Source: a virus | Length of the DNA: 52,442 bases | Reading direction: 5' to 3' (one strand) | IMG/VR virus record: IMGVR_UViG_3300034378_000127 | Span: 1 to 52,442 of that record | Shown here: piece by piece, positions 1-52,442 of the stretch | Layout: the number at the start of each line of letters is the position of its first letter | Numbering within the stretch: position 1 is the stretch's first letter | The notes under the pieces: generated by a model | Told to the model about the DNA's origin: nothing | Databases searched by the model: none | What the model saw: the letters and a program-made list of their open reading frames with translations, nothing else | Translations under genes and position numbers: made by a program

Positions 1-42
1 ATCGTAACCACCCCAACTGTTTACCCATCCTAAATCTTTCAT
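1..42 (-). CDS. Cassette 7 protein, N-terminal 14 residues (gene crosses the window ends)
   Basis: The start ATG lies at 42-40 behind a strong Shine-Dalgarno (GCAGGAGGTATT). The 14 codons encode MKDLGWVNSWGGYD and run off the window in frame. Joined to the minus strand of 52442-52305 they form one uninterrupted 59-aa ORF, which suggests the window is a closed circle. The protein is Trp/Gly-rich at its N terminus. I do not recognise a family. It is the single gene of a cassette whose attC is at 52275-52355. Confidence 0.6.
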   Translation of the reverse strand, partial: MKDLGWVNSWGGYD

Positions 43-68
43 AATACCTCCTGCGGTAGTGCACCGAA

Positions 69-78
69 CTATAAATTG
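69..78 (-). promoter_or_regulatory. Conserved cassette leader box ATTTATAG
   Basis: Reading the minus strand, AATTTATAG lies between the R' box at 102-96 and the start codon at 42. The same box occurs at the same distance (22 nt between the first six bases after the R' G and TATAG) in the leaders at 2057-2048 and 51525-51516. A related TTATAGG lies near 3490. It could be a -10-like promoter element or a translation leader. The function is inferred. Confidence 0.4.
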
Positions 79-95
79 AAAGTGCAATTTATTTT

Positions 96-262
96 GCACA
101 ACGGCATGGCAAATGCACGAAGTATTGCGCCTATAATAAAAAAAGTGCAACGCATAGTTTGTTGGCTGCTGCGTTGCACTACTGGACACACTAAAAACGG
201 TCAGTGCTTCTTAATGATACAATATAATTCATGCGCAACATTTTGTGCTTTGCCTGTTAGCT
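96..262 (-). other. attC-like recombination site 6
   Basis: On the minus strand: R'' AGCTAAC (262-256), 1-nt spacer, arm GGCAAAGCAC (254-245), a long internal region, arm GTGCATTTGCC (118-108) with one extra A, 5-nt spacer, then R' GTTGTGC (102-96). The stop codon of the 257-418 gene lies in R''. The internal region is long (about 126 nt), comparable with the longer attC sites known from chromosomal integrons, and has its own GTGCAACGC... repeats. The single extra base in the R'-side arm matches the usual extrahelical-base asymmetry. Confidence 0.75.
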
Positions 263-418
263 GTTGTGCTGCGATTCCGTTTTATCCTGCGGTTTTGCGG
301 ATTCCACAGACACAGACAGTATAAGTCCACCAATTTTAATTAGACAAGGGTTCGGCAATTCGATGTCTTTCGAATCGGCGTATACTTCACGAGTAACCTT
401 CAAAATGTCTTCTGGCAT
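257..418 (-). CDS. Cassette 6: small unknown protein (53 aa)
   Basis: This short ORF starts at ATG 418-416 behind GAAAGGTGG and ends with TAA at 259-257, inside the R'' box of attC site 6. The protein begins MPEDILKVTREVYADSK and has an acidic N-terminal half, a hydrophobic patch (CLIKIGGLILSVSV) and a polar tail. There is no signal peptide or recognised domain. The good ribosome binding site, lack of overlap and position as the only ORF between two recombination sites support it as a real cassette gene. The function is unknown. Confidence 0.55.
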   Translation of the reverse strand: MPEDILKVTREVYADSKDIELPNPCLIKIGGLILSVSVESAKPQDKTESQHNS

Positions 419-461
419 AATAGCCACCTTTCATTAAATGGTTTACAGATAGCAAAACCGC

Positions 462-496
462 CTACAACATAAGCTGCATTGCAGCTAACGTTCACC
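462..496 (-). other. Short attC-like site 5
   Basis: Minus strand: R''-like GGTGAAC (496-490) containing the TGA stop of the 492-809 gene, a short hairpin AGCTGC-AAT-GCAGCT (486-472), then R'-like GTTGTAG (468-462). It is only 35 bp and lacks the standard spacer geometry, so it may be a reduced attC. Support comes mainly from its position between two cassette genes and the stop-codon overlap. Confidence 0.45.
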
Positions 497-809
497 GTAC
501 TGTGCGAAGTTGCCGTTGTACAACATCGAAAAAGTCTATACAAATATCCATTGGTGTTTCAGCCACCTTGTATTCTTCACAATAATCGCTCCATAAATCT
601 TCAAATAACGGCAATTTTGCACTGCGGGTGTTATGCGCTGTTGAGCAAGTACCATTTTTAGGTTTGCAATACTTTCGGTGAATAGAACCGTCTTTACCAT
701 CATAAATTACGGTGCAAAGAGTACCGCACTTGGTACACCATCTTTTCGTATAACCATAACGGTTAGTATTTTCCTCACAGATTGTTCTAAACACATGCTT
801 ACATCTCAT
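492..809 (-). CDS. Cassette 5: Cys-rich small protein
   Basis: An 105-aa protein if translation starts at the ATG for MRCKHVFRT (809). The frame stays open upstream to 863, but that extension overlaps the recombination-site remnant of the preceding cassette. Visible features are CxxC-type cysteines (WCTKCGTLC) with further cysteines at the N terminus and an acidic middle, suggesting a small zinc-ribbon-like fold. The C-terminal stop lies in the R''-like box of site 5. No family recognised. It stands alone in its cassette. Confidence 0.5.
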   Translation of the reverse strand: MRCKHVFRTICEENTNRYGYTKRWCTKCGTLCTVIYDGKDGSIHRKYCKPKNGTCSTAHNTRSAKLPLFEDLWSDYCEEYKVAETPMDICIDFFDVVQRQLRTVR

Positions 810-840
810 AGTTGCAAACCTACAATTAAATTTAAGAGCG

Positions 841-899
841 AAATGGTGAAGCGCTGAAAGCATTTGGCAAAGCCCGTCAGCACCATTTATTTGTTGCCT
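841..899 (-). other. Degenerate attC-like site 4
   Basis: Minus strand: R''-like AGGCAAC (899-893) immediately before the TAA of the methyltransferase gene, then arms AAATGGTG (888-881) and CACCATTT (848-841) enclosing a loop containing AAATGCTTTCAG. The same loop string occurs in attC site 1. A convincing R' GTT box at the expected 5-nt distance is missing, so the site may be decayed or truncated. Confidence 0.45.
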
Positions 900-1324
900 G
901 CTGTTTGGCTCCGCTCCGCATTATTCTGCGGCGCATTACCACGAAGAATGAAAAGACAGCACGGCGACGGGCTACGCCAAGGCTCACCCGTATCCTTCTC
1001 TAAAAAACGCACACGCCCTGCGGACCTGATTTCGGCCCCTGCCGCCGCCAAATGCATCACATACGACTGACAGGGCAGTAATAAAACAGAGCCGTTCCCC
1101 CGCTTGTGTTCGGCGATAGCTTTATGCGCAAAAGCCGTTGGTCCTTTGCCGCCAACCCCGTCGTGACGACGGAACGGCGGATTCACATAATTCATGCTGC
1201 CCCACGGTACATCGAGACTGTTATACCCTTCCGGCTTGGGGTACGGGCAGGGGTCGAAATCAAAACAAAACTCCCGGTCCAGCGACTCATATAGTGCGGG
1301 AGGGGTGATCCAGTAACTTGACAT
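887..1324 (-). CDS. Cassette 4: Dam-like N6-adenine DNA methyltransferase
   Basis: A 145-aa protein resembling phage DNA N-6-adenine methyltransferases (PF05869 type): N-terminal SYWITPPALYESL, then FDFDPCPYP, and catalytic NPPF at residues 48-51 in the sequence YVNPPF. The family transfers a methyl group from S-adenosylmethionine to adenine and, in phages, commonly protects DNA from host restriction. It starts at ATG 1324 after GAAAGGTTAATC. The stop lies beside R''-like AGGCAAC. It is one of three methyltransferases in the array. The family call is fairly secure; the target sequence is unknown. Confidence 0.8.
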   Translation of the reverse strand: MSSYWITPPALYESLDREFCFDFDPCPYPKPEGYNSLDVPWGSMNYVNPPFRRHDGVGGKGPTAFAHKAIAEHKRGNGSVLLLPCQSYVMHLAAAGAEIRSAGRVRFLEKDTGEPWRSPSPCCLFILRGNAPQNNAERSQTAGNK

Positions 1325-1374
1325 GATTAACCTTTCTTTATGCGCCGCCTACAAAATGGTCGGAGCCAAATTGC

Positions 1375-1430
1375 AGGCAACGTGATGCCAAACGGCGGTA
1401 GTTTTAATTACTCGCCTTTGGCTGTTGCAC
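1375..1430 (-). other. attC-like recombination site 3
   Basis: Minus strand: R'' GTGCAAC (1430-1424), 1-nt spacer, arm GCCAAAGGCG (1422-1413), 15-nt loop, arm CGCCGTTTGGC (1397-1387) with one extra G, 5-nt spacer ATCAC, R' GTTGCCT (1381-1375). This is a compact 56-bp site with textbook geometry and the extrahelical base in the R'-side arm. Confidence 0.85.
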
Positions 1431-1437
1431 GATGTAT

Positions 1438-1665
1438 TCACGATTCCGAAACCCAGGCTTGCAAATCCTCATCGTAAACAGCAGCACAGTCTTGACACCG
1501 CAAAAGCCCCTTGTGCTCGAAACGCCTTATGTGCGGACACTCATTTTCCATGTACGGATCAAGGTTGCGTTCTTCTTCCAAGTACCGAAACTCTCCGACG
1601 TGAGAGCACTGGAAACCAACAAAGTCTTTTCTGCGCACTAATTTGCAAGCCATACAATTCCCCAA
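1438..1665 (-). CDS. Cassette 3: Cys/His-rich small protein (75 aa)
   Basis: It starts ATG 1665 (MGNCMACKLVRRKDF) with a weak GGGG ribosome binding site and ends TGA at 1438-1440, eight bases before attC site 3. Residues include C4-x2-C7, C20-x1-H22, a CPH triplet near residue 43 and CQDC near 57-60. This spacing could bind two zinc ions. No known family is recognised. Its neighbour at 1708-2031 is also Cys-rich, but the two sequences do not look homologous. Confidence 0.6.
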   Translation of the reverse strand: MGNCMACKLVRRKDFVGFQCSHVGEFRYLEEERNLDPYMENECPHIRRFEHKGLLRCQDCAAVYDEDLQAWVSES

Positions 1666-1678
1666 GAGTGAATATTTT

Positions 1679-1713
1679 GTGCAACGTCAGAATTACCCGA
1701 AGTGCCGTTACGA
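1679..1713 (-). other. Short attC-like site 2
   Basis: Minus strand: R''-like TCGTAAC (1713-1707), which contains the TAA stop of the 1708-2031 gene, 21 nt of intervening sequence, then R' GTTGCAC (1685-1679). I see no clear complementary arms, so it may be a truncated site. It is supported by its boxes, the stop overlap and its position between two cassette genes. Confidence 0.4.
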
Positions 1714-2031
1714 CTGCATATAATAGCCATGAATTGGGCAATCTTTATTAATAATTAATGATAAAGACGCACTAATAATTTTGCCACTTGCATCCGTATT
1801 TTTATAATGAAGACCATTTTCTTTACAAAGGCATTTGGGCGAACCCTGTGAGCCGGGTAATTCGTTGTTGGTGGATGTAACATTGCCTTCCATCGATTTT
1901 TCGGCTGGTTTGCCACAATAGATACAGCGCCGCACTCCAGTACAAGGCATGCGCCCTGAGCAAGCGTATGAATGCTCCTTACACTCCACCGTTTCAACTT
2001 TGCCACACCAAGCAATAGTTTTTGTCCACAT
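1708..2031 (-). CDS. Cassette 2: Cys-rich protein (107 aa)
   Basis: It starts ATG 2031 behind GGAGGATATC. The N-terminal half has many cysteines (WCGK, VECKEHSYAC, MPCTGVRRCIYCGKP) in paired arrangements typical of zinc ribbons. A second set follows near KCLCKENG, and the C terminus ends ...DCPIHGYYMQS. The stop lies in the R'' box of site 2. There is no transmembrane segment. Function unknown: zinc-binding folds of this size are found in anti-restriction, DNA-binding and toxin-antitoxin proteins, but nothing here decides among them. Confidence 0.65.
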   Translation of the reverse strand: MWTKTIAWCGKVETVECKEHSYACSGRMPCTGVRRCIYCGKPAEKSMEGNVTSTNNELPGSQGSPKCLCKENGLHYKNTDASGKIISASLSLIINKDCPIHGYYMQS

Positions 2032-2074
2032 GATATCCTCCAGCCGACTATAAATTAAAAGGCAATGTTATTTA

Positions 2075-2133
2075 CACCAACGTTTGACAAATGGCAGATG
2101 TGCTGAAAGCATTTTTGCCTTTGTTTGTTGTTT
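2075..2133 (-). other. attC-like recombination site 1
   Basis: Minus strand: R'' AAACAAC (2133-2127), arm ACAAAGGCA (2124-2116), loop containing AAATGCTTTCAG, arm TGCCATTTGT (2096-2087) with one extra A, 5-nt spacer CAAAC, R' GTTGGTG (2081-2075). This is a 59-bp site with standard geometry. The stretch upstream of R'' (about 2170-2145, AATATTGTAGGTGATTTACA) resembles the stretch upstream of attC site 9. Confidence 0.85.
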
Positions 2134-2198
2134 GTCTGTTTGTAAATCACCTACAATATTTTAAATCCTGTTTGCGCCGAGTTTTTAAGTTTTTGTTT

Positions 2199-3413
2199 TT
2201 AGTAAAAAAGATTAGGTTCTTTAACTTCACCGGAGTAGCCTTTGTTTAAAATATCATCGACCGTAATAAGTTCAATAAAAATTCCCTCTTTTTTTACTCT
2301 TGCAACCTCTTCTTTTGCACCTTTACCAAAACTAAAACCAACAATATAACCTTTCATCTTTTTAGTTTTAGTATTTCTATAATATCTTCTTATTGCTGTT
2401 TCAAAATTATCAACAACATTTCTACCTATTTTTTTTGATTGTTTAACCTGAATAGGACAATGCTCTAAAAAACTAAGACCATCTATACCCATGTCACCAG
2501 ATTTTTTTGGACTTGGCACACCATGCATTTCGTTGATAACCCAATATTGAAATTCATAAGGTTTGAAATCTTTTAAATCTTCTGCTTTCTGTGGCATACC
2601 AATAACATTATAATTTTTGTAAAACCCCGGAATATTAGCAAGTCTCTTTTTAATTAATGCCACAGCAGAGGGGGAAATATCAATACCTATCCATTTGCGG
2701 CCTAATTTTTCAGAAACAGCCAAAGCAGTACCGCATCCACAAAATGCATCAAGCACAATATCATTTTCATTTGAAGATGCTTTTATTACTCTTTCCAAAA
2801 GAGCTTCAGGCTTTTGGGTTGGATAACCTAATTTTTCTTTGGTTGAAGATTGAAGCGCAGCTATTTCCCAAACATCCCTAACAATAGCGTCTCTATATTG
2901 TCTTCCGTCTTTATCAATTTTAAAATCATCTTTTTTAAAACCATATTTATGTTGCATATATGAGCGTTCTGTCATGTAATTAAAAGTCCACTTGCCTGTT
3001 TTTGTATAAAATAAAAGTGTGTCGTGTTTTCTCGACCATCGCTTTTTTGTTGCGCCTTGTGTTCTGTAAGCCCAAGCAATTTCGTTTTGAAAATTTTTAT
3101 ACCCCAAAATTTCATCACACATTACTTTTAAGTAATGGGAAGCATGCCAATCACAATGAAGATAAAAGGAGCCAGTGGATTTTAATACTCTATGTAACTC
3201 TATAACCCTATCACGCATCCAATCAATATAAACATTAATACCACCTTCCCAACGGTCTTCAAAACTTCTTATTTCAGCCTCATCGCTCCAAATAATTTCA
3301 TAATTCCTGTTACTAAAAAAAGGTGGGTCGATATAAACAAGGTCAATGCTTTCTGTTTCAAATGTAGACAATATCTCTAAATTATCACCACAATAAAGTT
3401 TGTTTTTATCCAT
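2199..3413 (-). CDS. Cassette 1: DNA methyltransferase fused to Mrr-like endonuclease domain
   Basis: A 404-aa protein. Residues 1-260 form a beta-class-type DNA methyltransferase with catalytic DPPF at 29-32 and the AdoMet motif DAFCGCG at 222-228. Residues about 285-400 look like a PD-(D/E)xK nuclease of the Mrr type: GIDG near 309-312 (Asp311) followed by QVKQS (Gln322-x-Lys324), with strands typical of that fold. One chain could therefore methylate and cut, as in compact restriction-modification enzymes, or the C-terminal domain could only aid DNA recognition. It is the first cassette of the array. No strong Shine-Dalgarno precedes ATG 3413. The methyltransferase call is secure; the nuclease call is likely. 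Confidence 0.85.
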   Translation of the reverse strand: MDKNKLYCGDNLEILSTFETESIDLVYIDPPFFSNRNYEIIWSDEAEIRSFEDRWEGGINVYIDWMRDRVIELHRVLKSTGSFYLHCDWHASHYLKVMCDEILGYKNFQNEIAWAYRTQGATKKRWSRKHDTLLFYTKTGKWTFNYMTERSYMQHKYGFKKDDFKIDKDGRQYRDAIVRDVWEIAALQSSTKEKLGYPTQKPEALLERVIKASSNENDIVLDAFCGCGTALAVSEKLGRKWIGIDISPSAVALIKKRLANIPGFYKNYNVIGMPQKAEDLKDFKPYEFQYWVINEMHGVPSPKKSGDMGIDGLSFLEHCPIQVKQSKKIGRNVVDNFETAIRRYYRNTKTKKMKGYIVGFSFGKGAKEEVARVKKEGIFIELITVDDILNKGYSGEVKEPNLFY

Positions 3414-3515
3414 TATAAATCCATTTTTATAAAATTGTAGTATTAAGTTTATATTTTTAAATTAATTTCTTTTGTTTTTCGGCGCAAACCTATAATCCAG
3501 TGGTTTACAAATTGC

Positions 3516-3542
3516 AAACAACTAGAGGTTATATGAACCTCT
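3516..3542 (-). other. Array entry point: attI-like or junction site
   Basis: On the minus strand a perfect hairpin AGAGGTT-CATAT-AACCTCT (3542-3524), which overlaps the stop codon of the phage gene at 3541-3753, is followed by A and GTTGTTT (3522-3516). From there on the sequence looks like the start of a cassette (TTTGTAAACCA, then TTATAGG). It marks the boundary between phage core and cassettes. Whether it works as an attI, a secondary integrase site or a simple terminator stem is inference. Confidence 0.4.
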
Positions 3543-3753
3543 ATTTTTTATAAATCTTTCTTATCTTCTTACTTATCAATGGTTTAACTATTTTCATTGG
3601 TTCCTCAAGACTCAAATAAAATTCTCTTATTTTTCTTCTCCGGATTTCTTTACGCCATCTGGAAATAAGCTCATCAAATGTTTTCAAACCGTAAAATTTT
3701 CGCCAATGATTCAACACGGCATGATTCTCAACGCTCAACGCAATAGTCTTCAT
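3541..3753 (-). CDS. Small basic protein (70 aa), last gene of the resolvase operon
   Basis: It starts ATG 3753 and overlaps the stop of the RuvC-like gene (ATGA), so it is probably translationally coupled. It is very basic, especially residues 30-45 (SRWRKEIRRRKIREF) and the C-terminal KKIRKIYKK, and predicted mostly helical. It may bind nucleic acid. No family is recognised. It is the last phage-core gene before the cassette array. Confidence 0.6.
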   Translation of the reverse strand: MKTIALSVENHAVLNHWRKFYGLKTFDELISRWRKEIRRRKIREFYLSLEEPMKIVKPLISKKIRKIYKK

Positions 3754-4238
3754 AACACGCCTGCTTTCCAGAATCCCATACCAACGGCGTCAGCTTCATG
3801 CTGTCTATATCTTCTACCATTAATCCGCTCGACGCGTAGAACCATCTTTCTTTCATTGAGTTGACCGAGCCATTTTGGATCAACGAGAGTAACTTTTTTA
3901 TTATACCGTTCACACATATTCCAATAACCACCTATCAGATAAGCTAATGTATCAAGTGAACCGGATAATGAAACTCTTGTACCAAAAACTGTTGGCAAAT
4001 GTCTAACACTTTCAATCCAAACTTCATCTATTTTTTTATTAAGCGTTCTTATTAGAGCCCCAAACTGTAACCACATACTGCACATTCTCTCCCCTTGTGT
4101 AGAAACTCTTCTCTTATTTCTCTCTGGATGGATAAGTCCTGTCATTGGATGTTTATCACCATGAAAAACTGCCCATCCTGTGTTACCGATGCCAGGATCA
4201 ACGAACATTGCTTTATCAGGATATTTAATTATTTGCAC
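3750..4238 (-). CDS. RuvC-like Holliday junction resolvase
   Basis: A 162-aa protein with the RNase H-fold signature of RuvC resolvases: DPGIGNTGWA with Asp14, EVWIES with Glu76, and HEADA with His147/Asp150 near the C terminus. These supply the acidic metal-binding residues that cut four-way junctions. In phages such enzymes resolve recombination intermediates and branched DNA before packaging. The start is GTG 4238 (an internal ATG at residue 11 is possible). It overlaps the helicase gene by 14 nt, suggesting coupled expression. Confidence 0.85.
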   Translation of the reverse strand: MQIIKYPDKAMFVDPGIGNTGWAVFHGDKHPMTGLIHPERNKRRVSTQGERMCSMWLQFGALIRTLNKKIDEVWIESVRHLPTVFGTRVSLSGSLDTLAYLIGGYWNMCERYNKKVTLVDPKWLGQLNERKMVLRVERINGRRYRQHEADAVGMGFWKAGVL

Positions 4239-5637
4239 GATTATGCATTCCGTTTATGATTGCTTTTAATTGCATATTACGTTTTTCTTTTCGCCGAAGC
4301 GATTTAACAATATCTTCATCAACAGAATTCTCGATAACCAAATCAATTATTAATAATGAATCTGTCTTACTGACATCAACAAACCTATCCTCCGTCTGCT
4401 GGCGGGTCTCCAGACCGCAGGGACTCGAATAATAAATCATAGTTGCTGCGCACGAGAGATCGACACCATGCCGAAAACATTCAGGCTGGCAGATGATTGT
4501 TCTGAGGGCACCATCGAAGAACTGTTTTCGCATCTCGTTTCTTTCTTGTGGTTTCACTTGCCCACAGATGACTGCTGAAGAAATCTTGTTTCTCGTAAGT
4601 TCACTATGGATAGCGAGTATCTCATCGATGAAGACCGCCCAGATAATTACCTGCTCATTGCGAAGCTCGCCGGTCAGCAGGTCAATCAACGCTCTCATCT
4701 TCGCGAGTTGAATTAGCTTCCCCTCTACCAATCCACCGCAGATTCTTCTCAGCCAGATGAATGCAGTAGTCGCGTATAAGGTCTTATCCACTTCCTGACC
4801 GTCAATCTCGAGCACGAATGACCGCTCGACTTCGTCGTAGGTCTTTCGCGCTTTACTCGAAAGTTCTACCTTCGCGAGTCGGTGAATCTTTTCACCGCCG
4901 AGATTGACGTCCTTTCGCGCCAGGAAGTGACAATGCTTATGTAACGCTCGGGCGAGGCGCTTTCGTCCTTCAGAATGTATGAACCATCGAGAACCATCGG
5001 AAGCAGGCGTGAAGTTGTTATGGCGCCACGCATAATATATTGACTCGCTAAGTATATCAGGTGAAAGAAATTTCAATTGACAAAAATATTCGAGTTCGCT
5101 TTCTGGCGCAGGCGTTCCACTGAGGATAGCTTTATACGGAACCTGTTTGAAGTTCTTTAAATAAAATTCGGTAACTTTGGCATCAGGTGATTTTATAAAT
5201 GTACTTTCATCAATTATAATAGCATCCCAATCAACGTACTTGATATCTTCAATGACTTGCCAACCTTCTTTATTTAATAAGTTAAATTGAGCTTTTGACC
5301 AAAGCGCATTTAACCGCTTAGATTTCTCTCCTATTAAGTATGCGATGTTTTGTATGCCTTCCTCCTTTAGTGCTATTTCCCAGCCTTCTAAGGCGCTGTA
5401 CGAGGAGACTATAAGCACTCTCTTTATTTCAGAAATAGATAATAACCAACGTATGATGATTAAAGTTTTACCAAGTCGCATATCTACGAAAAGAGCGACC
5501 AGTTTACGTTTCAAACAATACTCAAGTATCTCAATTTGATATGGTCGCATTTTCTTCAAAGAAAGCGGACGCGAGGCGTCCACTGGAGAAGCCTTACTAC
5601 CTCGCGTCCTAAGGGCGGCAGGAGGCGTCATACTCAC
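4225..5637 (-). CDS. SF2 (SNF2-like) DNA helicase
   Basis: A 470-aa superfamily 2 helicase: motif Q region MRPYQIEILEYC from residue 30, Walker A MRLGKT (residues 53-58), DEST box at 143-146, motif III SGTPAPES, and motif VI TRQQTEDR near the end of the second RecA lobe. It resembles phage SNF2-type helicases used in recombination-dependent replication or branch migration and sits next to the resolvase. The start is GTG 5637 (GTGA overlap with the upstream stop) or ATG 5631. The first 29 residues are low complexity and encoded by a GC-rich inverted repeat, so translation might instead begin at Met30. Confidence 0.85.
   Translation of the reverse strand: MSMTPPAALRTRGSKASPVDASRPLSLKKMRPYQIEILEYCLKRKLVALFVDMRLGKTLIIIRWLLSISEIKRVLIVSSYSALEGWEIALKEEGIQNIAYLIGEKSKRLNALWSKAQFNLLNKEGWQVIEDIKYVDWDAIIIDESTFIKSPDAKVTEFYLKNFKQVPYKAILSGTPAPESELEYFCQLKFLSPDILSESIYYAWRHNNFTPASDGSRWFIHSEGRKRLARALHKHCHFLARKDVNLGGEKIHRLAKVELSSKARKTYDEVERSFVLEIDGQEVDKTLYATTAFIWLRRICGGLVEGKLIQLAKMRALIDLLTGELRNEQVIIWAVFIDEILAIHSELTRNKISSAVICGQVKPQERNEMRKQFFDGALRTIICQPECFRHGVDLSCAATMIYYSSPCGLETRQQTEDRFVDVSKTDSLLIIDLVIENSVDEDIVKSLRRKEKRNMQLKAIINGMHNRANN
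5567..5609. repeat. GC-rich perfect 10-bp inverted repeat
   Basis: GGACGCGAGG (5567-5576) and CCTCGCGTCC (5600-5609) can pair around a 23-nt loop. The segment is strikingly GC-rich for this AT-rich genome and encodes the dispensable-looking N terminus of the helicase. It could be a small inserted palindromic element or an RNA hairpin controlling helicase translation. Confidence 0.6.
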
Positions 5638-6188
5638 TTACCGCCGGTGAGTTTTTTGAGTTTTTCTTTTGTTACCATTTTTCCATTATATCGAAACAAC
5701 TGAAAAATCTTGTCTTTCTTCGCAAGTTGAACATTAATATTAGATCGAACAAGTGACATTTTATATTTTTCAGTTGGAAACAAGTCCTTACCAAACTTCG
5801 CTTGAACTTTCGCAATGATTTCTTCATCTGTATATTTACGCTCAAGCGAAAGAGCACGAACAAGGGACTTGATAGTTATGGGTCGACCAGTTTTTTCTTC
5901 AGTCGATTCCTTTGTTATCTTCTTAACTGGTTTATTCTTCTTTTCAGTTTTTTCATTCATTGTCTCCTTGGCCTTTGCATCCTTCTTGGCTGCTGTTCGT
6001 TTTTTCGCCACTTCTTCCTCCTCAGTTAAATGAAATAACGTCGGTATTCCCCTAAAATATCCAACTGCTTTAAGCTGTTGCTTTAATGCATCTTGTGATT
6101 TTGCTATACCTTCGCATCCTTTATATTCCCACAAAACGCGAGGTTGATTATCTGACCAACGTACAGCCTCGACAACCAAATCTCTCAT
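5634..6188 (-). CDS. Unknown protein with Lys/Glu-rich linker (184 aa)
   Basis: The start was chosen at ATG 6188 because the extended Shine-Dalgarno GGAGGCGTCA lies just upstream (the frame is open to 6209). The N-terminal domain (about residues 1-60) begins MRDLVVEAVRWSDNQPRVLW. A highly charged Lys/Glu linker follows, then a C-terminal helical domain (TIKSLVRALSLERKYTDEE...). The layout suggests two small domains on a flexible tether, possibly nucleic-acid binding. It overlaps the helicase start. No family recognised. Confidence 0.65.
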   Translation of the reverse strand: MRDLVVEAVRWSDNQPRVLWEYKGCEGIAKSQDALKQQLKAVGYFRGIPTLFHLTEEEEVAKKRTAAKKDAKAKETMNEKTEKKNKPVKKITKESTEEKTGRPITIKSLVRALSLERKYTDEEIIAKVQAKFGKDLFPTEKYKMSLVRSNINVQLAKKDKIFQLFRYNGKMVTKEKLKKLTGGK

Positions 6189-6215
6189 AATTTGACGCCT
6201 CCTTTTCATTTAAAA

Positions 6216-6416
6216 TTAAAATATGCTGTCAATCCAATGCTTATTCAGCATGTGATTTTGAGCGGCTATAGATGCATTTATTTCCGATTGTGATAAAAAC
6301 TCGAAATCCTGTGAAGATGAGAAGTCTTCAACAAAACCTTCGAAACCGCAATTCTTGCAGACGACTGTTTTATTGTCAAGTGATTTTAGATTATACGATG
6401 AACATTCTGGGCACAT
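6216..6416 (-). CDS. Zinc-ribbon protein (66 aa)
   Basis: It begins MCPECSSYNL and continues TVVCKNCGF, giving two CxxC knuckles 16-17 residues apart, the classic TFIIB/transcription-factor-type zinc ribbon. The C-terminal half is acidic and helical. The ribosome binding site is AAGGAGACGTC. Such small ribbons in phage early operons may bind DNA or RNA or the host polymerase; the role here is not determined. Confidence 0.7.
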   Translation of the reverse strand: MCPECSSYNLKSLDNKTVVCKNCGFEGFVEDFSSSQDFEFLSQSEINASIAAQNHMLNKHWIDSIF

Positions 6417-6442
6417 TATTCCGACGTCTCCTTATATTAATT

Positions 6443-6628
6443 TTATTTTTTCTTTGTTAATTTATTGGTATCAATATAGATAAAACCATATTGATTCTGC
6501 ATCGTTAATCTTATTTTTGCAATGCCTTTATCGTCTATTGATTTGACAATACCACAATATGTACAATACCGACCAAACTTAAACTGCCTTCTCCAATATA
6601 CAGAGTCATTTATTTTAATTTCATTCAT
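6443..6628 (-). CDS. Small beta-barrel-like protein (61 aa)
   Basis: It starts ATG 6628, overlapping the upstream stop by one base (TAATG). The pattern of alternating hydrophobics (MNEIKINDSVYWRRQFKF, then YCGIVKSIDDKGIAKIRL) resembles SH3/KOW-like barrels. One CTYC pair is present. It lies in the promoter-proximal part of the operon from 6959 to 3541. Function unknown. Confidence 0.6.
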   Translation of the reverse strand: MNEIKINDSVYWRRQFKFGRYCTYCGIVKSIDDKGIAKIRLTMQNQYGFIYIDTNKLTKKK

Positions 6629-6807
6629 TATGACGCTTCCACATTAATAATTTTAAAATCAGCCATCTCAAGATTTGTCAATAAATGATTCGCGAATCTT
6701 GCATTCTCATCATCAGTCAAATGCTTGTTAAATGCTTCATAAGATGAGTCTCGAATTATTTCTAATAATAAATCTAATTCTGCTTTTGTGAATTCCATTC
6801 TTTTCAT
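6628..6807 (-). CDS. Small unknown protein (59 aa)
   Basis: This short gene runs ATG 6807 to TAA 6630-6628, behind the extended Shine-Dalgarno GGAGGCGTCAGA. The protein starts MKRMEFTKAELDLLLEII and is acidic and helical. Its start overlaps the previous gene's stop (ATGA) and its stop overlaps the next start (TAATG), so it is embedded in a tightly coupled operon. This is strong evidence that it is translated. No family recognised. Confidence 0.7.
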   Translation of the reverse strand: MKRMEFTKAELDLLLEIIRDSSYEAFNKHLTDDENARFANHLLTNLEMADFKIINVEAS

Positions 6808-6959
6808 TCTGACGCCTCCTCTGTGTAAGGTTTTATTTTATCACGAACTTCTTGCAAATCTTTATGGTCATCACAGGCTACCCATCCTTCCTCAGTCATA
6901 ACATGAAACGAACCATCTGCATGCTTTACAACATAACCAATTTTGTGTTGGGATTTCAT
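6804..6959 (-). CDS. Small unknown protein (51 aa), first gene of the operon
   Basis: It runs ATG 6959 to TGA 6806-6804 with Shine-Dalgarno AAGGAGGCGTCAAG. The protein begins MKSQHKIGYVVKHADGSFHV with a likely small beta-sheet, then an acidic helix. It is the first gene after the promoter at 7011-7039 and overlaps the next gene by four bases. No family recognised. Confidence 0.7.
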   Translation of the reverse strand: MKSQHKIGYVVKHADGSFHVMTEEGWVACDDHKDLQEVRDKIKPYTEEASE

Positions 6960-7010
6960 CTTGACGCCTCCTTATTGAATTGTGGATTTCTCTCTTGCTC
7001 TCTATTATAT

Positions 7011-7039
7011 ATTATATATGATTTATAGCAAAAAATCAA
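7011..7039 (-). promoter_or_regulatory. Sigma70-type promoter for the 6959-3541 operon
   Basis: Minus strand: -35 TTGATT (7039-7034), 17-nt spacer, -10 TATAAT (7016-7011). Transcription would start near 7004, about 45 nt before the first start codon. It is the best promoter match in the window and lies directly upstream of a coupled operon. Confidence 0.75.
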
Positions 7040-7112
7040 GTATTTTCTTAGCTAATTTTCTAACTCTTTAAAAATCAATAAGTTATAATTTCATATTTTC
7101 ACTAATTTCAGC

Positions 7113-7260
7113 ATTTTAATACAAAATTAATACACTTTTAATACAACAAACTATCACTATATATTTATATTATAATTTACAAATAATAATATATAAATAT
7201 AAAAAAGGCAAATGTATATATACATTTGCCATATTAAAATTGTATTAAAACTGTATTAAA
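7113..7260. repeat. Iteron region A: 11-bp-phased TTAATA / TATTAA repeats
   Basis: TTAATA occurs at 7116, 7127 and 7138, and the inverted TATTAA at 7232, 7243 and 7254, every step exactly 11 bp (about one helical turn). The two arms flank an AT-rich core (TTATAATTTACAAATAA) and the terminator at 7201-7230. The same arms recur at 41889-42170 and one arm at 40340-40367. It is probably a protein-binding array (operator, activator or origin). The gene-free stretch 6960-7260 otherwise holds the promoter above and AT-rich DNA. Confidence 0.75.
7201..7230 (-). terminator. Rho-independent terminator at the end of the late operon
   Basis: Minus strand: a self-complementary GGCAAATGTATA / TATACATTTGCC hairpin (7230-7207) followed by TTTTTT (7206-7201). 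It lies about 30 nt after the stop of the last late gene (7261-7455), inside iteron region A. Confidence 0.85.
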
Positions 7261-7455
7261 TTATTTCTTTTTTTCCTTCTCCTTATCAACTTCGATTAAA
7301 GATTCTTTTTCTTTTTCAAGAATCTCAACCTTTTTCTTCAGTTCTTGATTTTCTCTAAGCAGCCTTGCACATTCATCTACGAGTCCACGTACATTGTTCT
7401 GCAAAGCAAGAATCTCACGCCCAATTTGTGAATCGATTGCTTCCAGTGACGGCAT
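7261..7455 (-). CDS. Coiled-coil protein (64 aa), last late gene
   Basis: It starts ATG 7455 behind CCAAGGAGGTTCAA. Residues 15-64 form a heptad-rich helix (LRENQELKKKVEILEKEKE) ending in a Lys/Glu tail. Possible roles are a fibre chaperone or adaptor, since it follows the tail fibre gene. No specific family recognised. Confidence 0.7.
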   Translation of the reverse strand: MPSLEAIDSQIGREILALQNNVRGLVDECARLLRENQELKKKVEILEKEKESLIEVDKEKEKKK

Positions 7456-7485
7456 TTGAACCTCCTTGGCTTTAATTGTGAATTG

Positions 7486-9174
7486 TTATACCCATTGCGC
7501 TAAAGCTGCAACGGATGCTCCAGTTGTTTGTGCTGTTAAGATACCACCAGTAAAAGTCAGCGTTATTCTCCAATTCGCTCCATCATCAAGTGTCAAAGTT
7601 CCTGTTAATCCATCACTACCATTAGCATTAAATATTGTATTTGCACGTACTTTCCCGTCAAAACGATATTCAGAAAGACCATCAAATGAAGCAGTATCAT
7701 TTGCATCCTTTCCCACGCCTATTTGCATCTGTTCAATGCCACCCGCGCCGGCGTTATAACCACTTATTTTCAATTCAGGAGTGTTTCCAGAAGCTACGTT
7801 ATTGAAAAGATGTACACTCTGTGCAGTTTGGACGCTATCTTGTAAATAAAGAACACTTATTGAAGATCCAGCTGTTGTGATATAATCATGTCCTCCGGAT
7901 TCATATAATTCTATACCGACTCCGGCTGCGGTGCCAAAAAATCCTTTACCTTCAGCATATAATGCATAATCGATATTAGATCCTGACTCGATATAAATAC
8001 CATAAGCAGAACCACTAGGATCAAAACCCGCATCTGCTTTAACATATAACCCATATAAGCTGCCACCTAAAGAATTTAATGAACCCAATGCCGATCTTGA
8101 ATAAATATACGTGCCAAGCACATCACTGCTTATATTACCAGCCTGTGCATAGCTCTCAATATATGATCCATATAAATTTGTAATAGTACCATTTATTGTA
8201 TTAACATAATTATAATCAGCTATTAAACTACCAATAGTACTACCACTATCATTCATCCGTGCAATATTATGAATACCATAGACATGATCACTTGCATCTG
8301 TAGTGCCAGCTATTTTAATATGAGAATTATATATACCATGATACGTAACAGTTGTATCCACAGCGTTATCTTGAATAAAGAGATGTTTATCTGTTGTAGG
8401 GGTAACTCCAATGCCAACATGACCAGTGAACTCAATATTATCTGATCTATCAATTATAACTGAATCGTCTGTGCCAACTCCAGTTCGACTAATCTTAAGT
8501 TTATCAGCATCGTCATCATCAAGACCTATAAACCAAGTACTTGCTCCAGAATTGCCTATTTCAAGATAAGAATCTGTAGTTCCATCTGGACTTAACACTC
8601 TTATAACAGAATCGCCAGTTCCACCACTAGTGATATGCAGAGTTGTATCTGTAGCGTCTGCTCTATTCACATGCAATGTTGCTGCTGGAGTGTTTGTTCT
8701 TATCCCTATATTGCCAGAACTTCCTTCAATGAAGAGTGCATTTGATACTGCATTAGCATTTGCGATAAAATCAATATCAACTTCTCCAGCGTTAAATTCT
8801 GCATAATCTGTTCCACCTTCAACGAAATCCCAGAACTCTACACTGCCGATCACAGTTGTTTTCCGGTCAGCACGCCATCTGTCATAGCTATCTGTGTCAC
8901 CCTGGTGGTAAAGATATTCTGATACATACAAATCATCATTTATAGTGACATCACCAAAATCATTATCGAGAAACGTAAATGCTGAGCCATCTGTGCTGTA
9001 TTTTTGTAGTGCCCCCACATATGTTTTAGTGTTATCATCATTCTTCCAGACGAATTCATCATATGGAAGTGCTGCCGTAACGTTGTTGACAATAGCTATT
9101 TGTCCATGGTCTGCATTTGCATAAATATTCGCCCAGGTGTCTTCGATATGTGTGATATGAACTTGTTGAGCCAT
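7486..9174 (-). CDS. Tail fibre / receptor-binding protein
   Basis: A 562-aa protein. The N-terminal part holds QQVHITHIEDTWANIY. The middle has repeated fibre-like units with the GI-(R/G)-TNTP and GIGVTPTTD motifs seen in many phage fibres, plus many short beta strands rich in Gly, Ser, Asp and Thr. The C terminus ends in a compact beta domain (LTLTFTGGILTAQTTG-like). I see no S74 autocleaving chaperone at the end. Its place after the tail-tip gene fits a host-binding fibre. Its start overlaps the stop of the upstream gene. Confidence 0.7.
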   Translation of the reverse strand: MAQQVHITHIEDTWANIYANADHGQIAIVNNVTAALPYDEFVWKNDDNTKTYVGALQKYSTDGSAFTFLDNDFGDVTINDDLYVSEYLYHQGDTDSYDRWRADRKTTVIGSVEFWDFVEGGTDYAEFNAGEVDIDFIANANAVSNALFIEGSSGNIGIRTNTPAATLHVNRADATDTTLHITSGGTGDSVIRVLSPDGTTDSYLEIGNSGASTWFIGLDDDDADKLKISRTGVGTDDSVIIDRSDNIEFTGHVGIGVTPTTDKHLFIQDNAVDTTVTYHGIYNSHIKIAGTTDASDHVYGIHNIARMNDSGSTIGSLIADYNYVNTINGTITNLYGSYIESYAQAGNISSDVLGTYIYSRSALGSLNSLGGSLYGLYVKADAGFDPSGSAYGIYIESGSNIDYALYAEGKGFFGTAAGVGIELYESGGHDYITTAGSSISVLYLQDSVQTAQSVHLFNNVASGNTPELKISGYNAGAGGIEQMQIGVGKDANDTASFDGLSEYRFDGKVRANTIFNANGSDGLTGTLTLDDGANWRITLTFTGGILTAQTTGASVAALAQWV

Positions 9175-9563
9175 TATGCGTTCTCCTCAATGAATTTCCG
9201 AATTTTATTGATGTAGATTTCTAATTTCTTCTCTCCTAAGTCTCGCTGCGCTTTTGCTTCGAAAGATGCTAAAAGCTTCTCTGTCAGCTTTTTCTTATAT
9301 ATAGCGGAGTTAATCGCTTCAAGAGATTTCTCTTTTTCTTCTTGAGAGACAAATGATTTTTCAACTGATTTTTTAGCAGCTTTAATTTCATCATCGACAC
9401 GTTTTTTTAAACTGCTTTTATTAACGCCTTTCTTGGATTCCGCTGCAGTTTCATCAAGCAAAGTAAAATGTTTCCAATCTTTGACAGTCTCATTACCATC
9501 TAAGTCTCTGAGAATAGACTTTGGATGTTTCTCAAAAGTAATAGTAATAGATTGTAGTTTCAT
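9174..9563 (-). CDS. Helical late protein (129 aa)
   Basis: Start ATG 9563 was chosen for its Shine-Dalgarno TTGGAGG; the frame extends four codons upstream to a TTG. The N terminus forms beta strands (MKLQSITITFEKHPKS); the rest is Lys/Glu-rich helix, likely coiled coil. It sits between the large tail-tip protein and the fibre, and overlaps the fibre gene start. It could be a tail adaptor or assembly factor; no family recognised. Confidence 0.65.
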   Translation of the reverse strand: MKLQSITITFEKHPKSILRDLDGNETVKDWKHFTLLDETAAESKKGVNKSSLKKRVDDEIKAAKKSVEKSFVSQEEKEKSLEAINSAIYKKKLTEKLLASFEAKAQRDLGEKKLEIYINKIRKFIEENA

Positions 9564-9577
9564 TTTTTCCTCCAAGT

Positions 9578-12500
9578 TTACATTTGATCTAATTTATCTC
9601 TGTTATCACCATATTCGGTTGTCGTATCCTGCCAATCTCTATCATCCCCAAATAAATTCATGACATCCTGAATATCAAATTCCTCCGGGATTGTCTCACG
9701 TTTCATTATTGCATCGATAGTAATCAGATAAGGCGGATTTGGATTAAATTCTGCTTTAAATAAAATACATTCTATCGTTACTCCATCAGTCTGGTGAGGC
9801 AAAGTAATCGAGAACTCATGTCCTTCCTCCCAAGTATGAGCTGTCGTGTAGTGTACTTTGAATTGAATTCTTGGATTAAACATCCAGCTGATTCTTGTTG
9901 CAATATTATATTCTGCAATCGCATCAGCATCTTCACCGTTTGCCCAAAGTAATTCAGATAAATCTTTCGGAAACTTTCCTATTTCATGTACTCGTTTGTA
10001 TAGCTCATTACACTGGTTCCAATATTCCTCGGCCAGAAATGGGCTCGAAATCCCTTCAACATAATTACTATTATAAGTTGAAGCACCTGAATTGATGAAT
10101 CTGATAATCTCTTGATTCTTTTTTGCTCCTATGCTGTATTGATAATCGACAAACGGTTCTGGAAATACCTCTGATGGATTTGGTTCTGTAATTTTTATTG
10201 ATGTCCTATCAATAATGTCTGCAAGTGTCAAAGCGTCTGATGGATTAGTAGTTTCTTTAATAAGTCGCTTCACAGATTCAAATCCGTTTTTATCAATCCA
10301 ATTGATGAGAAACAAATCCCGACAAACTGAACGTTTCAACGAATCAGAATAGGCTTCACCTCGGTCAGTTATCACACGGGCAATTGAATATAGATCAGCC
10401 CACGTTTTCAAATCTTCATCTTCAAAAGATCCTTCTGCCCAAATATAACCGCTAGTATACGAATATGTGAGATTTGCATCCATTGTAATAATAGCAAGAC
10501 TGATGGAACTTATCGTTGCTTCTTCCCGGTTGACGCCATCAGTGATTATTACCCGTTGGTCTATCCTGAACGTCGCAGCTTCCGCGATCGTTGTCGTTGT
10601 TATTGTGTTCACGCCACTGGTAGCAATTGTGCCTTTCGAAACATTTATCAGCGCATTTTCCGCGTAATTCTTTCCCCAGTCTACTGAGGGAGGATCAGGA
10701 ATGCCGCTTGAAGGAGGATCGGAGACATCACTGTAATTCTGGAGACGACTGACATGCTCCATCAGATCAAGCGGTGAGCTCATCATATCTGTCGAAGTTT
10801 TCCTTCCGAGCCACGTATCGTTGAATACTCTACCAGCCATTGGACTATATAATTCTCGTCCGAGGGGTATACTGCGCTCGAAGACGAACGCAATCTCGCA
10901 AATATCTAAAAATGTCGTCGACTGAGCAGGAGCATCTCTGTCGGTATTCCACATAATAATTGTGTGATTAATAGCTCTATATAAATCTTCATTCGTAACA
11001 GAAGGCATCTCTAGTTTTTCATGACCATATTCTGCTTTCCTAAAACAATCGTATGCTAGATTGAAGTAAAAGGGCTTGTCGTATCGTGGAGGATTATCCA
11101 AAAAATAAAAATCAGGGAGGAAAGACACATCAGCAGAAGTTGGGTAGCAGGTAAGACTCAGGTCAGCTGCCAGTGGAATATTAGCTATCTGAGTATAAGC
11201 TCCAATGAATCTTCGTTGATATACATTAACAAATCCACTATTGCTATCATAATTAGACATAAAGAGAAGATATGTCTTTTTTATCTTATATCCCGTTGGA
11301 AACTCTGGAGGAAATATTTTCAATACAACGATTCCCTCATCATCGACTCCATGAAAAAGAATATTTCTAAGATAAGTATTAGAATATTTGTCCATTATAT
11401 TAGCAATCGATCCAGAGGTTGACCAAGTAGTACCGCCAAGCCTCCAGAATCCTGGTGAAACATAAACAAAACCCAAACCAATAAAATGTGGATCAATTGT
11501 TCCTAATTCGGTTGAATCCCCATAATATTCAATACTTGCAGGAGGTTTGATTATATAACCAGTAAGATAGCTAGGATTACCTTCAAATAATTTAGCTACA
11601 ATCACTACTCGGTTTTTGTCTCCATCGCCACTATCATCATAAGCATACTGTGGAAGTCTCTCATATGTGATTGGAATTTCATCTATATCCGCATCGGTGT
11701 TCTCAGTTGTAACTTTTGCTATCTTTTTCGATTGATAACTTGTCATGTAGAATGCTCTTGATATCGCTGTGCCATCAATATCGAGATAGTCTTTACACGG
11801 CCAGACATCGCACTCGTATTCATTCGTAATTGTATAAAAACTAATCCATGTTTGTTCACTATCACTTCCATTCCAATTTCCTCTTAAATGGCTACTGAAT
11901 ATCGTATCGATTGTCAATTCGATTCGAGAAGTACCCTTTGTAGAATCCAAATTAACAGTAGCGGCAGTGATTTTCCTATATTTTCCTACTGTCTTGTTTC
12001 CCGATTGATTGTTCTCAACTACTTTGATATACTTCCCGACGAAATAATCCAACGAATGCTGTCCTGTTAATCCAGGAATGCCATTCTGTTTCCAAGTAGG
12101 CAGACCATCTTCTCCGTAAATTCTTACTAGATATTTTTCTGGCGAGTCAGATAGTTGAAACACTCTAGCGTATCGTGCTGGATCATATGTCGCACCCAGA
12201 TTTGTTTTCATCGTCAATTGATTAACAGAAATGCTCTGTATTTCACCTCCCTCAATACTACTAGTGTCTTTCAAATAAACCAAATCTCCTATTGAGAATT
12301 TTGAACCATCTTCGACGTGTACTATCTTCTGTCCTCCAGTAGCTGCGATAGTTAAATCAGATGAGATACTATCGCCAACAATAGGAAAGACCGACTGTTG
12401 GAGCATGTAATCATCGGCAACTTCAAATTCGATATTTGTCGCTGAATCAAAAACTCTATTTTGTAAATGTCTGTAAACTTCTTCGATATGTCCGATGCGA

Positions 12501-13291
12501 AGAAATTTCGTATATGAATTATAATCAATGTTTCCTTCTGTATCAAATTTCGGAAGATGCTTTCCAAACGTTAGGGGAACAACTTGTCCTCTTGCTTCTT
12601 CATCAGCATCGGGATAATTAATTGCGGTGATTATTGTTGATAAATTAGAACGACGTTTATTTTGCATCCCTCTGAATCGAATCTCATATCGAGTTGCATC
12701 CCATGTTGGCTGTTCACAGATACCGTGCCACTTTGGTAATTTGGTACTATCCTCAAATTCGAATATGATAGCATGACAACCATTCAGATAAATGCTTTCA
12801 TCGCTCAATTTCTGTTGAAATTGATTTGTGTTTTTAACAGTAACGCCTCCCGTGCCTCCAGTTGCGATCTCGCCTCCCACCAGAATATCAATATTTCGGC
12901 TCCAAACCATAATGCCATTTTCAACTATCATGTTGGCATTCCAATTTGATACGCCACTGACAGTGTTTTGTATCCAACGAAATCGGCTATTACCATCTGC
13001 CTTTCCGTTAAGTGTACCTTGATATGTGTTAGATAGATTATTCATCAAATACAAAATATTCCCGAGGATACGGACAATGTAATTGATCTCCTCATTATTG
13101 TCATCTCTAATTCTTATAATGTCTCGTTGAGAAAAAGAGCTTCCATCCACAACAGTGATATAATTATTACCTGAGGGTTGCGTACCATTAAGGGCAGACG
13201 TAACGTTGTAAAGACCTACCGATGTGTCTTGCGAGGCAAGAGAGAGGTGATCTTCGAGTGAAATTTCAACGCCAAAGACCCTTGTAGCCAT
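9578..13291 (-). CDS. Large tail tip / baseplate protein
   Basis: At 1237 aa this is the longest chain in the window, mostly beta. It follows the tape measure and a 289-aa distal-tail-like gene, the position of the central tail hub or tip protein in long-tailed phages. The N terminus begins MATRVFGVEISLEDHL. The sequence shows no peptidase or glycosidase motif that I can identify. The function rests mainly on size and gene order, so the exact role (hub, J-like tip or wedge) is uncertain. Confidence 0.65.
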   Translation of the reverse strand: MATRVFGVEISLEDHLSLASQDTSVGLYNVTSALNGTQPSGNNYITVVDGSSFSQRDIIRIRDDNNEEINYIVRILGNILYLMNNLSNTYQGTLNGKADGNSRFRWIQNTVSGVSNWNANMIVENGIMVWSRNIDILVGGEIATGGTGGVTVKNTNQFQQKLSDESIYLNGCHAIIFEFEDSTKLPKWHGICEQPTWDATRYEIRFRGMQNKRRSNLSTIITAINYPDADEEARGQVVPLTFGKHLPKFDTEGNIDYNSYTKFLRIGHIEEVYRHLQNRVFDSATNIEFEVADDYMLQQSVFPIVGDSISSDLTIAATGGQKIVHVEDGSKFSIGDLVYLKDTSSIEGGEIQSISVNQLTMKTNLGATYDPARYARVFQLSDSPEKYLVRIYGEDGLPTWKQNGIPGLTGQHSLDYFVGKYIKVVENNQSGNKTVGKYRKITAATVNLDSTKGTSRIELTIDTIFSSHLRGNWNGSDSEQTWISFYTITNEYECDVWPCKDYLDIDGTAISRAFYMTSYQSKKIAKVTTENTDADIDEIPITYERLPQYAYDDSGDGDKNRVVIVAKLFEGNPSYLTGYIIKPPASIEYYGDSTELGTIDPHFIGLGFVYVSPGFWRLGGTTWSTSGSIANIMDKYSNTYLRNILFHGVDDEGIVVLKIFPPEFPTGYKIKKTYLLFMSNYDSNSGFVNVYQRRFIGAYTQIANIPLAADLSLTCYPTSADVSFLPDFYFLDNPPRYDKPFYFNLAYDCFRKAEYGHEKLEMPSVTNEDLYRAINHTIIMWNTDRDAPAQSTTFLDICEIAFVFERSIPLGRELYSPMAGRVFNDTWLGRKTSTDMMSSPLDLMEHVSRLQNYSDVSDPPSSGIPDPPSVDWGKNYAENALINVSKGTIATSGVNTITTTTIAEAATFRIDQRVIITDGVNREEATISSISLAIITMDANLTYSYTSGYIWAEGSFEDEDLKTWADLYSIARVITDRGEAYSDSLKRSVCRDLFLINWIDKNGFESVKRLIKETTNPSDALTLADIIDRTSIKITEPNPSEVFPEPFVDYQYSIGAKKNQEIIRFINSGASTYNSNYVEGISSPFLAEEYWNQCNELYKRVHEIGKFPKDLSELLWANGEDADAIAEYNIATRISWMFNPRIQFKVHYTTAHTWEEGHEFSITLPHQTDGVTIECILFKAEFNPNPPYLITIDAIMKRETIPEEFDIQDVMNLFGDDRDWQDTTTEYGDNRDKLDQM

Positions 13292-14160
13292 TATGGTGTA
13301 CTTTCATATGAGAATATCAGACCAAAATTAAATCGATTATATCCAGTATGTGTCGCTATTATTCGGTTTTGTCCTAATTTGACGTTAAAAGTCCCGTTGC
13401 CAAGGTCACGCCCAAACGGATAATTGTCAGCAGGCGCAACAAACGAAAATGTATTATTTCTTATCACAGAGACGATACGATTAAAAATAGCAGCAGTTTT
13501 TGATTCATTCATTTGAAATTCTGCTCCTGTTTCATACCAATCGGCATTTGAACTCCTGTCCATGAATTTCAGTACACGACCTTCAGTTGTTCTTAGATCA
13601 TAAACATATTTCTTCGACGGTATAAACCAATTCTGAGGTGATCTACAATTCGTGATCGTTTCGATTGTTAAGCCACCTTCGTTCACCTCTGTAGGTAATA
13701 TATAAGACGGCCAAGAATCATTTCCCTTGCTTATTCGCAAAGTCGATACAAAATGCTTAAATGGTAATTCGCCAATGCCCCGTATCCGCACGATTTCTAT
13801 TCCAACGTCAAACGGACCAATATTTGACTTGTCAGGAGCAAAGGGAAAGAATCCACTATCATTAGCCATTTCCAAAGTCAACTCCTGAGACCGTCCATAT
13901 GATGTTCCATCAGTGCGGATAAAATTATTCAGCGTTTGTTGATCCGTTGCACTAAGTTCAAATGTACATTCACACATCCTTCTATCGTATGTCTGAGAAC
14001 CCTCACCGCTATCAAAAATCTCGTACTTTCCATTTGAGAGCTTTATAAATTCAAACGGAAGATCAAGTGTAGTTGAATAAGGGAATACAGGAAGTGGAAT
14101 ATCAATATAGTCACTATTCGCATTTGTAAATCGAATCAATCCCGAAGCCGGCTGCGCCAT
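13291..14160 (-). CDS. Distal-tail-type structural protein
   Basis: A 289-aa beta-rich protein starting MAQPASGLIRF, directly downstream of the tape measure and overlapping the start of the tail-tip gene. This is where distal tail (Dit-like) proteins sit in siphoviruses. Visible features include FTFEL-like strands, a pair of cysteines (RMCECTF) and a C-terminal segment ending FGLIFSYESTP. Assignment is by position and composition only. Confidence 0.55.
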   Translation of the reverse strand: MAQPASGLIRFTNANSDYIDIPLPVFPYSTTLDLPFEFIKLSNGKYEIFDSGEGSQTYDRRMCECTFELSATDQQTLNNFIRTDGTSYGRSQELTLEMANDSGFFPFAPDKSNIGPFDVGIEIVRIRGIGELPFKHFVSTLRISKGNDSWPSYILPTEVNEGGLTIETITNCRSPQNWFIPSKKYVYDLRTTEGRVLKFMDRSSNADWYETGAEFQMNESKTAAIFNRIVSVIRNNTFSFVAPADNYPFGRDLGNGTFNVKLGQNRIIATHTGYNRFNFGLIFSYESTP

Positions 14161-16011
14161 CTATGCCTCTATTAACATGCGTTTTAATTGATGTAACCTA
14201 TCATCACGCTCAAGTTCTCTGAATGCTTGTACAACATCTTCCTTATTATTTGCTTGAATCGTAACATTATATACACTTGGTTCTTTTCGATTAATTTCAT
14301 CTTCAGCATTCGGACTTCCAAGCGGTCGCACGATTACTTGTTCTGCTTGTGTCGGATTATCACCTACTCGAAGCATTTGAGGTTGATTTGCAATAAAGTT
14401 TGCTCCTCGAGCTGCCGAAGCAATCTCTGCAATCTGCCCAGCAAGAAGAGCGGCATTCTCAATAACAGCTGCCGCTGATAATGCTGCACCAAGATAATAA
14501 TTTCCTCCTGCTGTTTCCCATGCGGCCTGTACTGCTGTAATTGTCGACGTAGCTGCTCGCATAATAGCTTCGGCATACAGAAGAGGTTTGAGTTCTTCCT
14601 TTGTCTCACCAGTTATCTGAATTATAAGGTCAGATATAGCACCAAAAGTATTTGCGAATTGAGTCATTGAGGCTTGGACTTGTTGAAATCGCATTTGATA
14701 TATTTCAACATATCTTTCAGATGCTGCTTGAGCTTCCTCGAGTGCTTGTTGTTCTTTATCTCGAAGAGCTTGAAGCATCTCTTCATTTGCCCTTTCATTA
14801 TTTTCAAGAAGTATCTGATTTGCTTTATTGGCTTCTTCTTGCATTTTTAAATTATAGATGCGCATCTCAATCAATGCTATTTCGGCAGCTATTTGCATTT
14901 CTTCTTGAGTTGGAATTCCAGTGACTTTTGCAGCCTTTTCCTCTTCTACAGGAGTAACGACTGGTGGAGTAGGTGGTGGTTCTCCTGGTTCTCTGAATCC
15001 TGTTTTTCCTTCAAGTTTTTTAAGTTCTTCATTAATAAGAGCAACTGCATTGCGAGCATCTTCAAGAGCGGCTGGATCATACCATTGTCCAGTTTCTTTT
15101 AATTTCTTATGTCGAGTAATAATAGCATTTTGTTCCTCACGAAGTTCTCTATATTCTCGCATCTCAGCAAGCACGGCTTCTGTCTGTGCAATCTTTAACT
15201 GTGTTGTCTTATTAATTGCTTCGTCAAAGCCTCTGATAACATCTTCAATGACAGGAAGAACATGTTCTTTAAATGAATCCGCAAGACTGATTAACGATGG
15301 AACAAGCGCCTCGCCGAATGCTTCCTTCACATCGCCAATCTTATTTTCTAATTGTATAAGTGGGCCGATTCCGCTTTGTGCAACTGCTTGTGCTTGACCT
15401 TCAAAAGCACTTGACAATCCTCGGACAAGATTCTGTAATCGTTCATTACTTCCTACAGCACCTTCGACTTGAATTCCGTAACGGGCTAAAGCATTTGTTG
15501 AACTTCCCAGAGTTTTAGAAACTAAATCAGCAGCGACGTTCAATTGCATCCCTTTTGCTGCGGCTAAGTCTTGGACAAGAGGAATAATTCTTTTTATATG
15601 ACTTTCCTCTTTGACAAACATCGCGATCAGAGCTTGAGCTTGAATCGTTTGTTCATCTCCAAATAACGTGAGCTCTTGTAAATCTGATGCCTGTTTTATT
15701 AGAGCTTCACTTGTATATCCAAGTGCCTGTTGCAATTTTGTTTCTGCTTCTACTTGCACGCCATATAATTGAACACTTTCTCGTACAGTATTTGACAGCA
15801 AACGCCATCCTGTACGAACAGTACCAATAATCGCAGCAGCACCCACAAAGCCTTTTAGTGTCTGCCCAAAAGAACCTGCGCTTTTCTGGGCAGAGCCAAA
15901 AGAACGTTTCGCACTACGGTCAACATCCTTTAAATCTTTCTCTATCTTATTGAGCTCGCCGCTAACAAAATTCCGCATTCGAGCTTCTAATTGTAATACT
16001 TCATCTGGCAC
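14161..16011 (-). CDS. Tail tape measure protein
   Basis: A 616-aa protein, largely alpha-helical. N-terminal coiled coil (LQLEARMRNFVSGELNKIEK), then the hydrophobic GFVGAAAIIGTVRTGW segment, a conserved-looking tape-measure core (ASDLQELTLFGDEQTIQAQA), long Glu/Gln-rich coiled coil, and an Ala-rich hydrophobic segment near residues 505-540. Tape measures set tail length and pass into the host at infection. Using about 0.15 nm per residue, the tail would be roughly 90 nm. It overlaps the end of the chaperone frameshift product by 11 nt. Confidence 0.85.
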   Translation of the reverse strand: MPDEVLQLEARMRNFVSGELNKIEKDLKDVDRSAKRSFGSAQKSAGSFGQTLKGFVGAAAIIGTVRTGWRLLSNTVRESVQLYGVQVEAETKLQQALGYTSEALIKQASDLQELTLFGDEQTIQAQALIAMFVKEESHIKRIIPLVQDLAAAKGMQLNVAADLVSKTLGSSTNALARYGIQVEGAVGSNERLQNLVRGLSSAFEGQAQAVAQSGIGPLIQLENKIGDVKEAFGEALVPSLISLADSFKEHVLPVIEDVIRGFDEAINKTTQLKIAQTEAVLAEMREYRELREEQNAIITRHKKLKETGQWYDPAALEDARNAVALINEELKKLEGKTGFREPGEPPPTPPVVTPVEEEKAAKVTGIPTQEEMQIAAEIALIEMRIYNLKMQEEANKANQILLENNERANEEMLQALRDKEQQALEEAQAASERYVEIYQMRFQQVQASMTQFANTFGAISDLIIQITGETKEELKPLLYAEAIMRAATSTITAVQAAWETAGGNYYLGAALSAAAVIENAALLAGQIAEIASAARGANFIANQPQMLRVGDNPTQAEQVIVRPLGSPNAEDEINRKEPSVYNVTIQANNKEDVVQAFRELERDDRLHQLKRMLIEA

Positions 16012-16788
16012 TCTTTTTCTCCTTTAATGCTTGTATATAATATTTATTAAAAGTATTATATGCTTGCCTGAATCTCGGAGACACATTATCATAAGAAGGT
16101 ATTTCAGCACCTTGAAAATCTTTATAGTAATTCATCTGATTTACAAATTTTACAATTGATAATGGAATATATTTCCTAGGACACCGATAGTATTTATATT
16201 CTATTCCATTTTCCTCACTCGCAAATGTAGGCACGGCCATCTGCGTCGGTTCTTTGCAGCCCCACACGTCACGGTATGACGAATTCTCTTCACATCTTGA
16301 GCAATCATATTTATCTTTCCAAATACCACTGCTGAGCCAAGCTGCTATCTTAAACCCCGCACCTCTTCATTCGTTAATTGTCCCCGAGCCTGAATCGCGT
16401 TCGCTAGTTCGTATAACAAGTCTCTAGGAAGAACTCTTAAAATATTTTCTTTGGAAAAGAGAACGTCTGAACCATCTGTATATTTATAGTTCTTCCAACC
16501 AACGATTCCACGAGAGCAAATTGTTTTTGTAAATAAACCATGATTGAATTGCATCTCGCTTCCTCCACTGATATTATATTTTACGTTCCCTCTCATCTCG
16601 TCACTGGCATCAAGAGCCTCGCCTCCGGCAAGTGGCTTGAGCATGAAAACTGGCCACTCATCTCGAGACTTACCACTATTGCGCCAGACCGCTGGGACAT
16701 ATTCGAAAATCTCATCGGGTTTAATTGGTGCGAATCTTCTTAGATTCGCTTCAATTTCAGGCGTCAGTTCTACTTCCTGTGATTCCAT
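16001..16788 (-). CDS. Tail assembly chaperone, -1 frameshift fusion (G-T type, 262 aa)
   Basis: The upstream frame (16788-16345) meets the heptamer G GGT TTA at 16357-16351, one codon before its TAG. Slipping back one base continues into a frame that stays open to 16001. The added part contains CxxC (DCSRCEEN), VWGCKEP and a basic C terminus. That downstream frame has no ATG, GTG or TTG near the junction (first GTG at 16267), so frameshifting is the natural way to express it. The arrangement matches the conserved G/GT chaperone strategy of long-tailed phages, just before the tape measure. Confidence 0.8.
16345..16788 (-). CDS. Tail assembly chaperone, zero-frame product (G type, 147 aa)
   Basis: It starts ATG 16788 (MESQEVELTPEIEANLRRF) behind AGAAGGGAG, and reads to TAG 16347-16345. 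The N-terminal acidic helix is followed by a domain with WRNSGKSRDEWPVFMLKPL. Gene order (tail tube, chaperone, tape measure) and the frameshift site support the role. The short and fused forms normally bind the tape measure during tail assembly. Confidence 0.75.
   Translation of the reverse strand: MESQEVELTPEIEANLRRFAPIKPDEIFEYVPAVWRNSGKSRDEWPVFMLKPLAGGEALDASDEMRGNVKYNISGGSEMQFNHGLFTKTICSRGIVGWKNYKYTDGSDVLFSKENILRVLPRDLLYELANAIQARGQLTNEEVRGLR
16351..16357 (-). promoter_or_regulatory. -1 ribosomal frameshift heptamer GGGTTTA
   Basis: Minus strand G-GGT-TTA in the zero frame fits the X-XXY-YYZ rule. The zero-frame stop follows after one codon (AGA TAG). The product frame is open for about 116 codons beyond it. 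Confidence 0.75.
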
Positions 16789-16806
16789 ATTTCTCCCTTC
16801 TTGGCA

Positions 16807-17022
16807 TTATTTTATTGCTTTATTTATGGTTTCAGTTATCGTTGCGACAAGGATTTCATACAATGTGTTAATTAATTTTTCTTCTTGTTTCTCGCTCATG
16901 TTAGGAATATTCACTTTCTTATTAATAGCATCAACGATACGTTTTTTAAGTGTATCATTATCCAGAGCGCTAAGAAGTAACTTAACTATACGCTTTTTGA
17001 AAAGCCTTAAAAGAACTTTCAT
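16807..17022 (-). CDS. Small helical late protein (71 aa)
   Basis: It starts ATG 17022 behind AAAGGAGGTTAT. Basic N terminus (MKVLLRLFKKRIVKLLL), then helical and Lys/Glu/Ile-rich. It lies between the tail tube and tail chaperone genes, a common site for small tail-completion or chaperone-associated proteins. No family recognised. Confidence 0.6.
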   Translation of the reverse strand: MKVLLRLFKKRIVKLLLSALDNDTLKKRIVDAINKKVNIPNMSEKQEEKLINTLYEILVATITETINKAIK

Positions 17023-17036
17023 ATAACCTCCTTTGA

Positions 17037-18017
17037 TTAAGTTTTTGACCCTTGTAGAAATTCAAGTTCATCATTACCGCTTGAACGCTTGAGTTCGAGA
17101 CGAATTTGGTCAGTAACATGTCCCTCACGGGCTGCTGGATTATTTGTTTGTACAAGTTGTGCTGCTGGAGCAGAAACCGTCATTCTTCTGCCAACTTCAA
17201 CCGAAAGTGTTCCAGTTGTATTTGAAGTTTGATTCGCATGAAGATCAATATCATCAGGTATCCGCATATCAGGATCAAGTTCCAATATTGGGTTTCGATC
17301 AACGATATGATAACCATCAATTCCTTGACATTTACTCGGGTCTGTAAAAGGCTCGATGACATTGCCAAGATCAATTGTCATACTATTTAGATACTGAATC
17401 GTAGCAAATAAATTAATTGTCGCACAGAGTACAGCTGATGGTGCTTCTGTATCGAATGAAGCTGGTGTGATTAAACTACCATAAGCACGTGTACTAATAC
17501 TACCAATAGCTCCTCTGAACTCAAAATCGACTCGATATGGATTACCAACAGTATCGAGGATAAGTCTTGCATTACCGGCACAGCCGAATAATTTAACAAC
17601 TTTCTGTCGGGGTGTTGCCCCTTCTTCTCTCTCAACGATCTCAATCGATGCTGGATTCCTGTCTTCAATTGCATTTGGAGTTAGCCATACACCAGTGCCA
17701 GCGTTTGAATTTTGCTGCATCGCACATGCTCTAAGCATCGTCCAATACATAGGAGCGGCGTCAGCGTTGGCATGTTCATGGAAATCAACACTAAACGACA
17801 CAGTACCATTTTGTCTACCCGAAACCGAAGCATCTTTTGACCAATCTCCTCGGGCAAGTTTTCTCATATATGCACCGATTTCGGTACTATAACTGATATT
17901 AAATACACTGAAACAATAATCGATGCTTGACAAAGTTTCATTGTTCGTGTATTTGTTTGCCTCAGATTCAAGCCTGAATCCAAGAGTTCGCTTTTGTTCC
18001 ATTAACCGCAAAGTCAT
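17037..18017 (-). CDS. Major tail tube protein
   Basis: Start ATG 18017 was chosen for its Shine-Dalgarno AGGAGGATTGAAA (the frame extends two codons to a TTG). The 326-aa protein has features of tail tube subunits: beta-rich N-terminal half (SIDYCFSVFNIS, GTVSFSVDFHEH) and a C-terminal Ig-like stretch. It lies between the tail terminator and chaperone genes, exactly where the tube protein is expected. The assignment combines position with fold-like pattern. Confidence 0.7.
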   Translation of the reverse strand: MTLRLMEQKRTLGFRLESEANKYTNNETLSSIDYCFSVFNISYSTEIGAYMRKLARGDWSKDASVSGRQNGTVSFSVDFHEHANADAAPMYWTMLRACAMQQNSNAGTGVWLTPNAIEDRNPASIEIVEREEGATPRQKVVKLFGCAGNARLILDTVGNPYRVDFEFRGAIGSISTRAYGSLITPASFDTEAPSAVLCATINLFATIQYLNSMTIDLGNVIEPFTDPSKCQGIDGYHIVDRNPILELDPDMRIPDDIDLHANQTSNTTGTLSVEVGRRMTVSAPAAQLVQTNNPAAREGHVTDQIRLELKRSSGNDELEFLQGSKT

Positions 18018-18038
18018 TTTCAATCCTCCTGTTAAGGT

Positions 18039-18518
18039 TTATCTAAACGATTCTGGATCGCTCAATCTTATTCTATACCATATTTCAAAAACTACATCGA
18101 CTCCACAAATTCCTCTCTGTGCGTCAACTCCCCATGGAGTACTTGATAAATAGACACAATTGAATGCTGTCTGATCACCCGTTTCACTTGGAACCCAATG
18201 ACGAGAGCCAAAATATTGCTGCAAATCAGCTATTATTTTATCTTGTGCTAAAGGTGGATTAGTTGTTTTAAAATAGCACTCACATGTAAATTCAAAACGG
18301 ATATCAAGTAGTGAGTCATTTGCTGCCCCAAGATGTTCTCCTGTACGAAACTCCTGACCCCATTCGAGATTAATACAAGGAAAACGAGTCATCTTCTCCA
18401 TTTCTTTTATTGGATCATATACAGCTTTCACTGTACTGCGATATCCGTTTGTTATCGTTATTTGCTGCAATCCGTATTTTAATGCTTCACGCAATTTTGT
18501 TCTTACTGTATTTGACAC
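18039..18518 (-). CDS. Tail terminator / completion protein
   Basis: A 159-aa protein starting GTG 18518 (MSNTVRTKLREALKYGLQQI). Helix, then beta strands (FPCINLEWGQEF, FEFTCECYFKTT) and a C-terminal strand near VVFEIWYRIRLS match the pattern of gpU/tail-terminator-like proteins, which cap the tail tube and join it to the head. It directly precedes the tube gene. It overlaps the end of the last glycan-island gene by 16 nt. Confidence 0.65.
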   Translation of the reverse strand: MSNTVRTKLREALKYGLQQITITNGYRSTVKAVYDPIKEMEKMTRFPCINLEWGQEFRTGEHLGAANDSLLDIRFEFTCECYFKTTNPPLAQDKIIADLQQYFGSRHWVPSETGDQTAFNCVYLSSTPWGVDAQRGICGVDVVFEIWYRIRLSDPESFR

Positions 18519-19696
18519 TCATTGACCTCTTTCGCCAACAGACCTATCAAAATTTTGCGTTGTTCAATTCGGTTCTGATTCATTTTGTTATGTTCCCATG
18601 CTCGTCGAGCGTACCAAAGTGCTTTTTCATTTTCACCTTTTGCCATATACAAATTACTTAACCTCTCCGCAGGAAGTTCTTCATAAAAAGCAGTTGTTTG
18701 CATCATTCCTGAATAAAGTTTTTTCTTTAATGCTACAATATACATATTTTCTGCTTGCTCTCTTAACTCTCTCTGTAAATAAATATCACCAAGAAGTACG
18801 TATGGTTCTGCATAATCCATGGAGAAACCAAGAGCGAGCCGAGACCAGTGTTCTACTTTATCAAGATTATTGATATCCATGTCATCGATTTTTGGTCTCA
18901 AAAGATAATTATTGTAAGCATAAAAAAATGCTATTTCAATACAAGCAAGATATAAATTTTCATATGATCCCTCCAGATTTTGAATCATATCACCAAAAAT
19001 ACTAAGAGCTCGTTTTTGATCTCCGCTTAGTAATAAATCTCGAGAAAGGAAATATTTTAATTGCGTGTCCATATTCCCATTAAATTTCTCATATTCATGT
19101 TCAAGAATTTTAACGTTTCTCAGAGCACTAGCATATTGAGGTTTCGATGGTAAGTGCGTGATAAAGAAATTTTTAAAACTTGCAGCAACTAAATCATCCC
19201 AATGAACATCAAATTGTTCATGTACAGGATTTTTCCATCTTAGTACTCCATTATTTTTAAATACTCGCTCTCGCATAAATACAGATAAAGGTTCAAGAGT
19301 ACTATCAAGAGAGACTGCATATGGAACAAAATAAGCATCAATTCCTGAATTCGTATTATTTCTAACAATACCACAGAGCTTTCGAAATTTTCCCTGATGA
19401 ATTCCAAGACAACAATCATCTGAATCAAGCCACATTATCATATCAGATTTTGTGTTATCAATTAATTTATTTCTTGCAATGGAAAAATTCCCATTTGGAT
19501 ATCTTTCACTCGACCATTGAATATCAACTAAAACATCAGCAAAATTCTTTGCGACTTTTTTAACGTTTTCGTCTTTTGATGTAAGTCCAATAACAATTTC
19601 ATCAAAATTCTCTCGTACGTTAAAAGAATCAAGGCAACGTTTAAGTTCACTTGTTTCATTTGCTCCTACTATGATATTTAATGCCAGTGTTGTCAT
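18503..19696 (-). CDS. GT2 glycosyltransferase with C-terminal TPR-like helices
   Basis: A 397-aa protein. Residues 1-180: GT-A fold of family 2, starting LALNIIVGANETSELKRCLDS with SIARNKLI and the metal-binding MWLDSDDC. Residues about 200-397: helical repeats (YLLRPKIDDMDI, ALGFSMDYAEPYVLLGDIYL) resembling tetratricopeptide units. The combination is common in enzymes adding a sugar to glycans. It is the last of eight glycan genes and is coupled to the tail terminator gene. The substrate is unknown. Confidence 0.8.
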   Translation of the reverse strand: MTTLALNIIVGANETSELKRCLDSFNVRENFDEIVIGLTSKDENVKKVAKNFADVLVDIQWSSERYPNGNFSIARNKLIDNTKSDMIMWLDSDDCCLGIHQGKFRKLCGIVRNNTNSGIDAYFVPYAVSLDSTLEPLSVFMRERVFKNNGVLRWKNPVHEQFDVHWDDLVAASFKNFFITHLPSKPQYASALRNVKILEHEYEKFNGNMDTQLKYFLSRDLLLSGDQKRALSIFGDMIQNLEGSYENLYLACIEIAFFYAYNNYLLRPKIDDMDINNLDKVEHWSRLALGFSMDYAEPYVLLGDIYLQRELREQAENMYIVALKKKLYSGMMQTTAFYEELPAERLSNLYMAKGENEKALWYARRAWEHNKMNQNRIEQRKILIGLLAKEVNECQIQ

Positions 19697-19716
19697 ACAC
19701 TCTTCCTTCTTAGCGT

Positions 19717-20592
19717 TTATATATCAAACCACTCTTTACAAAGTGAGACGAATTGCTCTGCTCGTTTATCATAAGTATGCATTCTCGATGCTGTTTTATG
19801 TCCGTTTTCTGCTACTCGTTGTCGTAATGAATCATTTTTGAGATAATAATTGATAACACTCAGGCAATCTTCATAATCTCGATAAACAATTATATCCGTT
19901 CCTACTTTAAAAAGCACATCAAGTCCAGGAGAATTATTTACTATTAACATTGTTCCTGCACCAGTAGTTTCAAATATTCGGTAATTCAAATCATGTCTTA
20001 TATTCATATTGAAATGAATCTTACATCTGCGGATAAAATTAACCATGTTGTCTCCATAATGTATTTCTGAGATCATGCCAATATCACTTTTGAGACGTTT
20101 AATGAATTCTGTTCTCTCTATGTTACCATTTGATCCACAGTATCCTATATTAATTGTTTTCTCCGAATCGTCCGGAAAAATCAAATCATTAGGATAAGCA
20201 TTTGGAAACCATTTTATTTTTGTTGATACAGTATTTTCAAACTTTTCTACGTCTAGCATACAAGAACATAAAACTCCATCAATTAAATTTCTATTAACAG
20301 TTTCTAGATGACTTTTAAGATTTAGATGACTATCAATCGACCAAAAAACTTTCGGTTTTGCAATTCTATGCATCGATGGAACCATGAACAAAGTGTATTG
20401 TTCCAAAAGCAAAAGCACGTCACAATCTTCTGAAGCGCGCTCAAGTGAATGTGTGTTGAAATTCTCATAACCAATTCCCCACACAACAGCTTCATGCCCT
20501 ACTCGTTCAAACGCTCTTTGTAAACAAAGAGATTCTCTGTATTTTTGGTTTATCTCTTTTCGAGACGCTTCCTGTATAATAAAAACCTTCAT
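19717..20592 (-). CDS. GT-B-type glycosyltransferase (Glyco_trans_1_2/CgeB-like)
   Basis: A 291-aa protein. MKVFIIQEASRKEINQKYR begins a GT-B N-terminal domain. The C-terminal half carries INIGYCGSNGNIERTEF and the donor-binding region YRIFETTGAGTMLIVNNS ... LDVLF, then a trailing helix with RVAENGHKTASRMHTYDKRA, which is typical of PF13524 enzymes. It transfers a nucleotide-sugar residue to an unknown acceptor. A 112-bp non-coding gap with direct repeats lies between its start codon and the methyltransferase-like gene upstream in transcription (20705-21136). Confidence 0.8.
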   Translation of the reverse strand: MKVFIIQEASRKEINQKYRESLCLQRAFERVGHEAVVWGIGYENFNTHSLERASEDCDVLLLLEQYTLFMVPSMHRIAKPKVFWSIDSHLNLKSHLETVNRNLIDGVLCSCMLDVEKFENTVSTKIKWFPNAYPNDLIFPDDSEKTINIGYCGSNGNIERTEFIKRLKSDIGMISEIHYGDNMVNFIRRCKIHFNMNIRHDLNYRIFETTGAGTMLIVNNSPGLDVLFKVGTDIIVYRDYEDCLSVINYYLKNDSLRQRVAENGHKTASRMHTYDKRAEQFVSLCKEWFDI

Positions 20593-20612
20593 ATTTATTG
20601 ATTTTACCTTTA

Positions 20613-20691
20613 TTTAAACGGTTAAAATTCACCGATATTCGGGAATTCGTATAAAACCATAGCCAAAACTGATTTTAAGCGGTTAAATGTC
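20613..20691. repeat. Direct repeat in the glycan-island gap
   Basis: TTTAAACGGTTAAAATTC (20613-20630) and TTTAAGCGGTTAAATGTC (20674-20691) are near-identical 18-mers 61 bp apart. They occupy the only sizeable gap in the island (20593-20704), upstream of the 19717-20592 gene. They could be regulator-binding sites or remnants of an insertion. Confidence 0.5.
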
Positions 20692-20704
20692 ATATTTCTT
20701 ATTA

Positions 20705-21136
20705 TCATGATACCACTGCCCAAAAGTCACCGTCCTCGTAAAATCGAACCATTTTATTAAGTTCTGTCGCTAATCTGATAGCTGTATTCCGATCGAGGTC
20801 ACGATTCGTGTCATGAACCAGTATCATTTTACAATTCTGCACCAAATCGATCCTGTTCAATATTCTATCTCTTCCGATTCCGTCAATAATCACAAGATAC
20901 GGTTCAACCTTTCGGAATACGCTATCAACAATATGCGGATTATACCATCCGTCAACTTTCGGTGCATAGATGTAATGAGAATCGTATTTCCCAATCCATT
21001 CCCTATCATGCTCAATTGAATACAGTTGATAATCATTACATAATTCCTTAGTCGACACGTCGCCCGCGCCGAATTCTACTATTATGGATTCCCTTGGTAC
21101 ATGCTCCTTTATCCAATCAATCACGGCCTTTTCCAT
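20705..21136 (-). CDS. SAM-dependent methyltransferase-like protein
   Basis: Start ATG 21136 was chosen for GGAGG seven bases upstream (the frame is open to 21178). The 143-aa protein has a Rossmann motif IIVEFGAGDVSTKELC, then LYSIEHDREW as the acidic strand-2 end, and a LVIIDGIGRDR strand 4 with LVHDTNRDL following. This fits a class I methyltransferase-like fold, short for the family. It sits among glycosyltransferases, so a sugar or surface substrate is likely. Catalysis is not proven. Confidence 0.65.
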   Translation of the reverse strand: MEKAVIDWIKEHVPRESIIVEFGAGDVSTKELCNDYQLYSIEHDREWIGKYDSHYIYAPKVDGWYNPHIVDSVFRKVEPYLVIIDGIGRDRILNRIDLVQNCKMILVHDTNRDLDRNTAIRLATELNKMVRFYEDGDFWAVVS

Positions 21137-21153
21137 CCCACTGCCTCCATAAT

Positions 21154-22047
21154 TCATGTTGCCGTTGCCTCTGGACAAGGATCTGGTTCATCAACTTGTA
21201 TCTGTTCCCACTGTCCAGTAATATCAGTCCAGTGTTTACCATCTTGCCAGAAATCACTAACACCAAGGAATTCAGCAATAACATTACATCGATCACGTTC
21301 CCAATCCGTATTCACTTTATGTAAATGAGCTTCATAATAACCGCCAGAGAATAATTTATCCCGATCGACTTTCCATGCTGCCCGGTCAAGTGTGTCAGTC
21401 CAGATATTATATCCACGTTCAACCTCGATCAACCGATCACGTCCGAAACGATTTAATAAAGCAAGACAAAGCGATTCATCTGAAAAATCAGGTTTGGATA
21501 CGAGCTCACGGTGATCCCCAACTGAGCCATTGATAGGATATTTGAATCTATTAAATAATCCTGTAAAAGAAAGATTCTCTGGATTTACAAATTGTTGAAA
21601 GATATATGATTCAGTAGTCATTGCCGACATAGGAACTTTTCCATTTTCGTGCGGATTACTAGTGTAGACTTCCTTTCCCATCATCATGATTTTTGTTGGC
21701 TCCCATTGACGATATTTATTTTCATAAAATCCTCGCTGACATGGAACAAAATCAATATCATGTAATGTACAAACATCATGACCAAACTGTCCAGCAATCC
21801 AAAGTCGCCCAATTTTTGCAAGATTGGCAGAATAATGATGTTGACTTCCATAGACAACATGTAATGTATCTACCCAGCGGCCACAAAAATTCCAATACTC
21901 TGTCCATGATCTGTTGCCGACGACAATCAGTGATATCCGGAACTCTGGAAAGAATTTTTGCCACGCCGCTGAAGCCAACGGCAGAAAATCGAGATGATAC
22001 CCATCATCCGCACTCAAGATAATTCTTATAGGTATAGCTCTTTTCAT
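21154..22047 (-). CDS. GT-A-type glycosyltransferase-like protein
   Basis: A 297-aa protein starting ATG 22047 behind GGAGATATTGAA, with an ATGA overlap with the upstream gene. RIILSADDGYHLDFLPLA, a RISLIVVGN strand and TLHDIDFVPC (a DxD-like HDID motif) indicate a nucleotide-sugar-binding GT-A fold. Later WKVDRDKLFSGGYYEAHLH holds acceptor-side residues. Substrate unknown. Confidence 0.65.
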   Translation of the reverse strand: MKRAIPIRIILSADDGYHLDFLPLASAAWQKFFPEFRISLIVVGNRSWTEYWNFCGRWVDTLHVVYGSQHHYSANLAKIGRLWIAGQFGHDVCTLHDIDFVPCQRGFYENKYRQWEPTKIMMMGKEVYTSNPHENGKVPMSAMTTESYIFQQFVNPENLSFTGLFNRFKYPINGSVGDHRELVSKPDFSDESLCLALLNRFGRDRLIEVERGYNIWTDTLDRAAWKVDRDKLFSGGYYEAHLHKVNTDWERDRCNVIAEFLGVSDFWQDGKHWTDITGQWEQIQVDEPDPCPEATAT

Positions 22048-22604
22048 TTCAATATCTCCAAAATAGGCCGCTTGTCTTCCTCCTTGGCGTTGAAGAACTT
22101 CAATTCGATACCCGCGTGCTCGAATTGACTTATATCCATATATTTTCGTCCACTCTCACCAGATAAATAACAATCGCAATCATTTTCTTTACAAATATTA
22201 ATAAGCCGATCTGTACCTTTAAATCCTGTTTCTTTATCGACTTTACGTTTAGTCTTTATTTGTAGCATATTCGCAATGTGCATCACAATACCCATATTTG
22301 TCCATGTAAGAGACTCACTAATGTAATCATCAAATTGAGAAAGGATAAGATTATATTGTATAAGTTCAGTACGAATATGAGCCCAATCATATACTGGATT
22401 AACATATCTTTTAGAAATGATTGGCTCCAGTCCGTGATTCACTGACATCGTATACCATCTATCATTCATCCTGAAACGATTCTGATATCCATTCTTCTCG
22501 AATTGGCACCGTGTAAGAAATACAAACACATCTGCTTGTTCCATCTTCCTAAAAAAAGGAAGCCAAGGTATGAAGTTCGGCTGATGAATTGTACAAATTT
22601 TCAT
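22044..22604 (-). CDS. WbqC-like protein
   Basis: The 186-aa chain begins MKICTIHQPNFIPWLPFF and continues ADVFVFLTRCQFEKNGYQNR, RWYTMSV, and near the C terminus GTDRLINICKENDCDCYLSG and SGRKYMDISQFEHAGI. These are the hallmark blocks of the WbqC family (PF08889), found in O-antigen and exopolysaccharide loci and linked to amino-sugar modification. It overlaps both neighbours by four bases, so it is co-translated within the island. Confidence 0.9.
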   Translation of the reverse strand: MKICTIHQPNFIPWLPFFRKMEQADVFVFLTRCQFEKNGYQNRFRMNDRWYTMSVNHGLEPIISKRYVNPVYDWAHIRTELIQYNLILSQFDDYISESLTWTNMGIVMHIANMLQIKTKRKVDKETGFKGTDRLINICKENDCDCYLSGESGRKYMDISQFEHAGIELKFFNAKEEDKRPILEILK

Positions 22605-23164
22605 TTTTGAATCATTTTTCTAAAATTATCTATCGATATCTCTCTTGGATGTAAATACCATTTGTCATGTTTTTCTGTGAACGGTTCATACTCAAGACAT
22701 TTCCATCCATCTTCAAATTTAATGAGTTCTATACAATTTTCATCACAGATGTCAATCGTGTCTTCATCCCATTTATTAAATGGAGGAACATAGAGATAAG
22801 TAGCTAATAAAGAACATGAAACAATGATACTCAACTCTTGAGTCTCATAATTAAGTAGTCGATGATCTATATGAATAAGTCCATGAGATGCAAGTTTCAC
22901 ATTCTTAGGAAGTTGATCTCTCTTTGGCAACCAGCACTGTTTAACTTTAAAAAATAAACGATAATCACTATAAGCATTTAAAATCTGTGGGAATGTTCGT
23001 TCATTATCAGGTGAGTTTTTCCCACATTCACTCGACAAAAAAGCAAGAGGTGAAACACAATACATAATTTGTACTTCTGGAAAAAGTTGTCGAATAATAT
23101 TAACTTTATCTAAAATATCATCCATATCCGTATTTGCACTTATGTCGTCAAATCGAAAAATCAC
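22601..23164 (-). CDS. Polysaccharide deacetylase-like (NodB-fold) protein
   Basis: A 187-aa protein starting MIFRFDDISANTDM. The Asp pair FRFDD, the histidine motif SHGLIHIDHR, YVPPFNKWD and the C-terminal WYLHPREI correspond to the NodB motifs 1, 2, 3 and 5 of the CE4/DUF2334 superfamily, giving a metal site of one Asp and two His. The enzyme would deacetylate a glycan. It overlaps its neighbours by four bases. Short for the family, but the key residues are present. Confidence 0.75.
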   Translation of the reverse strand: MIFRFDDISANTDMDDILDKVNIIRQLFPEVQIMYCVSPLAFLSSECGKNSPDNERTFPQILNAYSDYRLFFKVKQCWLPKRDQLPKNVKLASHGLIHIDHRLLNYETQELSIIVSCSLLATYLYVPPFNKWDEDTIDICDENCIELIKFEDGWKCLEYEPFTEKHDKWYLHPREISIDNFRKMIQK

Positions 23165-23709
23165 CTTGTTTTCTCACAACCATAGAAGTAAATGGGATCA
23201 TTAATGTAAATCTCTCTTGACAGATTTGGTCGAATTCGCTTACTATATTCTCTATCCTCACCAAAATTACTATGAAAAGGAAAACCTGCTTTCAACGCAA
23301 TTAACCGTTTTATTGGGTTCAAATGATTTGGTGTCCTGTAAAATGTTTTGTCTGCTTCAGATGCATACCAACCACAAAATTCGATTGAATGCTTGAAAAC
23401 ATATAAAGTATTTTCAAAATTAATGATTCCTTCGATACCAACAACATCAGGTTCACTTTCAATTGCTTCAAGGATACGCTGCACGTAATCTGTGCTTACT
23501 TGATCATCGTCATCTACAAAAGAGACATAATCACCCTTCGCTTCACATAACAGTTCATTGCGTTTTAGACCAATTGTTTTCTCTCCTCCATCAACTACAG
23601 TAATAATCTCTACATCATTACCATTGATTTGCTTATGTAAATCAATAAGTAGATTTTCAAACATCTGTCGACGATACTCTAAATGGCAAATTAGAATTGA
23701 TAGTTTCAT
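23161..23709 (-). CDS. GT2 glycosyltransferase
   Basis: A 182-aa GT-A enzyme: MKLSILICHLEYRRQMFENL, VEIITVVDGGEKTIGLKRNE, metal-binding YVSFVDDDDQVS, and FGEDREYSKRI, whose ED is the usual catalytic-base motif of family 2. It is small, without a membrane anchor. ATGA overlaps on both sides place it in the translationally coupled island. Confidence 0.85.
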   Translation of the reverse strand: MKLSILICHLEYRRQMFENLLIDLHKQINGNDVEIITVVDGGEKTIGLKRNELLCEAKGDYVSFVDDDDQVSTDYVQRILEAIESEPDVVGIEGIINFENTLYVFKHSIEFCGWYASEADKTFYRTPNHLNPIKRLIALKAGFPFHSNFGEDREYSKRIRPNLSREIYINDPIYFYGCEKTR

Positions 23710-24488
23710 GCAGCTATTCTCTCAGCTGACACTGGAGTCGGAGAAAGAATATTCCATTTCCCAATTCCATCTTCAATAAGATTTGATGCAATTACTGTAC
23801 CATAAGCAATTGCATATTTTTGATTTTCTTTACTATTTGTTAATTTTTGAATAGGAGCTAATCGTCGATGAGTTTCATCACGTTTCAAAGGATCAATTTC
23901 TCTTGTCTCATGTTCATGCCTAATTGCAACATCACTTAAATAAACTCTGATTGAAGTAAGTTGTGCTACAATATACCAAACAACATCTATCATATCAGCA
24001 TGAAATTCAGTGCACATGAAAGGTTTCTTTGTTGCATCTACTACCTTACAAGTCGTAAAAAGCTGAACGCACATCTTTCCATGAGCTATGTATTCATCAT
24101 CAGTATGAAGAACGATATCCCCGTTTGCCTTATTTACTTCACAGAGGATATAAGTATCCCAACCATGAGTTGTAAAGACCATATCATCGCCGACCATTGA
24201 GACTACTGTGGAAGGAGAATTGAATCGGAAATTATCATATGCGAGATTGTAATAAAAAGCAAGATTCGGCTGTTTTGTGTTCTCAGTAAGAATGTCAGAC
24301 TTAGAACCACTGGGAAAGGAAAATAAACCGATAAACTCTTTTGTTTCATTGTCTAGTGCATTGACAATAAAACAGAAATCAATTCGCGATGGATCATCGG
24401 CTTTCTCAATAGCCGAATTAATAAATCTCTTCAGACGTTTGACTCGTTTATATGTTGGCAAATACAAAGCAATACGGTCGTATTTCAT
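23706..24488 (-). CDS. Glycosyltransferase-like protein (GT2-type)
   Basis: A 260-aa protein starting ATG 24488 behind AGAAGGAGAATCAAGA. IALYLPTYKRVKRLKRFI and VVSMVGDDMVFTTHGWD (GDD as the metal-binding motif) suggest a GT-A fold. The C-terminal half has HEHETREIDPLKRDETHRR. The acceptor is unknown. Less typical than the neighbouring 23161-23709 enzyme. Confidence 0.65.
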   Translation of the reverse strand: MKYDRIALYLPTYKRVKRLKRFINSAIEKADDPSRIDFCFIVNALDNETKEFIGLFSFPSGSKSDILTENTKQPNLAFYYNLAYDNFRFNSPSTVVSMVGDDMVFTTHGWDTYILCEVNKANGDIVLHTDDEYIAHGKMCVQLFTTCKVVDATKKPFMCTEFHADMIDVVWYIVAQLTSIRVYLSDVAIRHEHETREIDPLKRDETHRRLAPIQKLTNSKENQKYAIAYGTVIASNLIEDGIGKWNILSPTPVSAERIAA

Positions 24489-24515
24489 TCTTGATTCTCC
24501 TTCTTGGCGTTATAT

Positions 24516-25178
24516 TCATGCAACCATCCCAACGTAATGACCACCTTCCTCTAAGACAGGTAATTCTCTATCTTCTGAAGTGAATTTCAAATGTGGCATT
24601 CCCGCTCGGACGTGTGCAATATGATTATTTTTAATTATAGGCCAAATCTCCTTTGCAAGAAACAACTGATCCGTTCCATGAAATAATCCTCTAGGATTAC
24701 CATAATTCGGTTGTAGTTGAGAAAACCAAACTTTCATCTTTGTTTCAAAGTATGGAATACAATTTGCTTTTGCTCCCCAAGTGCCTCCAAGTATTTGTAC
24801 ATTATGAGATTCACAATCACGAACGATATGAAAATCCTTTTCACTCTCTATCCATTCGTTTACACAATCGACTTCACGCTGCGTCGGTTTACTATCAGTA
24901 TCTCTAACAATAAAACGTTCGACTTCAGGATCATCAAACATTGGATGAAATCTCCAGTACATTCCAAGGACATCCTCTGCGTGTCCCATTGTCCGAACTT
25001 CTCCACCATTTTTGATTATTGCTGCAATGGTATCTTGAGATACTGTTGTCTCATCAATATAGAATAAACACTTCCAGCTGTCTTTATAAAATTTTGGCAT
25101 CAGTTCAGCATTCGCTACAGCACCATCACAATAAAGAGGTTTCTGTCCCCAAAGACTAAATGAAATTATCCTTTTCAT
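24516..25178 (-). CDS. Glycosyltransferase-like protein, first gene of the island
   Basis: A 220-aa protein starting MKRIISFSLWGQKPLYCDG, a start seen in a family of small GT-A-like proteins, with the DxD-type RDTDSKPTQRE, then DCESHNVQILGGTWGAKANC. It begins immediately after (4-nt overlap) the small membrane gene at 25175-25402, so the island is fused to the late operon. Function inferred from motif and context. Confidence 0.65.
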   Translation of the reverse strand: MKRIISFSLWGQKPLYCDGAVANAELMPKFYKDSWKCLFYIDETTVSQDTIAAIIKNGGEVRTMGHAEDVLGMYWRFHPMFDDPEVERFIVRDTDSKPTQREVDCVNEWIESEKDFHIVRDCESHNVQILGGTWGAKANCIPYFETKMKVWFSQLQPNYGNPRGLFHGTDQLFLAKEIWPIIKNNHIAHVRAGMPHLKFTSEDRELPVLEEGGHYVGMVA

Positions 25179-25402
25179 GTCATCGACTCGATTTTGCCTT
25201 TGATATATGCAGATGTCGTGACAACAGTATCGACTTTTGAATCAATTTCATCAATCTTAGCTTTAAGTCCTGCACGATACTGATGACAAGTGTCATTTCG
25301 GACATAATTATTTCGCCATATTGCAATTTTATATCCAATGCTAATTGCTGTTATTGCAGCAAGAATGAGTCCAATAATCTGTGCTGCTAATACGATGTTC
25401 AT
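25175..25402 (-). CDS. Small membrane protein (75 aa)
   Basis: One N-terminal transmembrane helix (IVLAAQIIGLILAAITAISIGY), a short basic segment and a C-terminal helix (KAKIDEIDSKVDTVVTTSAY) likely to form a coiled coil. It overlaps the genes on both sides by four bases. It could be a holin-like or accessory lysis protein, but the lysin candidate is 5 kb away, so this remains a guess. Confidence 0.6.
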   Translation of the reverse strand: MNIVLAAQIIGLILAAITAISIGYKIAIWRNNYVRNDTCHQYRAGLKAKIDEIDSKVDTVVTTSAYIKGKIESMT

Positions 25403-25860
25403 CCACCCGCCAATGCTATTTTGACTCTTCGCAAAGCCGCTTGTTTCAAAATTTTCTGCCCTTGCGCCTTAAAATCTTCAAGAATTCTCAAGCGCTTTGG
25501 TATTCGTACTTGCTTTTTACGAATCCAACGGTTTCCTATTCTAAATACTAAATAAGGAACTCGTCTTGCTCGAATCAGTTTTCCTTTTTGATGTACTTCA
25601 AGATACCAAGCTGTCGAACCTAACGTCACAGCAACATCTCTTGCACCTGCACGTCTTATCCGGACACGCCAGCTACCTCGCGCTTTTCCAGTACGTACTT
25701 TAAGTCCTGGCCTGCCAGAAAGTTGTTTTCTAATAATTTGAGTTTGGAATTTATACAATCCATCTTCTAATCCCTTGACGACTGCATTTTCAAGTATTCT
25801 TGCTCTGATACCAAATTTCTTTGCAATATCGGGTATGTTTGATTTATATTCATCGGCCAT
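25399..25860 (-). CDS. HK97 gp10-like head-tail joining protein
   Basis: A 153-aa, strongly basic protein. Helical N terminus followed by RTGKARGSWRVRI, VAVTLGSTAWYLEVHQKG and a C-terminal helix resemble the HK97-gp10/tail-completion family, small neck proteins that link connector to tail. Position after the connector gene (11-nt overlap) and before the tail terminator agrees. The island splits it from the rest of the tail genes. Confidence 0.75.
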   Translation of the reverse strand: MADEYKSNIPDIAKKFGIRARILENAVVKGLEDGLYKFQTQIIRKQLSGRPGLKVRTGKARGSWRVRIRRAGARDVAVTLGSTAWYLEVHQKGKLIRARRVPYLVFRIGNRWIRKKQVRIPKRLRILEDFKAQGQKILKQAALRRVKIALAGG

Positions 25861-26698
25861 GAGCTCTCCGATATGGTGCTAGCATATTAATTACTTCAGC
25901 TGTAAAACGCATCTGAGGCTTCTCATATGTATTACGGAGATTCACAGCGTCCCGAGTCGAGCCGACCATTTCAAAATCATCTTTATGCTTAAACATATAT
26001 CGAATTTGCATTTCTGCGGCCATCGTAATATCAGGATAGGCTTCTGCTAAACTCTGAGAAGCAATTGCACTAATTGTATCATTTGCTGTTGTAGAACCTG
26101 AGGCGGCTTCTGTTGCGTATTCATTAATCGCCTCAGCTTCAAATATGCCTCTCAAATTATCAAGTACTAAAGAAGTTCCTGAACCCGACACGACAATACC
26201 CATAGCACCTGATGTTGAACCAAGAACAAATCTTCCAGCAGTAAAATTTCCTCCATTCGTCACTGTAAATGTACTTTGAGTTCCATGTGTAGCAAGACCA
26301 CCCATGTATATAATTCGTAAACCCTTTGGATTGATGAAACCAAGAGCAGAATTAAGCCAAACACTATTACTCTCCGCTCCTATTATAAAATCATCATCAC
26401 CATCAAGCTCCGTCTCGCTGGAACCATCATAAACTCCATCTCTGCTGTAATAAATATTTGTTATTGAAGAAATCGGAGCTGATCGTGGATAATATCTTTG
26501 CTTTTTAAATTTGACATCAAAATATTCAGTACGAGATTGCAGAATAAATTCACGGTTGAGATATTTTTCAAATGACCGAGTAATAGAAGTCATCCAATTG
26601 ATGAGTTCACGTTTAAGATCTTGGTCTTCTGTTAGAGCTTCATCTCGATCGTCTGACAAATATCTTCTAAGTCTTTCATAGCTCGTTGCAAGAATCAT
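25850..26698 (-). CDS. Head-tail connector (gp6-like) with inserted beta domain
   Basis: A 282-aa protein. Residues 1-110 resemble HK97 gp6-type connectors (SYERLRRYLSDDRDE, WMTSITRSFEKYLNREF, YPRSAPISSITNIYYSRDG). Residues about 155-200 are a Gly/Ser/Thr-rich beta insert. The C-terminal helix (MAAEMQIRYMFKHKDDFEM) completes the connector. The insert makes it longer than the usual ~100 aa. Its start overlaps the stop of the small ORF at 26698-26814. Confidence 0.7.
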   Translation of the reverse strand: MILATSYERLRRYLSDDRDEALTEDQDLKRELINWMTSITRSFEKYLNREFILQSRTEYFDVKFKKQRYYPRSAPISSITNIYYSRDGVYDGSSETELDGDDDFIIGAESNSVWLNSALGFINPKGLRIIYMGGLATHGTQSTFTVTNGGNFTAGRFVLGSTSGAMGIVVSGSGTSLVLDNLRGIFEAEAINEYATEAASGSTTANDTISAIASQSLAEAYPDITMAAEMQIRYMFKHKDDFEMVGSTRDAVNLRNTYEKPQMRFTAEVINMLAPYRRAHGR

Positions 26699-26814
26699 TA
26701 TATTCCTCTTTTATAAACACCACCGGAGGAGGAGTTATGCTCCTCACCCCAGTGGTCGCCAAGAAGGACGCCGCACGCCAAGCGGACTGCACGCCTTCGT
26801 TTGCGTTTAGCCAT
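26698..26814 (-). CDS. Tiny basic ORF (38 aa), tentative
   Basis: Frame from ATG 26814, starting MAKRKRRRAVRLACG inside the end of the capsid-decoration-like gene, to TAA 26700-26698, overlapping the connector start (TAATG). Junction overlaps on both sides suggest translational coupling, but there is no clear Shine-Dalgarno of its own. The local DNA is GC-rich compared with its neighbours. Confidence 0.35.
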   Translation of the reverse strand: MAKRKRRRAVRLACGVLLGDHWGEEHNSSSGGVYKRGI

Positions 26815-27262
26815 CAAGATCGAATACAAGCGTTTTCGATACCGCAGCAGAATCAGGCTTTCCAAGAATACCAATTGCACCAAAGTCGATTGTCATTGGA
26901 ACACCTTGTGATTCTGTTCGGAGACCGATAAAACGCTTATAGTTCTTACACAGGATCGATGCTTCCTGAATTGTCTCATCACTTGAACCTGTTACATCAT
27001 TGAATGATGCACCAGTGATAAGCGTTGCAGCAGTCGGATCATCTGTGTCGCTTTCATAAAGAGCATTTGAAAGAGTTGCAGCAGCTCCATTCAATGTACC
27101 ATTGTTAATAACAACAAGAAGCTCATCGTAATCTCTCGTATCAATCAAAACACCACTCGATGTGGTAATTGATTGACCATTGAAATAAACAGTTGCTGAA
27201 CCAATCCGTTCCGCTGGGAACAGTTGCTCAATTTTTAGATTTTCTGCAATTTTTCCTGGCAT
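26807..27262 (-). CDS. Head protein, decoration-like (151 aa)
   Basis: It starts ATG 27262 behind AAAGGAGCTTTAAACT, directly after the capsid gene. The beta-rich chain (VYFNGQSITTSSGVLID, LLVVINNGTLNG, YKRFIGLRTESQGVP) looks like a capsid decoration or minor head protein. Nothing family-specific is visible; the position after the major capsid protein is the main evidence. Confidence 0.6.
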   Translation of the reverse strand: MPGKIAENLKIEQLFPAERIGSATVYFNGQSITTSSGVLIDTRDYDELLVVINNGTLNGAAATLSNALYESDTDDPTAATLITGASFNDVTGSSDETIQEASILCKNYKRFIGLRTESQGVPMTIDFGAIGILGKPDSAAVSKTLVFDLDG

Positions 27263-27317
27263 AGTTTAAAGCTCCTTTTCGTATGTTTATGCCATAGTTA
27301 ATTTAGCTGCATTACTA

Positions 27318-28616
27318 TTAATACTCAGTGAACTGACTGCGATTCGTGAAAGCATCTTCGATCTTAGTGAACGCAGCCGGATTCGTCACCGCGAGATCAT
27401 AGTACTGGTCGGCTTTAATCCACACCTGGTTTTGCAGCCACGCACTATCTGACCCTGATGATGCTTCTGTTGAAGTCGAGAGAGCCAGTCCTGCCCACAG
27501 AGCAAGAACAAACTTCGTCCAGTCACCATACAGTACTGCTGAACAATCAGTCGTCGTTCCTTTAACTAAATTGTTAGGTACATGAGTCGTGGTTGCAATC
27601 CTCGCACCGATTTGTGTTTCAAGAGCATCTTTACCAATAATCGGAGGCGAGAATACAAAGCCTTTCTGCGAAGTTTGTCCTGAGTACATTGCGATGCGCT
27701 GCATTGCCATGCCTTCCATCACAATCGGACGCATCAGAAAACCGAACTTACCCAGAGACAAGTCGAAATCGACCTCTTCAAGATCAGTTTTCATCTGCTT
27801 GGCTTTCTTGACAATGAATTGACCACCGTTCGTACCAAGAGCCTCGGTCGAAGTGAATCCAGTGTAATTAAGAATACCCTTTGGTTCCTTATCCGAACCT
27901 GAGCCATTGATTAAGGTGTTATGGATTTTCAACGTCATGTCAGTCTGCAACTGTCGCCGGATGAAAGATTCTGCCGTGCCGCGTGTCTGCATAATTAGTT
28001 GCTGAGAGACTTTTGTATATGCTGCACAACGCTTTGGAGACAAATTCTTTTCACCGAAAACATATGACAACTCTGTTGGTGTTCCTGATTCTGCTACATG
28101 GGTAACACTAGCATCCTGTCTCGATTCGAGTACGGGAATGCTTACATTGCCAACAAGCCCAGTCATAGTTTCAATTCCAAGTCCATATACTGGCATTGCA
28201 GCAATTGCCGGCTCAACGATTTCGTCAGCAAGTTCAGTCGGAATCAAATACGCACCAGCAGTGCCATCATTGGCTGTCGCGGCTCTCTGTCGCATGTTAT
28301 CAAAAATCTCTTTTTCGAAACCGCAGTCACGCTCTTCACCTGTGAAGATATATTTATACGCGCCGTGCAAAGAGAACTTTTTCTTATCATCCTCTGAACC
28401 CGGAAGACTCGTATTGCGTGAAACGCTAAGAATCTTTTCCTGCTGTTCCGCTAGCTTAGTATCGAACTCAGCCAACTTCTCATTGACTTTATTTTGGATT
28501 TCTTCACCTGTCGCAGTCAGCGTCTGTGAAATCTCAGATACCTTTGCCTCATATGCCGCTTTTTGCAACTCGGTGATTTCTTTTAGTTTATCAATCGTAT
28601 CCTGAATTCCTGGCAT
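27318..28616 (-). CDS. Major capsid protein, HK97 fold
   Basis: Start ATG 28616 (MPGIQDTIDKLKEI) was chosen for the GGAG Shine-Dalgarno; the frame is open to 28694. A 432-aa chain: residues 1-80 form a coiled-coil delta (scaffold) domain, then GAYLIPTELADEIVE begins the shell domain, followed by PVLESRQDASVTHVAESG and KVSQQLIMQTRGTAESFIRR of the P-domain/spine helix region. This is typical of HK97-fold capsid precursors cleaved by the S78 protease encoded next upstream. Confidence 0.92.
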   Translation of the reverse strand: MPGIQDTIDKLKEITELQKAAYEAKVSEISQTLTATGEEIQNKVNEKLAEFDTKLAEQQEKILSVSRNTSLPGSEDDKKKFSLHGAYKYIFTGEERDCGFEKEIFDNMRQRAATANDGTAGAYLIPTELADEIVEPAIAAMPVYGLGIETMTGLVGNVSIPVLESRQDASVTHVAESGTPTELSYVFGEKNLSPKRCAAYTKVSQQLIMQTRGTAESFIRRQLQTDMTLKIHNTLINGSGSDKEPKGILNYTGFTSTEALGTNGGQFIVKKAKQMKTDLEEVDFDLSLGKFGFLMRPIVMEGMAMQRIAMYSGQTSQKGFVFSPPIIGKDALETQIGARIATTTHVPNNLVKGTTTDCSAVLYGDWTKFVLALWAGLALSTSTEASSGSDSAWLQNQVWIKADQYYDLAVTNPAAFTKIEDAFTNRSQFTEY

Positions 28617-28638
28617 GTAAAACTCCTTTCGCGAGTTA

Positions 28639-30048
28639 TTATTTATTTGCCTTGCCGACACCTGTTTCTTTACCCACAGCACTGACGATCTCATTGAGCT
28701 GTTCCTCAGTCAACTCATCGTCATCAGCAGACAGTCCGTCGACGTTTTTATTTCCGCCGAGGTTGCAGCTTAACGTTTCGATTGCCTGAGCTTGTCGCTC
28801 AATTCTGGATGACAACGCATCGAGTTTATCAGAAACAAGAATCAGTTTATTTATAAGAATATTCAATTGTTCTTTTGTTTCTGTATCAAGTGTCAAATCA
28901 ATACCTAGAATTTCATGATGGACATCAATATCTTCTTCAGTCGCAGCCTCAAACGTACCTTCATGCTCTTTACAATGTGCTCTTGCTTGCGCTGCTGTCC
29001 ATATTTTCTTGTCGTAACGATAGGCTTGCTCTTCCCAACGATTCTCACCTTTAAGCTTACCAAATACTATTGAGTATGTTTTACCATTCGATTTGCGAGT
29101 GCCACGACGAAATCTTTCATACTTTTTTGGATCATTCAAACGACAAGCATGTTCATTTGGATAAGGACGCATCATTTCATCTTCAGCAATGTCTTCTGTT
29201 TGAGCAAAAAAGTCAGCAGTATCTTTATATCCAAAACAGCAAGGAATTTCATCTTCAAGGTGCAAATCATCTTCATCAATTGTATTGATTAAGACATTGA
29301 GAGCAATCTCAGTATCGATAAGATCAACATCCTTTATTTGCTCAAGTCCTTCTTTAGTAAAGATATTAAATGCATCTCGAGCATTTGGATTTGCTGGTAC
29401 AGCAACAACAGACACTTCAAGCAATTCAATCTTACGATATACAACGCCATATGGAGGCATCTTCCATAGTTTACGTTCTTCGTCTGTAGGACGATAAATA
29501 TCACCTTGAGACTTAGGTAAAAATCCAATTGATACAGCTTTCAAAGCCCCTGAGATACAATACTGAAATATCGTTTCACTCATTCCAGTCGCGTCAACAG
29601 TGGTATCAAAAAACAAAATCCATCCAAGTACAGCTTTCTTCGCAGGATCATACCAAATTCGCAACACTGCACCCACTGGAAGAGCACGCCCATTATGAAA
29701 TGCGAGCGCGACAGGATTCTTTTTAAAGTTCTCAAAATCAACTCCATCAGCTTTCACAATATCACCGTATCGGTCGACAGTCTCATCAGTAAACACTCGT
29801 TCGACAACACGATTCTCATATCCATCACGATACTCAATTCCGGCAGCGCGGCAGAGCTTGCGGCAAGTCTCCTCATCAAGTTTTACTTTTCCACCTCGTA
29901 CTCGAATTGCACGAGAACGATCTACTTTTTCAAGATTCTCCGTTTTCTGTCTGAGAACATCTTCGATGGACTCTTTACCGAACAGATCTTTGAGCAATAC
30001 ATCAATATTTTGATTCGGCGATGATGTGGCTTTCTTTTTTGGCATCAT
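28639..30048 (-). CDS. Prohead protease (S78) with long C-terminal extension
   Basis: A 469-aa protein. Residues about 60-230 form the S78 protease: RVFTDETVDRYGDIV, catalytic His in AFHNGRALPVGAV, catalytic Ser in KAVSIGFLP. The extension includes YERFRRGTRKSNGKTYSIVF and WTAAQARAHCKEHEG, a tail often attached to phage proteases and possibly DNA- or capsid-binding, then a coiled-coil segment. It cleaves the capsid delta domain during head maturation. Start at 30048 behind AAGGAGAGA. Confidence 0.88.
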   Translation of the reverse strand: MMPKKKATSSPNQNIDVLLKDLFGKESIEDVLRQKTENLEKVDRSRAIRVRGGKVKLDEETCRKLCRAAGIEYRDGYENRVVERVFTDETVDRYGDIVKADGVDFENFKKNPVALAFHNGRALPVGAVLRIWYDPAKKAVLGWILFFDTTVDATGMSETIFQYCISGALKAVSIGFLPKSQGDIYRPTDEERKLWKMPPYGVVYRKIELLEVSVVAVPANPNARDAFNIFTKEGLEQIKDVDLIDTEIALNVLINTIDEDDLHLEDEIPCCFGYKDTADFFAQTEDIAEDEMMRPYPNEHACRLNDPKKYERFRRGTRKSNGKTYSIVFGKLKGENRWEEQAYRYDKKIWTAAQARAHCKEHEGTFEAATEEDIDVHHEILGIDLTLDTETKEQLNILINKLILVSDKLDALSSRIERQAQAIETLSCNLGGNKNVDGLSADDDELTEEQLNEIVSAVGKETGVGKANK

Positions 30049-30122
30049 TCTCTCCTTTTTCTGAAAAGCCGAACGGTAATTTTCGTTTTCTGTTCGGCAT
30101 ATCCATCCTTTTCCTATTTATA

Positions 30123-30575
30123 TTAATACGTCTTGACACGTAAATCTCCTTTATCACCAACCTCGAACATTGAAATAAACGCTGGCCATACTACTGGGGC
30201 AAATGTTAAACAACCAGCACTGCCACGCCAATGATTTGTCCATCCTCTGTGAAATAAGCATTGTTTCATAATCCGCGCTCCACCATGTTTTCTATTCTTG
30301 TTTCTCGTAGTGACAGCTCTACCACCATTGACAACTAACACATTCCCTCTCCGCCAATGTCGAAAACATTCCCACTTAAAATCTCCATCGGCAATCCAAG
30401 CATAATAATCCTGCCAGACTTTCTTTGTGCTTGATGGTTTATGCGGATTCGGGCATGATGACATCGGTGATGCGAATATTATATGACGATTATCACTAAT
30501 AATAACAGTATCATTATATCCAGGCATTCCTGGATTACTTCGCACTTGTACGACGATGTTTTTTATATCATTCAT
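30123..30575 (-). CDS. Putative cell-wall lytic / YkuD-like protein
   Basis: Start ATG 30575 (MNDIKNIVVQVRS) overlaps the preceding stop (ATGA), favouring it over an upstream start at 30653. The 150-aa C-terminal part holds FHRGWTNHWRGSAGC, a His...Ser-x-Gly-Cys pattern reminiscent of L,D-transpeptidase-like (YkuD) or small phage lysin folds. It is the best lysin candidate in the window, but the motif match is imperfect and no signal peptide is present. Confidence 0.5.
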   Translation of the reverse strand: MNDIKNIVVQVRSNPGMPGYNDTVIISDNRHIIFASPMSSCPNPHKPSSTKKVWQDYYAWIADGDFKWECFRHWRRGNVLVVNGGRAVTTRNKNRKHGGARIMKQCLFHRGWTNHWRGSAGCLTFAPVVWPAFISMFEVGDKGDLRVKTY

Positions 30576-30880
30576 ATGCGTCGTATCAACATTCCCAAAC
30601 CTGCATCTGTACCAGTAGCAAATATCTTGTGCATATGCACCGGCTGATGCCATCCGCCTGCAAGCATATGCTTTTCTGTTTTCTGAGCATCCGTTTGGTT
30701 TTGTGTTCTTGATGTAACTGAGCCGTCAGTGTCAATCATACAAGCTGTAGCATCAATGTTATTTCCATCAGTATCCTTAACGACAACATCGTCTCCTGCG
30801 TCAAGAGTAGTCGATATTTCGACAGGATTATTATATCCAGGTTCGTTTGCGCTGGGAAGAGTTATTGTAACTTCTGCCAT
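30572..30880 (-). CDS. Small beta-rich late protein (102 aa)
   Basis: Start ATG 30880 behind AAGGAGTGAACTGAA. The chain MAEVTITLPSANEPGYNNPVE has short strands with acidic turns (DAGDDVVVKDTDGNN), resembling a carbohydrate-binding or accessory domain. It overlaps the lysin-like gene. No family recognised. Confidence 0.6.
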   Translation of the reverse strand: MAEVTITLPSANEPGYNNPVEISTTLDAGDDVVVKDTDGNNIDATACMIDTDGSVTSRTQNQTDAQKTEKHMLAGGWHQPVHMHKIFATGTDAGLGMLIRRI

Positions 30881-30897
30881 TTCAGTTCACTCCTTTG

Positions 30898-31089
30898 TTA
30901 TTTGTACCGATGTGAAAAGAAAAAGAAATATGGTTTCGCTGTTTCAGGCGATGACGCTTGTGCGAAAGAACCCCATACGTAGGCACGGTCATATCCATCA
31001 ATCGAACCATCAGGCATCGGAAAGTTACCAATTCTGCCCAAACCGAAGCCAAGTGCCATCATTCTCTCTCGTCTATTATCAATCGACAT
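30898..31089 (-). CDS. Small late protein (63 aa)
   Basis: Start ATG 31089 behind AAGGAGATTGAGTT. MSIDNRRERMMALGFGLGRI, then an aromatic C-terminal patch (YFFFFSHRYK). The short length and intact Shine-Dalgarno support translation. Function unknown; it sits between the giant repetitive protein and the small beta-rich protein. Confidence 0.6.
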   Translation of the reverse strand: MSIDNRRERMMALGFGLGRIGNFPMPDGSIDGYDRAYVWGSFAQASSPETAKPYFFFFSHRYK

Positions 31090-31101
31090 AACTCAATCTC
31101 C

Positions 31102-34100
31102 TTATGCTGCTGTCATCTTCGCTTCAGTGTATGTAGTTCCATCATCGCTAACTACTTTTTTCACAAGGGCTGTGCCAGCATTATTATAGAATTTTTTCAC
31201 TGTCGAAGTCGATGTACCCTTATTACGTATTGCTGCCCAATGATAACCAAGGATTGTTGCAACTGTTGGCGTTGCACTGGGTACACCTGCTGATGGTTCA
31301 TCCATTACTTCGTTAAACAGAGTCGAAATATCACCAGTGGCTCCAGCAACAACATTCATACCATCGCCTGCACCGAAACCAGTAATTTGTATTCCATCAC
31401 TATCACCGCCTTGAGCAGTGAACTGTACAGCGTCGCCAGAAGTTGCACCACCCTTCACGACTAATCCAACTCCTGTCGATCCTCCTTCGACGTATAGACC
31501 TGGATTACTTCCTGTTCCAATTAATGACAAAGCAGCGCCATCAGTAGAAGTAATTTTCAAACCATCATTACCAGTACCGCCGCTTGTAATATCGAGCGCA
31601 TCATCATCAACTGAGACAATCTTCAATCCGCTACCACCACCAGTTCCACCTTTAGTAAAGAAGCCATGCCCACCACCGGAACCTCCACTTATATTGACTC
31701 CTGAACCAGTACCCGTTGCAGTAATTTCTATTCCATCGCCTGCGCCACCGCCGCTTGCACTAATCCGCATCGCGCTCACTGAACCACCACCATCAAGAAA
31801 TATCGCATTATCATCTCCTGAAATTAATGAGAAGGCCTTTCCACTTGTCGTTTCAATATCGATACCTTTACCGGAAGTAGTCGTGACTTCAATGCCATCA
31901 CCTGATGTAGCTCCACCGGCGACTGCAATGCCTTTTCCTGTCGTGCCAGCTGCAACTGACAAGCCTGAACCTGCACCAGAACCTGTAACTGTAATGCCAT
32001 CGTTCGCTCCACCAGAGCTGATATCCAATCCTTTACCATCCGTGGCAGAAACGCTAATTGCATTACCTGAAGTTCCTCCACCCTTAATTTCAAAACCGAC
32101 GCCTGTTGTTCCACCTTCAAGATACAGTGCTGAGCCTGATCCATGTCCAGCAATATCAAGACCTCTACCATTTGAACCAGTAGATTTTATTATAACAGCT
32201 GTACCAGCAGAATTCTGAATGTCAAATTGTTTCAGAGTGAGAGTCGCAACGTTTCCAACAATAGAATTCTGCCCAATTGTTTCAAGATCTGCTTCAGCTG
32301 CCTGAATTTCATAAGTCGTCGTAGCATCAGGAGTGGTTTTCCAATTAGGACTTATAGTTGCTATCTTCGTTGTCTCATCATAATCTGTTATCATCCTTGA
32401 CTGACCGGAACCTGTTCCTCCTGTTGTAAGGATACGTGTACCATTATAATAATCAGCCACTGCACTTTCACCTGAGGCAAGTTTAATTGTAGATGCTGTA
32501 GAACCTGCCTGCGCTGTACCACTTGCAAGTTCCGAAAGGCCACTGACACTGATTGTTCCGACTGCATCAGCAACAGCCTCATTAGAATCAGTTGTCTGGT
32601 CAAAATTATTTACACCATTCGTCTTGTTTGCCATTGCGAATAGCATTTTAGCAAGTGAAGCACCTTCTCCAAGGTCAGAAGGAGTACCGATCTCAGCAGC
32701 ATTAATGCCACCACTAGAACCACCAAGATTCATTCCATATCCCCCTGTAGAAGAAGTTCTTATTGCATCACCACCGCAAAAAATATTTAGACCATGAGAT
32801 GGCCCTGACAAATAAATGACACTAGTACTTGCACCTGCAGATGCAGAAATGGTATCACTTGCAGTAGCAATGAGCTTTAAAGCACTTCCAGAAGTGGTAC
32901 CACCTGTTGCTTCAATAGCATGACCTGATCCATGTCCCGCATATACAATTCCTTTTCCATTACCACCTGTTGATTTCATAGTAACAGCATCACCAACACT
33001 ATTTTGAATATCGAGAGCCTTAAGATAGAGCGTAGCATTATTCCCATTGGTAGCTTGTCCATCAATAGAAACAAGATTTGCATCCAATGTTCCTGAAGCA
33101 GTAACCCAAGCCGCATCTCCACGATTACGAATTGCTTCAAGAGAATCTGTTCCCGTAGCGAATGTAGCACCTGCCATATCAGCAAGATTGTCGGCAAGTG
33201 AAGCACCACCACCAAGATCACTCGGAGTACCAATCTCAGAAGCAGAAATATCTGTACCTGTTCCTGAACCTGAAATAGAAAATCCTATACCTGAACCACC
33301 ACCCGCACTAAACACGACAGCATTAGTTGCTCCCGAAGATGCATTTATAGCAACACCATTGCCTGCTGCTATATTGAATGCTCCTGCTCCGCTACTAAAT
33401 TGTGTCGCCCAAGAACTAGCAGAACCAGTAGAAAAACCAATTCCACTATTTGAACTTGCATAAATACCATTTCCACTATTTGAAGCTGCCACTAAACCAT
33501 GCCCTGAACCATGACCAGCAATATCAAGACCTATTCCATTGCTGCCAGTAGATTTAACAATCATAGCGGGTCCGGCATTATTTGTAATATCAAATTGTTT
33601 CAGAGTCAATGTCGCGGCGTTTCCGACAATCGAATCTTTTCCTATTGATTCAAGATCTGCCTCAGCCGCCTGAATCTCATACGTAGAGGTAAGGTCTGGA
33701 TTTGTTATCCAGTTAGGAGATATTGAGGCTACTTTTGTCGTACCGTTATAATCGGTTATAATACGCGATTGTCCTGCTCCGGTATTACCTGTTATAAGAA
33801 TCCGCGTACCGTTATAAAAATCATCAACTGCAGATTCACCGGCAGCTAAAGTAATAGAACCTGCTGCTCCTGCCTGTGCTGTTCCGCTTGACAGTTCTGA
33901 AAGACCACTGACGCTGATTGCTGAAACGGCATCGGCAATAGCTTCGTTTGAATCGGTGCCTGTTACAAAAGTTGCACCGGCAAGGTCACGGAAATTTTTA
34001 CCGATATTTGCGCCGCTTCCCAAATCTTCTATTGTTCCGAATTTTGGTTGCATATCGGCAGTATCAGTAAGTATTGCGCCGGTATCAGATTTTACTGCAG

Positions 34101-34776
34101 CAATATCCGCCGATACACTTGCTCCTGCAGGTGCTCCGAGTCGAGCAAAATTGTCACCTGTTTGCGGAGTATGACCGGTAAGAGTCGATGCAGTACCAAT
34201 TGTCGAATTAGCTTTATTGTATCCAGTTCCGTCATAATCTGCTTCGAGATTATCTGCTGCAACACTATCTCCTGAAACTGCGGTAACATCTGCAGTAACC
34301 TGATTAGTTACATTTGTTGCAGTATCTGTCAATACAACGCCTTGCACTTTATTAGTTGCCGGATCATATCCCGCATCAGCAAAATCCTTCAAATCTGTCG
34401 CTGATTGAGCATCACCGCCAATTTGTGTTACATCAGCTTGAAGAGTATCTGTGCCAGCAATGAGAGAATCATAAACGTTTGCAGGCACAACCATAAACTC
34501 ACGCCATACTGGTAACGCTCCTGATTCATGGATGGCGACTATAAGTGTTCCTATTGTATTAGTGTCAGTTGCATTCAATGGTATTGAGTACCATCCATTT
34601 TCATCGTGAGTCGCTGCTGTTGCATCATTTTTTTGAGCAAAAGCACCACCATCTTTTGACAACCTAACATCAGCTTGTAAAATCGTTAAAGCAGTTTCAG
34701 CTGTCTTTCCATCATCTTCATCAAGAAATGGCCCATATCGCAGCGTTTTCGCTGTACTCTGTTTGAGATACTGCAT
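31102..34776 (-). CDS. Giant Gly-rich repetitive fibre-like protein (1224 aa)
   Basis: N-terminal module (about 1-115) with KQSTAKTLRYGPFLDEDDG and GTLIVAIHESGALPVWREF resembles adhesin-attached modules of phage fibres. The remainder is Gly/Ser/Ala/Thr-rich beta-repeat, with two large diverged copies of a unit containing AVADAVGTISVSGLSELAS and GQSRMITDYDETTKIATISPNW, and then many short GSGSG repeats. It is likely an extended shaft or adhesin. Its place between portal and lysin genes is unusual for a fibre. A virion role is inferred. Confidence 0.6.
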   Translation of the reverse strand: MQYLKQSTAKTLRYGPFLDEDDGKTAETALTILQADVRLSKDGGAFAQKNDATAATHDENGWYSIPLNATDTNTIGTLIVAIHESGALPVWREFMVVPANVYDSLIAGTDTLQADVTQIGGDAQSATDLKDFADAGYDPATNKVQGVVLTDTATNVTNQVTADVTAVSGDSVAADNLEADYDGTGYNKANSTIGTASTLTGHTPQTGDNFARLGAPAGASVSADIAAVKSDTGAILTDTADMQPKFGTIEDLGSGANIGKNFRDLAGATFVTGTDSNEAIADAVSAISVSGLSELSSGTAQAGAAGSITLAAGESAVDDFYNGTRILITGNTGAGQSRIITDYNGTTKVASISPNWITNPDLTSTYEIQAAEADLESIGKDSIVGNAATLTLKQFDITNNAGPAMIVKSTGSNGIGLDIAGHGSGHGLVAASNSGNGIYASSNSGIGFSTGSASSWATQFSSGAGAFNIAAGNGVAINASSGATNAVVFSAGGGSGIGFSISGSGTGTDISASEIGTPSDLGGGASLADNLADMAGATFATGTDSLEAIRNRGDAAWVTASGTLDANLVSIDGQATNGNNATLYLKALDIQNSVGDAVTMKSTGGNGKGIVYAGHGSGHAIEATGGTTSGSALKLIATASDTISASAGASTSVIYLSGPSHGLNIFCGGDAIRTSSTGGYGMNLGGSSGGINAAEIGTPSDLGEGASLAKMLFAMANKTNGVNNFDQTTDSNEAVADAVGTISVSGLSELASGTAQAGSTASTIKLASGESAVADYYNGTRILTTGGTGSGQSRMITDYDETTKIATISPNWKTTPDATTTYEIQAAEADLETIGQNSIVGNVATLTLKQFDIQNSAGTAVIIKSTGSNGRGLDIAGHGSGSALYLEGGTTGVGFEIKGGGTSGNAISVSATDGKGLDISSGGANDGITVTGSGAGSGLSVAAGTTGKGIAVAGGATSGDGIEVTTTSGKGIDIETTSGKAFSLISGDDNAIFLDGGGSVSAMRISASGGGAGDGIEITATGTGSGVNISGGSGGGHGFFTKGGTGGGSGLKIVSVDDDALDITSGGTGNDGLKITSTDGAALSLIGTGSNPGLYVEGGSTGVGLVVKGGATSGDAVQFTAQGGDSDGIQITGFGAGDGMNVVAGATGDISTLFNEVMDEPSAGVPSATPTVATILGYHWAAIRNKGTSTSTVKKFYNNAGTALVKKVVSDDGTTYTEAKMTAA

Positions 34777-34780
34777 AATG

Positions 34781-35884
34781 TTATCCTCTCATTTGTCTAT
34801 ATGTATTAAAAATTACTGGCACTGCAACTGTTGGATACTCAGCAGCCTGCCAATCACTGCCTGTCCAGCATGAATCAGGATTATCAAAAAGATTCTGATC
34901 TATTTGAATCCAATTTGCATTTAATTCTTTAGATAAAATACGAACTTCATCTATATAACCATCTACATAAGTTGCTAAATCAGAATCACGTCCAAGTTCA
35001 ATAATATAAGCTCCCATATTTGCAATTTGTACTCCTGAAGGACTACTGTTACTATTATCTATGCCTACTACTGCACCATTCTTGTAAATAGAATTAGTAT
35101 CCGCTCCATCATCAACCGTATAATGAACTAAATGCCATGTGGCAGGACCGAATGCAGCCGAATCGAGTGCTCCAAGTCGAGGTGCTGAATAAGGTTCACA
35201 AGTAAATCCAGTTATTTTATTGCTATTTGCAGCATTATGGACAAAACAACAAAGAATGTCACGACCAGCTTGTAAACCGCCTTCGCCAATTCTTATATAA
35301 AGAGGATAGTTAGCACCAGGATAGTTATTAACTTTAATTAATGCCATTAAAGTAGCTTCCGTTGAACTCCCAAGACCTGCTTGACCAAAACCATCACAAT
35401 AATCATTACCAGCAGTTAAATCAAGACAACTACCTGTTAATTTGCTGGAAGCGTTATATGTAGCTCCGCCTTGTAATGTCCCGTTAAGATTATGATTTGT
35501 TGAATCAATAAGATTACCTTGGAAGTGTTGTACCATTTCAAAATTATCATTCCATGTCGCTTCATCATTCGATTTTGCTTTTGTTGCATCTCCACAGTAT
35601 ACCCATATCACAGTATTAACAGATGAAGAAAGTGATGGTATCTTGACAAACATTTCAAGTTTCTGAGAAGCAGAATCAAAATAAACGATTTCCCGTTTTA
35701 GCTCAGTGTCTTCACTCTCATTCCACACTCTTATATCCAAACCGTTAGCATCGGCAACAGTAGTCCAAAAATTTGCAGGTATTGTCGTAACCCTGCTATC
35801 AATCAATACAGGATAATCCGTTTGGTTTGCGGGAACTTTTGTATTCGTCAAAGTCATTTTAAATTTAGATGTAGCTATTTTCAA
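34781..35884 (-). CDS. DUF2341 + LamG-like glycan-binding protein
   Basis: A 367-aa protein. Residues 10-110: DUF2341-like beta domain (QTDYPVLIDSRVTTIPANF, TELKREIVYFDSASQKLEMF). Residues about 135-330: LamG/concanavalin-like jelly roll (EMVQHFQGNLIDSTNHNLN, ATWHLVHYTVDDGADTNSIY, GYIDEVRILSKELNANW). These bind sugars. Good Shine-Dalgarno GGAG is followed by TTG at 35884 or, at ideal spacing, an ATA codon two codons later; the start is uncertain. It is likely a virion surface or tail adhesin. Confidence 0.8.
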   Translation of the reverse strand: MKIATSKFKMTLTNTKVPANQTDYPVLIDSRVTTIPANFWTTVADANGLDIRVWNESEDTELKREIVYFDSASQKLEMFVKIPSLSSSVNTVIWVYCGDATKAKSNDEATWNDNFEMVQHFQGNLIDSTNHNLNGTLQGGATYNASSKLTGSCLDLTAGNDYCDGFGQAGLGSSTEATLMALIKVNNYPGANYPLYIRIGEGGLQAGRDILCCFVHNAANSNKITGFTCEPYSAPRLGALDSAAFGPATWHLVHYTVDDGADTNSIYKNGAVVGIDNSNSSPSGVQIANMGAYIIELGRDSDLATYVDGYIDEVRILSKELNANWIQIDQNLFDNPDSCWTGSDWQAAEYPTVAVPVIFNTYRQMRG

Positions 35885-35924
35885 ACTCCTTTTAAATATT
35901 TCCTTAAATTATGTCCTACACCTT

Positions 35925-38243
35925 TTAATCTTCTACTATCGGCAACGCGACACACCGGCAATTTATAACGTTTCCTGCTTGGCCTCTGGGATCAAGTGGA
36001 TAGCGTAAATCATTCGAGAAGTAAGCACCGACGTTTTGTCTCTCACCGTCAATTGCATGATTGAACAAAGAATCAGGTGGTCGACGCACAAGCTCATCTC
36101 CTGCGCTCAGCCATTCATGCGTCCGAATATCGCTTGCCCGAAAAGCATCAAAGCGGCTCATTCCACTGATGCTACCTGTCTCTGTGCGAGCGAACCGTAT
36201 GGAGCGTGCAGGAGTCATCTTATCGACTCCCTGCTGAATTCCTGTCTTAAGGGCTTTTGCATATTGTTGCGGTGTCCAGTTCTCTTCAATCGCCTGTGTG
36301 GTGATTTTAGAAACGATTTTCCGAGATGAGTTATGCGTAAATGTATTAACTTCATGCAACTTATCTGCACGTGCTTTGACGAGTTTCTTTACATTGTCTT
36401 CTGTGACGCTCCACTGTATAACAGCACCATAATCCTGTTTGAGCTTTTTCAGTTCACGCTTCATCTGCTTTGCCGTCTCGGGAGTATAGCTTCTGACAAG
36501 ATCCTCATCTGCCAAAGCGAGATCAAATAAAAATGCTGTGGGGTCAACAACGAGCTGTCGTATAAATTGCACGGATCTCTGTTGCTCCTTGAGCCATTTA
36601 TCCACATTATCAAGCATTTCATTCCGCAACCGTATACTATGACGCACGAACATAGTACGCATTGATTTCTCCCCAGGATCAAGCACAGCTCGTACATAAC
36701 TCTCCCAGAGAGCTTGCCGCTCTTTACGGTTTTCTCTTGCTGATGCAACTTCGATTTCTTTCACAAGCTCTTTTGTGACAGGCAATTCTTTCCGCTCGAT
36801 TTTGTTTTGTAAAGCATTAGAGAGAATGTTAAGCAAGTGTTGTCGCTGAGGCTTTTCTGCTGCGGCACCTGGAGTAGAAATAAACCCTTCGGCAAGAGTG
36901 GCAATATCAATAAGTGTCATCGGAACGAACTTCTGCTTGAGCCATGGATAAGCATCAACATCAATCGGCACTTGTGCTACACGAAACGCCTCAGCTGCCG
37001 GCACATCCATTTGCCACATCTTATGAGCCGTATCGACTTTCTCCGTATGGCTCTCCTGTAGAGCCTCGACATTTGATTTATCAGATTTGCCACGTAAATT
37101 GCCAGTGCCTATGTATTGAATCCATTTGCCGTTCACTGAGTTCCAAATTCGTTCATCAAGCGGAATGCGTGTTTTCTGCCATACGCTACGGTCTGCCTGT
37201 TCGGCTGTGGCACGGTTCATACCTTTTTCATAAATGCCTATCTCTTCCTCGTTCACGCCATACGCGGCTTGAATTCGTAAACGATTATCAGTGCGCTGCT
37301 CCATGTATTGCATATCGACATTCGAGCGCATGAACTGCTCATACTTAAGCCCATGAGCAAGTGCCACGGTACGACCAGCGTTTCCAGCACCCGAGTACTC
37401 TTCGTTCCACTTCTCCTCGTATTGCCTGAGTTCCTCAAAGTCAATTGTGTCATTCTCTGTGGTGAGCAGACCTCCAATCGCCCCGAAGTTGTCAAGGAAA
37501 GCAGTATTAAACTCATCTGCTTTCATATCGAGATTGACTGGAATCTGCGCTGCTGTATACGGTGACATTCCCTGTGCCGGATTGTAAGGATTCGGTAATC
37601 GAATGCGGATAAGTTCACCGAATTCAAACTCCATAACATCTTTACCACCGACAACCATTTTCCATCCAGTAAGCACTTTTGTATGCCGATGATAACGTGG
37701 CTTTATTACGTGGTCTGAGTATGGCCAAATTTCGGCGGGGATTTGTCCTTTTCGCAAATCGACTCTTTTCCCTTTGACACCTGATTCAAGATACCAGAAA
37801 CATTGTCCGCCTGGAGTTGCTGCCGTGGGCAGTAGAAGATTAAGTAATGTATAATCCCATAAGTCTGTGCCTGACATCAGTGGATTAGGATTTAAGAACA
37901 ATTCGAGAATCTCATGTTCCTTAAATATCTTCTGCTCATCATTGACATCGTATAAAACTCTTGGTAAAGCGGAAATCGGTTGCATCACTCGGTTTATTGC
38001 AGCATACGTCCAACTATGAAATTGATAAGGTTTTGAAGTTACTATACTATATCCAGAGGAGATTCTTGTACCTCTGAGGAATTGTGGATCAAGATTCGGT
38101 GTCACTCCTCGTTGAACGGGATTGACGGGATTCCCTACTGCATCCAAGAGTACCGGAACATTTTGTACTTGACGAAGTGCCTCCTGTGCTGCAAATACAG
38201 CAAGTGTCGCTTGTGTCACAGCTTTTGTAAAACTATTCATCAT
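35925..38243 (-). CDS. Portal protein fused to MuF-type minor head protein
   Basis: 772 aa. The N-terminal two-thirds resemble HK97-family portals (SRVLYDVNDEQKIF, LNPNPLMSGTDLW, WYLESGVKGKRVDLRKG, QIPVNLDMKADEFN). The C-terminal ~250 residues resemble MuF: ARTETGSISGMSRFDAFRAS, HEWLSAGDELVRRPPDS, ending NVINCRCVALPIVED with the NCRC signature. In many phages these are separate genes. The portal forms the DNA-entry ring; MuF proteins are minor head proteins. It overlaps terL by four bases. Confidence 0.88.
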   Translation of the reverse strand: MMNSFTKAVTQATLAVFAAQEALRQVQNVPVLLDAVGNPVNPVQRGVTPNLDPQFLRGTRISSGYSIVTSKPYQFHSWTYAAINRVMQPISALPRVLYDVNDEQKIFKEHEILELFLNPNPLMSGTDLWDYTLLNLLLPTAATPGGQCFWYLESGVKGKRVDLRKGQIPAEIWPYSDHVIKPRYHRHTKVLTGWKMVVGGKDVMEFEFGELIRIRLPNPYNPAQGMSPYTAAQIPVNLDMKADEFNTAFLDNFGAIGGLLTTENDTIDFEELRQYEEKWNEEYSGAGNAGRTVALAHGLKYEQFMRSNVDMQYMEQRTDNRLRIQAAYGVNEEEIGIYEKGMNRATAEQADRSVWQKTRIPLDERIWNSVNGKWIQYIGTGNLRGKSDKSNVEALQESHTEKVDTAHKMWQMDVPAAEAFRVAQVPIDVDAYPWLKQKFVPMTLIDIATLAEGFISTPGAAAEKPQRQHLLNILSNALQNKIERKELPVTKELVKEIEVASARENRKERQALWESYVRAVLDPGEKSMRTMFVRHSIRLRNEMLDNVDKWLKEQQRSVQFIRQLVVDPTAFLFDLALADEDLVRSYTPETAKQMKRELKKLKQDYGAVIQWSVTEDNVKKLVKARADKLHEVNTFTHNSSRKIVSKITTQAIEENWTPQQYAKALKTGIQQGVDKMTPARSIRFARTETGSISGMSRFDAFRASDIRTHEWLSAGDELVRRPPDSLFNHAIDGERQNVGAYFSNDLRYPLDPRGQAGNVINCRCVALPIVED

Positions 38244-39598
38244 CTTCCCATTATCATTTTATCGAGGGCACTTGTTGTTGTTTCAGCTTGCTTTTTATCT
38301 TCACGTTCTTCAAGATCCCTGCTCGTTATCATCATCGGTTTCAGAGATATCATATCATTCTCCCATGCGTAACCAAGAGAATCGACAGAATGATTGTCTC
38401 GGTCAACAGGCACGGGAAGAGTATTGCCAAAGCGATCTTTCTGCCACTGATATGTACTGAACTCATTGATGGTATACTGACAACTCTTATCGATGATCCA
38501 TCGTTGCTGTTGCATCCACTGTATTCTGAAGAGAACTGCTGAGCCTTTCCCTTGTGCAAGTCCTCCGAACAATCGTCGTTTCTTGCCTGGATGAGCGTTG
38601 ATTTTATACTGCCGCAGTTCTGCAATTGACTTTGGTTCAGCACTGTCACACCAGACGATTTCCTTCCCGCAATATGGTTCAATCTTTGCTGCGATAATAT
38701 CGTTCGTGCATCCATGCTCATAGATTTCTTTTGTAACGTAAATCGTGTTGCGTCCATTGTATCGTCCTGTGCCTGTACCTCGTGCCGATTTTGTGTATGC
38801 AAAGGGGTCTGCCGCGTAGCCAAAGTCAAGTCCATGTTTGTAAAGAGGAAAGTCGATTGTCGATAAGTCCTCTGTGTCCCAGTTCTTGAATATGAGATCA
38901 CCAAGCGTGCCCCACTTGCCAAGTCCGTATACGTTGAAGTAGAATGGATCTGTGTGTTTGAAGGATTCAATTCTTTCGATGTCTTCCTTATCAAGAAACT
39001 CATTATCTTTGTAGGTTGTCTTAAGAATAGCGACTTTATCAGTACGTTTCTCTCCTTCAATATCTTGTCCATTGAAAAAGCGTTTGCATATCCAGTGCAA
39101 TCTCGATATTGGATTAAAGCTGAATGTAACGCGCTTTGGCACTGGAGCTCTACCACGTAATCTGAGTAGCAATTGATTGAAAGCTGGTTCTGAGATTTCT
39201 GTTGCCTCCTCGACCCAAATATCTGTAATAATTCCTTTCTTCGGTTTAATTGATTTGAGCTTCTCAGGATCATCCAATCCTCTGAAAAGCATCTGTTGTC
39301 TTGTAGGAAGATAGGTGATGGATAAATCACTGAGGTTGACTTGAAAAGCTCGGGCGACACCAAATGATTCAATTGTCTCAACCACCTGATTGAAGACGGA
39401 AGAGCGAAGTGTATTCGCGATGTTTCGTACAATGAGGTAATTGCGTGGATAGCGAAGAACATCGAGCACAACACGTTGAGCAAGAAAATGTGACTTACCA
39501 CTGGAGCTACCACCATAGAGGATTTGTAGAGGTGTTTGGTCGTCAAGATATTTTTTATAAACTTCATTAAAAATTTCACTGTGGACTATTAATTCCAT
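38240..39598 (-). CDS. Terminase large subunit
   Basis: 452-aa packaging motor: Walker A GGSSSGKS (29-36), Walker B IWVEEATE (127-134), then nuclease motifs HGLDFGYAADP (Asp), EIVWCDSAEPKSI (Asp) and DRDNHSVDSLGYA (Asp). The order matches PBSX/Terminase_3-like large terminases. ATP-driven DNA translocation and genome cutting. No Shine-Dalgarno precedes ATG 39598; the structured element at 39615-39686 lies there instead. Confidence 0.92.
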   Translation of the reverse strand: MELIVHSEIFNEVYKKYLDDQTPLQILYGGSSSGKSHFLAQRVVLDVLRYPRNYLIVRNIANTLRSSVFNQVVETIESFGVARAFQVNLSDLSITYLPTRQQMLFRGLDDPEKLKSIKPKKGIITDIWVEEATEISEPAFNQLLLRLRGRAPVPKRVTFSFNPISRLHWICKRFFNGQDIEGEKRTDKVAILKTTYKDNEFLDKEDIERIESFKHTDPFYFNVYGLGKWGTLGDLIFKNWDTEDLSTIDFPLYKHGLDFGYAADPFAYTKSARGTGTGRYNGRNTIYVTKEIYEHGCTNDIIAAKIEPYCGKEIVWCDSAEPKSIAELRQYKINAHPGKKRRLFGGLAQGKGSAVLFRIQWMQQQRWIIDKSCQYTINEFSTYQWQKDRFGNTLPVPVDRDNHSVDSLGYAWENDMISLKPMMITSRDLEEREDKKQAETTTSALDKMIMGR

Positions 39599-39614
39599 AG
39601 AGTTCTATTTGAAA

Positions 39615-39686
39615 ACGAGACTAATTGCCGACGGGCGCGCTCTGCCGGCCACGTAGTGACGGACACGGTCGGCTTTCGAGTCTCGT
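39615..39686 (-). other. GC-rich folded element between terS and terL
   Basis: A 72-bp segment in which ACGAGACT (39615-39622) pairs with AGTCTCGT (39679-39686) and, inside, GCCGAC pairs with GTCGGC (39627-39632 with 39667-39672); further small stems such as CAC-TAC-GTG are possible. Its GC content is far above that of the flanking genes. It immediately follows the terS stop and precedes terL. It could be a packaging recognition site, a small structured RNA, or a translation switch for terL. Confidence 0.6.
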
Positions 39687-39687
39687 A

Positions 39688-40176
39688 TTATTTTTCAATT
39701 CGCACATGGATAACTTCATCAGGCAATCCTATTGGTTGCGTGACTTTTCCCTCTGTCCTTTCCGCAATATATTCGACTGCCCACGGTTCTTGCCCGTAAA
39801 CAGCCGCCTCATAAGCCGATAAATGCAGAGCATGTTTGAGAGAGATATTTTTAAATGTACCGAATTGAAGTGTAAATTCTTTAATAGTGATATTACCGAT
39901 TTCACGAAGAATCTCCGCAATACTGCATTTATTAGTGGGACGACCGAATGGATTACCTGATTTGCCTTTACCGCCACTGAGCCCACCATTCGCACTGCCT
40001 CTCTTATTACCTCTTCGTTCGTGTAGACTTTTACGATTTCCTGGATTGCCACCTCTTTTACGTTTACGTGCTGTTTGAAGAATTTTTTCAGGTTTCCGTA
40101 TCTTAGCTTTTTTGGGTACAACACGTTTTCTTAACGTAGTGTATTTGCGCTTCACATTCAGATGTTTCTTCTTCAT
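39688..40176 (-). CDS. Small terminase-like / DUF5681-type protein
   Basis: The ATG at 40176 was chosen (MKKKHLNVKRKYTT); a TTG further upstream is unlikely because it lies in the promoter. The 162-aa basic N-terminal half carries the RGGNPGN...GKSGNPFGRP motif shared with DUF5681-like proteins next to terminases. The C-terminal part is an alpha-helical domain (ISLKHALHLSAYEAAVYGQE). Gene order makes it the small terminase candidate, binding DNA for packaging. Start and promoter spacing suggest a leaderless mRNA. Confidence 0.75.
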   Translation of the reverse strand: MKKKHLNVKRKYTTLRKRVVPKKAKIRKPEKILQTARKRKRGGNPGNRKSLHERRGNKRGSANGGLSGGKGKSGNPFGRPTNKCSIAEILREIGNITIKEFTLQFGTFKNISLKHALHLSAYEAAVYGQEPWAVEYIAERTEGKVTQPIGLPDEVIHVRIEK

Positions 40177-40183
40177 ACTATAT

Positions 40184-40232
40184 ATTATACATGAATTTAA
40201 AATATAATACAATATTTTCAACCAAAAATCAA
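40184..40232 (-). promoter_or_regulatory. Late promoter region ahead of terS
   Basis: Minus strand: TTGATT (40232-40227), 17 nt, TATTAT (40209-40204); and a second pair TTGTAT (40212-40207), 17 nt, TATAAT (40189-40184). The second would start transcripts about at the ATG of terS (40176). It lies between iterons at 40340-40367 and the late operon. Confidence 0.6.
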
Positions 40233-40339
40233 TACCTCATAACAGAAAACGTCCATTCTAACGCAGTGTAAATCCGCGAAAAAACAAAACGTTATCTACA
40301 TAATGGCGCTTTACAAAAAAATTTTAAAAATAGGGTAGA

Positions 40340-40367
40340 TATTAAGACTGTATTAAGGATATATTAA
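40340..40367. repeat. Iteron region B: TATTAA repeats at 11-bp steps
   Basis: TATTAA starts at 40340, 40351 and 40362, exactly 11 bp apart, matching the iterons at 7232-7254 and 42128-42161. They lie about 108 bp upstream of the late promoter. Only one arm is seen here. The region 40177-40390 otherwise contains the promoter and unremarkable DNA. Confidence 0.75.
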
Positions 40368-40390
40368 AATGTAGGAATATTTCTTGTAAA

Positions 40391-40831
40391 TCACCGAATC
40401 TGTCTGATAGGCCTCCTAGCTCGTTTTTCTGGAAGGAAAGATTTCTCCCACATGTTACGCTCAAGCTCAGGCGTCTCTTCATAAGTCATCATATGGCACA
40501 CGACACGCTGTCCAGTTCTTGGGTCCTCAGCACGCAATATAACATTTTTCTCTGAAGTAATCTTTACATACACGGAACACTCACCGGCAGCATCAGGTGC
40601 TGCGCGATCCAGCGCATCAAGACACGTCTTTAACCGATGCCGGTTCACAATGAAATACGCACTATCGTTCCCTGAGGAAAAGCATTTTCGCAACAACGGC
40701 TTCACATCGTAAAGTCGCTTTACGTCGTCCGTCGCTTGTGGTAAATTGTAATTCATCATCATTTTGTTCGACGGCAACGTTTTCAAGCAATCCTCCAAAA
40801 AGTGTATCTCGTGGCATCTGTTTGATAACAC
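40391..40831 (-). CDS. Sliding-clamp-like protein, C-terminal frame
   Basis: The frame includes HRLKTCLDALDRAAPD, SVYVKITSEKNVILRAEDP and GQRVVCHMMTYEE, matching the last part of a beta-clamp domain (short helix, strands, then hMM/PM-like motif). It is offset by +1 from the frame at 40662-41048, which carries the preceding half. Together they look like one protein interrupted by a frameshift (or an indel), because neither half is complete. Its own start in the overlap is unclear. Confidence 0.45.
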   Translation of the reverse strand: MLSNRCHEIHFLEDCLKTLPSNKMMMNYNLPQATDDVKRLYDVKPLLRKCFSSGNDSAYFIVNRHRLKTCLDALDRAAPDAAGECSVYVKITSEKNVILRAEDPRTGQRVVCHMMTYEETPELERNMWEKSFLPEKRARRPIRQIR

Positions 40832-41048
40832 GACGCGCGGTATCGCCTGCTATACAGCATTCAATTTGTGAGAAAGATTTCACCGGCAACAGCTGCTCTT
40901 TTACTTGCATAGGCACGGGCTCCACAGCGACAAACATGACGCGTCCGGCGGCAAACGTGGAGCCATTCTCATTTATTTGCACAAGGTCACAGTCGACGGA
41001 CGCAATCGCGGCAGGGGCGGCCAGGTTGTTCTTCGAGAGGAGAGGCAT
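40662..41048 (-). CDS. Sliding-clamp-like protein, N-terminal frame
   Basis: A 128-aa frame from MPLLSKNNLAAPA with DTARRVIKQMPRDTLFGGLL and DELQFTTSDGRRKATL, resembling the helix-strand pattern and TDG.RL motif of DnaN-like clamps. It ends shortly after AKMLFLRER at 40662, while the clamp-like continuation is in the +1 frame from about 40700. The combined length (about 215 aa) would make a two-domain clamp-like protein. Function inferred from pattern only; a frameshift in the A- and T-runs (AAAA, TTTT) near 40680 would join them. Confidence 0.5.
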   Translation of the reverse strand: MPLLSKNNLAAPAAIASVDCDLVQINENGSTFAAGRVMFVAVEPVPMQVKEQLLPVKSFSQIECCIAGDTARRVIKQMPRDTLFGGLLENVAVEQNDDELQFTTSDGRRKATLRCEAVVAKMLFLRER

Positions 41049-41049
41049 T

Positions 41050-41442
41050 TTACGCGGACTCCTTTCTCAGCCGGAAAATTATGGTTATATTAGAATCCTT
41101 ATCATCTATCACAAACTCTTCCGTCCCCGCGAACCGCATTATCGTGCGCACGGCTTTGCGTATATCGTGCTGAGGCGTAGATAAGGTATGCTTAGGTTGC
41201 TGGGGTTTCGTCTTTTTCTGTTTTTTATGATTCCGTTTCCGTAGTTCGCTGTGCTCGTCGCAATATATTTGCCGTGGACTGGCCGGGGTGAAAATCTTGG
41301 CGCAGCCTTCCCATTGGCAGATCTTGTTCTTGAATTTCGGCATAGTCTTAAGCTCCTTCTTTTTGTAAAGGCATTGTATACATTTAGTTTGGCTTTCCGT
41401 GGTCGGCACGAATCGCCGTCCGCATTCACAGAGACGGGTCAT
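41050..41442 (-). CDS. Zinc-finger-like protein (130 aa)
   Basis: N-terminal MTRLCECGRRFVPTTESQTK with CIQCLY forms a C-x-C...C-x2-C knuckle. A second one is CQWEGCAKIFTPASPRQIYC with DEH. Basic linker follows, then a C-terminal half with RFAGTEEFVIDDKDSNI. Its start overlaps the 36-aa membrane gene by four bases. It may bind DNA; no family assigned. Confidence 0.6.
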   Translation of the reverse strand: MTRLCECGRRFVPTTESQTKCIQCLYKKKELKTMPKFKNKICQWEGCAKIFTPASPRQIYCDEHSELRKRNHKKQKKTKPQQPKHTLSTPQHDIRKAVRTIMRFAGTEEFVIDDKDSNITIIFRLRKESA

Positions 41443-41549
41443 CTTGACATCCGTTCTAGTATTAATAATAGTGCTGATATTACAAATGCCATTATCATCG
41501 CACCGACAAATGCACCTGCGACGATAGAATCTTTATCAAATTTCTTCAT
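41439..41549 (-). CDS. Very small membrane protein (36 aa)
   Basis: Start ATG 41549 (MKKFDKDSIVAG) is behind GGGAGGATACTGTC, ending TGA 41441-41439. It overlaps the upstream stop (ATGA) and the downstream start (ATGA), so it sits tightly in the operon. Residues 9-30 are one hydrophobic helix (IVAGAFVGAMIMAFVISALL). No family; the position suggests a small phage membrane effector. Confidence 0.65.
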   Translation of the reverse strand: MKKFDKDSIVAGAFVGAMIMAFVISALLLILERMSR

Positions 41550-41869
41550 GACAGTATCCTCCCAATCTTTCTCACTTCTTTCACATTCACTCGCTCTTTT
41601 TTCAACATCTCAAGCACCTCTAAAAGTTTCTCTCGATTCATCGAGAACTCCCGCACGCACTTATTCTTTTGCGTGTACCGGAGCTCATCAATTTTCCGCG
41701 CACCGTTCGCTTTGAACACTTCAGCAGTGACAATCTCAATCGTATCCATCCACTTGGCGTACCCACCGAACGCAACATGCTCAGTATGTGTGTTATACAC
41801 TAGCGCAAGCGTACATCGCTCATCTTCAATTGCGACATCAGTGAAAGCCAACAAAAATTTACGCTTCAT
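41546..41869 (-). CDS. Unknown protein (107 aa), first gene of the 41.9-40.4 kb operon
   Basis: Start ATG 41869 behind GGAAGGAGAGAAG. Beta-rich start MKRKFLLAFTDVAIEDERCT followed by helix (MNREKLLEVLEMLKKERVN). It is the first gene downstream of iteron region C. No family recognised. Confidence 0.6.
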   Translation of the reverse strand: MKRKFLLAFTDVAIEDERCTLALVYNTHTEHVAFGGYAKWMDTIEIVTAEVFKANGARKIDELRYTQKNKCVREFSMNREKLLEVLEMLKKERVNVKEVRKIGRILS

Positions 41870-41888
41870 CTTCTCTCCTTCCTACTAA

Positions 41889-42170
41889 TTTTTAATACAC
41901 ATTTAATATACTTTTAATACAACAAACTTACATATATAGTACATATTTTTTACTTTACATTTACTCAATTATATTTTCATTTTTTTATATTATAACTTAT
42001 TGATATATATTATTATATATTATTATTTGTAAATTATAATATAATTATAAATGTATATAAATCAATGACTTACAGGATAAAGCAATAAAACACAAGTAAA
42101 GCATAGGTAATGTATATATATTTGTTGTATTAAAGCTATATTAAAACTGTATTAAAATTATATTAAAAAC
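41889..42170. repeat. Iteron region C: two arms of 11-bp-phased repeats
   Basis: TTAATA at 41892, 41903 and 41914 (left arm) and TATTAA at 42128, 42139, 42150 and 42161 (right arm); every step is 11 bp. The arms are inverted relative to each other and flank about 200 bp of AT-rich DNA, which includes TTATTATTTGTAAATTATAA, the reverse complement of the core of region A (7160-7190). The 311-bp non-coding stretch 41870-42180 holds nothing else recognisable. Candidates are an origin, a partition site or a regulator-binding array. Confidence 0.75.
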
Positions 42171-42180
42171 TAACAAAAAA

Positions 42181-42540
42181 CTACACACGAACTATATGGC
42201 AACACATCCGCCTTTTACATGCTTCATCGATTGTGAATTTCGTCCCTCGGGAACATCCATCCCATACAACAAGTACGACATCAGCATTTCGCAAAATTGT
42301 CTTGTTCCTTACCAGTGGAGCGCGTTTCCCATGCACTGAATAGCAGGGGAAATACATATGCAATGGTCTCCCATATCGTCGCGCAATCTTCTCCGCTACA
42401 GCGTCAACACCCATCGCACCACCAGAGACTATTTCACATTGACAGATCTTCCAACCACATCTACTAAGCAGTTCCACAAGCCCCTCAAATACTGTAACAT
42501 AATCTGTCACTGTGCGGCTTCCCACTATTGCGACTCTCAC
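42181..42540 (-). CDS. SLOG/DUF2493-like nucleotide-binding protein
   Basis: A 119-aa protein beginning MRVAIVGSRTVTDYV, continuing ICQCEIVSGGAMGVDAVAEK, the classic VGSR...SGGA.GvD pattern of YspA/DUF2493 SLOG proteins, which bind nucleotides or related ligands. Later LRNADVVLVVWDG fits the family. It starts GTG 42540, overlapping the previous stop. The role in phages is unknown, possibly nucleotide sensing or anti-defence. Confidence 0.85.
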   Translation of the reverse strand: MRVAIVGSRTVTDYVTVFEGLVELLSRCGWKICQCEIVSGGAMGVDAVAEKIARRYGRPLHMYFPCYSVHGKRAPLVRNKTILRNADVVLVVWDGCSRGTKFTIDEACKRRMCCHIVRV

Positions 42541-42845
42541 GTTTTACGTCCTGCCGTTTTTCCTGATTTCCGTTGAACTTTGACTTTTTTCGTATGTAGT
42601 GGTTTCTCTCTCTGAGATCCATACGGCTTACGCCGTTTTCCTGTCTTGAGATCATCAAACTCCCCTCTCGTCATTACGACAACTTCTATAATCTCTTCTG
42701 CTTGTGACGAATCCGCTCCAGCCGTCTCTCTGGTGGAATATAGGCATGCATCTCCCAGTGTACCATATGGCCATGAACTATTGATATTGAGTGAAACATA
42801 TTCACCCTTCGAGTCTTTTTTCTTTATAGCAAATGCATTTTGCAT
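42537..42845 (-). CDS. Unknown protein (102 aa)
   Basis: Start ATG 42845 (MQNAFAIKKKDSKGEYVSLN) chosen for AGGAGGTGATTGGTT; a TTG two codons upstream is less likely. N-terminal beta segment SLNINSSWPYGTLG, C-terminal Lys/Arg-rich tail (KKVKVQRKSGKTAGRKT). It sits between the primase-side genes and the SLOG gene. No family recognised. Confidence 0.6.
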   Translation of the reverse strand: MQNAFAIKKKDSKGEYVSLNINSSWPYGTLGDACLYSTRETAGADSSQAEEIIEVVVMTRGEFDDLKTGKRRKPYGSQREKPLHTKKVKVQRKSGKTAGRKT

Positions 42846-42851
42846 AACCAA

Positions 42852-43154
42852 TCACCTCCTATTATTTAAGAGTAAAAATTCCATTCGTGCAGCTTCTTTT
42901 TCATAAATCCCCTTTTTATTAATTGGTTTTCTGTATTGTAACCAATTTTTCATTGATAAGACTGTTGTTTCTAATCTATCAAGTAACAGTAAAAGGTCTT
43001 TGTACATGCGGTCGTCTCTCTCTTCTTGTTCAGCTTTGAGTTTAAGGTCACGAATTGCTTGATTCCAATTTTCATCTTCTTCATTATTATACTTCATAGT
43101 ATATTTTGGATTAAAATCTTCCAAAATTTCAATTATTTCTTGTAGAGTTTTCAT
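42852..43154 (-). CDS. Acidic helical protein (100 aa)
   Basis: Start ATG 43154 (MKTLQEIIEILEDFN) overlaps the primase stop (TGA/ATG), behind GGGGAG. Mostly helical and charged (DLKLKAEQEERDDRMYKDLL). No domain recognised; the operon context suggests a replication accessory role. Confidence 0.6.
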   Translation of the reverse strand: MKTLQEIIEILEDFNPKYTMKYNNEEDENWNQAIRDLKLKAEQEERDDRMYKDLLLLLDRLETTVLSMKNWLQYRKPINKKGIYEKEAARMEFLLLNNRR

Positions 43155-45253
43155 ATCATCTCCCCTGTTTCTATCAACTCAATTACTTCTTCATTTATTT
43201 TATATGCTTTTTTACGTCCTGCCAAAACTCCTTCTTTATTTATTGTGTCAAGAACACCGAGCATCGATAAATTTTCAAGTACACGTTCCCCTGTCGGCCA
43301 AGCAGCAATTCTGACTTCCTCACTTATCTCTCTTGAAGACCATTCACGTGCACCATGTTCTCCCTGTAGATACATACTATCGAGAAAATTAAGTGACAAT
43401 GAAGGAATCGTTCCTCGGGCAATTTGCTTTATTGCATTATAATCTTCTTGAGTAGCTTTCGAATGTCCACGAAACTGGGCTATTCCAACAATTTCTTTTG
43501 TCAATTGTTTCACAAGACGAGTACCAAGTTCTGTATAAGGTTTCTGAGTCACCTCTCTTGTGTAGCGATCCCGAGAAACAGTGCCTCGCATCATTGAAGT
43601 TAATTGTGCTATCGAGTCAAGTTTATTTTCAATAGTTGCTGGAATAGTTGACATCTTTTTATAGGCATGAGAAAGCACTTTGACTGACATCTCATTAAGT
43701 TCTTTTTTCATCTGTTCCTCTCGTCCGACATTTGATCGAGCTTTTTGTAAATATTCACGTCTTTCTTTTAAAGAAGAAGGCAATGGAATTATATATCCAA
43801 GAAATCTTTCACCCAGTGATGAACATGCTTCAATATATTGCTCGACAGCAGGAGTCACAGCAGCGATTATACCAAATGTTGATTTAAACGATTTTATTCC
43901 TCGACCAAACGCCTTCTCTGACCGTCCATCATATGCTGAACGAAGTATACCAAATATTTCGTCTCTCTTCTGTGGAGGAAGTTGTAAGATAGTAGTGAAA
44001 TCTTGAATCACTAACACTTTACCATCTAGCTGTGGAATAAGAGAAGGGTCAGCACCTGTTTCTGAACGGACTCCTGATATAAGGGCATATTGATTAAGAG
44101 TTGTTGTTGTGACAATCTTCGGTGCTCCTCTGAGAGACATTAAAGGTTCTGTTTTAGTCGCCCCAGGCGGAGCTATTATAAACATCCATAAGGGATCTCC
44201 TGGTATTCGATTTGCGATCACAGTGCTAAATAAAACATCAATCATTGTCACATCTGGAAGATGAAGCCATTTTCTGAATTTTCGATAAACCTCTTTGTGA
44301 TTAACCCGTTCACCTTTTAACTGATTACCAGCTTTAAGTTCTACATTCGTTCTTGAAGTTTCATCATAGCCAGGAGGATGTTCTTTAAAGAATGATTTCA
44401 ATTTTTTATAAGTGAGCTCTGCATTATAATTTGACATCTGATATAAATCTCTAACATCGCCTCCAACTGAAGTTCCCTCAGGCCAGTTAATACATTTTAT
44501 GTCATAAACAATTCCTTTCAATGTCTCAAAAGTTTTCTGGCAACCCGCTTCTCCCGCCTTATCATTATCATAAGCAAGATAGACTGTTTTATCTGTAAAG
44601 AGACTATTCCAATCTGTTTTAAACGTACCAGCACCAGGAACGCCGACAACATATTCAGTCTGTTTTTCCATATTGAATAATATTTCATCAATCGTCAAAG
44701 TATCCCATTCTCCTTCACAGATCCAAATCGTATCATATATCTGCATATTCTCCCATCGATAGAGTCCGACTGAGCATCCAGCAGTAGAAAGGATATTTCT
44801 ACCAATATGGTAATGTCGTAAGTCATGCAGATTCCTAGGATTCCCAGGTTCAGGAATTGGTATTGTATAAGCATCAGTATTGATATTATATCCAATTCCA
44901 GCACGGCGAAGAGTTTGCAGATTGAGACCTCGATTCACGGATAACTTATTTCCTGTTTCATCATTAAATTCTTTTACAGAAAATAAATGTATCCCTCGAA
45001 GAAATGTAGCAAATCCACCACCTTTGGCGCAGACTTTAGTCGCACCGCGTTTACATTGCCATTGCTTTGTTTTTTCATTAACACTAAAATGTTTCTCTTT
45101 ACCACAGAAGGGACAATTACCTATTCGTTCATTTCCTGAACGTTTTGAAAAGACAACTCCGTGCTGAATAAACGCTCTGAGAGGATCAGGTCGTTTTTTA
45201 CTCGGCTCCGAAATAGGGAGTGCCCTTTTCGGCACTTTTCTTTTTACCGGCAC
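43151..45253 (-). CDS. Primase with TOPRIM-like domain and C-terminal ATPase
   Basis: Start GTG 45253 (VPVKRKVPKRALPIS) was chosen because GGAGGCGTCAA precedes it; the frame continues 8 codons upstream. About 700 aa: CHC2-like zinc ribbon (CPFCGKEKHFSVNE...CKRGATKVC), TOPRIM-type WICEGEWDTLTIDE with YDNDKAGEAG, then a P-loop-like AAA ATPase (IIAPPGATKTEPLM, LVIQDFTTI, TFGIIAAVTPAV). It would synthesise primers and help unwinding. P-loop GxxxxT instead of GKT is notable; verify. Confidence 0.8.
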   Translation of the reverse strand: MPVKRKVPKRALPISEPSKKRPDPLRAFIQHGVVFSKRSGNERIGNCPFCGKEKHFSVNEKTKQWQCKRGATKVCAKGGGFATFLRGIHLFSVKEFNDETGNKLSVNRGLNLQTLRRAGIGYNINTDAYTIPIPEPGNPRNLHDLRHYHIGRNILSTAGCSVGLYRWENMQIYDTIWICEGEWDTLTIDEILFNMEKQTEYVVGVPGAGTFKTDWNSLFTDKTVYLAYDNDKAGEAGCQKTFETLKGIVYDIKCINWPEGTSVGGDVRDLYQMSNYNAELTYKKLKSFFKEHPPGYDETSRTNVELKAGNQLKGERVNHKEVYRKFRKWLHLPDVTMIDVLFSTVIANRIPGDPLWMFIIAPPGATKTEPLMSLRGAPKIVTTTTLNQYALISGVRSETGADPSLIPQLDGKVLVIQDFTTILQLPPQKRDEIFGILRSAYDGRSEKAFGRGIKSFKSTFGIIAAVTPAVEQYIEACSSLGERFLGYIIPLPSSLKERREYLQKARSNVGREEQMKKELNEMSVKVLSHAYKKMSTIPATIENKLDSIAQLTSMMRGTVSRDRYTREVTQKPYTELGTRLVKQLTKEIVGIAQFRGHSKATQEDYNAIKQIARGTIPSLSLNFLDSMYLQGEHGAREWSSREISEEVRIAAWPTGERVLENLSMLGVLDTINKEGVLAGRKKAYKINEEVIELIETGEMI

Positions 45254-45446
45254 TTGACGCCTCCGTCTTTGATCCACTTATTAATTGTTCAATGATCTTG
45301 TTAGCTTGTTCGATGTAAAGCGAGATTTTCAGCAATTGATTTTTGCTCAACATCGATTGGCCGGCATGAAATTCGGTTCCCGTTTCCCGACAGATACGTT
45401 CAATATGTTCTCGTCTGCCCGGATTTCTTGTAAGATAAGGTGACAC
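45198..45446 (-). CDS. Small unknown protein (82 aa)
   Basis: Start GTG 45446 (VSPYLTRNPGRREH) with Shine-Dalgarno GAGGAGATTTAACA; it overlaps the primase start by 56 nt and begins right after the polymerase stop. Helical in the middle (QLLKISLYIEQANKIIEQL), charged C terminus. Translational coupling between polymerase and primase genes is likely. No family recognised. Confidence 0.55.
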   Translation of the reverse strand: MSPYLTRNPGRREHIERICRETGTEFHAGQSMLSKNQLLKISLYIEQANKIIEQLISGSKTEASSAGKKKSAEKGTPYFGAE

Positions 45447-45448
45447 TG

Positions 45449-47209
45449 TTAAATCTCCTCGGCTTCTGCCCAAGTCTTACCGTTTTTTGCGAGTGAAAAT
45501 TCAACTTCTAATGGAACATTTATTTCTGGAATGGCTATCATTGCATTTCTTATCTCATGTAATAAGTCATTAAATAGATATTTTGTATTCACGACGCTTT
45601 CATGTACTTCAAATATTATTTCATCATGAACAGTTAATACTATGTAAACGAGATTTTTCCATGATTTATTATCTATTATTTTCTGTATATTGACTTGTCC
45701 GCGCTTGATTATCCCTGCCGCTGTCCCCTGAATATAGTAATTAAGCCAGCTATATAATTTATCGTAAGGAATTTGTAACTTTCGTCCAAATGGAGTTGTG
45801 ACTATTCCATCATTTCGTTTACATATATCAATACCACTCGATACGAGATTCGCAATTTCTGGATACTGATTACAGTATTTTTTATATCCTGGCTCAGCTT
45901 CATATATTGATATTTTTAATGTATCTGCAATTTTTTGTAAACTAGCTCCATAACAAAGAGCGAAGTGTGCGTTTTTTGATACATCATAAAGGTCTGATGT
46001 CTTTCTTTTTCCTTTATAACGATTGCCAAACATCATTTCAGCAAACACTTCATGCGGATGTTCTCTTTTTTCAAGATGCTGTCTCATTCTTTTACAACCA
46101 GCAGCTTCAATAATCAGTCGCAATTCTATACCAGATTGGTCAACAGGCATTAATGCAAATCCTTCATGTGCTCTAAAACAACGACGAGCTGCTATTGTAT
46201 ATGGATTATCTTTTTTGGTTTCTTTTGCTACATTTTGTAAATTAGGAGTATCACATGCTTCTCGTCCAGTGGCTGCATGATTTGTTTTTAAGTTTGGATG
46301 TATTATTCCATTTGCATCCGTAAGTTGAGAATATCCTTTTATAATACCACGCCCTTTTGTATAAGAACGATGTCTTTTAAGAACATCAAATATTGGATGG
46401 TCTGTCTGCTCTTGCAATAATGAAAGAGTATCTTTATCAACTGAAGGTGATCCTGAACTAGTACGCTGTAAAATAGGAAGTTTGAGTTTTCCATATAAAA
46501 GGGCAGAGACTTGTTTCGGTGAAGCTAAATTATAATAATCATCAACGGCATCTATCAAATCAATCTCTGCTTTTTCAATTTCATGTTCAACAATTTTAAG
46601 CAATTCTTTTGATTCTTTCTCCGCATAGACAACTCCTCGTTGTTCCATGCGTTGCGTAACTTTTATTAATTCAATTTCATTTCTATAATCTGTATAAAGC
46701 TGAGGATTCTTATAGATTTCTGGAAACCAAGTATAATATAAAAGCATGGTTCGCTGACCATCGGCGATTTGATATTTTTCCATTTTCTTTCTTGGAATAT
46801 TCTGATAACCACCGAAAGCACGACCAAGTCTTTTGATTTCTTTGTCAAGATCACGTGACCAACCACTCAAAATCCATGCGACATAATCAAGTGAATGCTC
46901 AGGTCGTAAATTATCAAGCAATTGAGACATTATCATAGTATCATGCCAAGTTGTATTACAAGGAATTTTATAGTTATGCGCAACCAACATACCAAGCTCA
47001 AACTTCAAATTATGGCAAACTTTCTCAATAGATATTCTATTTAAAAATTGTTGCAATTCATTGTCTGGATGTTTTTCTACTCTTTTTACTTTTACTTTTC
47101 CTTCTTCATCACCAATACAATAGGCGAATATTCGGTCACCGTTATATGGACGAAATCCAGTCGTCTCCACATCAAAACTATTTATTATTGTTCTTCTTTT
47201 TACTGGCAT
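45449..47209 (-). CDS. Family A DNA polymerase with 3'-5' exonuclease
   Basis: 586 aa. Exonuclease motifs: FDVETTGF (I), CHNLKFELGMLV (II), YQIADGQRTM (III-like). Polymerase motifs: A, ALMPVDQSGIELRLI (unusual Gln and Gly where DYSQIELR is usual); B, KRKTSDLYDVSKNAHFALCYG; C, VLTVHDEIIFEV. No 5'-nuclease domain. Replicates phage DNA. The start ATG 47209 has no Shine-Dalgarno and sits just after a terminator-like hairpin, so its translation or transcription may be regulated. Confidence 0.92.
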   Translation of the reverse strand: MPVKRRTIINSFDVETTGFRPYNGDRIFAYCIGDEEGKVKVKRVEKHPDNELQQFLNRISIEKVCHNLKFELGMLVAHNYKIPCNTTWHDTMIMSQLLDNLRPEHSLDYVAWILSGWSRDLDKEIKRLGRAFGGYQNIPRKKMEKYQIADGQRTMLLYYTWFPEIYKNPQLYTDYRNEIELIKVTQRMEQRGVVYAEKESKELLKIVEHEIEKAEIDLIDAVDDYYNLASPKQVSALLYGKLKLPILQRTSSGSPSVDKDTLSLLQEQTDHPIFDVLKRHRSYTKGRGIIKGYSQLTDANGIIHPNLKTNHAATGREACDTPNLQNVAKETKKDNPYTIAARRCFRAHEGFALMPVDQSGIELRLIIEAAGCKRMRQHLEKREHPHEVFAEMMFGNRYKGKRKTSDLYDVSKNAHFALCYGASLQKIADTLKISIYEAEPGYKKYCNQYPEIANLVSSGIDICKRNDGIVTTPFGRKLQIPYDKLYSWLNYYIQGTAAGIIKRGQVNIQKIIDNKSWKNLVYIVLTVHDEIIFEVHESVVNTKYLFNDLLHEIRNAMIAIPEINVPLEVEFSLAKNGKTWAEAEEI

Positions 47210-47211
47210 AA

Positions 47212-47241
47212 ATAAAAAGGGAGGTCTTTTAAACCTCCCTT
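47212..47241 (-). terminator. Hairpin terminator or attenuator before the polymerase gene
   Basis: Minus strand: AAGGGAGGT (47241-47233) pairs with ACCTCCCTT (47225-47217), followed by TTTTTAT. It lies just after the 47247-48044 stop and three bases before the polymerase ATG. It could partially end transcription from upstream genes. Confidence 0.75.
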
Positions 47242-47246
47242 ATCCC

Positions 47247-48044
47247 TTACCTGCAAACTATACAATCTTCAGCCCCAATAGCATCAAGCAACGCAACTTC
47301 ATCTTCATCGATTGCTCCATCTTCTGGATCAGAATAGTAACCAGCAGCCCTGAGCCCTTCCTCCGAAGTGCCAACAGGCCAGAAAACAAATCCCTTTACC
47401 AGTTTTTCAGCAATTTCTTCTACCTCTGTATCATTCTTGACTTTGATGCCTTGCTTGAGGCAAAACTTCACGGCTTCTCTTTGATAATCAATCCTTGGTT
47501 CTGCTCTCTGTCTACGAGGAGGTGTTCGTCTTACTGGTGAGTCCTCCGTAGAACTTTCTTCACCATCCTCAATTATCTGTAATACTGCAACATTGACGAA
47601 TGTTCTATTTGTGCCTTGTGTATGAGTTACTTCAATTCTGTATAAAGCTGCTTCGTCCTCGATAGATTTTACAATTTCAACAAAATCACTATCGAATACG
47701 AATTCTCCTTCTTTTTCTGTTTTGCTCCAATCAATCATTTCTTCGACTTCTTGACCATTCATTGAACAAAACCGACGGACTCGTGCAGCAGCATATTCAT
47801 TGAGTAATCCTTCCCATTGCCGCTGAACTTCACCCTCAAATTCGCCTTCAGTTACAAGCCAATCAATACGAATCTGAGGTTCTTGACGAGCCTTTGATAG
47901 TTCTGGACTAAACTGTTGCAATCGCACTATATAAGTGCCCGGCTCCAAATCTTGACTAGTGAATGGATTGTCTTTTAACTGCTTTGAACGTTCTTGCGCC
48001 TTCTTGGCTTGCTTGAGACGTTCTTTAAATGATACATCAGGCAT
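47247..48044 (-). CDS. DUF669-like single-strand DNA-binding protein
   Basis: 265 aa. N-terminal basic helix (FKERLKQAKKAQERSKQLK), a beta-barrel part (GTYIVRLQQFSPELSKA, IRIDWLVTEGEFEGEVQRQW, VEIVKSIEDEAALYRIEV), then a Ser/Arg/Pro-rich linker (SSTEDSPVRRTPPRRQ), and an acidic C terminus. This is typical of phage ssDNA-binding proteins of the DUF669 kind, encoded next to a RecA-like ATPase. Acidic tails of SSBs bind partner proteins. Shine-Dalgarno AAGGAGGGC. Confidence 0.7.
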   Translation of the reverse strand: MPDVSFKERLKQAKKAQERSKQLKDNPFTSQDLEPGTYIVRLQQFSPELSKARQEPQIRIDWLVTEGEFEGEVQRQWEGLLNEYAAARVRRFCSMNGQEVEEMIDWSKTEKEGEFVFDSDFVEIVKSIEDEAALYRIEVTHTQGTNRTFVNVAVLQIIEDGEESSTEDSPVRRTPPRRQRAEPRIDYQREAVKFCLKQGIKVKNDTEVEEIAEKLVKGFVFWPVGTSEEGLRAAGYYSDPEDGAIDEDEVALLDAIGAEDCIVCR

Positions 48045-48071
48045 AAAGCCCTCCTTTCTTTAAAGAATAGG

Positions 48072-48977
48072 TTATCGGTTTTGTCGAGCAACTCGTCTTG
48101 CATCACGTTTTTTCTTTTCGAACTTCGCTTGTCTTATTTTTTCTGGTGGTTTACCATCGGTAAGGTCTGCATAAGTTTCTTTCTGCTTATTATTGAATGC
48201 GCGAATAAGATATTCATATGCCTCCTGTTCGCTATTACCCATTGGTATACGATGAATCTTCTCATTGTTCGTTGTTTTGAAGTGTCCATGCACATTTGAC
48301 TTTGCCATCACATAATCGTCACCGACAATTTGTAACCATCGCTCTTTATTTGCAAAATGGTAATAACCAATTACATCTGAGAACTCCCAATAGAATTGCA
48401 GACATGCTGGAGAAAAATTTGGTTCAATGCGAAAGGTGTTTCGGCCATCAAAAAGTTCGCGATCCGTTATTTTCTCATGCGAAGTGACCGAAAGACCGAT
48501 ATCGATTGCCTGAAAGCGTTTTTGTAAATTCTCAAACTCTGTGCGAACCATGCCCCACGTTTTGCCATAATCGTTCTTGTCAGATGGATGGATGCAGTTC
48601 TCGCGTTTACAAATGAATTCAAGCGCCCGTTTATACGCTGGGTCACCTGTGTCAAAACATGAGTGGTCGACCTTTCTTTTATCCTGTTCCAGAGCATCGA
48701 CCCATGAAACCCCCTCTTCCCAGGATTGCAGCAACGGAGTCGCAAAAAGCGATAAACCCTTTTGCGCCGCTTCCCAGCGGAAAAACAGGACTTTTTTCCC
48801 GAACTGGTCAACAAGGGAAGTCTTACCGATGCCTGTCATGCCATAAATCACGATCATATAGTCCGTCAACCGCTCAGGCACTTCGGTTCGCGCTGAGGGG
48901 ATAGAAGGTAATTTCTGACTCGTTACTTTTTGTTTAACTTTTGTTGATGGAGATATTGATTGTTTTTTGACCGGCAT
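48072..48977 (-). CDS. Sak4-like RecA-type ATPase
   Basis: 301 aa. Walker A YGMTGIGKTSL near residues 44-54, followed by KKVLFFRWEAAQKGLSLFATP and a Walker-B-like strand later. Resembles AAA_24/Sak4 phage ATPases that pair homologous single strands. The N-terminal ~40 residues are basic and Ser-rich. C-terminal tail is Lys/Arg-rich. It neighbours the ssDNA-binding protein and nuclease, consistent with a recombination module. Shine-Dalgarno AAAGGAGGCCGCGC. Confidence 0.8.
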   Translation of the reverse strand: MPVKKQSISPSTKVKQKVTSQKLPSIPSARTEVPERLTDYMIVIYGMTGIGKTSLVDQFGKKVLFFRWEAAQKGLSLFATPLLQSWEEGVSWVDALEQDKRKVDHSCFDTGDPAYKRALEFICKRENCIHPSDKNDYGKTWGMVRTEFENLQKRFQAIDIGLSVTSHEKITDRELFDGRNTFRIEPNFSPACLQFYWEFSDVIGYYHFANKERWLQIVGDDYVMAKSNVHGHFKTTNNEKIHRIPMGNSEQEAYEYLIRAFNNKQKETYADLTDGKPPEKIRQAKFEKKKRDARRVARQNR

Positions 48978-49147
48978 GCGCGGCCTCCTTTCTTGGCGAA
49001 AAAATCTATAACTTTCTGTAAATTGATAACTACTGGTTCAAATTCTCGAGATAATTCTTTCATTATTATCTTGAACTCGTAATTTATTTGTTGACCGAGA
49101 CACATTGTCGTACGCGAAAATGGACAGACTCTATTTTTCTTTTTCAT
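48923..49147 (-). CDS. Small unknown protein (74 aa)
   Basis: Start ATG 49147 (MKKKNRVCPFSRTTMCLG) behind GGAGCTGGATGG, overlapping the nuclease stop by four bases. It overlaps the start of the ATPase gene by 55 nt. Cys-rich N terminus (CPFSRTTMC), helix (KIIMKELSREFEPVVINLQK), basic tail. No family recognised. Confidence 0.55.
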   Translation of the reverse strand: MKKKNRVCPFSRTTMCLGQQINYEFKIIMKELSREFEPVVINLQKVIDFFAKKGGRACRSKNNQYLHQQKLNKK

Positions 49148-50106
49148 CCATCCAGCTCCGGCGAAACACAATCTTTTTGCACATACCCGTTGAGATGCCC
49201 ACAGGCACAAGCCTCGAGGAACTCGCATTTATAAGGCATCATGCACGCGAATTCGTTTTTGTACACTGCGCCTCCGCTGATCACATTCTCGGCGTCGATT
49301 AATTTCAGTTTCAGCTCCTCAGCGAATCTTCTCTTGTCCGCTGGCGTGAACGCTATCTCGTAACGATGGAAAAAATTATCAGGTTCTTTGCTTATGACGC
49401 TGATCATTCTCTCTGTATATGCTTTCAGCGTTTCCCCAATATGTAACTTGTGGCTTGGTTTTCGCACAATATTATAAAGCACGCCGCGGATATTTTTACG
49501 CGTGTTCTGCTCATAAATATAGGTATAAAATAAGCACTGAAAATCGAACGAGAGATGTTTCTGCAAGAAATCGTCTCGCACATGAGATTTTGTCTTATGC
49601 TCGATGAGCCAGGGTTGATTTTTCTTGTCCAGATACTCGCCATCAATTTTCGCCCGTAGCTTGTATTCACCGCATTCCGCTTCCCAAATCTGCTCAACGC
49701 GCTTGAATTGTTTCTTAGTGAAATCTTCATCATACCGCTCTAAGTAAACGATGAATAATGCCGTAGCTTGCGCGGCGTCGAACTGAGCGGCATCCTTAGT
49801 TTTCGCGGAACCCTTTTTATAATTTTCTTTTATAAACTCATCGAGCCATTTTTTGATTTTATCAATCGCCGGTTTCGATCCATTCGAGTAGATTTTATCA
49901 AGCACATCATGGAACATCGATCCGAAACCTGTATTCAGAACCTTATCCGGATGGCTCCAGCGGTTTATCGCCAATAGCCCGCGGAGACGACAACACATGA
50001 AATTTGCCAGCAAGGATTGTGTGATACCGTCGCGCAGCATATTATATTCCTTTTTCGATGGCGGTTGTAATGTCTTGATTGACTTCGACGTGCCCTTCTT
50101 GGTCAT
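49144..50106 (-). CDS. RecB/Cas4-like PD-(D/E)xK nuclease
   Basis: 320 aa. N-terminal LRDGITQSLLANFMCCRLRG with GFGSMFHDVLD, nuclease core LRAKIDGEYLDKKNQPWLIE with EHKTKSH (Asp and Glu-x-Lys), and C-terminal cysteine cluster (KCEFLEACACG) that, together with an N-terminal Cys, could hold an iron-sulphur cluster as in Cas4/AddB. Processes DNA ends for recombination. Start at 50106 with AAAGGAGGCGTTATT. ATGA overlap with the UDG gene. Confidence 0.85.
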   Translation of the reverse strand: MTKKGTSKSIKTLQPPSKKEYNMLRDGITQSLLANFMCCRLRGLLAINRWSHPDKVLNTGFGSMFHDVLDKIYSNGSKPAIDKIKKWLDEFIKENYKKGSAKTKDAAQFDAAQATALFIVYLERYDEDFTKKQFKRVEQIWEAECGEYKLRAKIDGEYLDKKNQPWLIEHKTKSHVRDDFLQKHLSFDFQCLFYTYIYEQNTRKNIRGVLYNIVRKPSHKLHIGETLKAYTERMISVISKEPDNFFHRYEIAFTPADKRRFAEELKLKLIDAENVISGGAVYKNEFACMMPYKCEFLEACACGHLNGYVQKDCVSPELDG

Positions 50107-50681
50107 AATAACGCCTCCTTTAGCTGTCGGATGGTTTGTAAATAATAAGGTGAGCTCGTCCCTCCGCTCCGTAGCAGCGCTGCTGGATGTATTATTCGCA
50201 CTGCTTCAGGAAACTCTTTTTTATAGTATTTCTCGGCAATAGCGCCGAGAAAAATAACATGTTTTGGTTTCACAAGTCGGAATATCTTCATCACGTTCTC
50301 AGCACAGGCAAGCACCTCATCAGATAATGGGTCGCGATTCTCTGGTGGTCGACACTGCACACAGTTATATATGTAGAAGGAATCTAAATTTATTTCTTTT
50401 AACATAATATTAAGCAATCTACCTGCAACTCCAGTGAACGCGATTCCGGTGACATTTTCTGAAGCACCAGGAGCCTCTCCGAGGAATAATACTTTAGCTG
50501 GAATTATGCCGCGTCCTTTAACAACTAGACGGCGTGTTTTATGTAAACGACAATTTTTGCAAAATTCTTTCATATGTTGTTGTGGGGAGTGATGTGCCAA
50601 CTCCTTAGATAACTGTGCGGCTTTTCTTTCGAGTCGATCACATCGCTCCTGCCAGTCTGATTCTAACATTCTATGATGCAT
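50103..50681 (-). CDS. Uracil-DNA glycosylase (type 4-like)
   Basis: 192 aa. CKNCRLHKTRR, then VLFLGEAPGASENVTGIAF, GVAGRLLNIML, YIYNCVQCRPPENRDPLSD, ACAEN and HPAALLR, matching family-4 UDGs with a 4Fe-4S cluster held by four Cys. Removes uracil from DNA. It is the first phage-core gene after the cassette array, 55 nt from attC site 10, so its expression may depend on cassette read-through or a promoter in the last cassette. Confidence 0.9.
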   Translation of the reverse strand: MHHRMLESDWQERCDRLERKAAQLSKELAHHSPQQHMKEFCKNCRLHKTRRLVVKGRGIIPAKVLFLGEAPGASENVTGIAFTGVAGRLLNIMLKEINLDSFYIYNCVQCRPPENRDPLSDEVLACAENVMKIFRLVKPKHVIFLGAIAEKYYKKEFPEAVRIIHPAALLRSGGTSSPYYLQTIRQLKEALL

Positions 50682-50735
50682 AAATTGCCTTTCGTTAAAG
50701 CCGCACCTAAGTACATAGACTCGGCACAGAATTTA

Positions 50736-50795
50736 CCACAACGTCCGATGCATGGCCGATGTATGTACTCATATTTCGGCCTGCATTTGTTGTAC
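50736..50795 (-). other. attC-like recombination site 10
   Basis: Minus strand: R'' GTACAAC (50795-50789), 2-nt spacer, arm ATGCAGGCCG (50786-50777), loop, arm CGGCCATGCAT (50758-50748) with one extra A, 5-nt spacer CGGAC, R' GTTGTGG (50742-50736). 60 bp with full geometry. The methyltransferase stop codon lies inside it. It closes the array. Confidence 0.85.
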
Positions 50796-51503
50796 GCTGT
50801 TTTCAGAATCTCCACCAGTGCTGTTTTCGCCCTGGTCGAACAAAGACAATTGCGCTTGAGCATCTCGAAGCCGATTGCGGGCTATGTTTACATACTCTAA
50901 CTCTTGTTCTATGCAAATAAACCTGCGATTAAGAGCGTGGCAAGCCAATGCTGTTGTGCCACTACCAGCAAACGGGTCCAATACTAAATCATCCGGTTTC
51001 GTAAATAACTCCAAGCACCATTTGAATAAAGGCACTGGTTTTTGTGTGGGGTGGCATTTACCATCGCACTTGTTTATATAGGAATCAGCGCGGCTCATGT
51101 CAAAAATGCGAATTGGTTTATCGTTTGCGCTTGTCCACGCGATTTCACCATCAGTCATATACCCGCGCTGAATTTTGTTCCAAACAAGCCAGCAGCTACT
51201 TTGTGGCAACCGCATATAGTTGCCGCCCCACATTATTTGGTTTTGACTGACGCGAAGCATCTCTGTAATAACCTCAATATCTGGTGGCGCATTGTCCCAT
51301 TCATAGCAAGCATACCTCTTCCATCGACCACTATTAGAAACGCGGCCCGAATCACTTATTTGGTTTTGCGCCACATCATAACCGATACCGTAAGGAGGAT
51401 CAGTCAAAACCAAATCCACGCTCTTGTCACCAAGCTGCTTTAGAACCTCGTAGCAATCGGCGTGTATGATTTTACCGACCATGTTTTCTATTGTGTATTT
51501 CAT
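50769..51503 (-). CDS. Cassette 10: DNA methyltransferase (N4/N6 class)
   Basis: 244-aa DNA methyltransferase with DPPYG at 35-39 in LVLTDPPYG, later GKCHPTQKPV target-region pattern and AdoMet motif LVLDPFAGSGTTALA. C-terminal linker is Gln/Asp-rich. The order (DPPY first, then FAGSG) indicates the beta class. The stop (50771-50769) falls in the R''-side arm and loop of attC site 10. Leader box ATTTATAG lies upstream of ATG 51503. The likely role is protecting phage DNA from restriction. Confidence 0.88.
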   Translation of the reverse strand: MKYTIENMVGKIIHADCYEVLKQLGDKSVDLVLTDPPYGIGYDVAQNQISDSGRVSNSGRWKRYACYEWDNAPPDIEVITEMLRVSQNQIMWGGNYMRLPQSSCWLVWNKIQRGYMTDGEIAWTSANDKPIRIFDMSRADSYINKCDGKCHPTQKPVPLFKWCLELFTKPDDLVLDPFAGSGTTALACHALNRRFICIEQELEYVNIARNRLRDAQAQLSLFDQGENSTGGDSENSVQQMQAEI

Positions 51504-51515
51504 AAGGGCGAAAAC

Positions 51516-51525
51516 CTATAAATTA
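51516..51525 (-). promoter_or_regulatory. Conserved cassette leader box
   Basis: Minus strand TAATTTATAG, 13 nt before the methyltransferase start and 22 nt downstream of the R' region of attC site 9. Matches the boxes at 69-78 and 2048-2057. Confidence 0.4.
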
Positions 51526-51542
51526 AAAATTCTGAAAATGGC

Positions 51543-51624
51543 GTACAACGGGTTGCCAAACGGACGCTTTACAGTACACTAATCAAACAGGCTGCCCTGT
51601 ATTGCGCTCCTTTGGCTGTTGTGT
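51543..51624 (-). other. attC-like recombination site 9
   Basis: Minus strand: R'' ACACAAC (51624-51618), 1-nt spacer, arm GCCAAAGGAGCGC (51616-51604), loop with AGGGCAGCCTG, arm GCGTCCGTTTGGC (51567-51555) with one extra G, 5-nt spacer CAACC, R' GTTGTAC (51549-51543). 82 bp. Very similar arms to site 3. Confidence 0.85.
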
Positions 51625-51645
51625 TTTGTAAAGTTGCCCACAATA

Positions 51646-51849
51646 TTAATCTTCAGCGGGCGGGTTATAATTAATTACTGGCTGCAATAGGTCAGCAAAA
51701 GTTAAGTTACCAGCCTCTATTTCATCTATAATTTTATTTCCAACTTGTTTAAAATCGCCAATTGTTTTAAGCCCATTATCATCACACACTTTCTTGGCAG
51801 CATCCTTGACAACACTAAACTGTTCTTTTGACAAATTTCTATAAGCCAC
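51646..51849 (-). CDS. Cassette 9: small unknown protein (67 aa)
   Basis: Start GTG 51849 (MAYRNLSKEQFSVVKDAAKK) behind GAAAGGATC. Helical, acidic C terminus. It ends TAA 51648-51646, 22 nt before attC site 9. It has no recognised family; small helical proteins of this kind occur as cassette cargo. Confidence 0.6.
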   Translation of the reverse strand: MAYRNLSKEQFSVVKDAAKKVCDDNGLKTIGDFKQVGNKIIDEIEAGNLTFADLLQPVINYNPPAED

Positions 51850-51906
51850 TTTTTGATCCTTTCAGTTTAGCCCGCTGACTTCAATACCAGCAGGCAAGTT
51901 TATTGA

Positions 51907-51967
51907 ACACAACGTTTGCGCCTATACGATAGTACCGTTTCGGTATTTTGTATAGGCGCTGTTATGC
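51907..51967 (-). other. attC-like recombination site 8
   Basis: Minus strand: R'' GCATAAC (51967-51961) overlapping the TAA stop, 1-nt spacer, arm GCGCCTATAC (51959-51950), loop with its own small hairpin ACCGAAACGGT, arm GTATAGGCGC (51927-51918), 4-nt spacer, R' GTTGTGT (51913-51907). The 10-bp stem is perfect, so no extrahelical base is visible. Confidence 0.82.
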
Positions 51968-52222
51968 GGCGTTGGCCGTTTCCTTAGATTTCTGCGCTTG
52001 CAAAACCGGCATAACGATTTTCTCGTAGATACGAATCTGTTTTTCGTAATCGGCATCACCGCTGCCAACAATTGCAATGACTGTGCCAACATCTAACCCC
52101 CGCAATTTAGAATAAAGGGTGCGAACCTCGTTGTTGTAAAAAAAATGATTAGCCCACCATTTGCCATGATACTTTAAACAGTATGACATCAAATCGTGTT
52201 CCAAATCTGCAACAAAATGCAC
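51962..52222 (-). CDS. Cassette 8: small unknown protein (86 aa)
   Basis: Start ATG 52222 (MHFVADLEHDLMSYCLKYHG) behind GCAAAGGAGGCGTTGTGC, an extended Shine-Dalgarno resembling those in the phage operons. The chain contains WWANHFFYNNEV, then beta/alpha IAIVGSGDADYEKQI. Stop TAA 51964-51962 lies in the R'' box of attC site 8. No family recognised. Confidence 0.65.
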   Translation of the reverse strand: MHFVADLEHDLMSYCLKYHGKWWANHFFYNNEVRTLYSKLRGLDVGTVIAIVGSGDADYEKQIRIYEKIVMPVLQAQKSKETANAA

Positions 52223-52274
52223 AACGCCTCCTTTGCAAGCGCCTAATTTTTAAAGGCCAATGTGCGAAGCGAAC

Positions 52275-52355
52275 GCATAACGTCCGACACAGGCTGAAGT
52301 TGCGTCAAGCAATTTGGGCCGTAGCGACAGCGGAGCCAGCCTGTGTTTGTTGGGC
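52275..52355 (-). other. attC-like recombination site 7
   Basis: Minus strand: R'' GCCCAAC (52355-52349), 2-nt spacer, arm ACACAGGCTG (52346-52337), loop, arm CAGCCTGTGT (52296-52287), 5-nt spacer CGGAC, R' GTTATGC (52281-52275). 81 bp; R'' matches the RYYYAAC consensus exactly. The cassette-7 ORF ends inside this site. Confidence 0.85.
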
Positions 52356-52442
52356 GCTGTTCGCGTCCGCTCCGCTATCAACTTTCGGCTCACAGGTATC
52401 ATCGTAGAGCAAAATGTTCGACACCATCCATTCGTAACCGCA
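52305..52442 (-). CDS. Cassette 7 protein, C-terminal part (gene crosses window ends)
   Basis: Continues in frame from position 1: residues 15-59, starting CGYEWMVSNILLYDDTC and ending ATAQIA at TGA 52307-52305. Its last codons run into attC site 7. The protein has two cysteines and is otherwise unremarkable. If the window is not circular, this is a truncated gene end of unknown start. Confidence 0.55.
   Translation of the reverse strand, partial: CGYEWMVSNILLYDDTCEPKVDSGADANSAQQTQAGSAVATAQIA

Follow-up and report, generated by a model that had tools for sequence, protein, structure and literature searches.

The window, meaning here the whole stretch of DNA that was analysed, comprises 52,442 bases (IMG/VR virus record IMGVR_UViG_3300034378_000127, positions 1 to 52,442). 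A Pfam scan of 41 ORFs in the window yielded terminase, portal, capsid, prohead protease and DNA polymerase A genes, which identifies the window as a tailed phage with a bacterial or archaeal host. The same scan matched Glycos_transf_2 twice as well as Glyco_trans_1_2 and WbqC, and a run of glycosyltransferase-like and WbqC-like genes (18503–25178, minus strand), placed by eye, apparently lies between the phage tail and head genes.

Close to the left end lies the gene studied here. The sequence-only reading had placed a methyltransferase–endonuclease fusion at 2199–3413 with no strand given; we recovered this interval as an open frame on the minus strand and located each of the motifs that had been named (DPPF at residues 29–32, DAFCGCGT at 222–229, GIDG at 309–312 and QVKQS at 322–326). 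The features of the gene and its surroundings are collected in Table 1.

Table 1 Features of the fusion gene and of the candidate cassette array in the window
Feature	Position	Strand	Details
Methyltransferase–nuclease fusion gene	2199..3413	-	404 aa, one uninterrupted frame; ATG at 3413; stop 2201–2199
Residues 1–262, beta-class DNA amino-methyltransferase	2628..3413	-	PF01555, E 7.3e-53; DPPF (motif IV) first, DAFCGCGT (motif I) second
Residues 141–186, likely target-recognition segment, hypervariable	2856..2993	-	Alignment divergence and position between motifs
Residues 266–404, predicted Mrr-type PD-(D/E)xK nuclease domain	2202..2618	-	Mrr_cat 22.2 bits; model pLDDT 88.8; VIA-align Z 10.9–8.7 to nucleases
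Putative catalytic signature D311 - Q322 - x - K324 (GIDG...QVK)	2442..2483	-	Conservation among relatives
Cassette start, R'-type box GTTGTTT	3516..3522	-	Exact reverse complement of the box at 2127–2133
attC-like site downstream of the fusion gene	2075..2133	-	R''-type AAACAAC (2133–2127) to R' GTTGGTG (2081–2075)
Hairpin, 8-bp, terminator-like on both strands	3523..3543		Between phage replication genes and cassette
Further probable cassettes of the same array	1..2081	-	ORFs 1708–2031, 1438–1665, 887–1324, 492–863 and smaller
Probable cassettes at the other contig end	50743..52281	-	Include a second, solo N6_N4 methyltransferase, 50769–51503

The two halves of the fusion protein

The amino-terminal half matched PF01555 (N6_N4_Mtase) over residues 23–256 with 180.2 bits against a cut-off of 26.7. 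Motif IV (DPPF) upstream of motif I (FxGxG) is the beta-class order, and in the protein DPPF indeed precedes FCGCG (residues 224–228), so that the earlier assignment to the beta class holds on both counts. The closest solved structures were M.MboIIA, CcrM and M.BceJIV, followed by M.RsrI. A Type II methyltransferase profile scored 5.6e-68 on the fusion protein, better than the PADLOC Type III Mod profiles, which matched residues 8–333 with an E-value of 2.4e-45. By its position between motifs VIII and X, as in beta-class methyltransferases, we take the segment 141–186 to be the target-recognition domain.

For the carboxy-terminal half, PF04471 (Mrr_cat) matched residues 300–389 at 19.2 bits in a scan of the whole protein, just under the cut-off of 21, and reached 22.2 bits when residues 266–404 were scanned alone. 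Since 60 of 62 homologous C-terminal domains matched the same profile at E ≤ 0.01, and since the Asp and Lys of the signature are near-invariant in the 155 relatives described below, this match is more than chance. The Pfam family NA-iREase1, an 'inactive' REase family, was matched by 29 of the 62 domains; the C-terminal domain of the window protein itself gave no NA-iREase1 match at E ≤ 0.01.

An AlphaFold2 model of residues 266–404, built from 62 sequences, was obtained with a pLDDT of 88.8 and a pTM of 0.82. D311 is placed just ahead of a short strand and Q322–K324 at the end of the next, so that in the predicted structure the signature is at the positions expected for a PD-(D/E)xK fold. 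Foldseek alone yielded no match below E 0.01 for this model; its best row was the NucS repair endonuclease (E 0.01), narrowly ahead of rows for ClpP and RNA polymerase subunits. We ran VIA-align on the top 1000 chains from Foldseek and considered the best 50 rows, where ranks 1–12 were held by 11 rows titled as nucleases and by AF1548, titled as of unknown function, with Z-scores of 10.9–8.7. AF1548, which we take to be an Mrr-like protein, ranked first (Z 10.9, 2.7 Å, 101 residues), followed by R.BspD6I2 (10.2), FokI (10.1 and 9.8), a Pyrococcus repair endonuclease (9.7), EndoMS (9.4 and 8.8), AspBHI (9.3), MspJI (9.1 and 8.8), EcoT38I (8.8) and LlaBIII (8.7); unrelated RNA polymerase rows begin at Z 8.1. 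The nuclease domain of LlaBIII was also the best PDB sequence match of the profile, aligning GVD/IQAK to GID/QVK, with a weak E-value of 0.21. The proposed Mrr-like character of this domain is thus upheld by the Mrr_cat match, the conserved Asp and Lys and the nuclease-led structural neighbours. The structure check suggested earlier gave a predicted fold nearest to nucleases; neither a non-nuclease fold nor a missing Asp/Lys pair was found in residues 266–404.

Conservation of the nuclease signature

From viral and genome contigs we collected 180 loci, corresponding to 155 distinct protein sequences. Dozens of contigs, bacterial, archaeal and viral, carry the fusion; it is a common architecture, not special to this phage. 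Among the relatives having the respective column, D311 is kept in 141 of 142, K324 in 141 of 141 and G309 in 140 of 142, and position 322 is occupied by Gln (93), Ser (46) or Glu (2). In a FastTree phylogeny built on the methyltransferase half, the window protein belongs to a clade of 77 rows with a support of 99. Within this clade, position 322 is Gln in 63 rows, Glu in two and Ser in none, the domain being absent in 11 rows and disrupted in one. All 65 intact domains of the clade therefore carry Gln or Glu, and the putative catalytic set is kept there without exception.

In a large sister subfamily the catalytic Gln is replaced by Ser (SVK), and many of its members match NA-iREase1. Judged from these substitutions and matches, catalysis is doubtful in part of the family though the fold is kept. 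In addition, a separate Mrr_cat gene adjoins the SVK-type member of a Cellulosimicrobium plasmid (L185), which argues for S-type domains being no longer the nuclease. Because the catalytic set is intact in its own clade and NA-iREase1 is not matched, we expect nuclease activity for the window protein, and are less certain of it for the family at large.

PF01555 and PF04471 also occur in one chain in Marinitoga phage MPV1, Mycobacterium phage Amgine and Cellulosimicrobium plasmid pTL2A, with 35–37% identity to the window protein; the Amgine and pTL2A members read SVK, whereas the window protein reads QVK. Public phage and plasmid records label family members simply as (DNA) methyltransferase. 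A literature search confined to open-access PMC found no characterised beta-class methyltransferase with a C-terminal Mrr domain; within this limited search, the architecture is widespread and apparently uncharacterised.

A hypervariable segment within the methyltransferase half

We computed the information content over 141 full-length rows. Residues 141–170 reached about 1.5–1.6 bits, with only the linker (261–270) and the C-terminal tail as low or lower, compared with 2.0–2.7 bits for the nuclease motif region (281–330) and 3.2–4.0 bits for the methyltransferase motifs. In 219 pairs with a methyltransferase-core identity of 0.80–0.95, the mean identity was 0.29 for the recognition segment and 0.69 for the nuclease. 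The window protein follows this profile, sharing 139/166 core, 14/45 recognition-segment and 82/102 nuclease residues with L003, 140/166, 13/41 and 76/102 with L004, 133/166, 16/44 and 73/102 with L005, and 120/166, 9/44 and 60/103 with L006. Elsewhere in the family, L113 and L117 have identities of 0.89 in the core and 0.97 in the nuclease at 0.26 in the recognition segment.

Divergence of this segment next to a near-constant nuclease would fit both halves sharing one target-recognition domain. Were the two activities on separate proteins, a new methylation target would expose unprotected sites to the nuclease, whereas a one-chain enzyme switches both together. A pair from the S subfamily (L147 and L151) likewise has a diverged recognition segment and a conserved second domain, so the pattern fits shared recognition and is no proof of cutting. 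A second domain that binds DNA without catalysis would likewise be expected to stay conserved next to a variable segment.

The fusion gene in a candidate cassette array

The spacers between the small minus-strand ORFs at 1–3500 resemble one another. An integron-type cassette whose first box is GTTnnnn is expected to close with that box in exact reverse complement, followed by the attC hairpin and the next CGTT, and recombination swaps R' between neighbouring cassettes. For the fusion-gene cassette, GTTGTTT at 3522 pairs with AAACAAC at 2133, with the next CGTT 52 nt further on. Exact box pairs were found for six of eight listed intervals (starts 3522, 1685, 489, 52281, 51913 and 51549) and no matching box in the stretch searched for the other two; the eight interval ends were picked after the result of the link scan described below was known.

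A first attC scan, pairing R'' and R' inside one site, gave no enrichment (2 in 5.5 kb versus 12 and 13 in 46.9 kb), which counts against the naive attC model. Because of this exchange of R', a second test matched each cassette start to the end of the same cassette. On the array strand it yielded 12 links in 3.7 kb on the left and 6 in 2.0 kb on the right, the rest of the window having 31 and 35 in 46.7 kb, which corresponds to 3.2 and 2.9 links per kb at the contig ends versus 0.66–0.75 per kb elsewhere; the opposite strand of the left part had 6 links. The left link count was reached in 1 of 200 shuffles and its longest chain (1) in 190 of 200. On the right, the chain of 4 was reached in none of 200 shuffles and the link count in 6; one of these four right-hand links ends inside a uracil-DNA glycosylase ORF and is probably due to chance. 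The fusion-gene cassette alone had at least one link in 126 of 2000 shuffles and at least two in 4 of 2000, and the same pair test on the loci of the relatives gave at least one link in 1 of 144. The cassette evidence for the methyltransferase–nuclease gene taken alone is modest.

An Rfam scan of 1–7500 for an attC or RNA element returned one weak snoRNA match (E 0.56), which we discarded. The 41 window ORFs gave matches to 25 families, none of them Phage_integrase or another integrase family; the contig may be incomplete. The array is thus probably an integrase-less one (CALIN), with the fusion gene as its first cassette, and may continue from one contig end to the other. The earlier proposal of a first cassette is borne out insofar as integron-type boundary repeats delimit the gene and several neighbours, with the gene first in the run. 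Its corollary, that this would be the normally best-expressed position, is not supported, because no integrase with a cassette promoter was matched in the 41 ORFs, promoter-like sites are at chance level (2 versus 1.7) and a terminator-like hairpin lies directly upstream.

If the genome were circular, the cassettes at both ends (1–3522 and 50743–52281, minus strand) would form one array of roughly ten cassettes, and, judged by eye, the frame of a short ORF at the left end continues into the right end. The short minus-strand ORF at 887–1324 resembles, again by eye, a phage Dam-type methyltransferase, and PF05869 was matched by one of the 41 scanned ORFs; the array may hold three DNA methyltransferases.

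Genomic neighbourhood of the family

We scanned the nearest predicted genes on either side of the Q-clade relatives (115 proteins of 137 listed). Neither a recurrent partner nuclease or restriction enzyme nor a helicase was present among the Pfam families listed (25 of 28 and 25 of 79) for these 115 neighbour genes, which include two IS1595 transposases as well as phage and housekeeping genes. One relative (L179) is flanked by two members of the same family; at 3334–8017 of this locus three methyltransferase/Mrr family genes lie side by side, each with 36% identity to the window protein, the central one having Glu for Gln. In the window, an ORF with SNF2/Helicase_C matches (4225–5637) lies about 0.8 kb upstream of the fusion gene on the same strand, is not adjacent to it, and had no detectable nuclease domain.

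In three close relatives (L003, L005 and L007), the start of the fusion gene lies within 20 nt of the end of an IS1595- or IS1-type transposase on the same strand, and in two further loci (L049 and L129) a short IS1-like fragment immediately precedes it, as if the enzyme were a transposon passenger in these five. A matching transposase ORF was found in the examined flanks of 8 of the 155 loci, L049 and L129 among them, and a search of three such loci for flanking terminal inverted repeats gave nothing convincing. One of the 41 window ORFs weakly matches an IS1595 zinc-ribbon (E 1.9e-4). Transposition of the window's gene was not adopted as an explanation, as no such transposase ORF was seen beside it.

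Proposed function and alternative explanations

We consider it fairly probable that the gene encodes a phage-borne single-chain restriction-modification enzyme carried as an integron-type gene cassette, where cleavage, the shared target, adenine as the modified base and the biological use are what we infer. In this scheme, the amino-terminal beta-class methyltransferase would read a short DNA target via the variable segment (residues about 117–186) and methylate an adenine within it. The Mrr-type domain, with an E/Q in helix 1, D311 and Q322-x-K324, would cut near the same target when unmodified, borrowing the recognition segment of the methyltransferase in the manner of Type IIC/IIG enzymes. 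During infection, the phage's own DNA would be marked against host enzymes, and unmarked DNA of the host or of competing phages would be cut. Against this reading, a phage producing such an enzyme in active form could cleave its own DNA early on, while it is still unmethylated; Foldseek alone gave no match below E 0.01; and the Ser in place of Gln/Glu in 46 of the 141 domain-bearing relatives, together with the NA-iREase1 matches of 29 of 62 domains, makes cleavage doubtful in part of the family.

Eleven relatives in the window's clade do without the nuclease half, so the methyltransferase can be useful alone. These members, like the Ser substitutions and the many NA-iREase1 matches, would also suit a protective orphan-type methyltransferase in which the C-terminal nuclease fold would clamp DNA or form part of a dimer, and the cassette would do no more than shield phage DNA from host restriction; phage integron cassettes with solo methyltransferases are published and read as protective (PMC9892861). 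Gln or Glu in every intact domain of the clade and the near-invariant Asp and Lys across the family are hard to explain without catalysis, which leaves this reading unlikely, if still of some weight. We regard as improbable that the domain acts as a modification-dependent, Type IV-like nuclease attacking foreign-methylated DNA while the methyltransferase adds a competing mark. The methyl-sensing domains of Mrr, MspJI and AspBHI are separate from the nuclease domain, and none was seen in the window protein, where residues 1–262 are methyltransferase and 266–404 nuclease; moreover, a methylating chain would itself generate the DNA that it cuts, unless its own mark differed from the one attacked. 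What favours it is that modification dependence is a property of Mrr itself and of MspJI and AspBHI, both among the structural neighbours (PMC4081073). More remote still, and in our view very improbable, is a Type III- or ISP-like system in which the fusion protein supplies modification and nuclease and the nearby SNF2-type helicase the motor: the Type III Mod profiles and the same-strand helicase ORF upstream speak for it, but the Type II profile scores better, a cassette boundary and the hairpin lie between helicase and fusion gene, and helicases are absent among the families listed for the relatives' neighbours.

Returning to the restriction-modification enzyme, it is possible, and we advance it tentatively, that a large one-piece class (beta-class methyltransferase plus C-terminal Mrr nuclease), with a swappable segment steering both activities, has been taken up by a phage as an integron cassette. 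If so, the move of a 1.4-kb cassette would hand over shield and weapon together. An active enzyme would add to Type IIC/IIG a compact one-chain layout of about 400 aa with easily exchanged specificity and many natural variants, and would show that whole restriction-modification units, beyond protective methyltransferases, can travel in phage integron arrays; cassettes with solo methyltransferases are already known (PMC9892861). If the nuclease half is inert, the S/Q split of the family is a clean case of a nuclease domain becoming a helper part.

Comparison with known systems

The methyltransferase half aligns with M.MboIIA, CcrM and M.RsrI over most of the methyltransferase fold, whereas these chains lack a nuclease domain. 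Phage CALINs have been reported by Qi et al. 2023, who describe 17 of them, with five methyltransferase cassettes and attC sites active with IntI1 (PMC9892861). Polaribacter phage P12002L is similar to the window in having DNA methyltransferase genes between attC sites in a phage without an integrase (PMC9892861), but the annotated methyltransferases compared are 232–266 aa long, with no room for a nuclease domain.

Among single-chain restriction-modification enzymes, LlaGI and LlaBIII (Type ISP) share the Mrr-like PD-QxK nuclease domain (PMC3874165). They differ by a translocase domain, a gamma-class methyltransferase and a length of about 1500 residues, none of which applies to the window protein; no Type ISP translocase domain was found in its 404 aa, which are filled by methyltransferase and nuclease. 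As in MmeI, Eco57I and BpuSI, methylation and cutting domains would share one specificity module in one chain; those enzymes have an N-terminal nuclease and a gamma-class methyltransferase (PMC4081073), whereas here the nuclease is C-terminal and the methyltransferase beta-class. The fusion protein thus has the domain content of Type IIC/IIG, with cutting and methylation domains in one chain, and departs from their main layout. Type IIC enzymes are mostly of that layout, and BtgZI is named as an exception, with an alpha-class methyltransferase and a C-terminal PD-QxK in one chain (PMC4081073). BtgZI, compared here by its description there, resembles the window protein in the single chain and in the order of methyltransferase and then C-terminal PD-(D/E)xK variant with Gln for Glu, and differs in its alpha-class methyltransferase as against the beta-class motif order found here. 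By this analogy, the enzyme of the window would be a beta-class counterpart of BtgZI.

Follow-up and report, generated by a model that had tools for sequence, protein, structure and literature searches.

An integrase-less array of about ten gene cassettes in a tailed-phage genome, probably built in trans by a host integron integrase

We identified an array of about ten integron-type gene cassettes in a 52,442-base virus record, which we analyzed over its entire length (the window). The array lies on the minus strand and runs from position 3522 to position 1, through the ends of the record (1/52442), and on to position 50736. We classify it as a CALIN, a cluster of cassettes lacking an integrase, that was probably built by an integron integrase (IntI) of the host acting in trans at a secondary G^TT site. 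A sequence-only reading had proposed a cassette array here, and our analysis bears this out, since the matches between cassette start boxes and R'' boxes put the array beyond chance. The arrangement of a complete integron, with intI and attI in cis, was not found, as no intI was detected.

The record encodes tailed-phage proteins (terminase, portal, major head protein, and tape measure), as well as a DNA polymerase, a primase, a Sak4-like protein, an exonuclease, a RuvC-like protein, and a helicase, and every ORF of at least 270 aa lies on the minus strand. An exact terminal repeat of 10-299 bases was not found in the record, while a 59-aa ORF belonging to cassette 7 spans its two ends; therefore, we read the record as circular. 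The array is flanked by an ORF of 70 aa (3541-3753, minus), which overlaps the RuvC-like gene (3750-4238), and by a gene of the uracil-DNA glycosylase (UDG) family (50103-50681, minus). Elsewhere in the genome, the phage replication region encodes a small SLOG/DprA-like protein (42181-42540), and two AT-rich regions (7114-7262 and 41890-42167) have TTTTAATACA-type repeat units in common, in direct and inverted orientation, which are possible origin or promoter repeats. The ORF of 1224 aa contains a 300-nt direct repeat (32135-32434 vs 33503-33802) with 73% identity. A search of Rfam gave no match at the gathering score.

The cassette units are about 0.26-1.4 kb each. Seven attC sites were assigned by our script (sites 1, 2, 3, 7, 8, 9, and 10) and one by hand (site 6), whereas two are degenerate (sites 4 and 5). 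Eight of the ten have R''/R' boxes with AAC/GTT and an inner L''/L' stem. All ORFs assigned to cassettes are on the minus strand, and mechanically predicted plus-strand ORFs of up to 133 aa are also present. The GC content of the cassettes is 39-49%, except for cassette 1 (32%), and that of the remaining phage is 39.5%.

The following coordinates all refer to features on the minus strand. Cassette 1 opens with the start box S1, GTTGTTT (3516-3522), which forms the left junction (the G is presumed to be phage and TTGTTT cassette); it encodes a 404-aa N6/N4 DNA methyltransferase (2199-3413) and ends with attC 1 (2075-2133; R'' AAACAAC, R' GTTGGTG). Cassette 2 contains an ORF of 107 aa (1708-2031) for which no family was found, and a 195-nt attC site with a 10-bp perfect L stem (1679-1873; R'' CACCAAC, R' GTTGCAC). 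The 75-aa ORF of cassette 3 (1438-1665) matched no family over the curated cut-off, and its attC site is at 1375-1430 (R'' GTGCAAC, R' GTTGCCT). Cassette 4 encodes a Dam-like DNA adenine methyltransferase of 145 aa (887-1324), and its degenerate attC site (830-899) has an intact R'' box (AGGCAAC), an R' box without GTT, and a stem no better than shuffled sequences. For cassette 5, the longest frame is 492-863, with the true start probably near 810, and the degenerate or unresolved attC 5 (483-521) has an intact R' box, GTTAGCT.

Cassette 6 has a 56-aa ORF with no family found (257-427) and the hand-assigned attC site of 167 nt (96-262; R'' AGCTAAC at 256-262, R' GTTGTGC). The 59-aa ORF of cassette 7 is in two parts (1-42 and 52305-52442) and ends inside attC 7 (52275-52355; R'' GCCCAAC, R' GTTATGC). 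The 86-aa ORF of cassette 8 (51962-52222), again with no family found, has its stop codon within the R'' box of attC 8 (51907-51967; R'' GCATAAC, R' GTTGTGT). Cassette 9 combines an ORF of 67 aa with no family over the curated cut-off (51646-51849) and attC 9 (51543-51624; R'' ACACAAC, R' GTTGTAC). Cassette 10 encodes a 244-aa N6/N4 DNA methyltransferase (50769-51503) and carries the last attC site of the array (50736-50795; R'' GTACAAC, R' GTTGTGG). Altogether, seven of the ten cassette ORFs (2, 4, 5, 6, 7, 8, and 10) terminate within their own attC sites.

In a mobile cassette the start box is complementary to the R'' box of the same cassette, because the two pair in the free circle, while the boxes within one arrayed attC site are free to differ. 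In nine of the ten cassettes, the start box and the R'' box of the same cassette are reverse complements (eight at 7/7 positions, one at 6/7). This count is biased toward matches, because we picked two R'' boxes by hand (cassettes 4 and 6) and adopted a third (cassette 2) from the script after first reading a different box. Between R'' and the neighboring R' box, 0-2 of the four variable bases are in common in the eight attC sites compared. When the nine box pairs were permuted 200,000 times, no permutation reached eight exact matches, and the maximum was seven.

The automatic count of matched-box links, obtained with the script pattern NNNNAAC...L''...L'...GTTNNNN, is freer of this bias. It gave six links on the minus strand of the array and two on the plus strand (palindromes). 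No link was found on either strand of the phage outside the array (2 x 46.9 kb), and five were found in 80 phage contigs selected by TerL as controls (1.64 million strand-bases). The link of S1 arose through a weak 171-nt candidate that we regard as chance and not as an attC site. The same script found links in Tetrasphaera phage TJE1 (NC_019930), in the Vibrio and Shewanella phages, and in 10 of 80 IntI loci; it is insensitive, giving no links in the published CALIN phage MW202573 and in the other 70 IntI loci, many of which are cut short. Six of the seven attC sites that were folded had z scores of -1.8 to -5.4 (0-9 of 200 shuffles were as stable), unlike attC 4 (z -0.1), and the junction of cassettes 4 and 5 is degenerate. 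A generic palindrome scan proved non-specific, with 12 matches on the other strand of the array and 41 and 38 in the remaining phage at similar scores, and was thus replaced by the matched-box search.

Both ends of the array fall at GTT boxes, as had been proposed. On the left, the array starts abruptly at the bare box GTTGTTT (3516-3522), the complement of which is the R'' box of cassette 1, directly after a perfect 8-bp hairpin, TAGAGGTT-(5 nt)-AACCTCTA. We place this hairpin at 3523-3543, one base further on each side than the 3524-3542 given by the sequence-only reading; it overlaps the stop codon of the 70-aa ORF (3541-3753, minus) and is terminator-like on both strands. Its DNA folding z score is -3.3 (one of 200 shuffles was equally stable), and of 1200 GTT sites sampled in this genome, just 2 are preceded at a distance of 0-3 nt by a hairpin of such stability. 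We rejected a hairpin-adjacent border as a general rule: the border is unusual in this record, ordinary in TJE1, where 139 of 1200 GTT sites have a hairpin as stable, and without a stable hairpin in Polaribacter phage P12002L (NC_028924). On the right, the array ends with the R' box of attC 10, GTTGTGG (50736-50742, minus), in which TTGTGG is presumed to be phage; the UDG gene starts about 55 bases further on.

The flanks imply an empty site CTCTAG^TTGTGG between two co-oriented phage genes, with ...AACCTCTAG directly joined to TTGTGGTAAATTCTG... at the junction. Secondary recombination sites, termed attG, consist of a short G^TT core without attC or attI structure. With just a G^TT core beside a terminator-like hairpin, the left border is no less consistent with a secondary (attG-type) site than with an attI-like site. 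The attG sites were described by Loot et al. 2024, as cited in excerpts of PMC12444791 and PMC12901181. No array-free relative was present among the matches listed in single-protein scans with the helicase, UDG, and DNA polymerase, which perhaps did not cover the nearest records. Likewise, no relative above about 50% protein identity appeared among the matches listed in TerL (best 80) and portal alignments. In loci L286-L292, the TerL, portal, and head genes alone were matched, out of 19 query proteins.

The borders also bear on a rival origin that we judge unlikely, in which homologous or illegitimate recombination transferred the array whole from that of a bacterium and it is now static. Such a capture does not predict both of the observed borders: the array begins precisely at a start box that matches the R'' box of cassette 1 at 7/7 positions, and it ends at the last R' box. 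The two degenerate attC sites do fit a static block, and genes for a Sak4-like annealing protein (48072-48977) and a PD-(D/E)XK exonuclease (49144-50106) lie near the array. For phage CALINs, Qi et al. (PMC9892861) moreover suggest off-target recombination, either homologous or illegitimate.

A source of recombinase was sought in the phage itself. The sequence-only reading had seen no tyrosine recombinase in any frame, and the profile check agrees: six-frame searches of the record with PF00589 and TIGR02249 (IntI) gave no matches, and neither did PF00239, so that no serine recombinase was detected. In 14 positive-control genomes, PF00589 matched in all 14, TIGR02249 likewise in all 14 but never over the cut-off, and PF00239 in 10; in addition, TIGR02249 found IntI over the cut-off in three of eight other virus records. 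A search of the record with an IntI protein as query, which had no positive control, returned nothing at E<=10. An attC DNA pattern search found no viral contigs. Recombination of the cassettes in trans by host IntI is plausible; an IntI, a host, or an empty-site relative was not found.

As to the host, Shine-Dalgarno-like 4-mers are present at 29 of 52 listed phage genes and at 3 of 9 cassettes (three of those starts were guessed), as raw counts; their presence in the phage genes was taken to speak against a Bacteroidota host. A Bacteroidota-type promoter motif was considered for the cassettes and set aside, having just two strong matches. A T(T/A)(A/G)TAG(G/T)-like motif recurs in seven cassettes, about 15-30 nt past the cassette start (near 3494, 2054, 1354, 825, 467, 75, and 51521, minus), and is a candidate that may represent a cassette-borne promoter.

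Cassettes 1, 4, and 10 carry DNA methyltransferase genes, and no convincing family was found for the other cassettes. The cassette 1 protein has a C-terminal Mrr-like match below the Pfam cut-off, and the cassette 4 protein matches PHROG 111 at 7e-18 and Pfam Dam just under the cut-off. The cassette 10 protein has phage matches in 1648 records, including MW202573 (41%) and TJE1 (40%), and other phages score like these two. Among the ten cassette proteins, those of cassettes 1 and 10 alone had matches in 285 loci.

Both this kind of object and the central idea of the sequence-only reading, which is sensible, were already published in 2023. Excerpts of Qi et al. 2023 (PMC9892861) report 17 CALINs in phages (virulent ones included), methyltransferases among the phage cassettes, use of five of six tested phage attC sites by IntI1, and a terminator at the border of TJE1; thus, with phage CALINs and IntI1 activity on record, recombination in trans is not a new idea. 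In common with our array, the TJE1 CALIN is a set of intI-free cassettes carried by a virulent phage, with matched boxes and a related N6 methyltransferase (40% identity). Its first box, GTTGGAT (position 2), matches the R'' box of its cassette and lies 3 nt past the annotated terminator palindrome. Unlike our array, it has three attC sites as published, and its border hairpin is ordinary for its genome. The CALIN of P12002L (Qi et al. 2023) shares with our array methyltransferase cassettes, one long and one short attC spacer, and no intI in the published analysis; in contrast, its ORFs run against the attC polarity (divergent attC directions as published) and its border lacks a stable hairpin. 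Class 1 and Vibrio chromosomal integrons have the same R''/L''/L'/R' attC plan, AAC/GTT cores, and cassette order, but they possess intI and attI. Bacterial cassettes whose intI was lost are described for T. phagedenis in excerpts of PMC3607928.

A scan with the cassette 10 family yielded 80 viral loci (the best 80 of 589), three of which, the IMG/VR contigs L211 (1-8323), L248 (1-4476), and L229 (4115-7871), contain multi-cassette arrays of the same spacer class as in this phage together with a related N6 methyltransferase. These contigs carry terminase or head genes, and PF00589 and TIGR02249 had no match in them (the records, of 14-34 kb, may be fragments). In contrast to our array, the ORF orientation relative to attC is reversed. 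These arrays suggest that the arrangement recurs beyond the phages reported in 2023. L211 has more than 12 small ORFs, almost all on one strand. The 80 methyltransferase contigs (1.42 million strand-bases) gave 50 links vs five in the 80 TerL contigs, and at least three links were found in four methyltransferase contigs (L211, L229, L248, and L269) compared with at most one in any TerL contig; we claim no enrichment, since the links are concentrated in a few contigs and many single links are chance-like. Phage PH101 was rejected as a further case, with one plausible link between cassettes and other links that are chance-like. Among IntI loci, the phage KX853513 (Virus Rctr41k, 6641-10101) encodes an IntI-like protein (39% to Shewanella IntI), and its matched-box sites are 127-131 nt long. 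Three IMG/VR records (L110, L113, and L224, from records G007, G008, and G006, respectively) have IntI over the TIGR02249 cut-off with matched-box links nearby.

The attC sites of the array differ from those of class 1 integrons, in which the bulge is in the L'' arm on the coding strand, as it also is in TJE1. The extrahelical base is in the L' (3') arm in attC 1, 3, 9, and 10 (by script) and 6 (by eye), and it is absent from attC 2, 7, and 8; none has the class 1-like base in L''. The spacers are uneven, of 1-3 nt and 4-5 nt. Judged by spacers and bulges only, reading in the opposite direction would be possible, with the recombining unit on the plus strand, the ORFs antisense, and each attC body traveling with the ORF on its other side. 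We consider such a reversed polarity quite improbable. In its favor, on the plus strand the first spacer of the sites is the long one (mostly 5 nt) and the bulge falls in L'', like class 1; the long spacer also comes first on the ORF strand of L211, L248, and L229, and the plus strand of the array yields two links. However, the array would then open with an attC site whose outer box has no matched partner and close with a bare box, whereas on the minus strand a bare matched box comes first and an attC site last. In addition, seven of ten cassette ORFs end within the attC site downstream of them, and the ends of the arrays in P12002L and L248 show (by eye) the same polarity relative to the spacers; L248 has one more plus-strand ORF beyond its last box. 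We favor the minus-strand reading because of the borders, the ORF ends, and these two arrays, the ends of which were compared by eye. Sites such as these, in which the bulge sits in the arm opposite to that of class 1 sites, could conceivably constitute a structural class of attC that another IntI lineage recognizes or that is read on the other strand.

An assembly chimera, with two bacterial contig ends joined to a phage contig, is hardly credible: the array does sit at both ends of a record without an exact terminal repeat of 10-299 bases, but the 59-aa ORF (with a GGAGG motif ahead of its ATG) crosses these ends into attC 7, the box pair spanning them agrees at 6/7 positions, and phage genes abut the array on both sides.

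If a host integrase assembled the array, cassettes would have been gained while the phage infected a host producing an integron integrase. According to excerpts of PMC8946536, attC hairpins recombine as single strands, and replication and phage infection are among the routes that allow folding. IntI would first recombine the folded single-stranded attC sites of free cassettes with the secondary G^TT site just downstream of the terminator hairpin, and later cassettes would recombine at sites already in the array; successive events of this kind would add cassettes in one orientation. The phage may then retain useful cassettes, e.g. those for the three DNA methyltransferases, which could shield its DNA from host restriction.

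This record adds to the published cases a long and well-bordered CALIN with three methyltransferases, an unusual bulge position, and further similar phage contigs, and with its exact borders, its roughly ten cassettes, and its methyltransferases it is a good test case. Three 2025 papers on anti-phage genes in integrons are cited in excerpts of PMC12444791. A broader idea, which we advance tentatively and expect is rather more apt to prove wrong than right, is that phages use host integrons as a lending library of counter-defense genes. On this view, integrase-less arrays, often including an N6 DNA methyltransferase cassette, recur in unrelated phages; the IntI of an infected host would load them at a secondary G^TT site, and the arrays would counter the anti-phage cassettes kept by bacteria in the same integrons. 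If phages gain and lose cassettes through a host integrase, they could move cassettes between bacteria, and if that integrase serves phages, they would draw on the very gene pool that bacteria use against them.

Follow-up and report, generated by a model that had tools for sequence, protein, structure and literature searches.

The 52,442-base virus record analysed here, which we call the window, carries on its minus strand what is probably an integrase-less array of gene cassettes that use a variant of the attC site and are moved in trans by an integron-type recombinase. We read the array in this way because its sites exceed those of shuffled DNA, because circle tests, joined-end folds and module junctions at C|GTTG agree with such a reading, and because the site type recurs in phages without intI, with a cargo of methyltransferase and Lar-like genes and with published recombination of phage sites by IntI1 (PMC9892861). 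Counted against it are a canonical attC model that finds a single site, weakly, a search of 399 Pseudomonadota genomes that returned no integron with this site type, and the lack of a recombinase for these sites and of any relative of the phage with a different array.

Each unit is a single gene with a folded recombination site behind it. In the mechanism that we propose, excision of a unit as a circle would bring its two ends together, and the site would then fold into a long three-part stem made up of an inner hairpin, an R box of 7 bp (RYYYAAC/GTTRRRY) and an outer stem that is specific to the unit and lies past a conserved AA/CA mismatch. The circle would next be inserted at a further site of this kind by an integron-type tyrosine recombinase, which would cut R' between its G and TT, would be provided in trans by the host or by a co-resident element, and would presumably use a single-strand pathway. 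With cargo such as DNA methyltransferases and other small proteins, phages would be able to pass protection from host restriction to one another.

The array in its phage genome

Terminase, portal, head and tail genes identify the window as a tailed phage, and genes for DNA polymerase A, UDG and a PD-(D/E)XK protein are further markers of this kind. The array covers about 5.2 kb of the minus strand with about ten short genes, running from 3522 to 1 and then from 52442 to 50736. Its neighbours are RuvC-like resolvase and SNF2 helicase genes at one end, and genes for UDG, a nuclease and a Sak4-like protein at the opposite end; the RuvC-like Holliday junction resolvase gene lies close upstream of the array start, at 3750-4238. 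An open reading frame that crosses the record ends (ATG at 42, in frame to 52305) is consistent with a circular or permuted genome, although no repeat is common to the two record ends. The G+C content of the array genes is mixed, from 33 to 55%.

Searches with the PD-(D/E)XK, SNF2 helicase and DNA polymerase genes found no relatives, and the 80 terminase relatives (best 70%) carry no such array in the loci searched. The original prediction saw the phage as a carrier and shuttle of cassettes and expected related phages to have different cassettes at the same locus. No close relative of the window phage with a different array was found, and the window phage thus gives no direct sign of movement. 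Because of this, turnover is inferred from other contigs, and the shuttle role keeps its conditional standing in a record that holds no integrase. Rfam returned nothing for the window at E ≤ 5. BLAST of the array DNA against phages and plasmids returned only methyltransferase stretches and one 51-bp match, which falls inside a Flavobacterium acyltransferase gene and was set aside as a chance match. Leaders of the form TTTATAGKTYSSCGC stand shortly 5' of the start codon in several cassettes, on the window minus strand at about 3491, 2050, 820, 75 and 51520, and also at 5385 of L193, a phage locus described below; they could be a promoter or a translation signal. We dropped a reading of the leaders (TATAGGTTTG) as a Bacteroidota promoter that would name the host, because many genes have strong Shine-Dalgarno sequences.

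Recombination sites and cassette units

We scanned for AACA...CGTT with a stem in between, using motifs taken from the attC sites of known integrons and not from the window. The sense strand of the array contains six sites, every one with a stem score of at least 8, at 2133-2075, 1430-1375, 52355-52275, 51967-51907, 51624-51543 and 50795-50736. Shuffled controls (n = 300) have a mean of 0.2 sites at a score of at least 7 and never more than two. Outside the array, where the two strands together amount to 94 kb, the same scan yields five at this score, scattered and mostly with longer loops. Covariance model R3 was built from 15 sites of the window type, four of them from the window itself. Its seven best matches over both strands of the 52 kb are the six scan sites and 167-96, among which only 51624-51543 (site C), 52355-52275 (site A) and 167-96 were excluded from its training set. 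If accepted as attC, these amount to seven sites in 5.2 kb without an integrase. R'' (RYYYAAC) and R' (GTTRRRY) bound a hairpin downstream of a single gene, with variable R positions that are looser than the consensus in several window sites. Repeated sites of the form R''-stem-loop-stem-R' do separate single minus-strand genes where the original prediction had placed them.

The strongest support for a cassette nature comes from a circle test. In a cassette array, R'' should pair with the first bases of its own unit, because these two ends meet only in the excised circle. In circle form, R'' does complement the R' end with which its own cassette begins, and in window units 2, 3, 4, 10 and 11 the end-to-start pairing extends over 18-23 nt with 15-20 matches. 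It reaches about 14 bases past the R boxes, beyond the conserved AA/CA mismatch. Eight pairings in the window score at least 11, compared to a mean of 0.7 and a maximum of 3 in shuffles (n = 100); four of the eight correspond to certain unit ends, with scores of 17, 17, 17 and 13. A score of 17, the highest, also occurs in 1 of 100 shuffles, so no pair decides the matter by itself and the weight lies on the number of pairs and on a pooled test. Pooled over 14 contigs, at least 9 of 14 positions beyond R match in 26 of 68 adjacent pairs, compared to 0 of 68 within-site controls and 13 of 458 controls with other units. Joined-end folds of units 2, 3, 10 and 11 have z values of -3.7 to -10, compared to -0.7 to -3.0 for the linear sites. 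The conserved flanks read GTTRRRY-G-M-A-A-T at the unit start and A-C-A-K-C-RYYYAAC at the unit end, and therefore form a 2x2 AA/CA mismatch between the R box and the outer stem.

The array starts with an R'-like GTTGTTT at 3516-3522, whose reverse complement AAACAAC is exactly the R'' (2133-2127) of the site that ends cassette 1; this site, 3522-3516, could be an insertion point. Cassette 1 (2081-3521; ORF 3413-2199) has its first base directly after the G, pairs 7/7 in the R box with its own start, and encodes an N6_N4 DNA methyltransferase with an Mrr-like C-terminal stretch. It is followed by site E (2075-2133; scan; R3 50.5 bits, in the training set). Cassette 2 (1685-2080; ORF 2031-1708), recognized by its ORF and circle pairing, encodes a Cys-rich small protein and ends in site 2 (1679-1873), in which R'' CACCAAC at 1873-1867 and R' at 1685-1679 enclose the gene end in a loop; here circle pairing is 20/23 and the circle fold has z -5.1. 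Another Cys-rich small protein is encoded by cassette 3 (1381-1684; ORF 1653-1438; circle pairing 15/18), with site F after it (1375-1430; scan; R3 48.5 bits, in the training set). Cassette 4 (830-1380; ORF 1324-887; circle pairing 19/21) combines a Dam-like N6-adenine methyltransferase gene (product matching Dam PF05869 at E 4e-6 and phrog_111 at E 7e-18) with a hairpin that has a degenerate R'. Cassette 5 (489-829), a Cys-rich small protein known from its ORF, has a weak site without scan support, and cassette 6 (239-488) has a small ORF, 418-257, with its stop within R'' AGCTAAC and weak circle pairing (13/17, score 9). Where units 5 to 7 begin and end is uncertain, and the assignment of 489-167 is ambiguous.

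A site close to the beginning of the record (96-167; R3 15.1 bits, E 0.087, held out) overlaps a terminator-like hairpin (176-145) that has a T-run. Across the record ends lies cassette 8 (1-101 and 52281-52442), defined by the ORF from 42 to 52305, and after it site A (52275-52355; scan; R3 17.9 bits, E 0.014, held out), the sole match of the canonical models. Cassette 9 (51913-52280; ORF 52222-51962; ORF and scan) encodes a small protein with its stop in R'' and is followed by site B (51907-51967; scan; R3 38.6 bits, in the training set). Cassette 10 (51549-51912; ORF 51849-51646; circle pairing 17/21), also a small protein, ends in site C (51543-51624; scan; R3 24.0 bits, E 2.5e-4, held out). 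Cassette 11 (50742-51548; ORF 51503-50769; circle pairing 19/21, z -10) encodes an N6_N4 DNA methyltransferase whose stop lies inside the site; the last site, D (50736-50795; scan; R3 46.9 bits, in the training set), precedes the UDG gene. These units change some details of the first description: site 2, graded there as reduced, is instead long (~195 nt), and site 4 has a degenerate R' (CTTAAAT). The stop codons at 51962 and 257 do fall in R'' as described, whereas the one at 1708 does not, the gene end being inside the loop of site 2.

Other carriers and comparison with known integrons

A degenerate pattern derived from the window sites gave six hits over IMG/VR, mostly no more than the chance number. 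One hit belongs to G001, a contig of 213 kb whose first 13 kb contain at least 16 such sites; this is a jumbo myophage with tail sheath, terminase, endolysin and ribonucleotide reductase genes. In L193 (the first 20 kb of G001, IMGVR_UViG_3300037461_000428), at least 16 cassettes lie at one contig end, at 3798-12541, and the G+C content of the G001 array region is 0.37, compared to about 0.30 across most of the remainder. Two further patterns led to more contigs, so that clustered sites are now found in 14 contigs, the window and 13 other viral contigs. G004, G005, G006 and G007 have phage terminase, portal, polymerase or helicase genes; the viral status of L225-L228 and L233-L236 is that of the IMG/VR classification, and the carriers are mostly metagenome fragments. 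In the other arrays, 36 of 42 units have their gene in sense orientation. In the 39-kb phage contig G006 (L221/L222, 17939-26100) there are at least ten near-uniform sites, RTACAACAGCGANTATG...CATANTCGCAAACGTTGTRY, a uniformity that resembles a chromosomal integron, while the window sites are mixed. R3 also detects sites that were kept out of its training, both in G006 and G007 and in eight contigs added later. It has three matches (E 0.003 to 0.14) in nine integron-bearing genomes, one (E 0.028) in 0.9 Mb of other phage loci, and none under strict filters in the 399 Pseudomonadota genomes, among which no bacterial integron with the window site type was found.

For the canonical type we built model R1 from the sites of integron loci in 80 bacterial contigs fetched with an IntI query. 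It recovers 130 sites in 51 sources, including the three sites of TJE1, which is the published number, and the M16-3 sites; a second canonical model, R2, was built from these 130 sites. An attC covariance search with at least six hits had been named as support for the original prediction, but our own canonical models match site A only and weakly, with E 1 (R1) and 0.21 (R2). R2 has no match in P12002L and part of PH101, so its reach is limited, and failure of a canonical model would not alone exclude attC. In 54 adjacent pairs of canonical sites, 3.56 of the four variable R positions match, compared to 2.19 in controls, and pairing stops at R, with 4.5 of 14 matches beyond it compared to 3.8 in the control. 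In canonical sites the bulged base is always on the 5' arm (22 of 22), and it is on the 3' arm in all four window sites that have one, in 9 of 9 sites of G001 and in two each of G002 and G005. Strand choice in attC is set by a bulged base on the L'' (5') arm, and the window sites have none there. Judged by sequence, they are not of the canonical attC type sampled here, in which the integrons compared are from Gammaproteobacteria and a few Burkholderiales only.

The sedentary chromosomal integrons of Gammaproteobacteria (Shewanella, Marinomonas, Vibrio and others) resemble the window array in their R boxes, AACA/CGTT context and bulged-base hairpin, in the pairing of R'' with its own cassette start, and in a cassette made of a gene and a downstream site. 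They differ in the absence of pairing beyond R, in the 5'-arm bulge and in an adjacent integrase. Phage-borne attC clusters with methyltransferases are already known from Qi et al. 2023 (PMC9892861). These CALINs, in TJE1, P12002L, PH101 and MW202573, are likewise integrase-less arrays in tailed phages, with DNA methyltransferase cargo, R'/R'' boxes and a G|TT crossover, but they are short (a minimum of two sites, three in TJE1), and the TJE1 sites fit the canonical model and have no outer stem. R3 has no match in five published phage records. P12002L may be a partial exception, with the same site type, among the published cases: it has outer pairing at 37263-38882, but its genes oppose the site direction. 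In this Polaribacter phage (L085, 29225-40764), the long inverted pairing surrounds the methyltransferase genes (37263-38038, 38087-38882) and includes an AA/TG-type mismatch. The Treponema chromosomal integrons, compared by description only, are similar in being non-proteobacterial and varied in site length, and T. phagedenis retains attC without intI (PMC3607928). Their sites are described with the usual R and L boxes and one protruding G, and no mention of an outer stem was found. A search of the open literature, with subscription papers outside its scope, found no description of the window site type, its outer stem or its mirrored bulged base.

Recombination, cargo and alternative explanations

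Module junctions in other arrays suggest where recombination occurs. In L192, one hairpin module is found before different leaders and one leader after different hairpins. In both arrangements the join falls at C|GTTG, and the leaders of L187 behave in the same way. The repeated modules of L192, at 3199-3273 and 4862-4936 and at 3585-3647 and 4587-4649, each occur twice in different combinations. These junctions place the crossover, in all likelihood, between G and TT of R', and the crossover side appears to be canonical despite the mirrored bulge. A site polarity reversed relative to the genes was ruled out, as the junctions lie at R' and not at R''. The window record has no match to TIGR02249 or PF00589 and no attI was identified; the array is thus not a complete integron with intI and attI beside it. 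None of the 14 carriers has intI, and a PF00589 search of 23 records found a tyrosine recombinase in only one carrier. Its XerD-like gene adjoins the array of L234 (717-1865, minus strand) and was not accepted as the enzyme, being present in one carrier only. The simplest reading is that the cassettes would move in trans.

The mirrored bulged base, the outer stem that canonical integrons lack, the 14 carriers without intI and the failure of canonical models could all mean that integron-like units are moved by a different enzyme, such as a divergent tyrosine recombinase or a hairpin-acting single-strand HUH-type transposase, and form a separate system. This is unlikely, as the R-box consensus, one gene per unit, the orientation and the G|TT junctions are integron features, and no common recombinase or transposase is found beside the arrays, PF00589 being absent in 13 of 14 (HUH families were outside this search). 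Still less probable is an ordinary bacterial array with canonical attC that was captured by a phage from its host and is now inert. Phage CALINs of the canonical kind are published and sites 4 to 6 look degenerate, but there are two consistent differences from canonical attC, and the site type recurs in unrelated phages with its pairing intact, which an inert relic would lose; compensated outer stems are already seen in many phages. We give very little credence to an immobile, tight operon of small phage genes with terminator or processing hairpins between them. Its genes would be co-oriented as they are here, and one hairpin, near 176-136, does have a T-run, but the remaining hairpins have none, unit-specific end-to-end pairing has no role in termination, and modules are combined at G|TT. 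An integrase-less cassette array thus remains our preferred reading, and the array may still be active. As an integron-style array, the original prediction is well borne out by the circle test, by the junctions at G|TT, by units of a single gene in one orientation and by mixed G+C; as an ordinary integron array it is not, given one weak canonical match, the outer stem and the mirrored bulged base.

In the window, two cassettes encode N6_N4 methyltransferases and one a Dam-like methyltransferase; the other products are small proteins, either Cys-rich or of unknown kind. In L233 (5640-9160), MT-A70, Dam and C5 methylase genes occupy three neighbouring units of one array, and L226, L234, L225 and L228 add N6_N4, MT-A70, RusA and a Lar-like restriction-alleviation protein. 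In 21 viral contigs that contain relatives of the cassette-1 enzyme, these genes do not lie in arrays. A cargo so rich in DNA methyltransferases fits, from the predicted products, the anti-restriction role that Qi et al. proposed for phage cassettes, and selection for this function may maintain it; some phage-borne attC sites were recombined by IntI1 in their published assay (PMC9892861). A broader proposal is possible, which we make tentatively: the sites, with their outer stem, AA/CA loop and mirrored bulged base, could form a distinct folded-site class through which many unrelated environmental phages would pool mobile anti-restriction and other small genes, moved in trans by some further recombinase.

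The site can be defined as GTTRRRY-GMAAT-stem at the unit start and stem-ACAKC-RYYYAAC-hairpin at the unit end. Such arrays may be overlooked because models trained on canonical attC can miss sites of the window type. The outer stem, which would form only in the excised circle, is a testable addition to the recognition of folded single-strand sites. If our reading is true, cassette exchange would serve phages too, and not bacteria alone, for swapping counter-defence genes.
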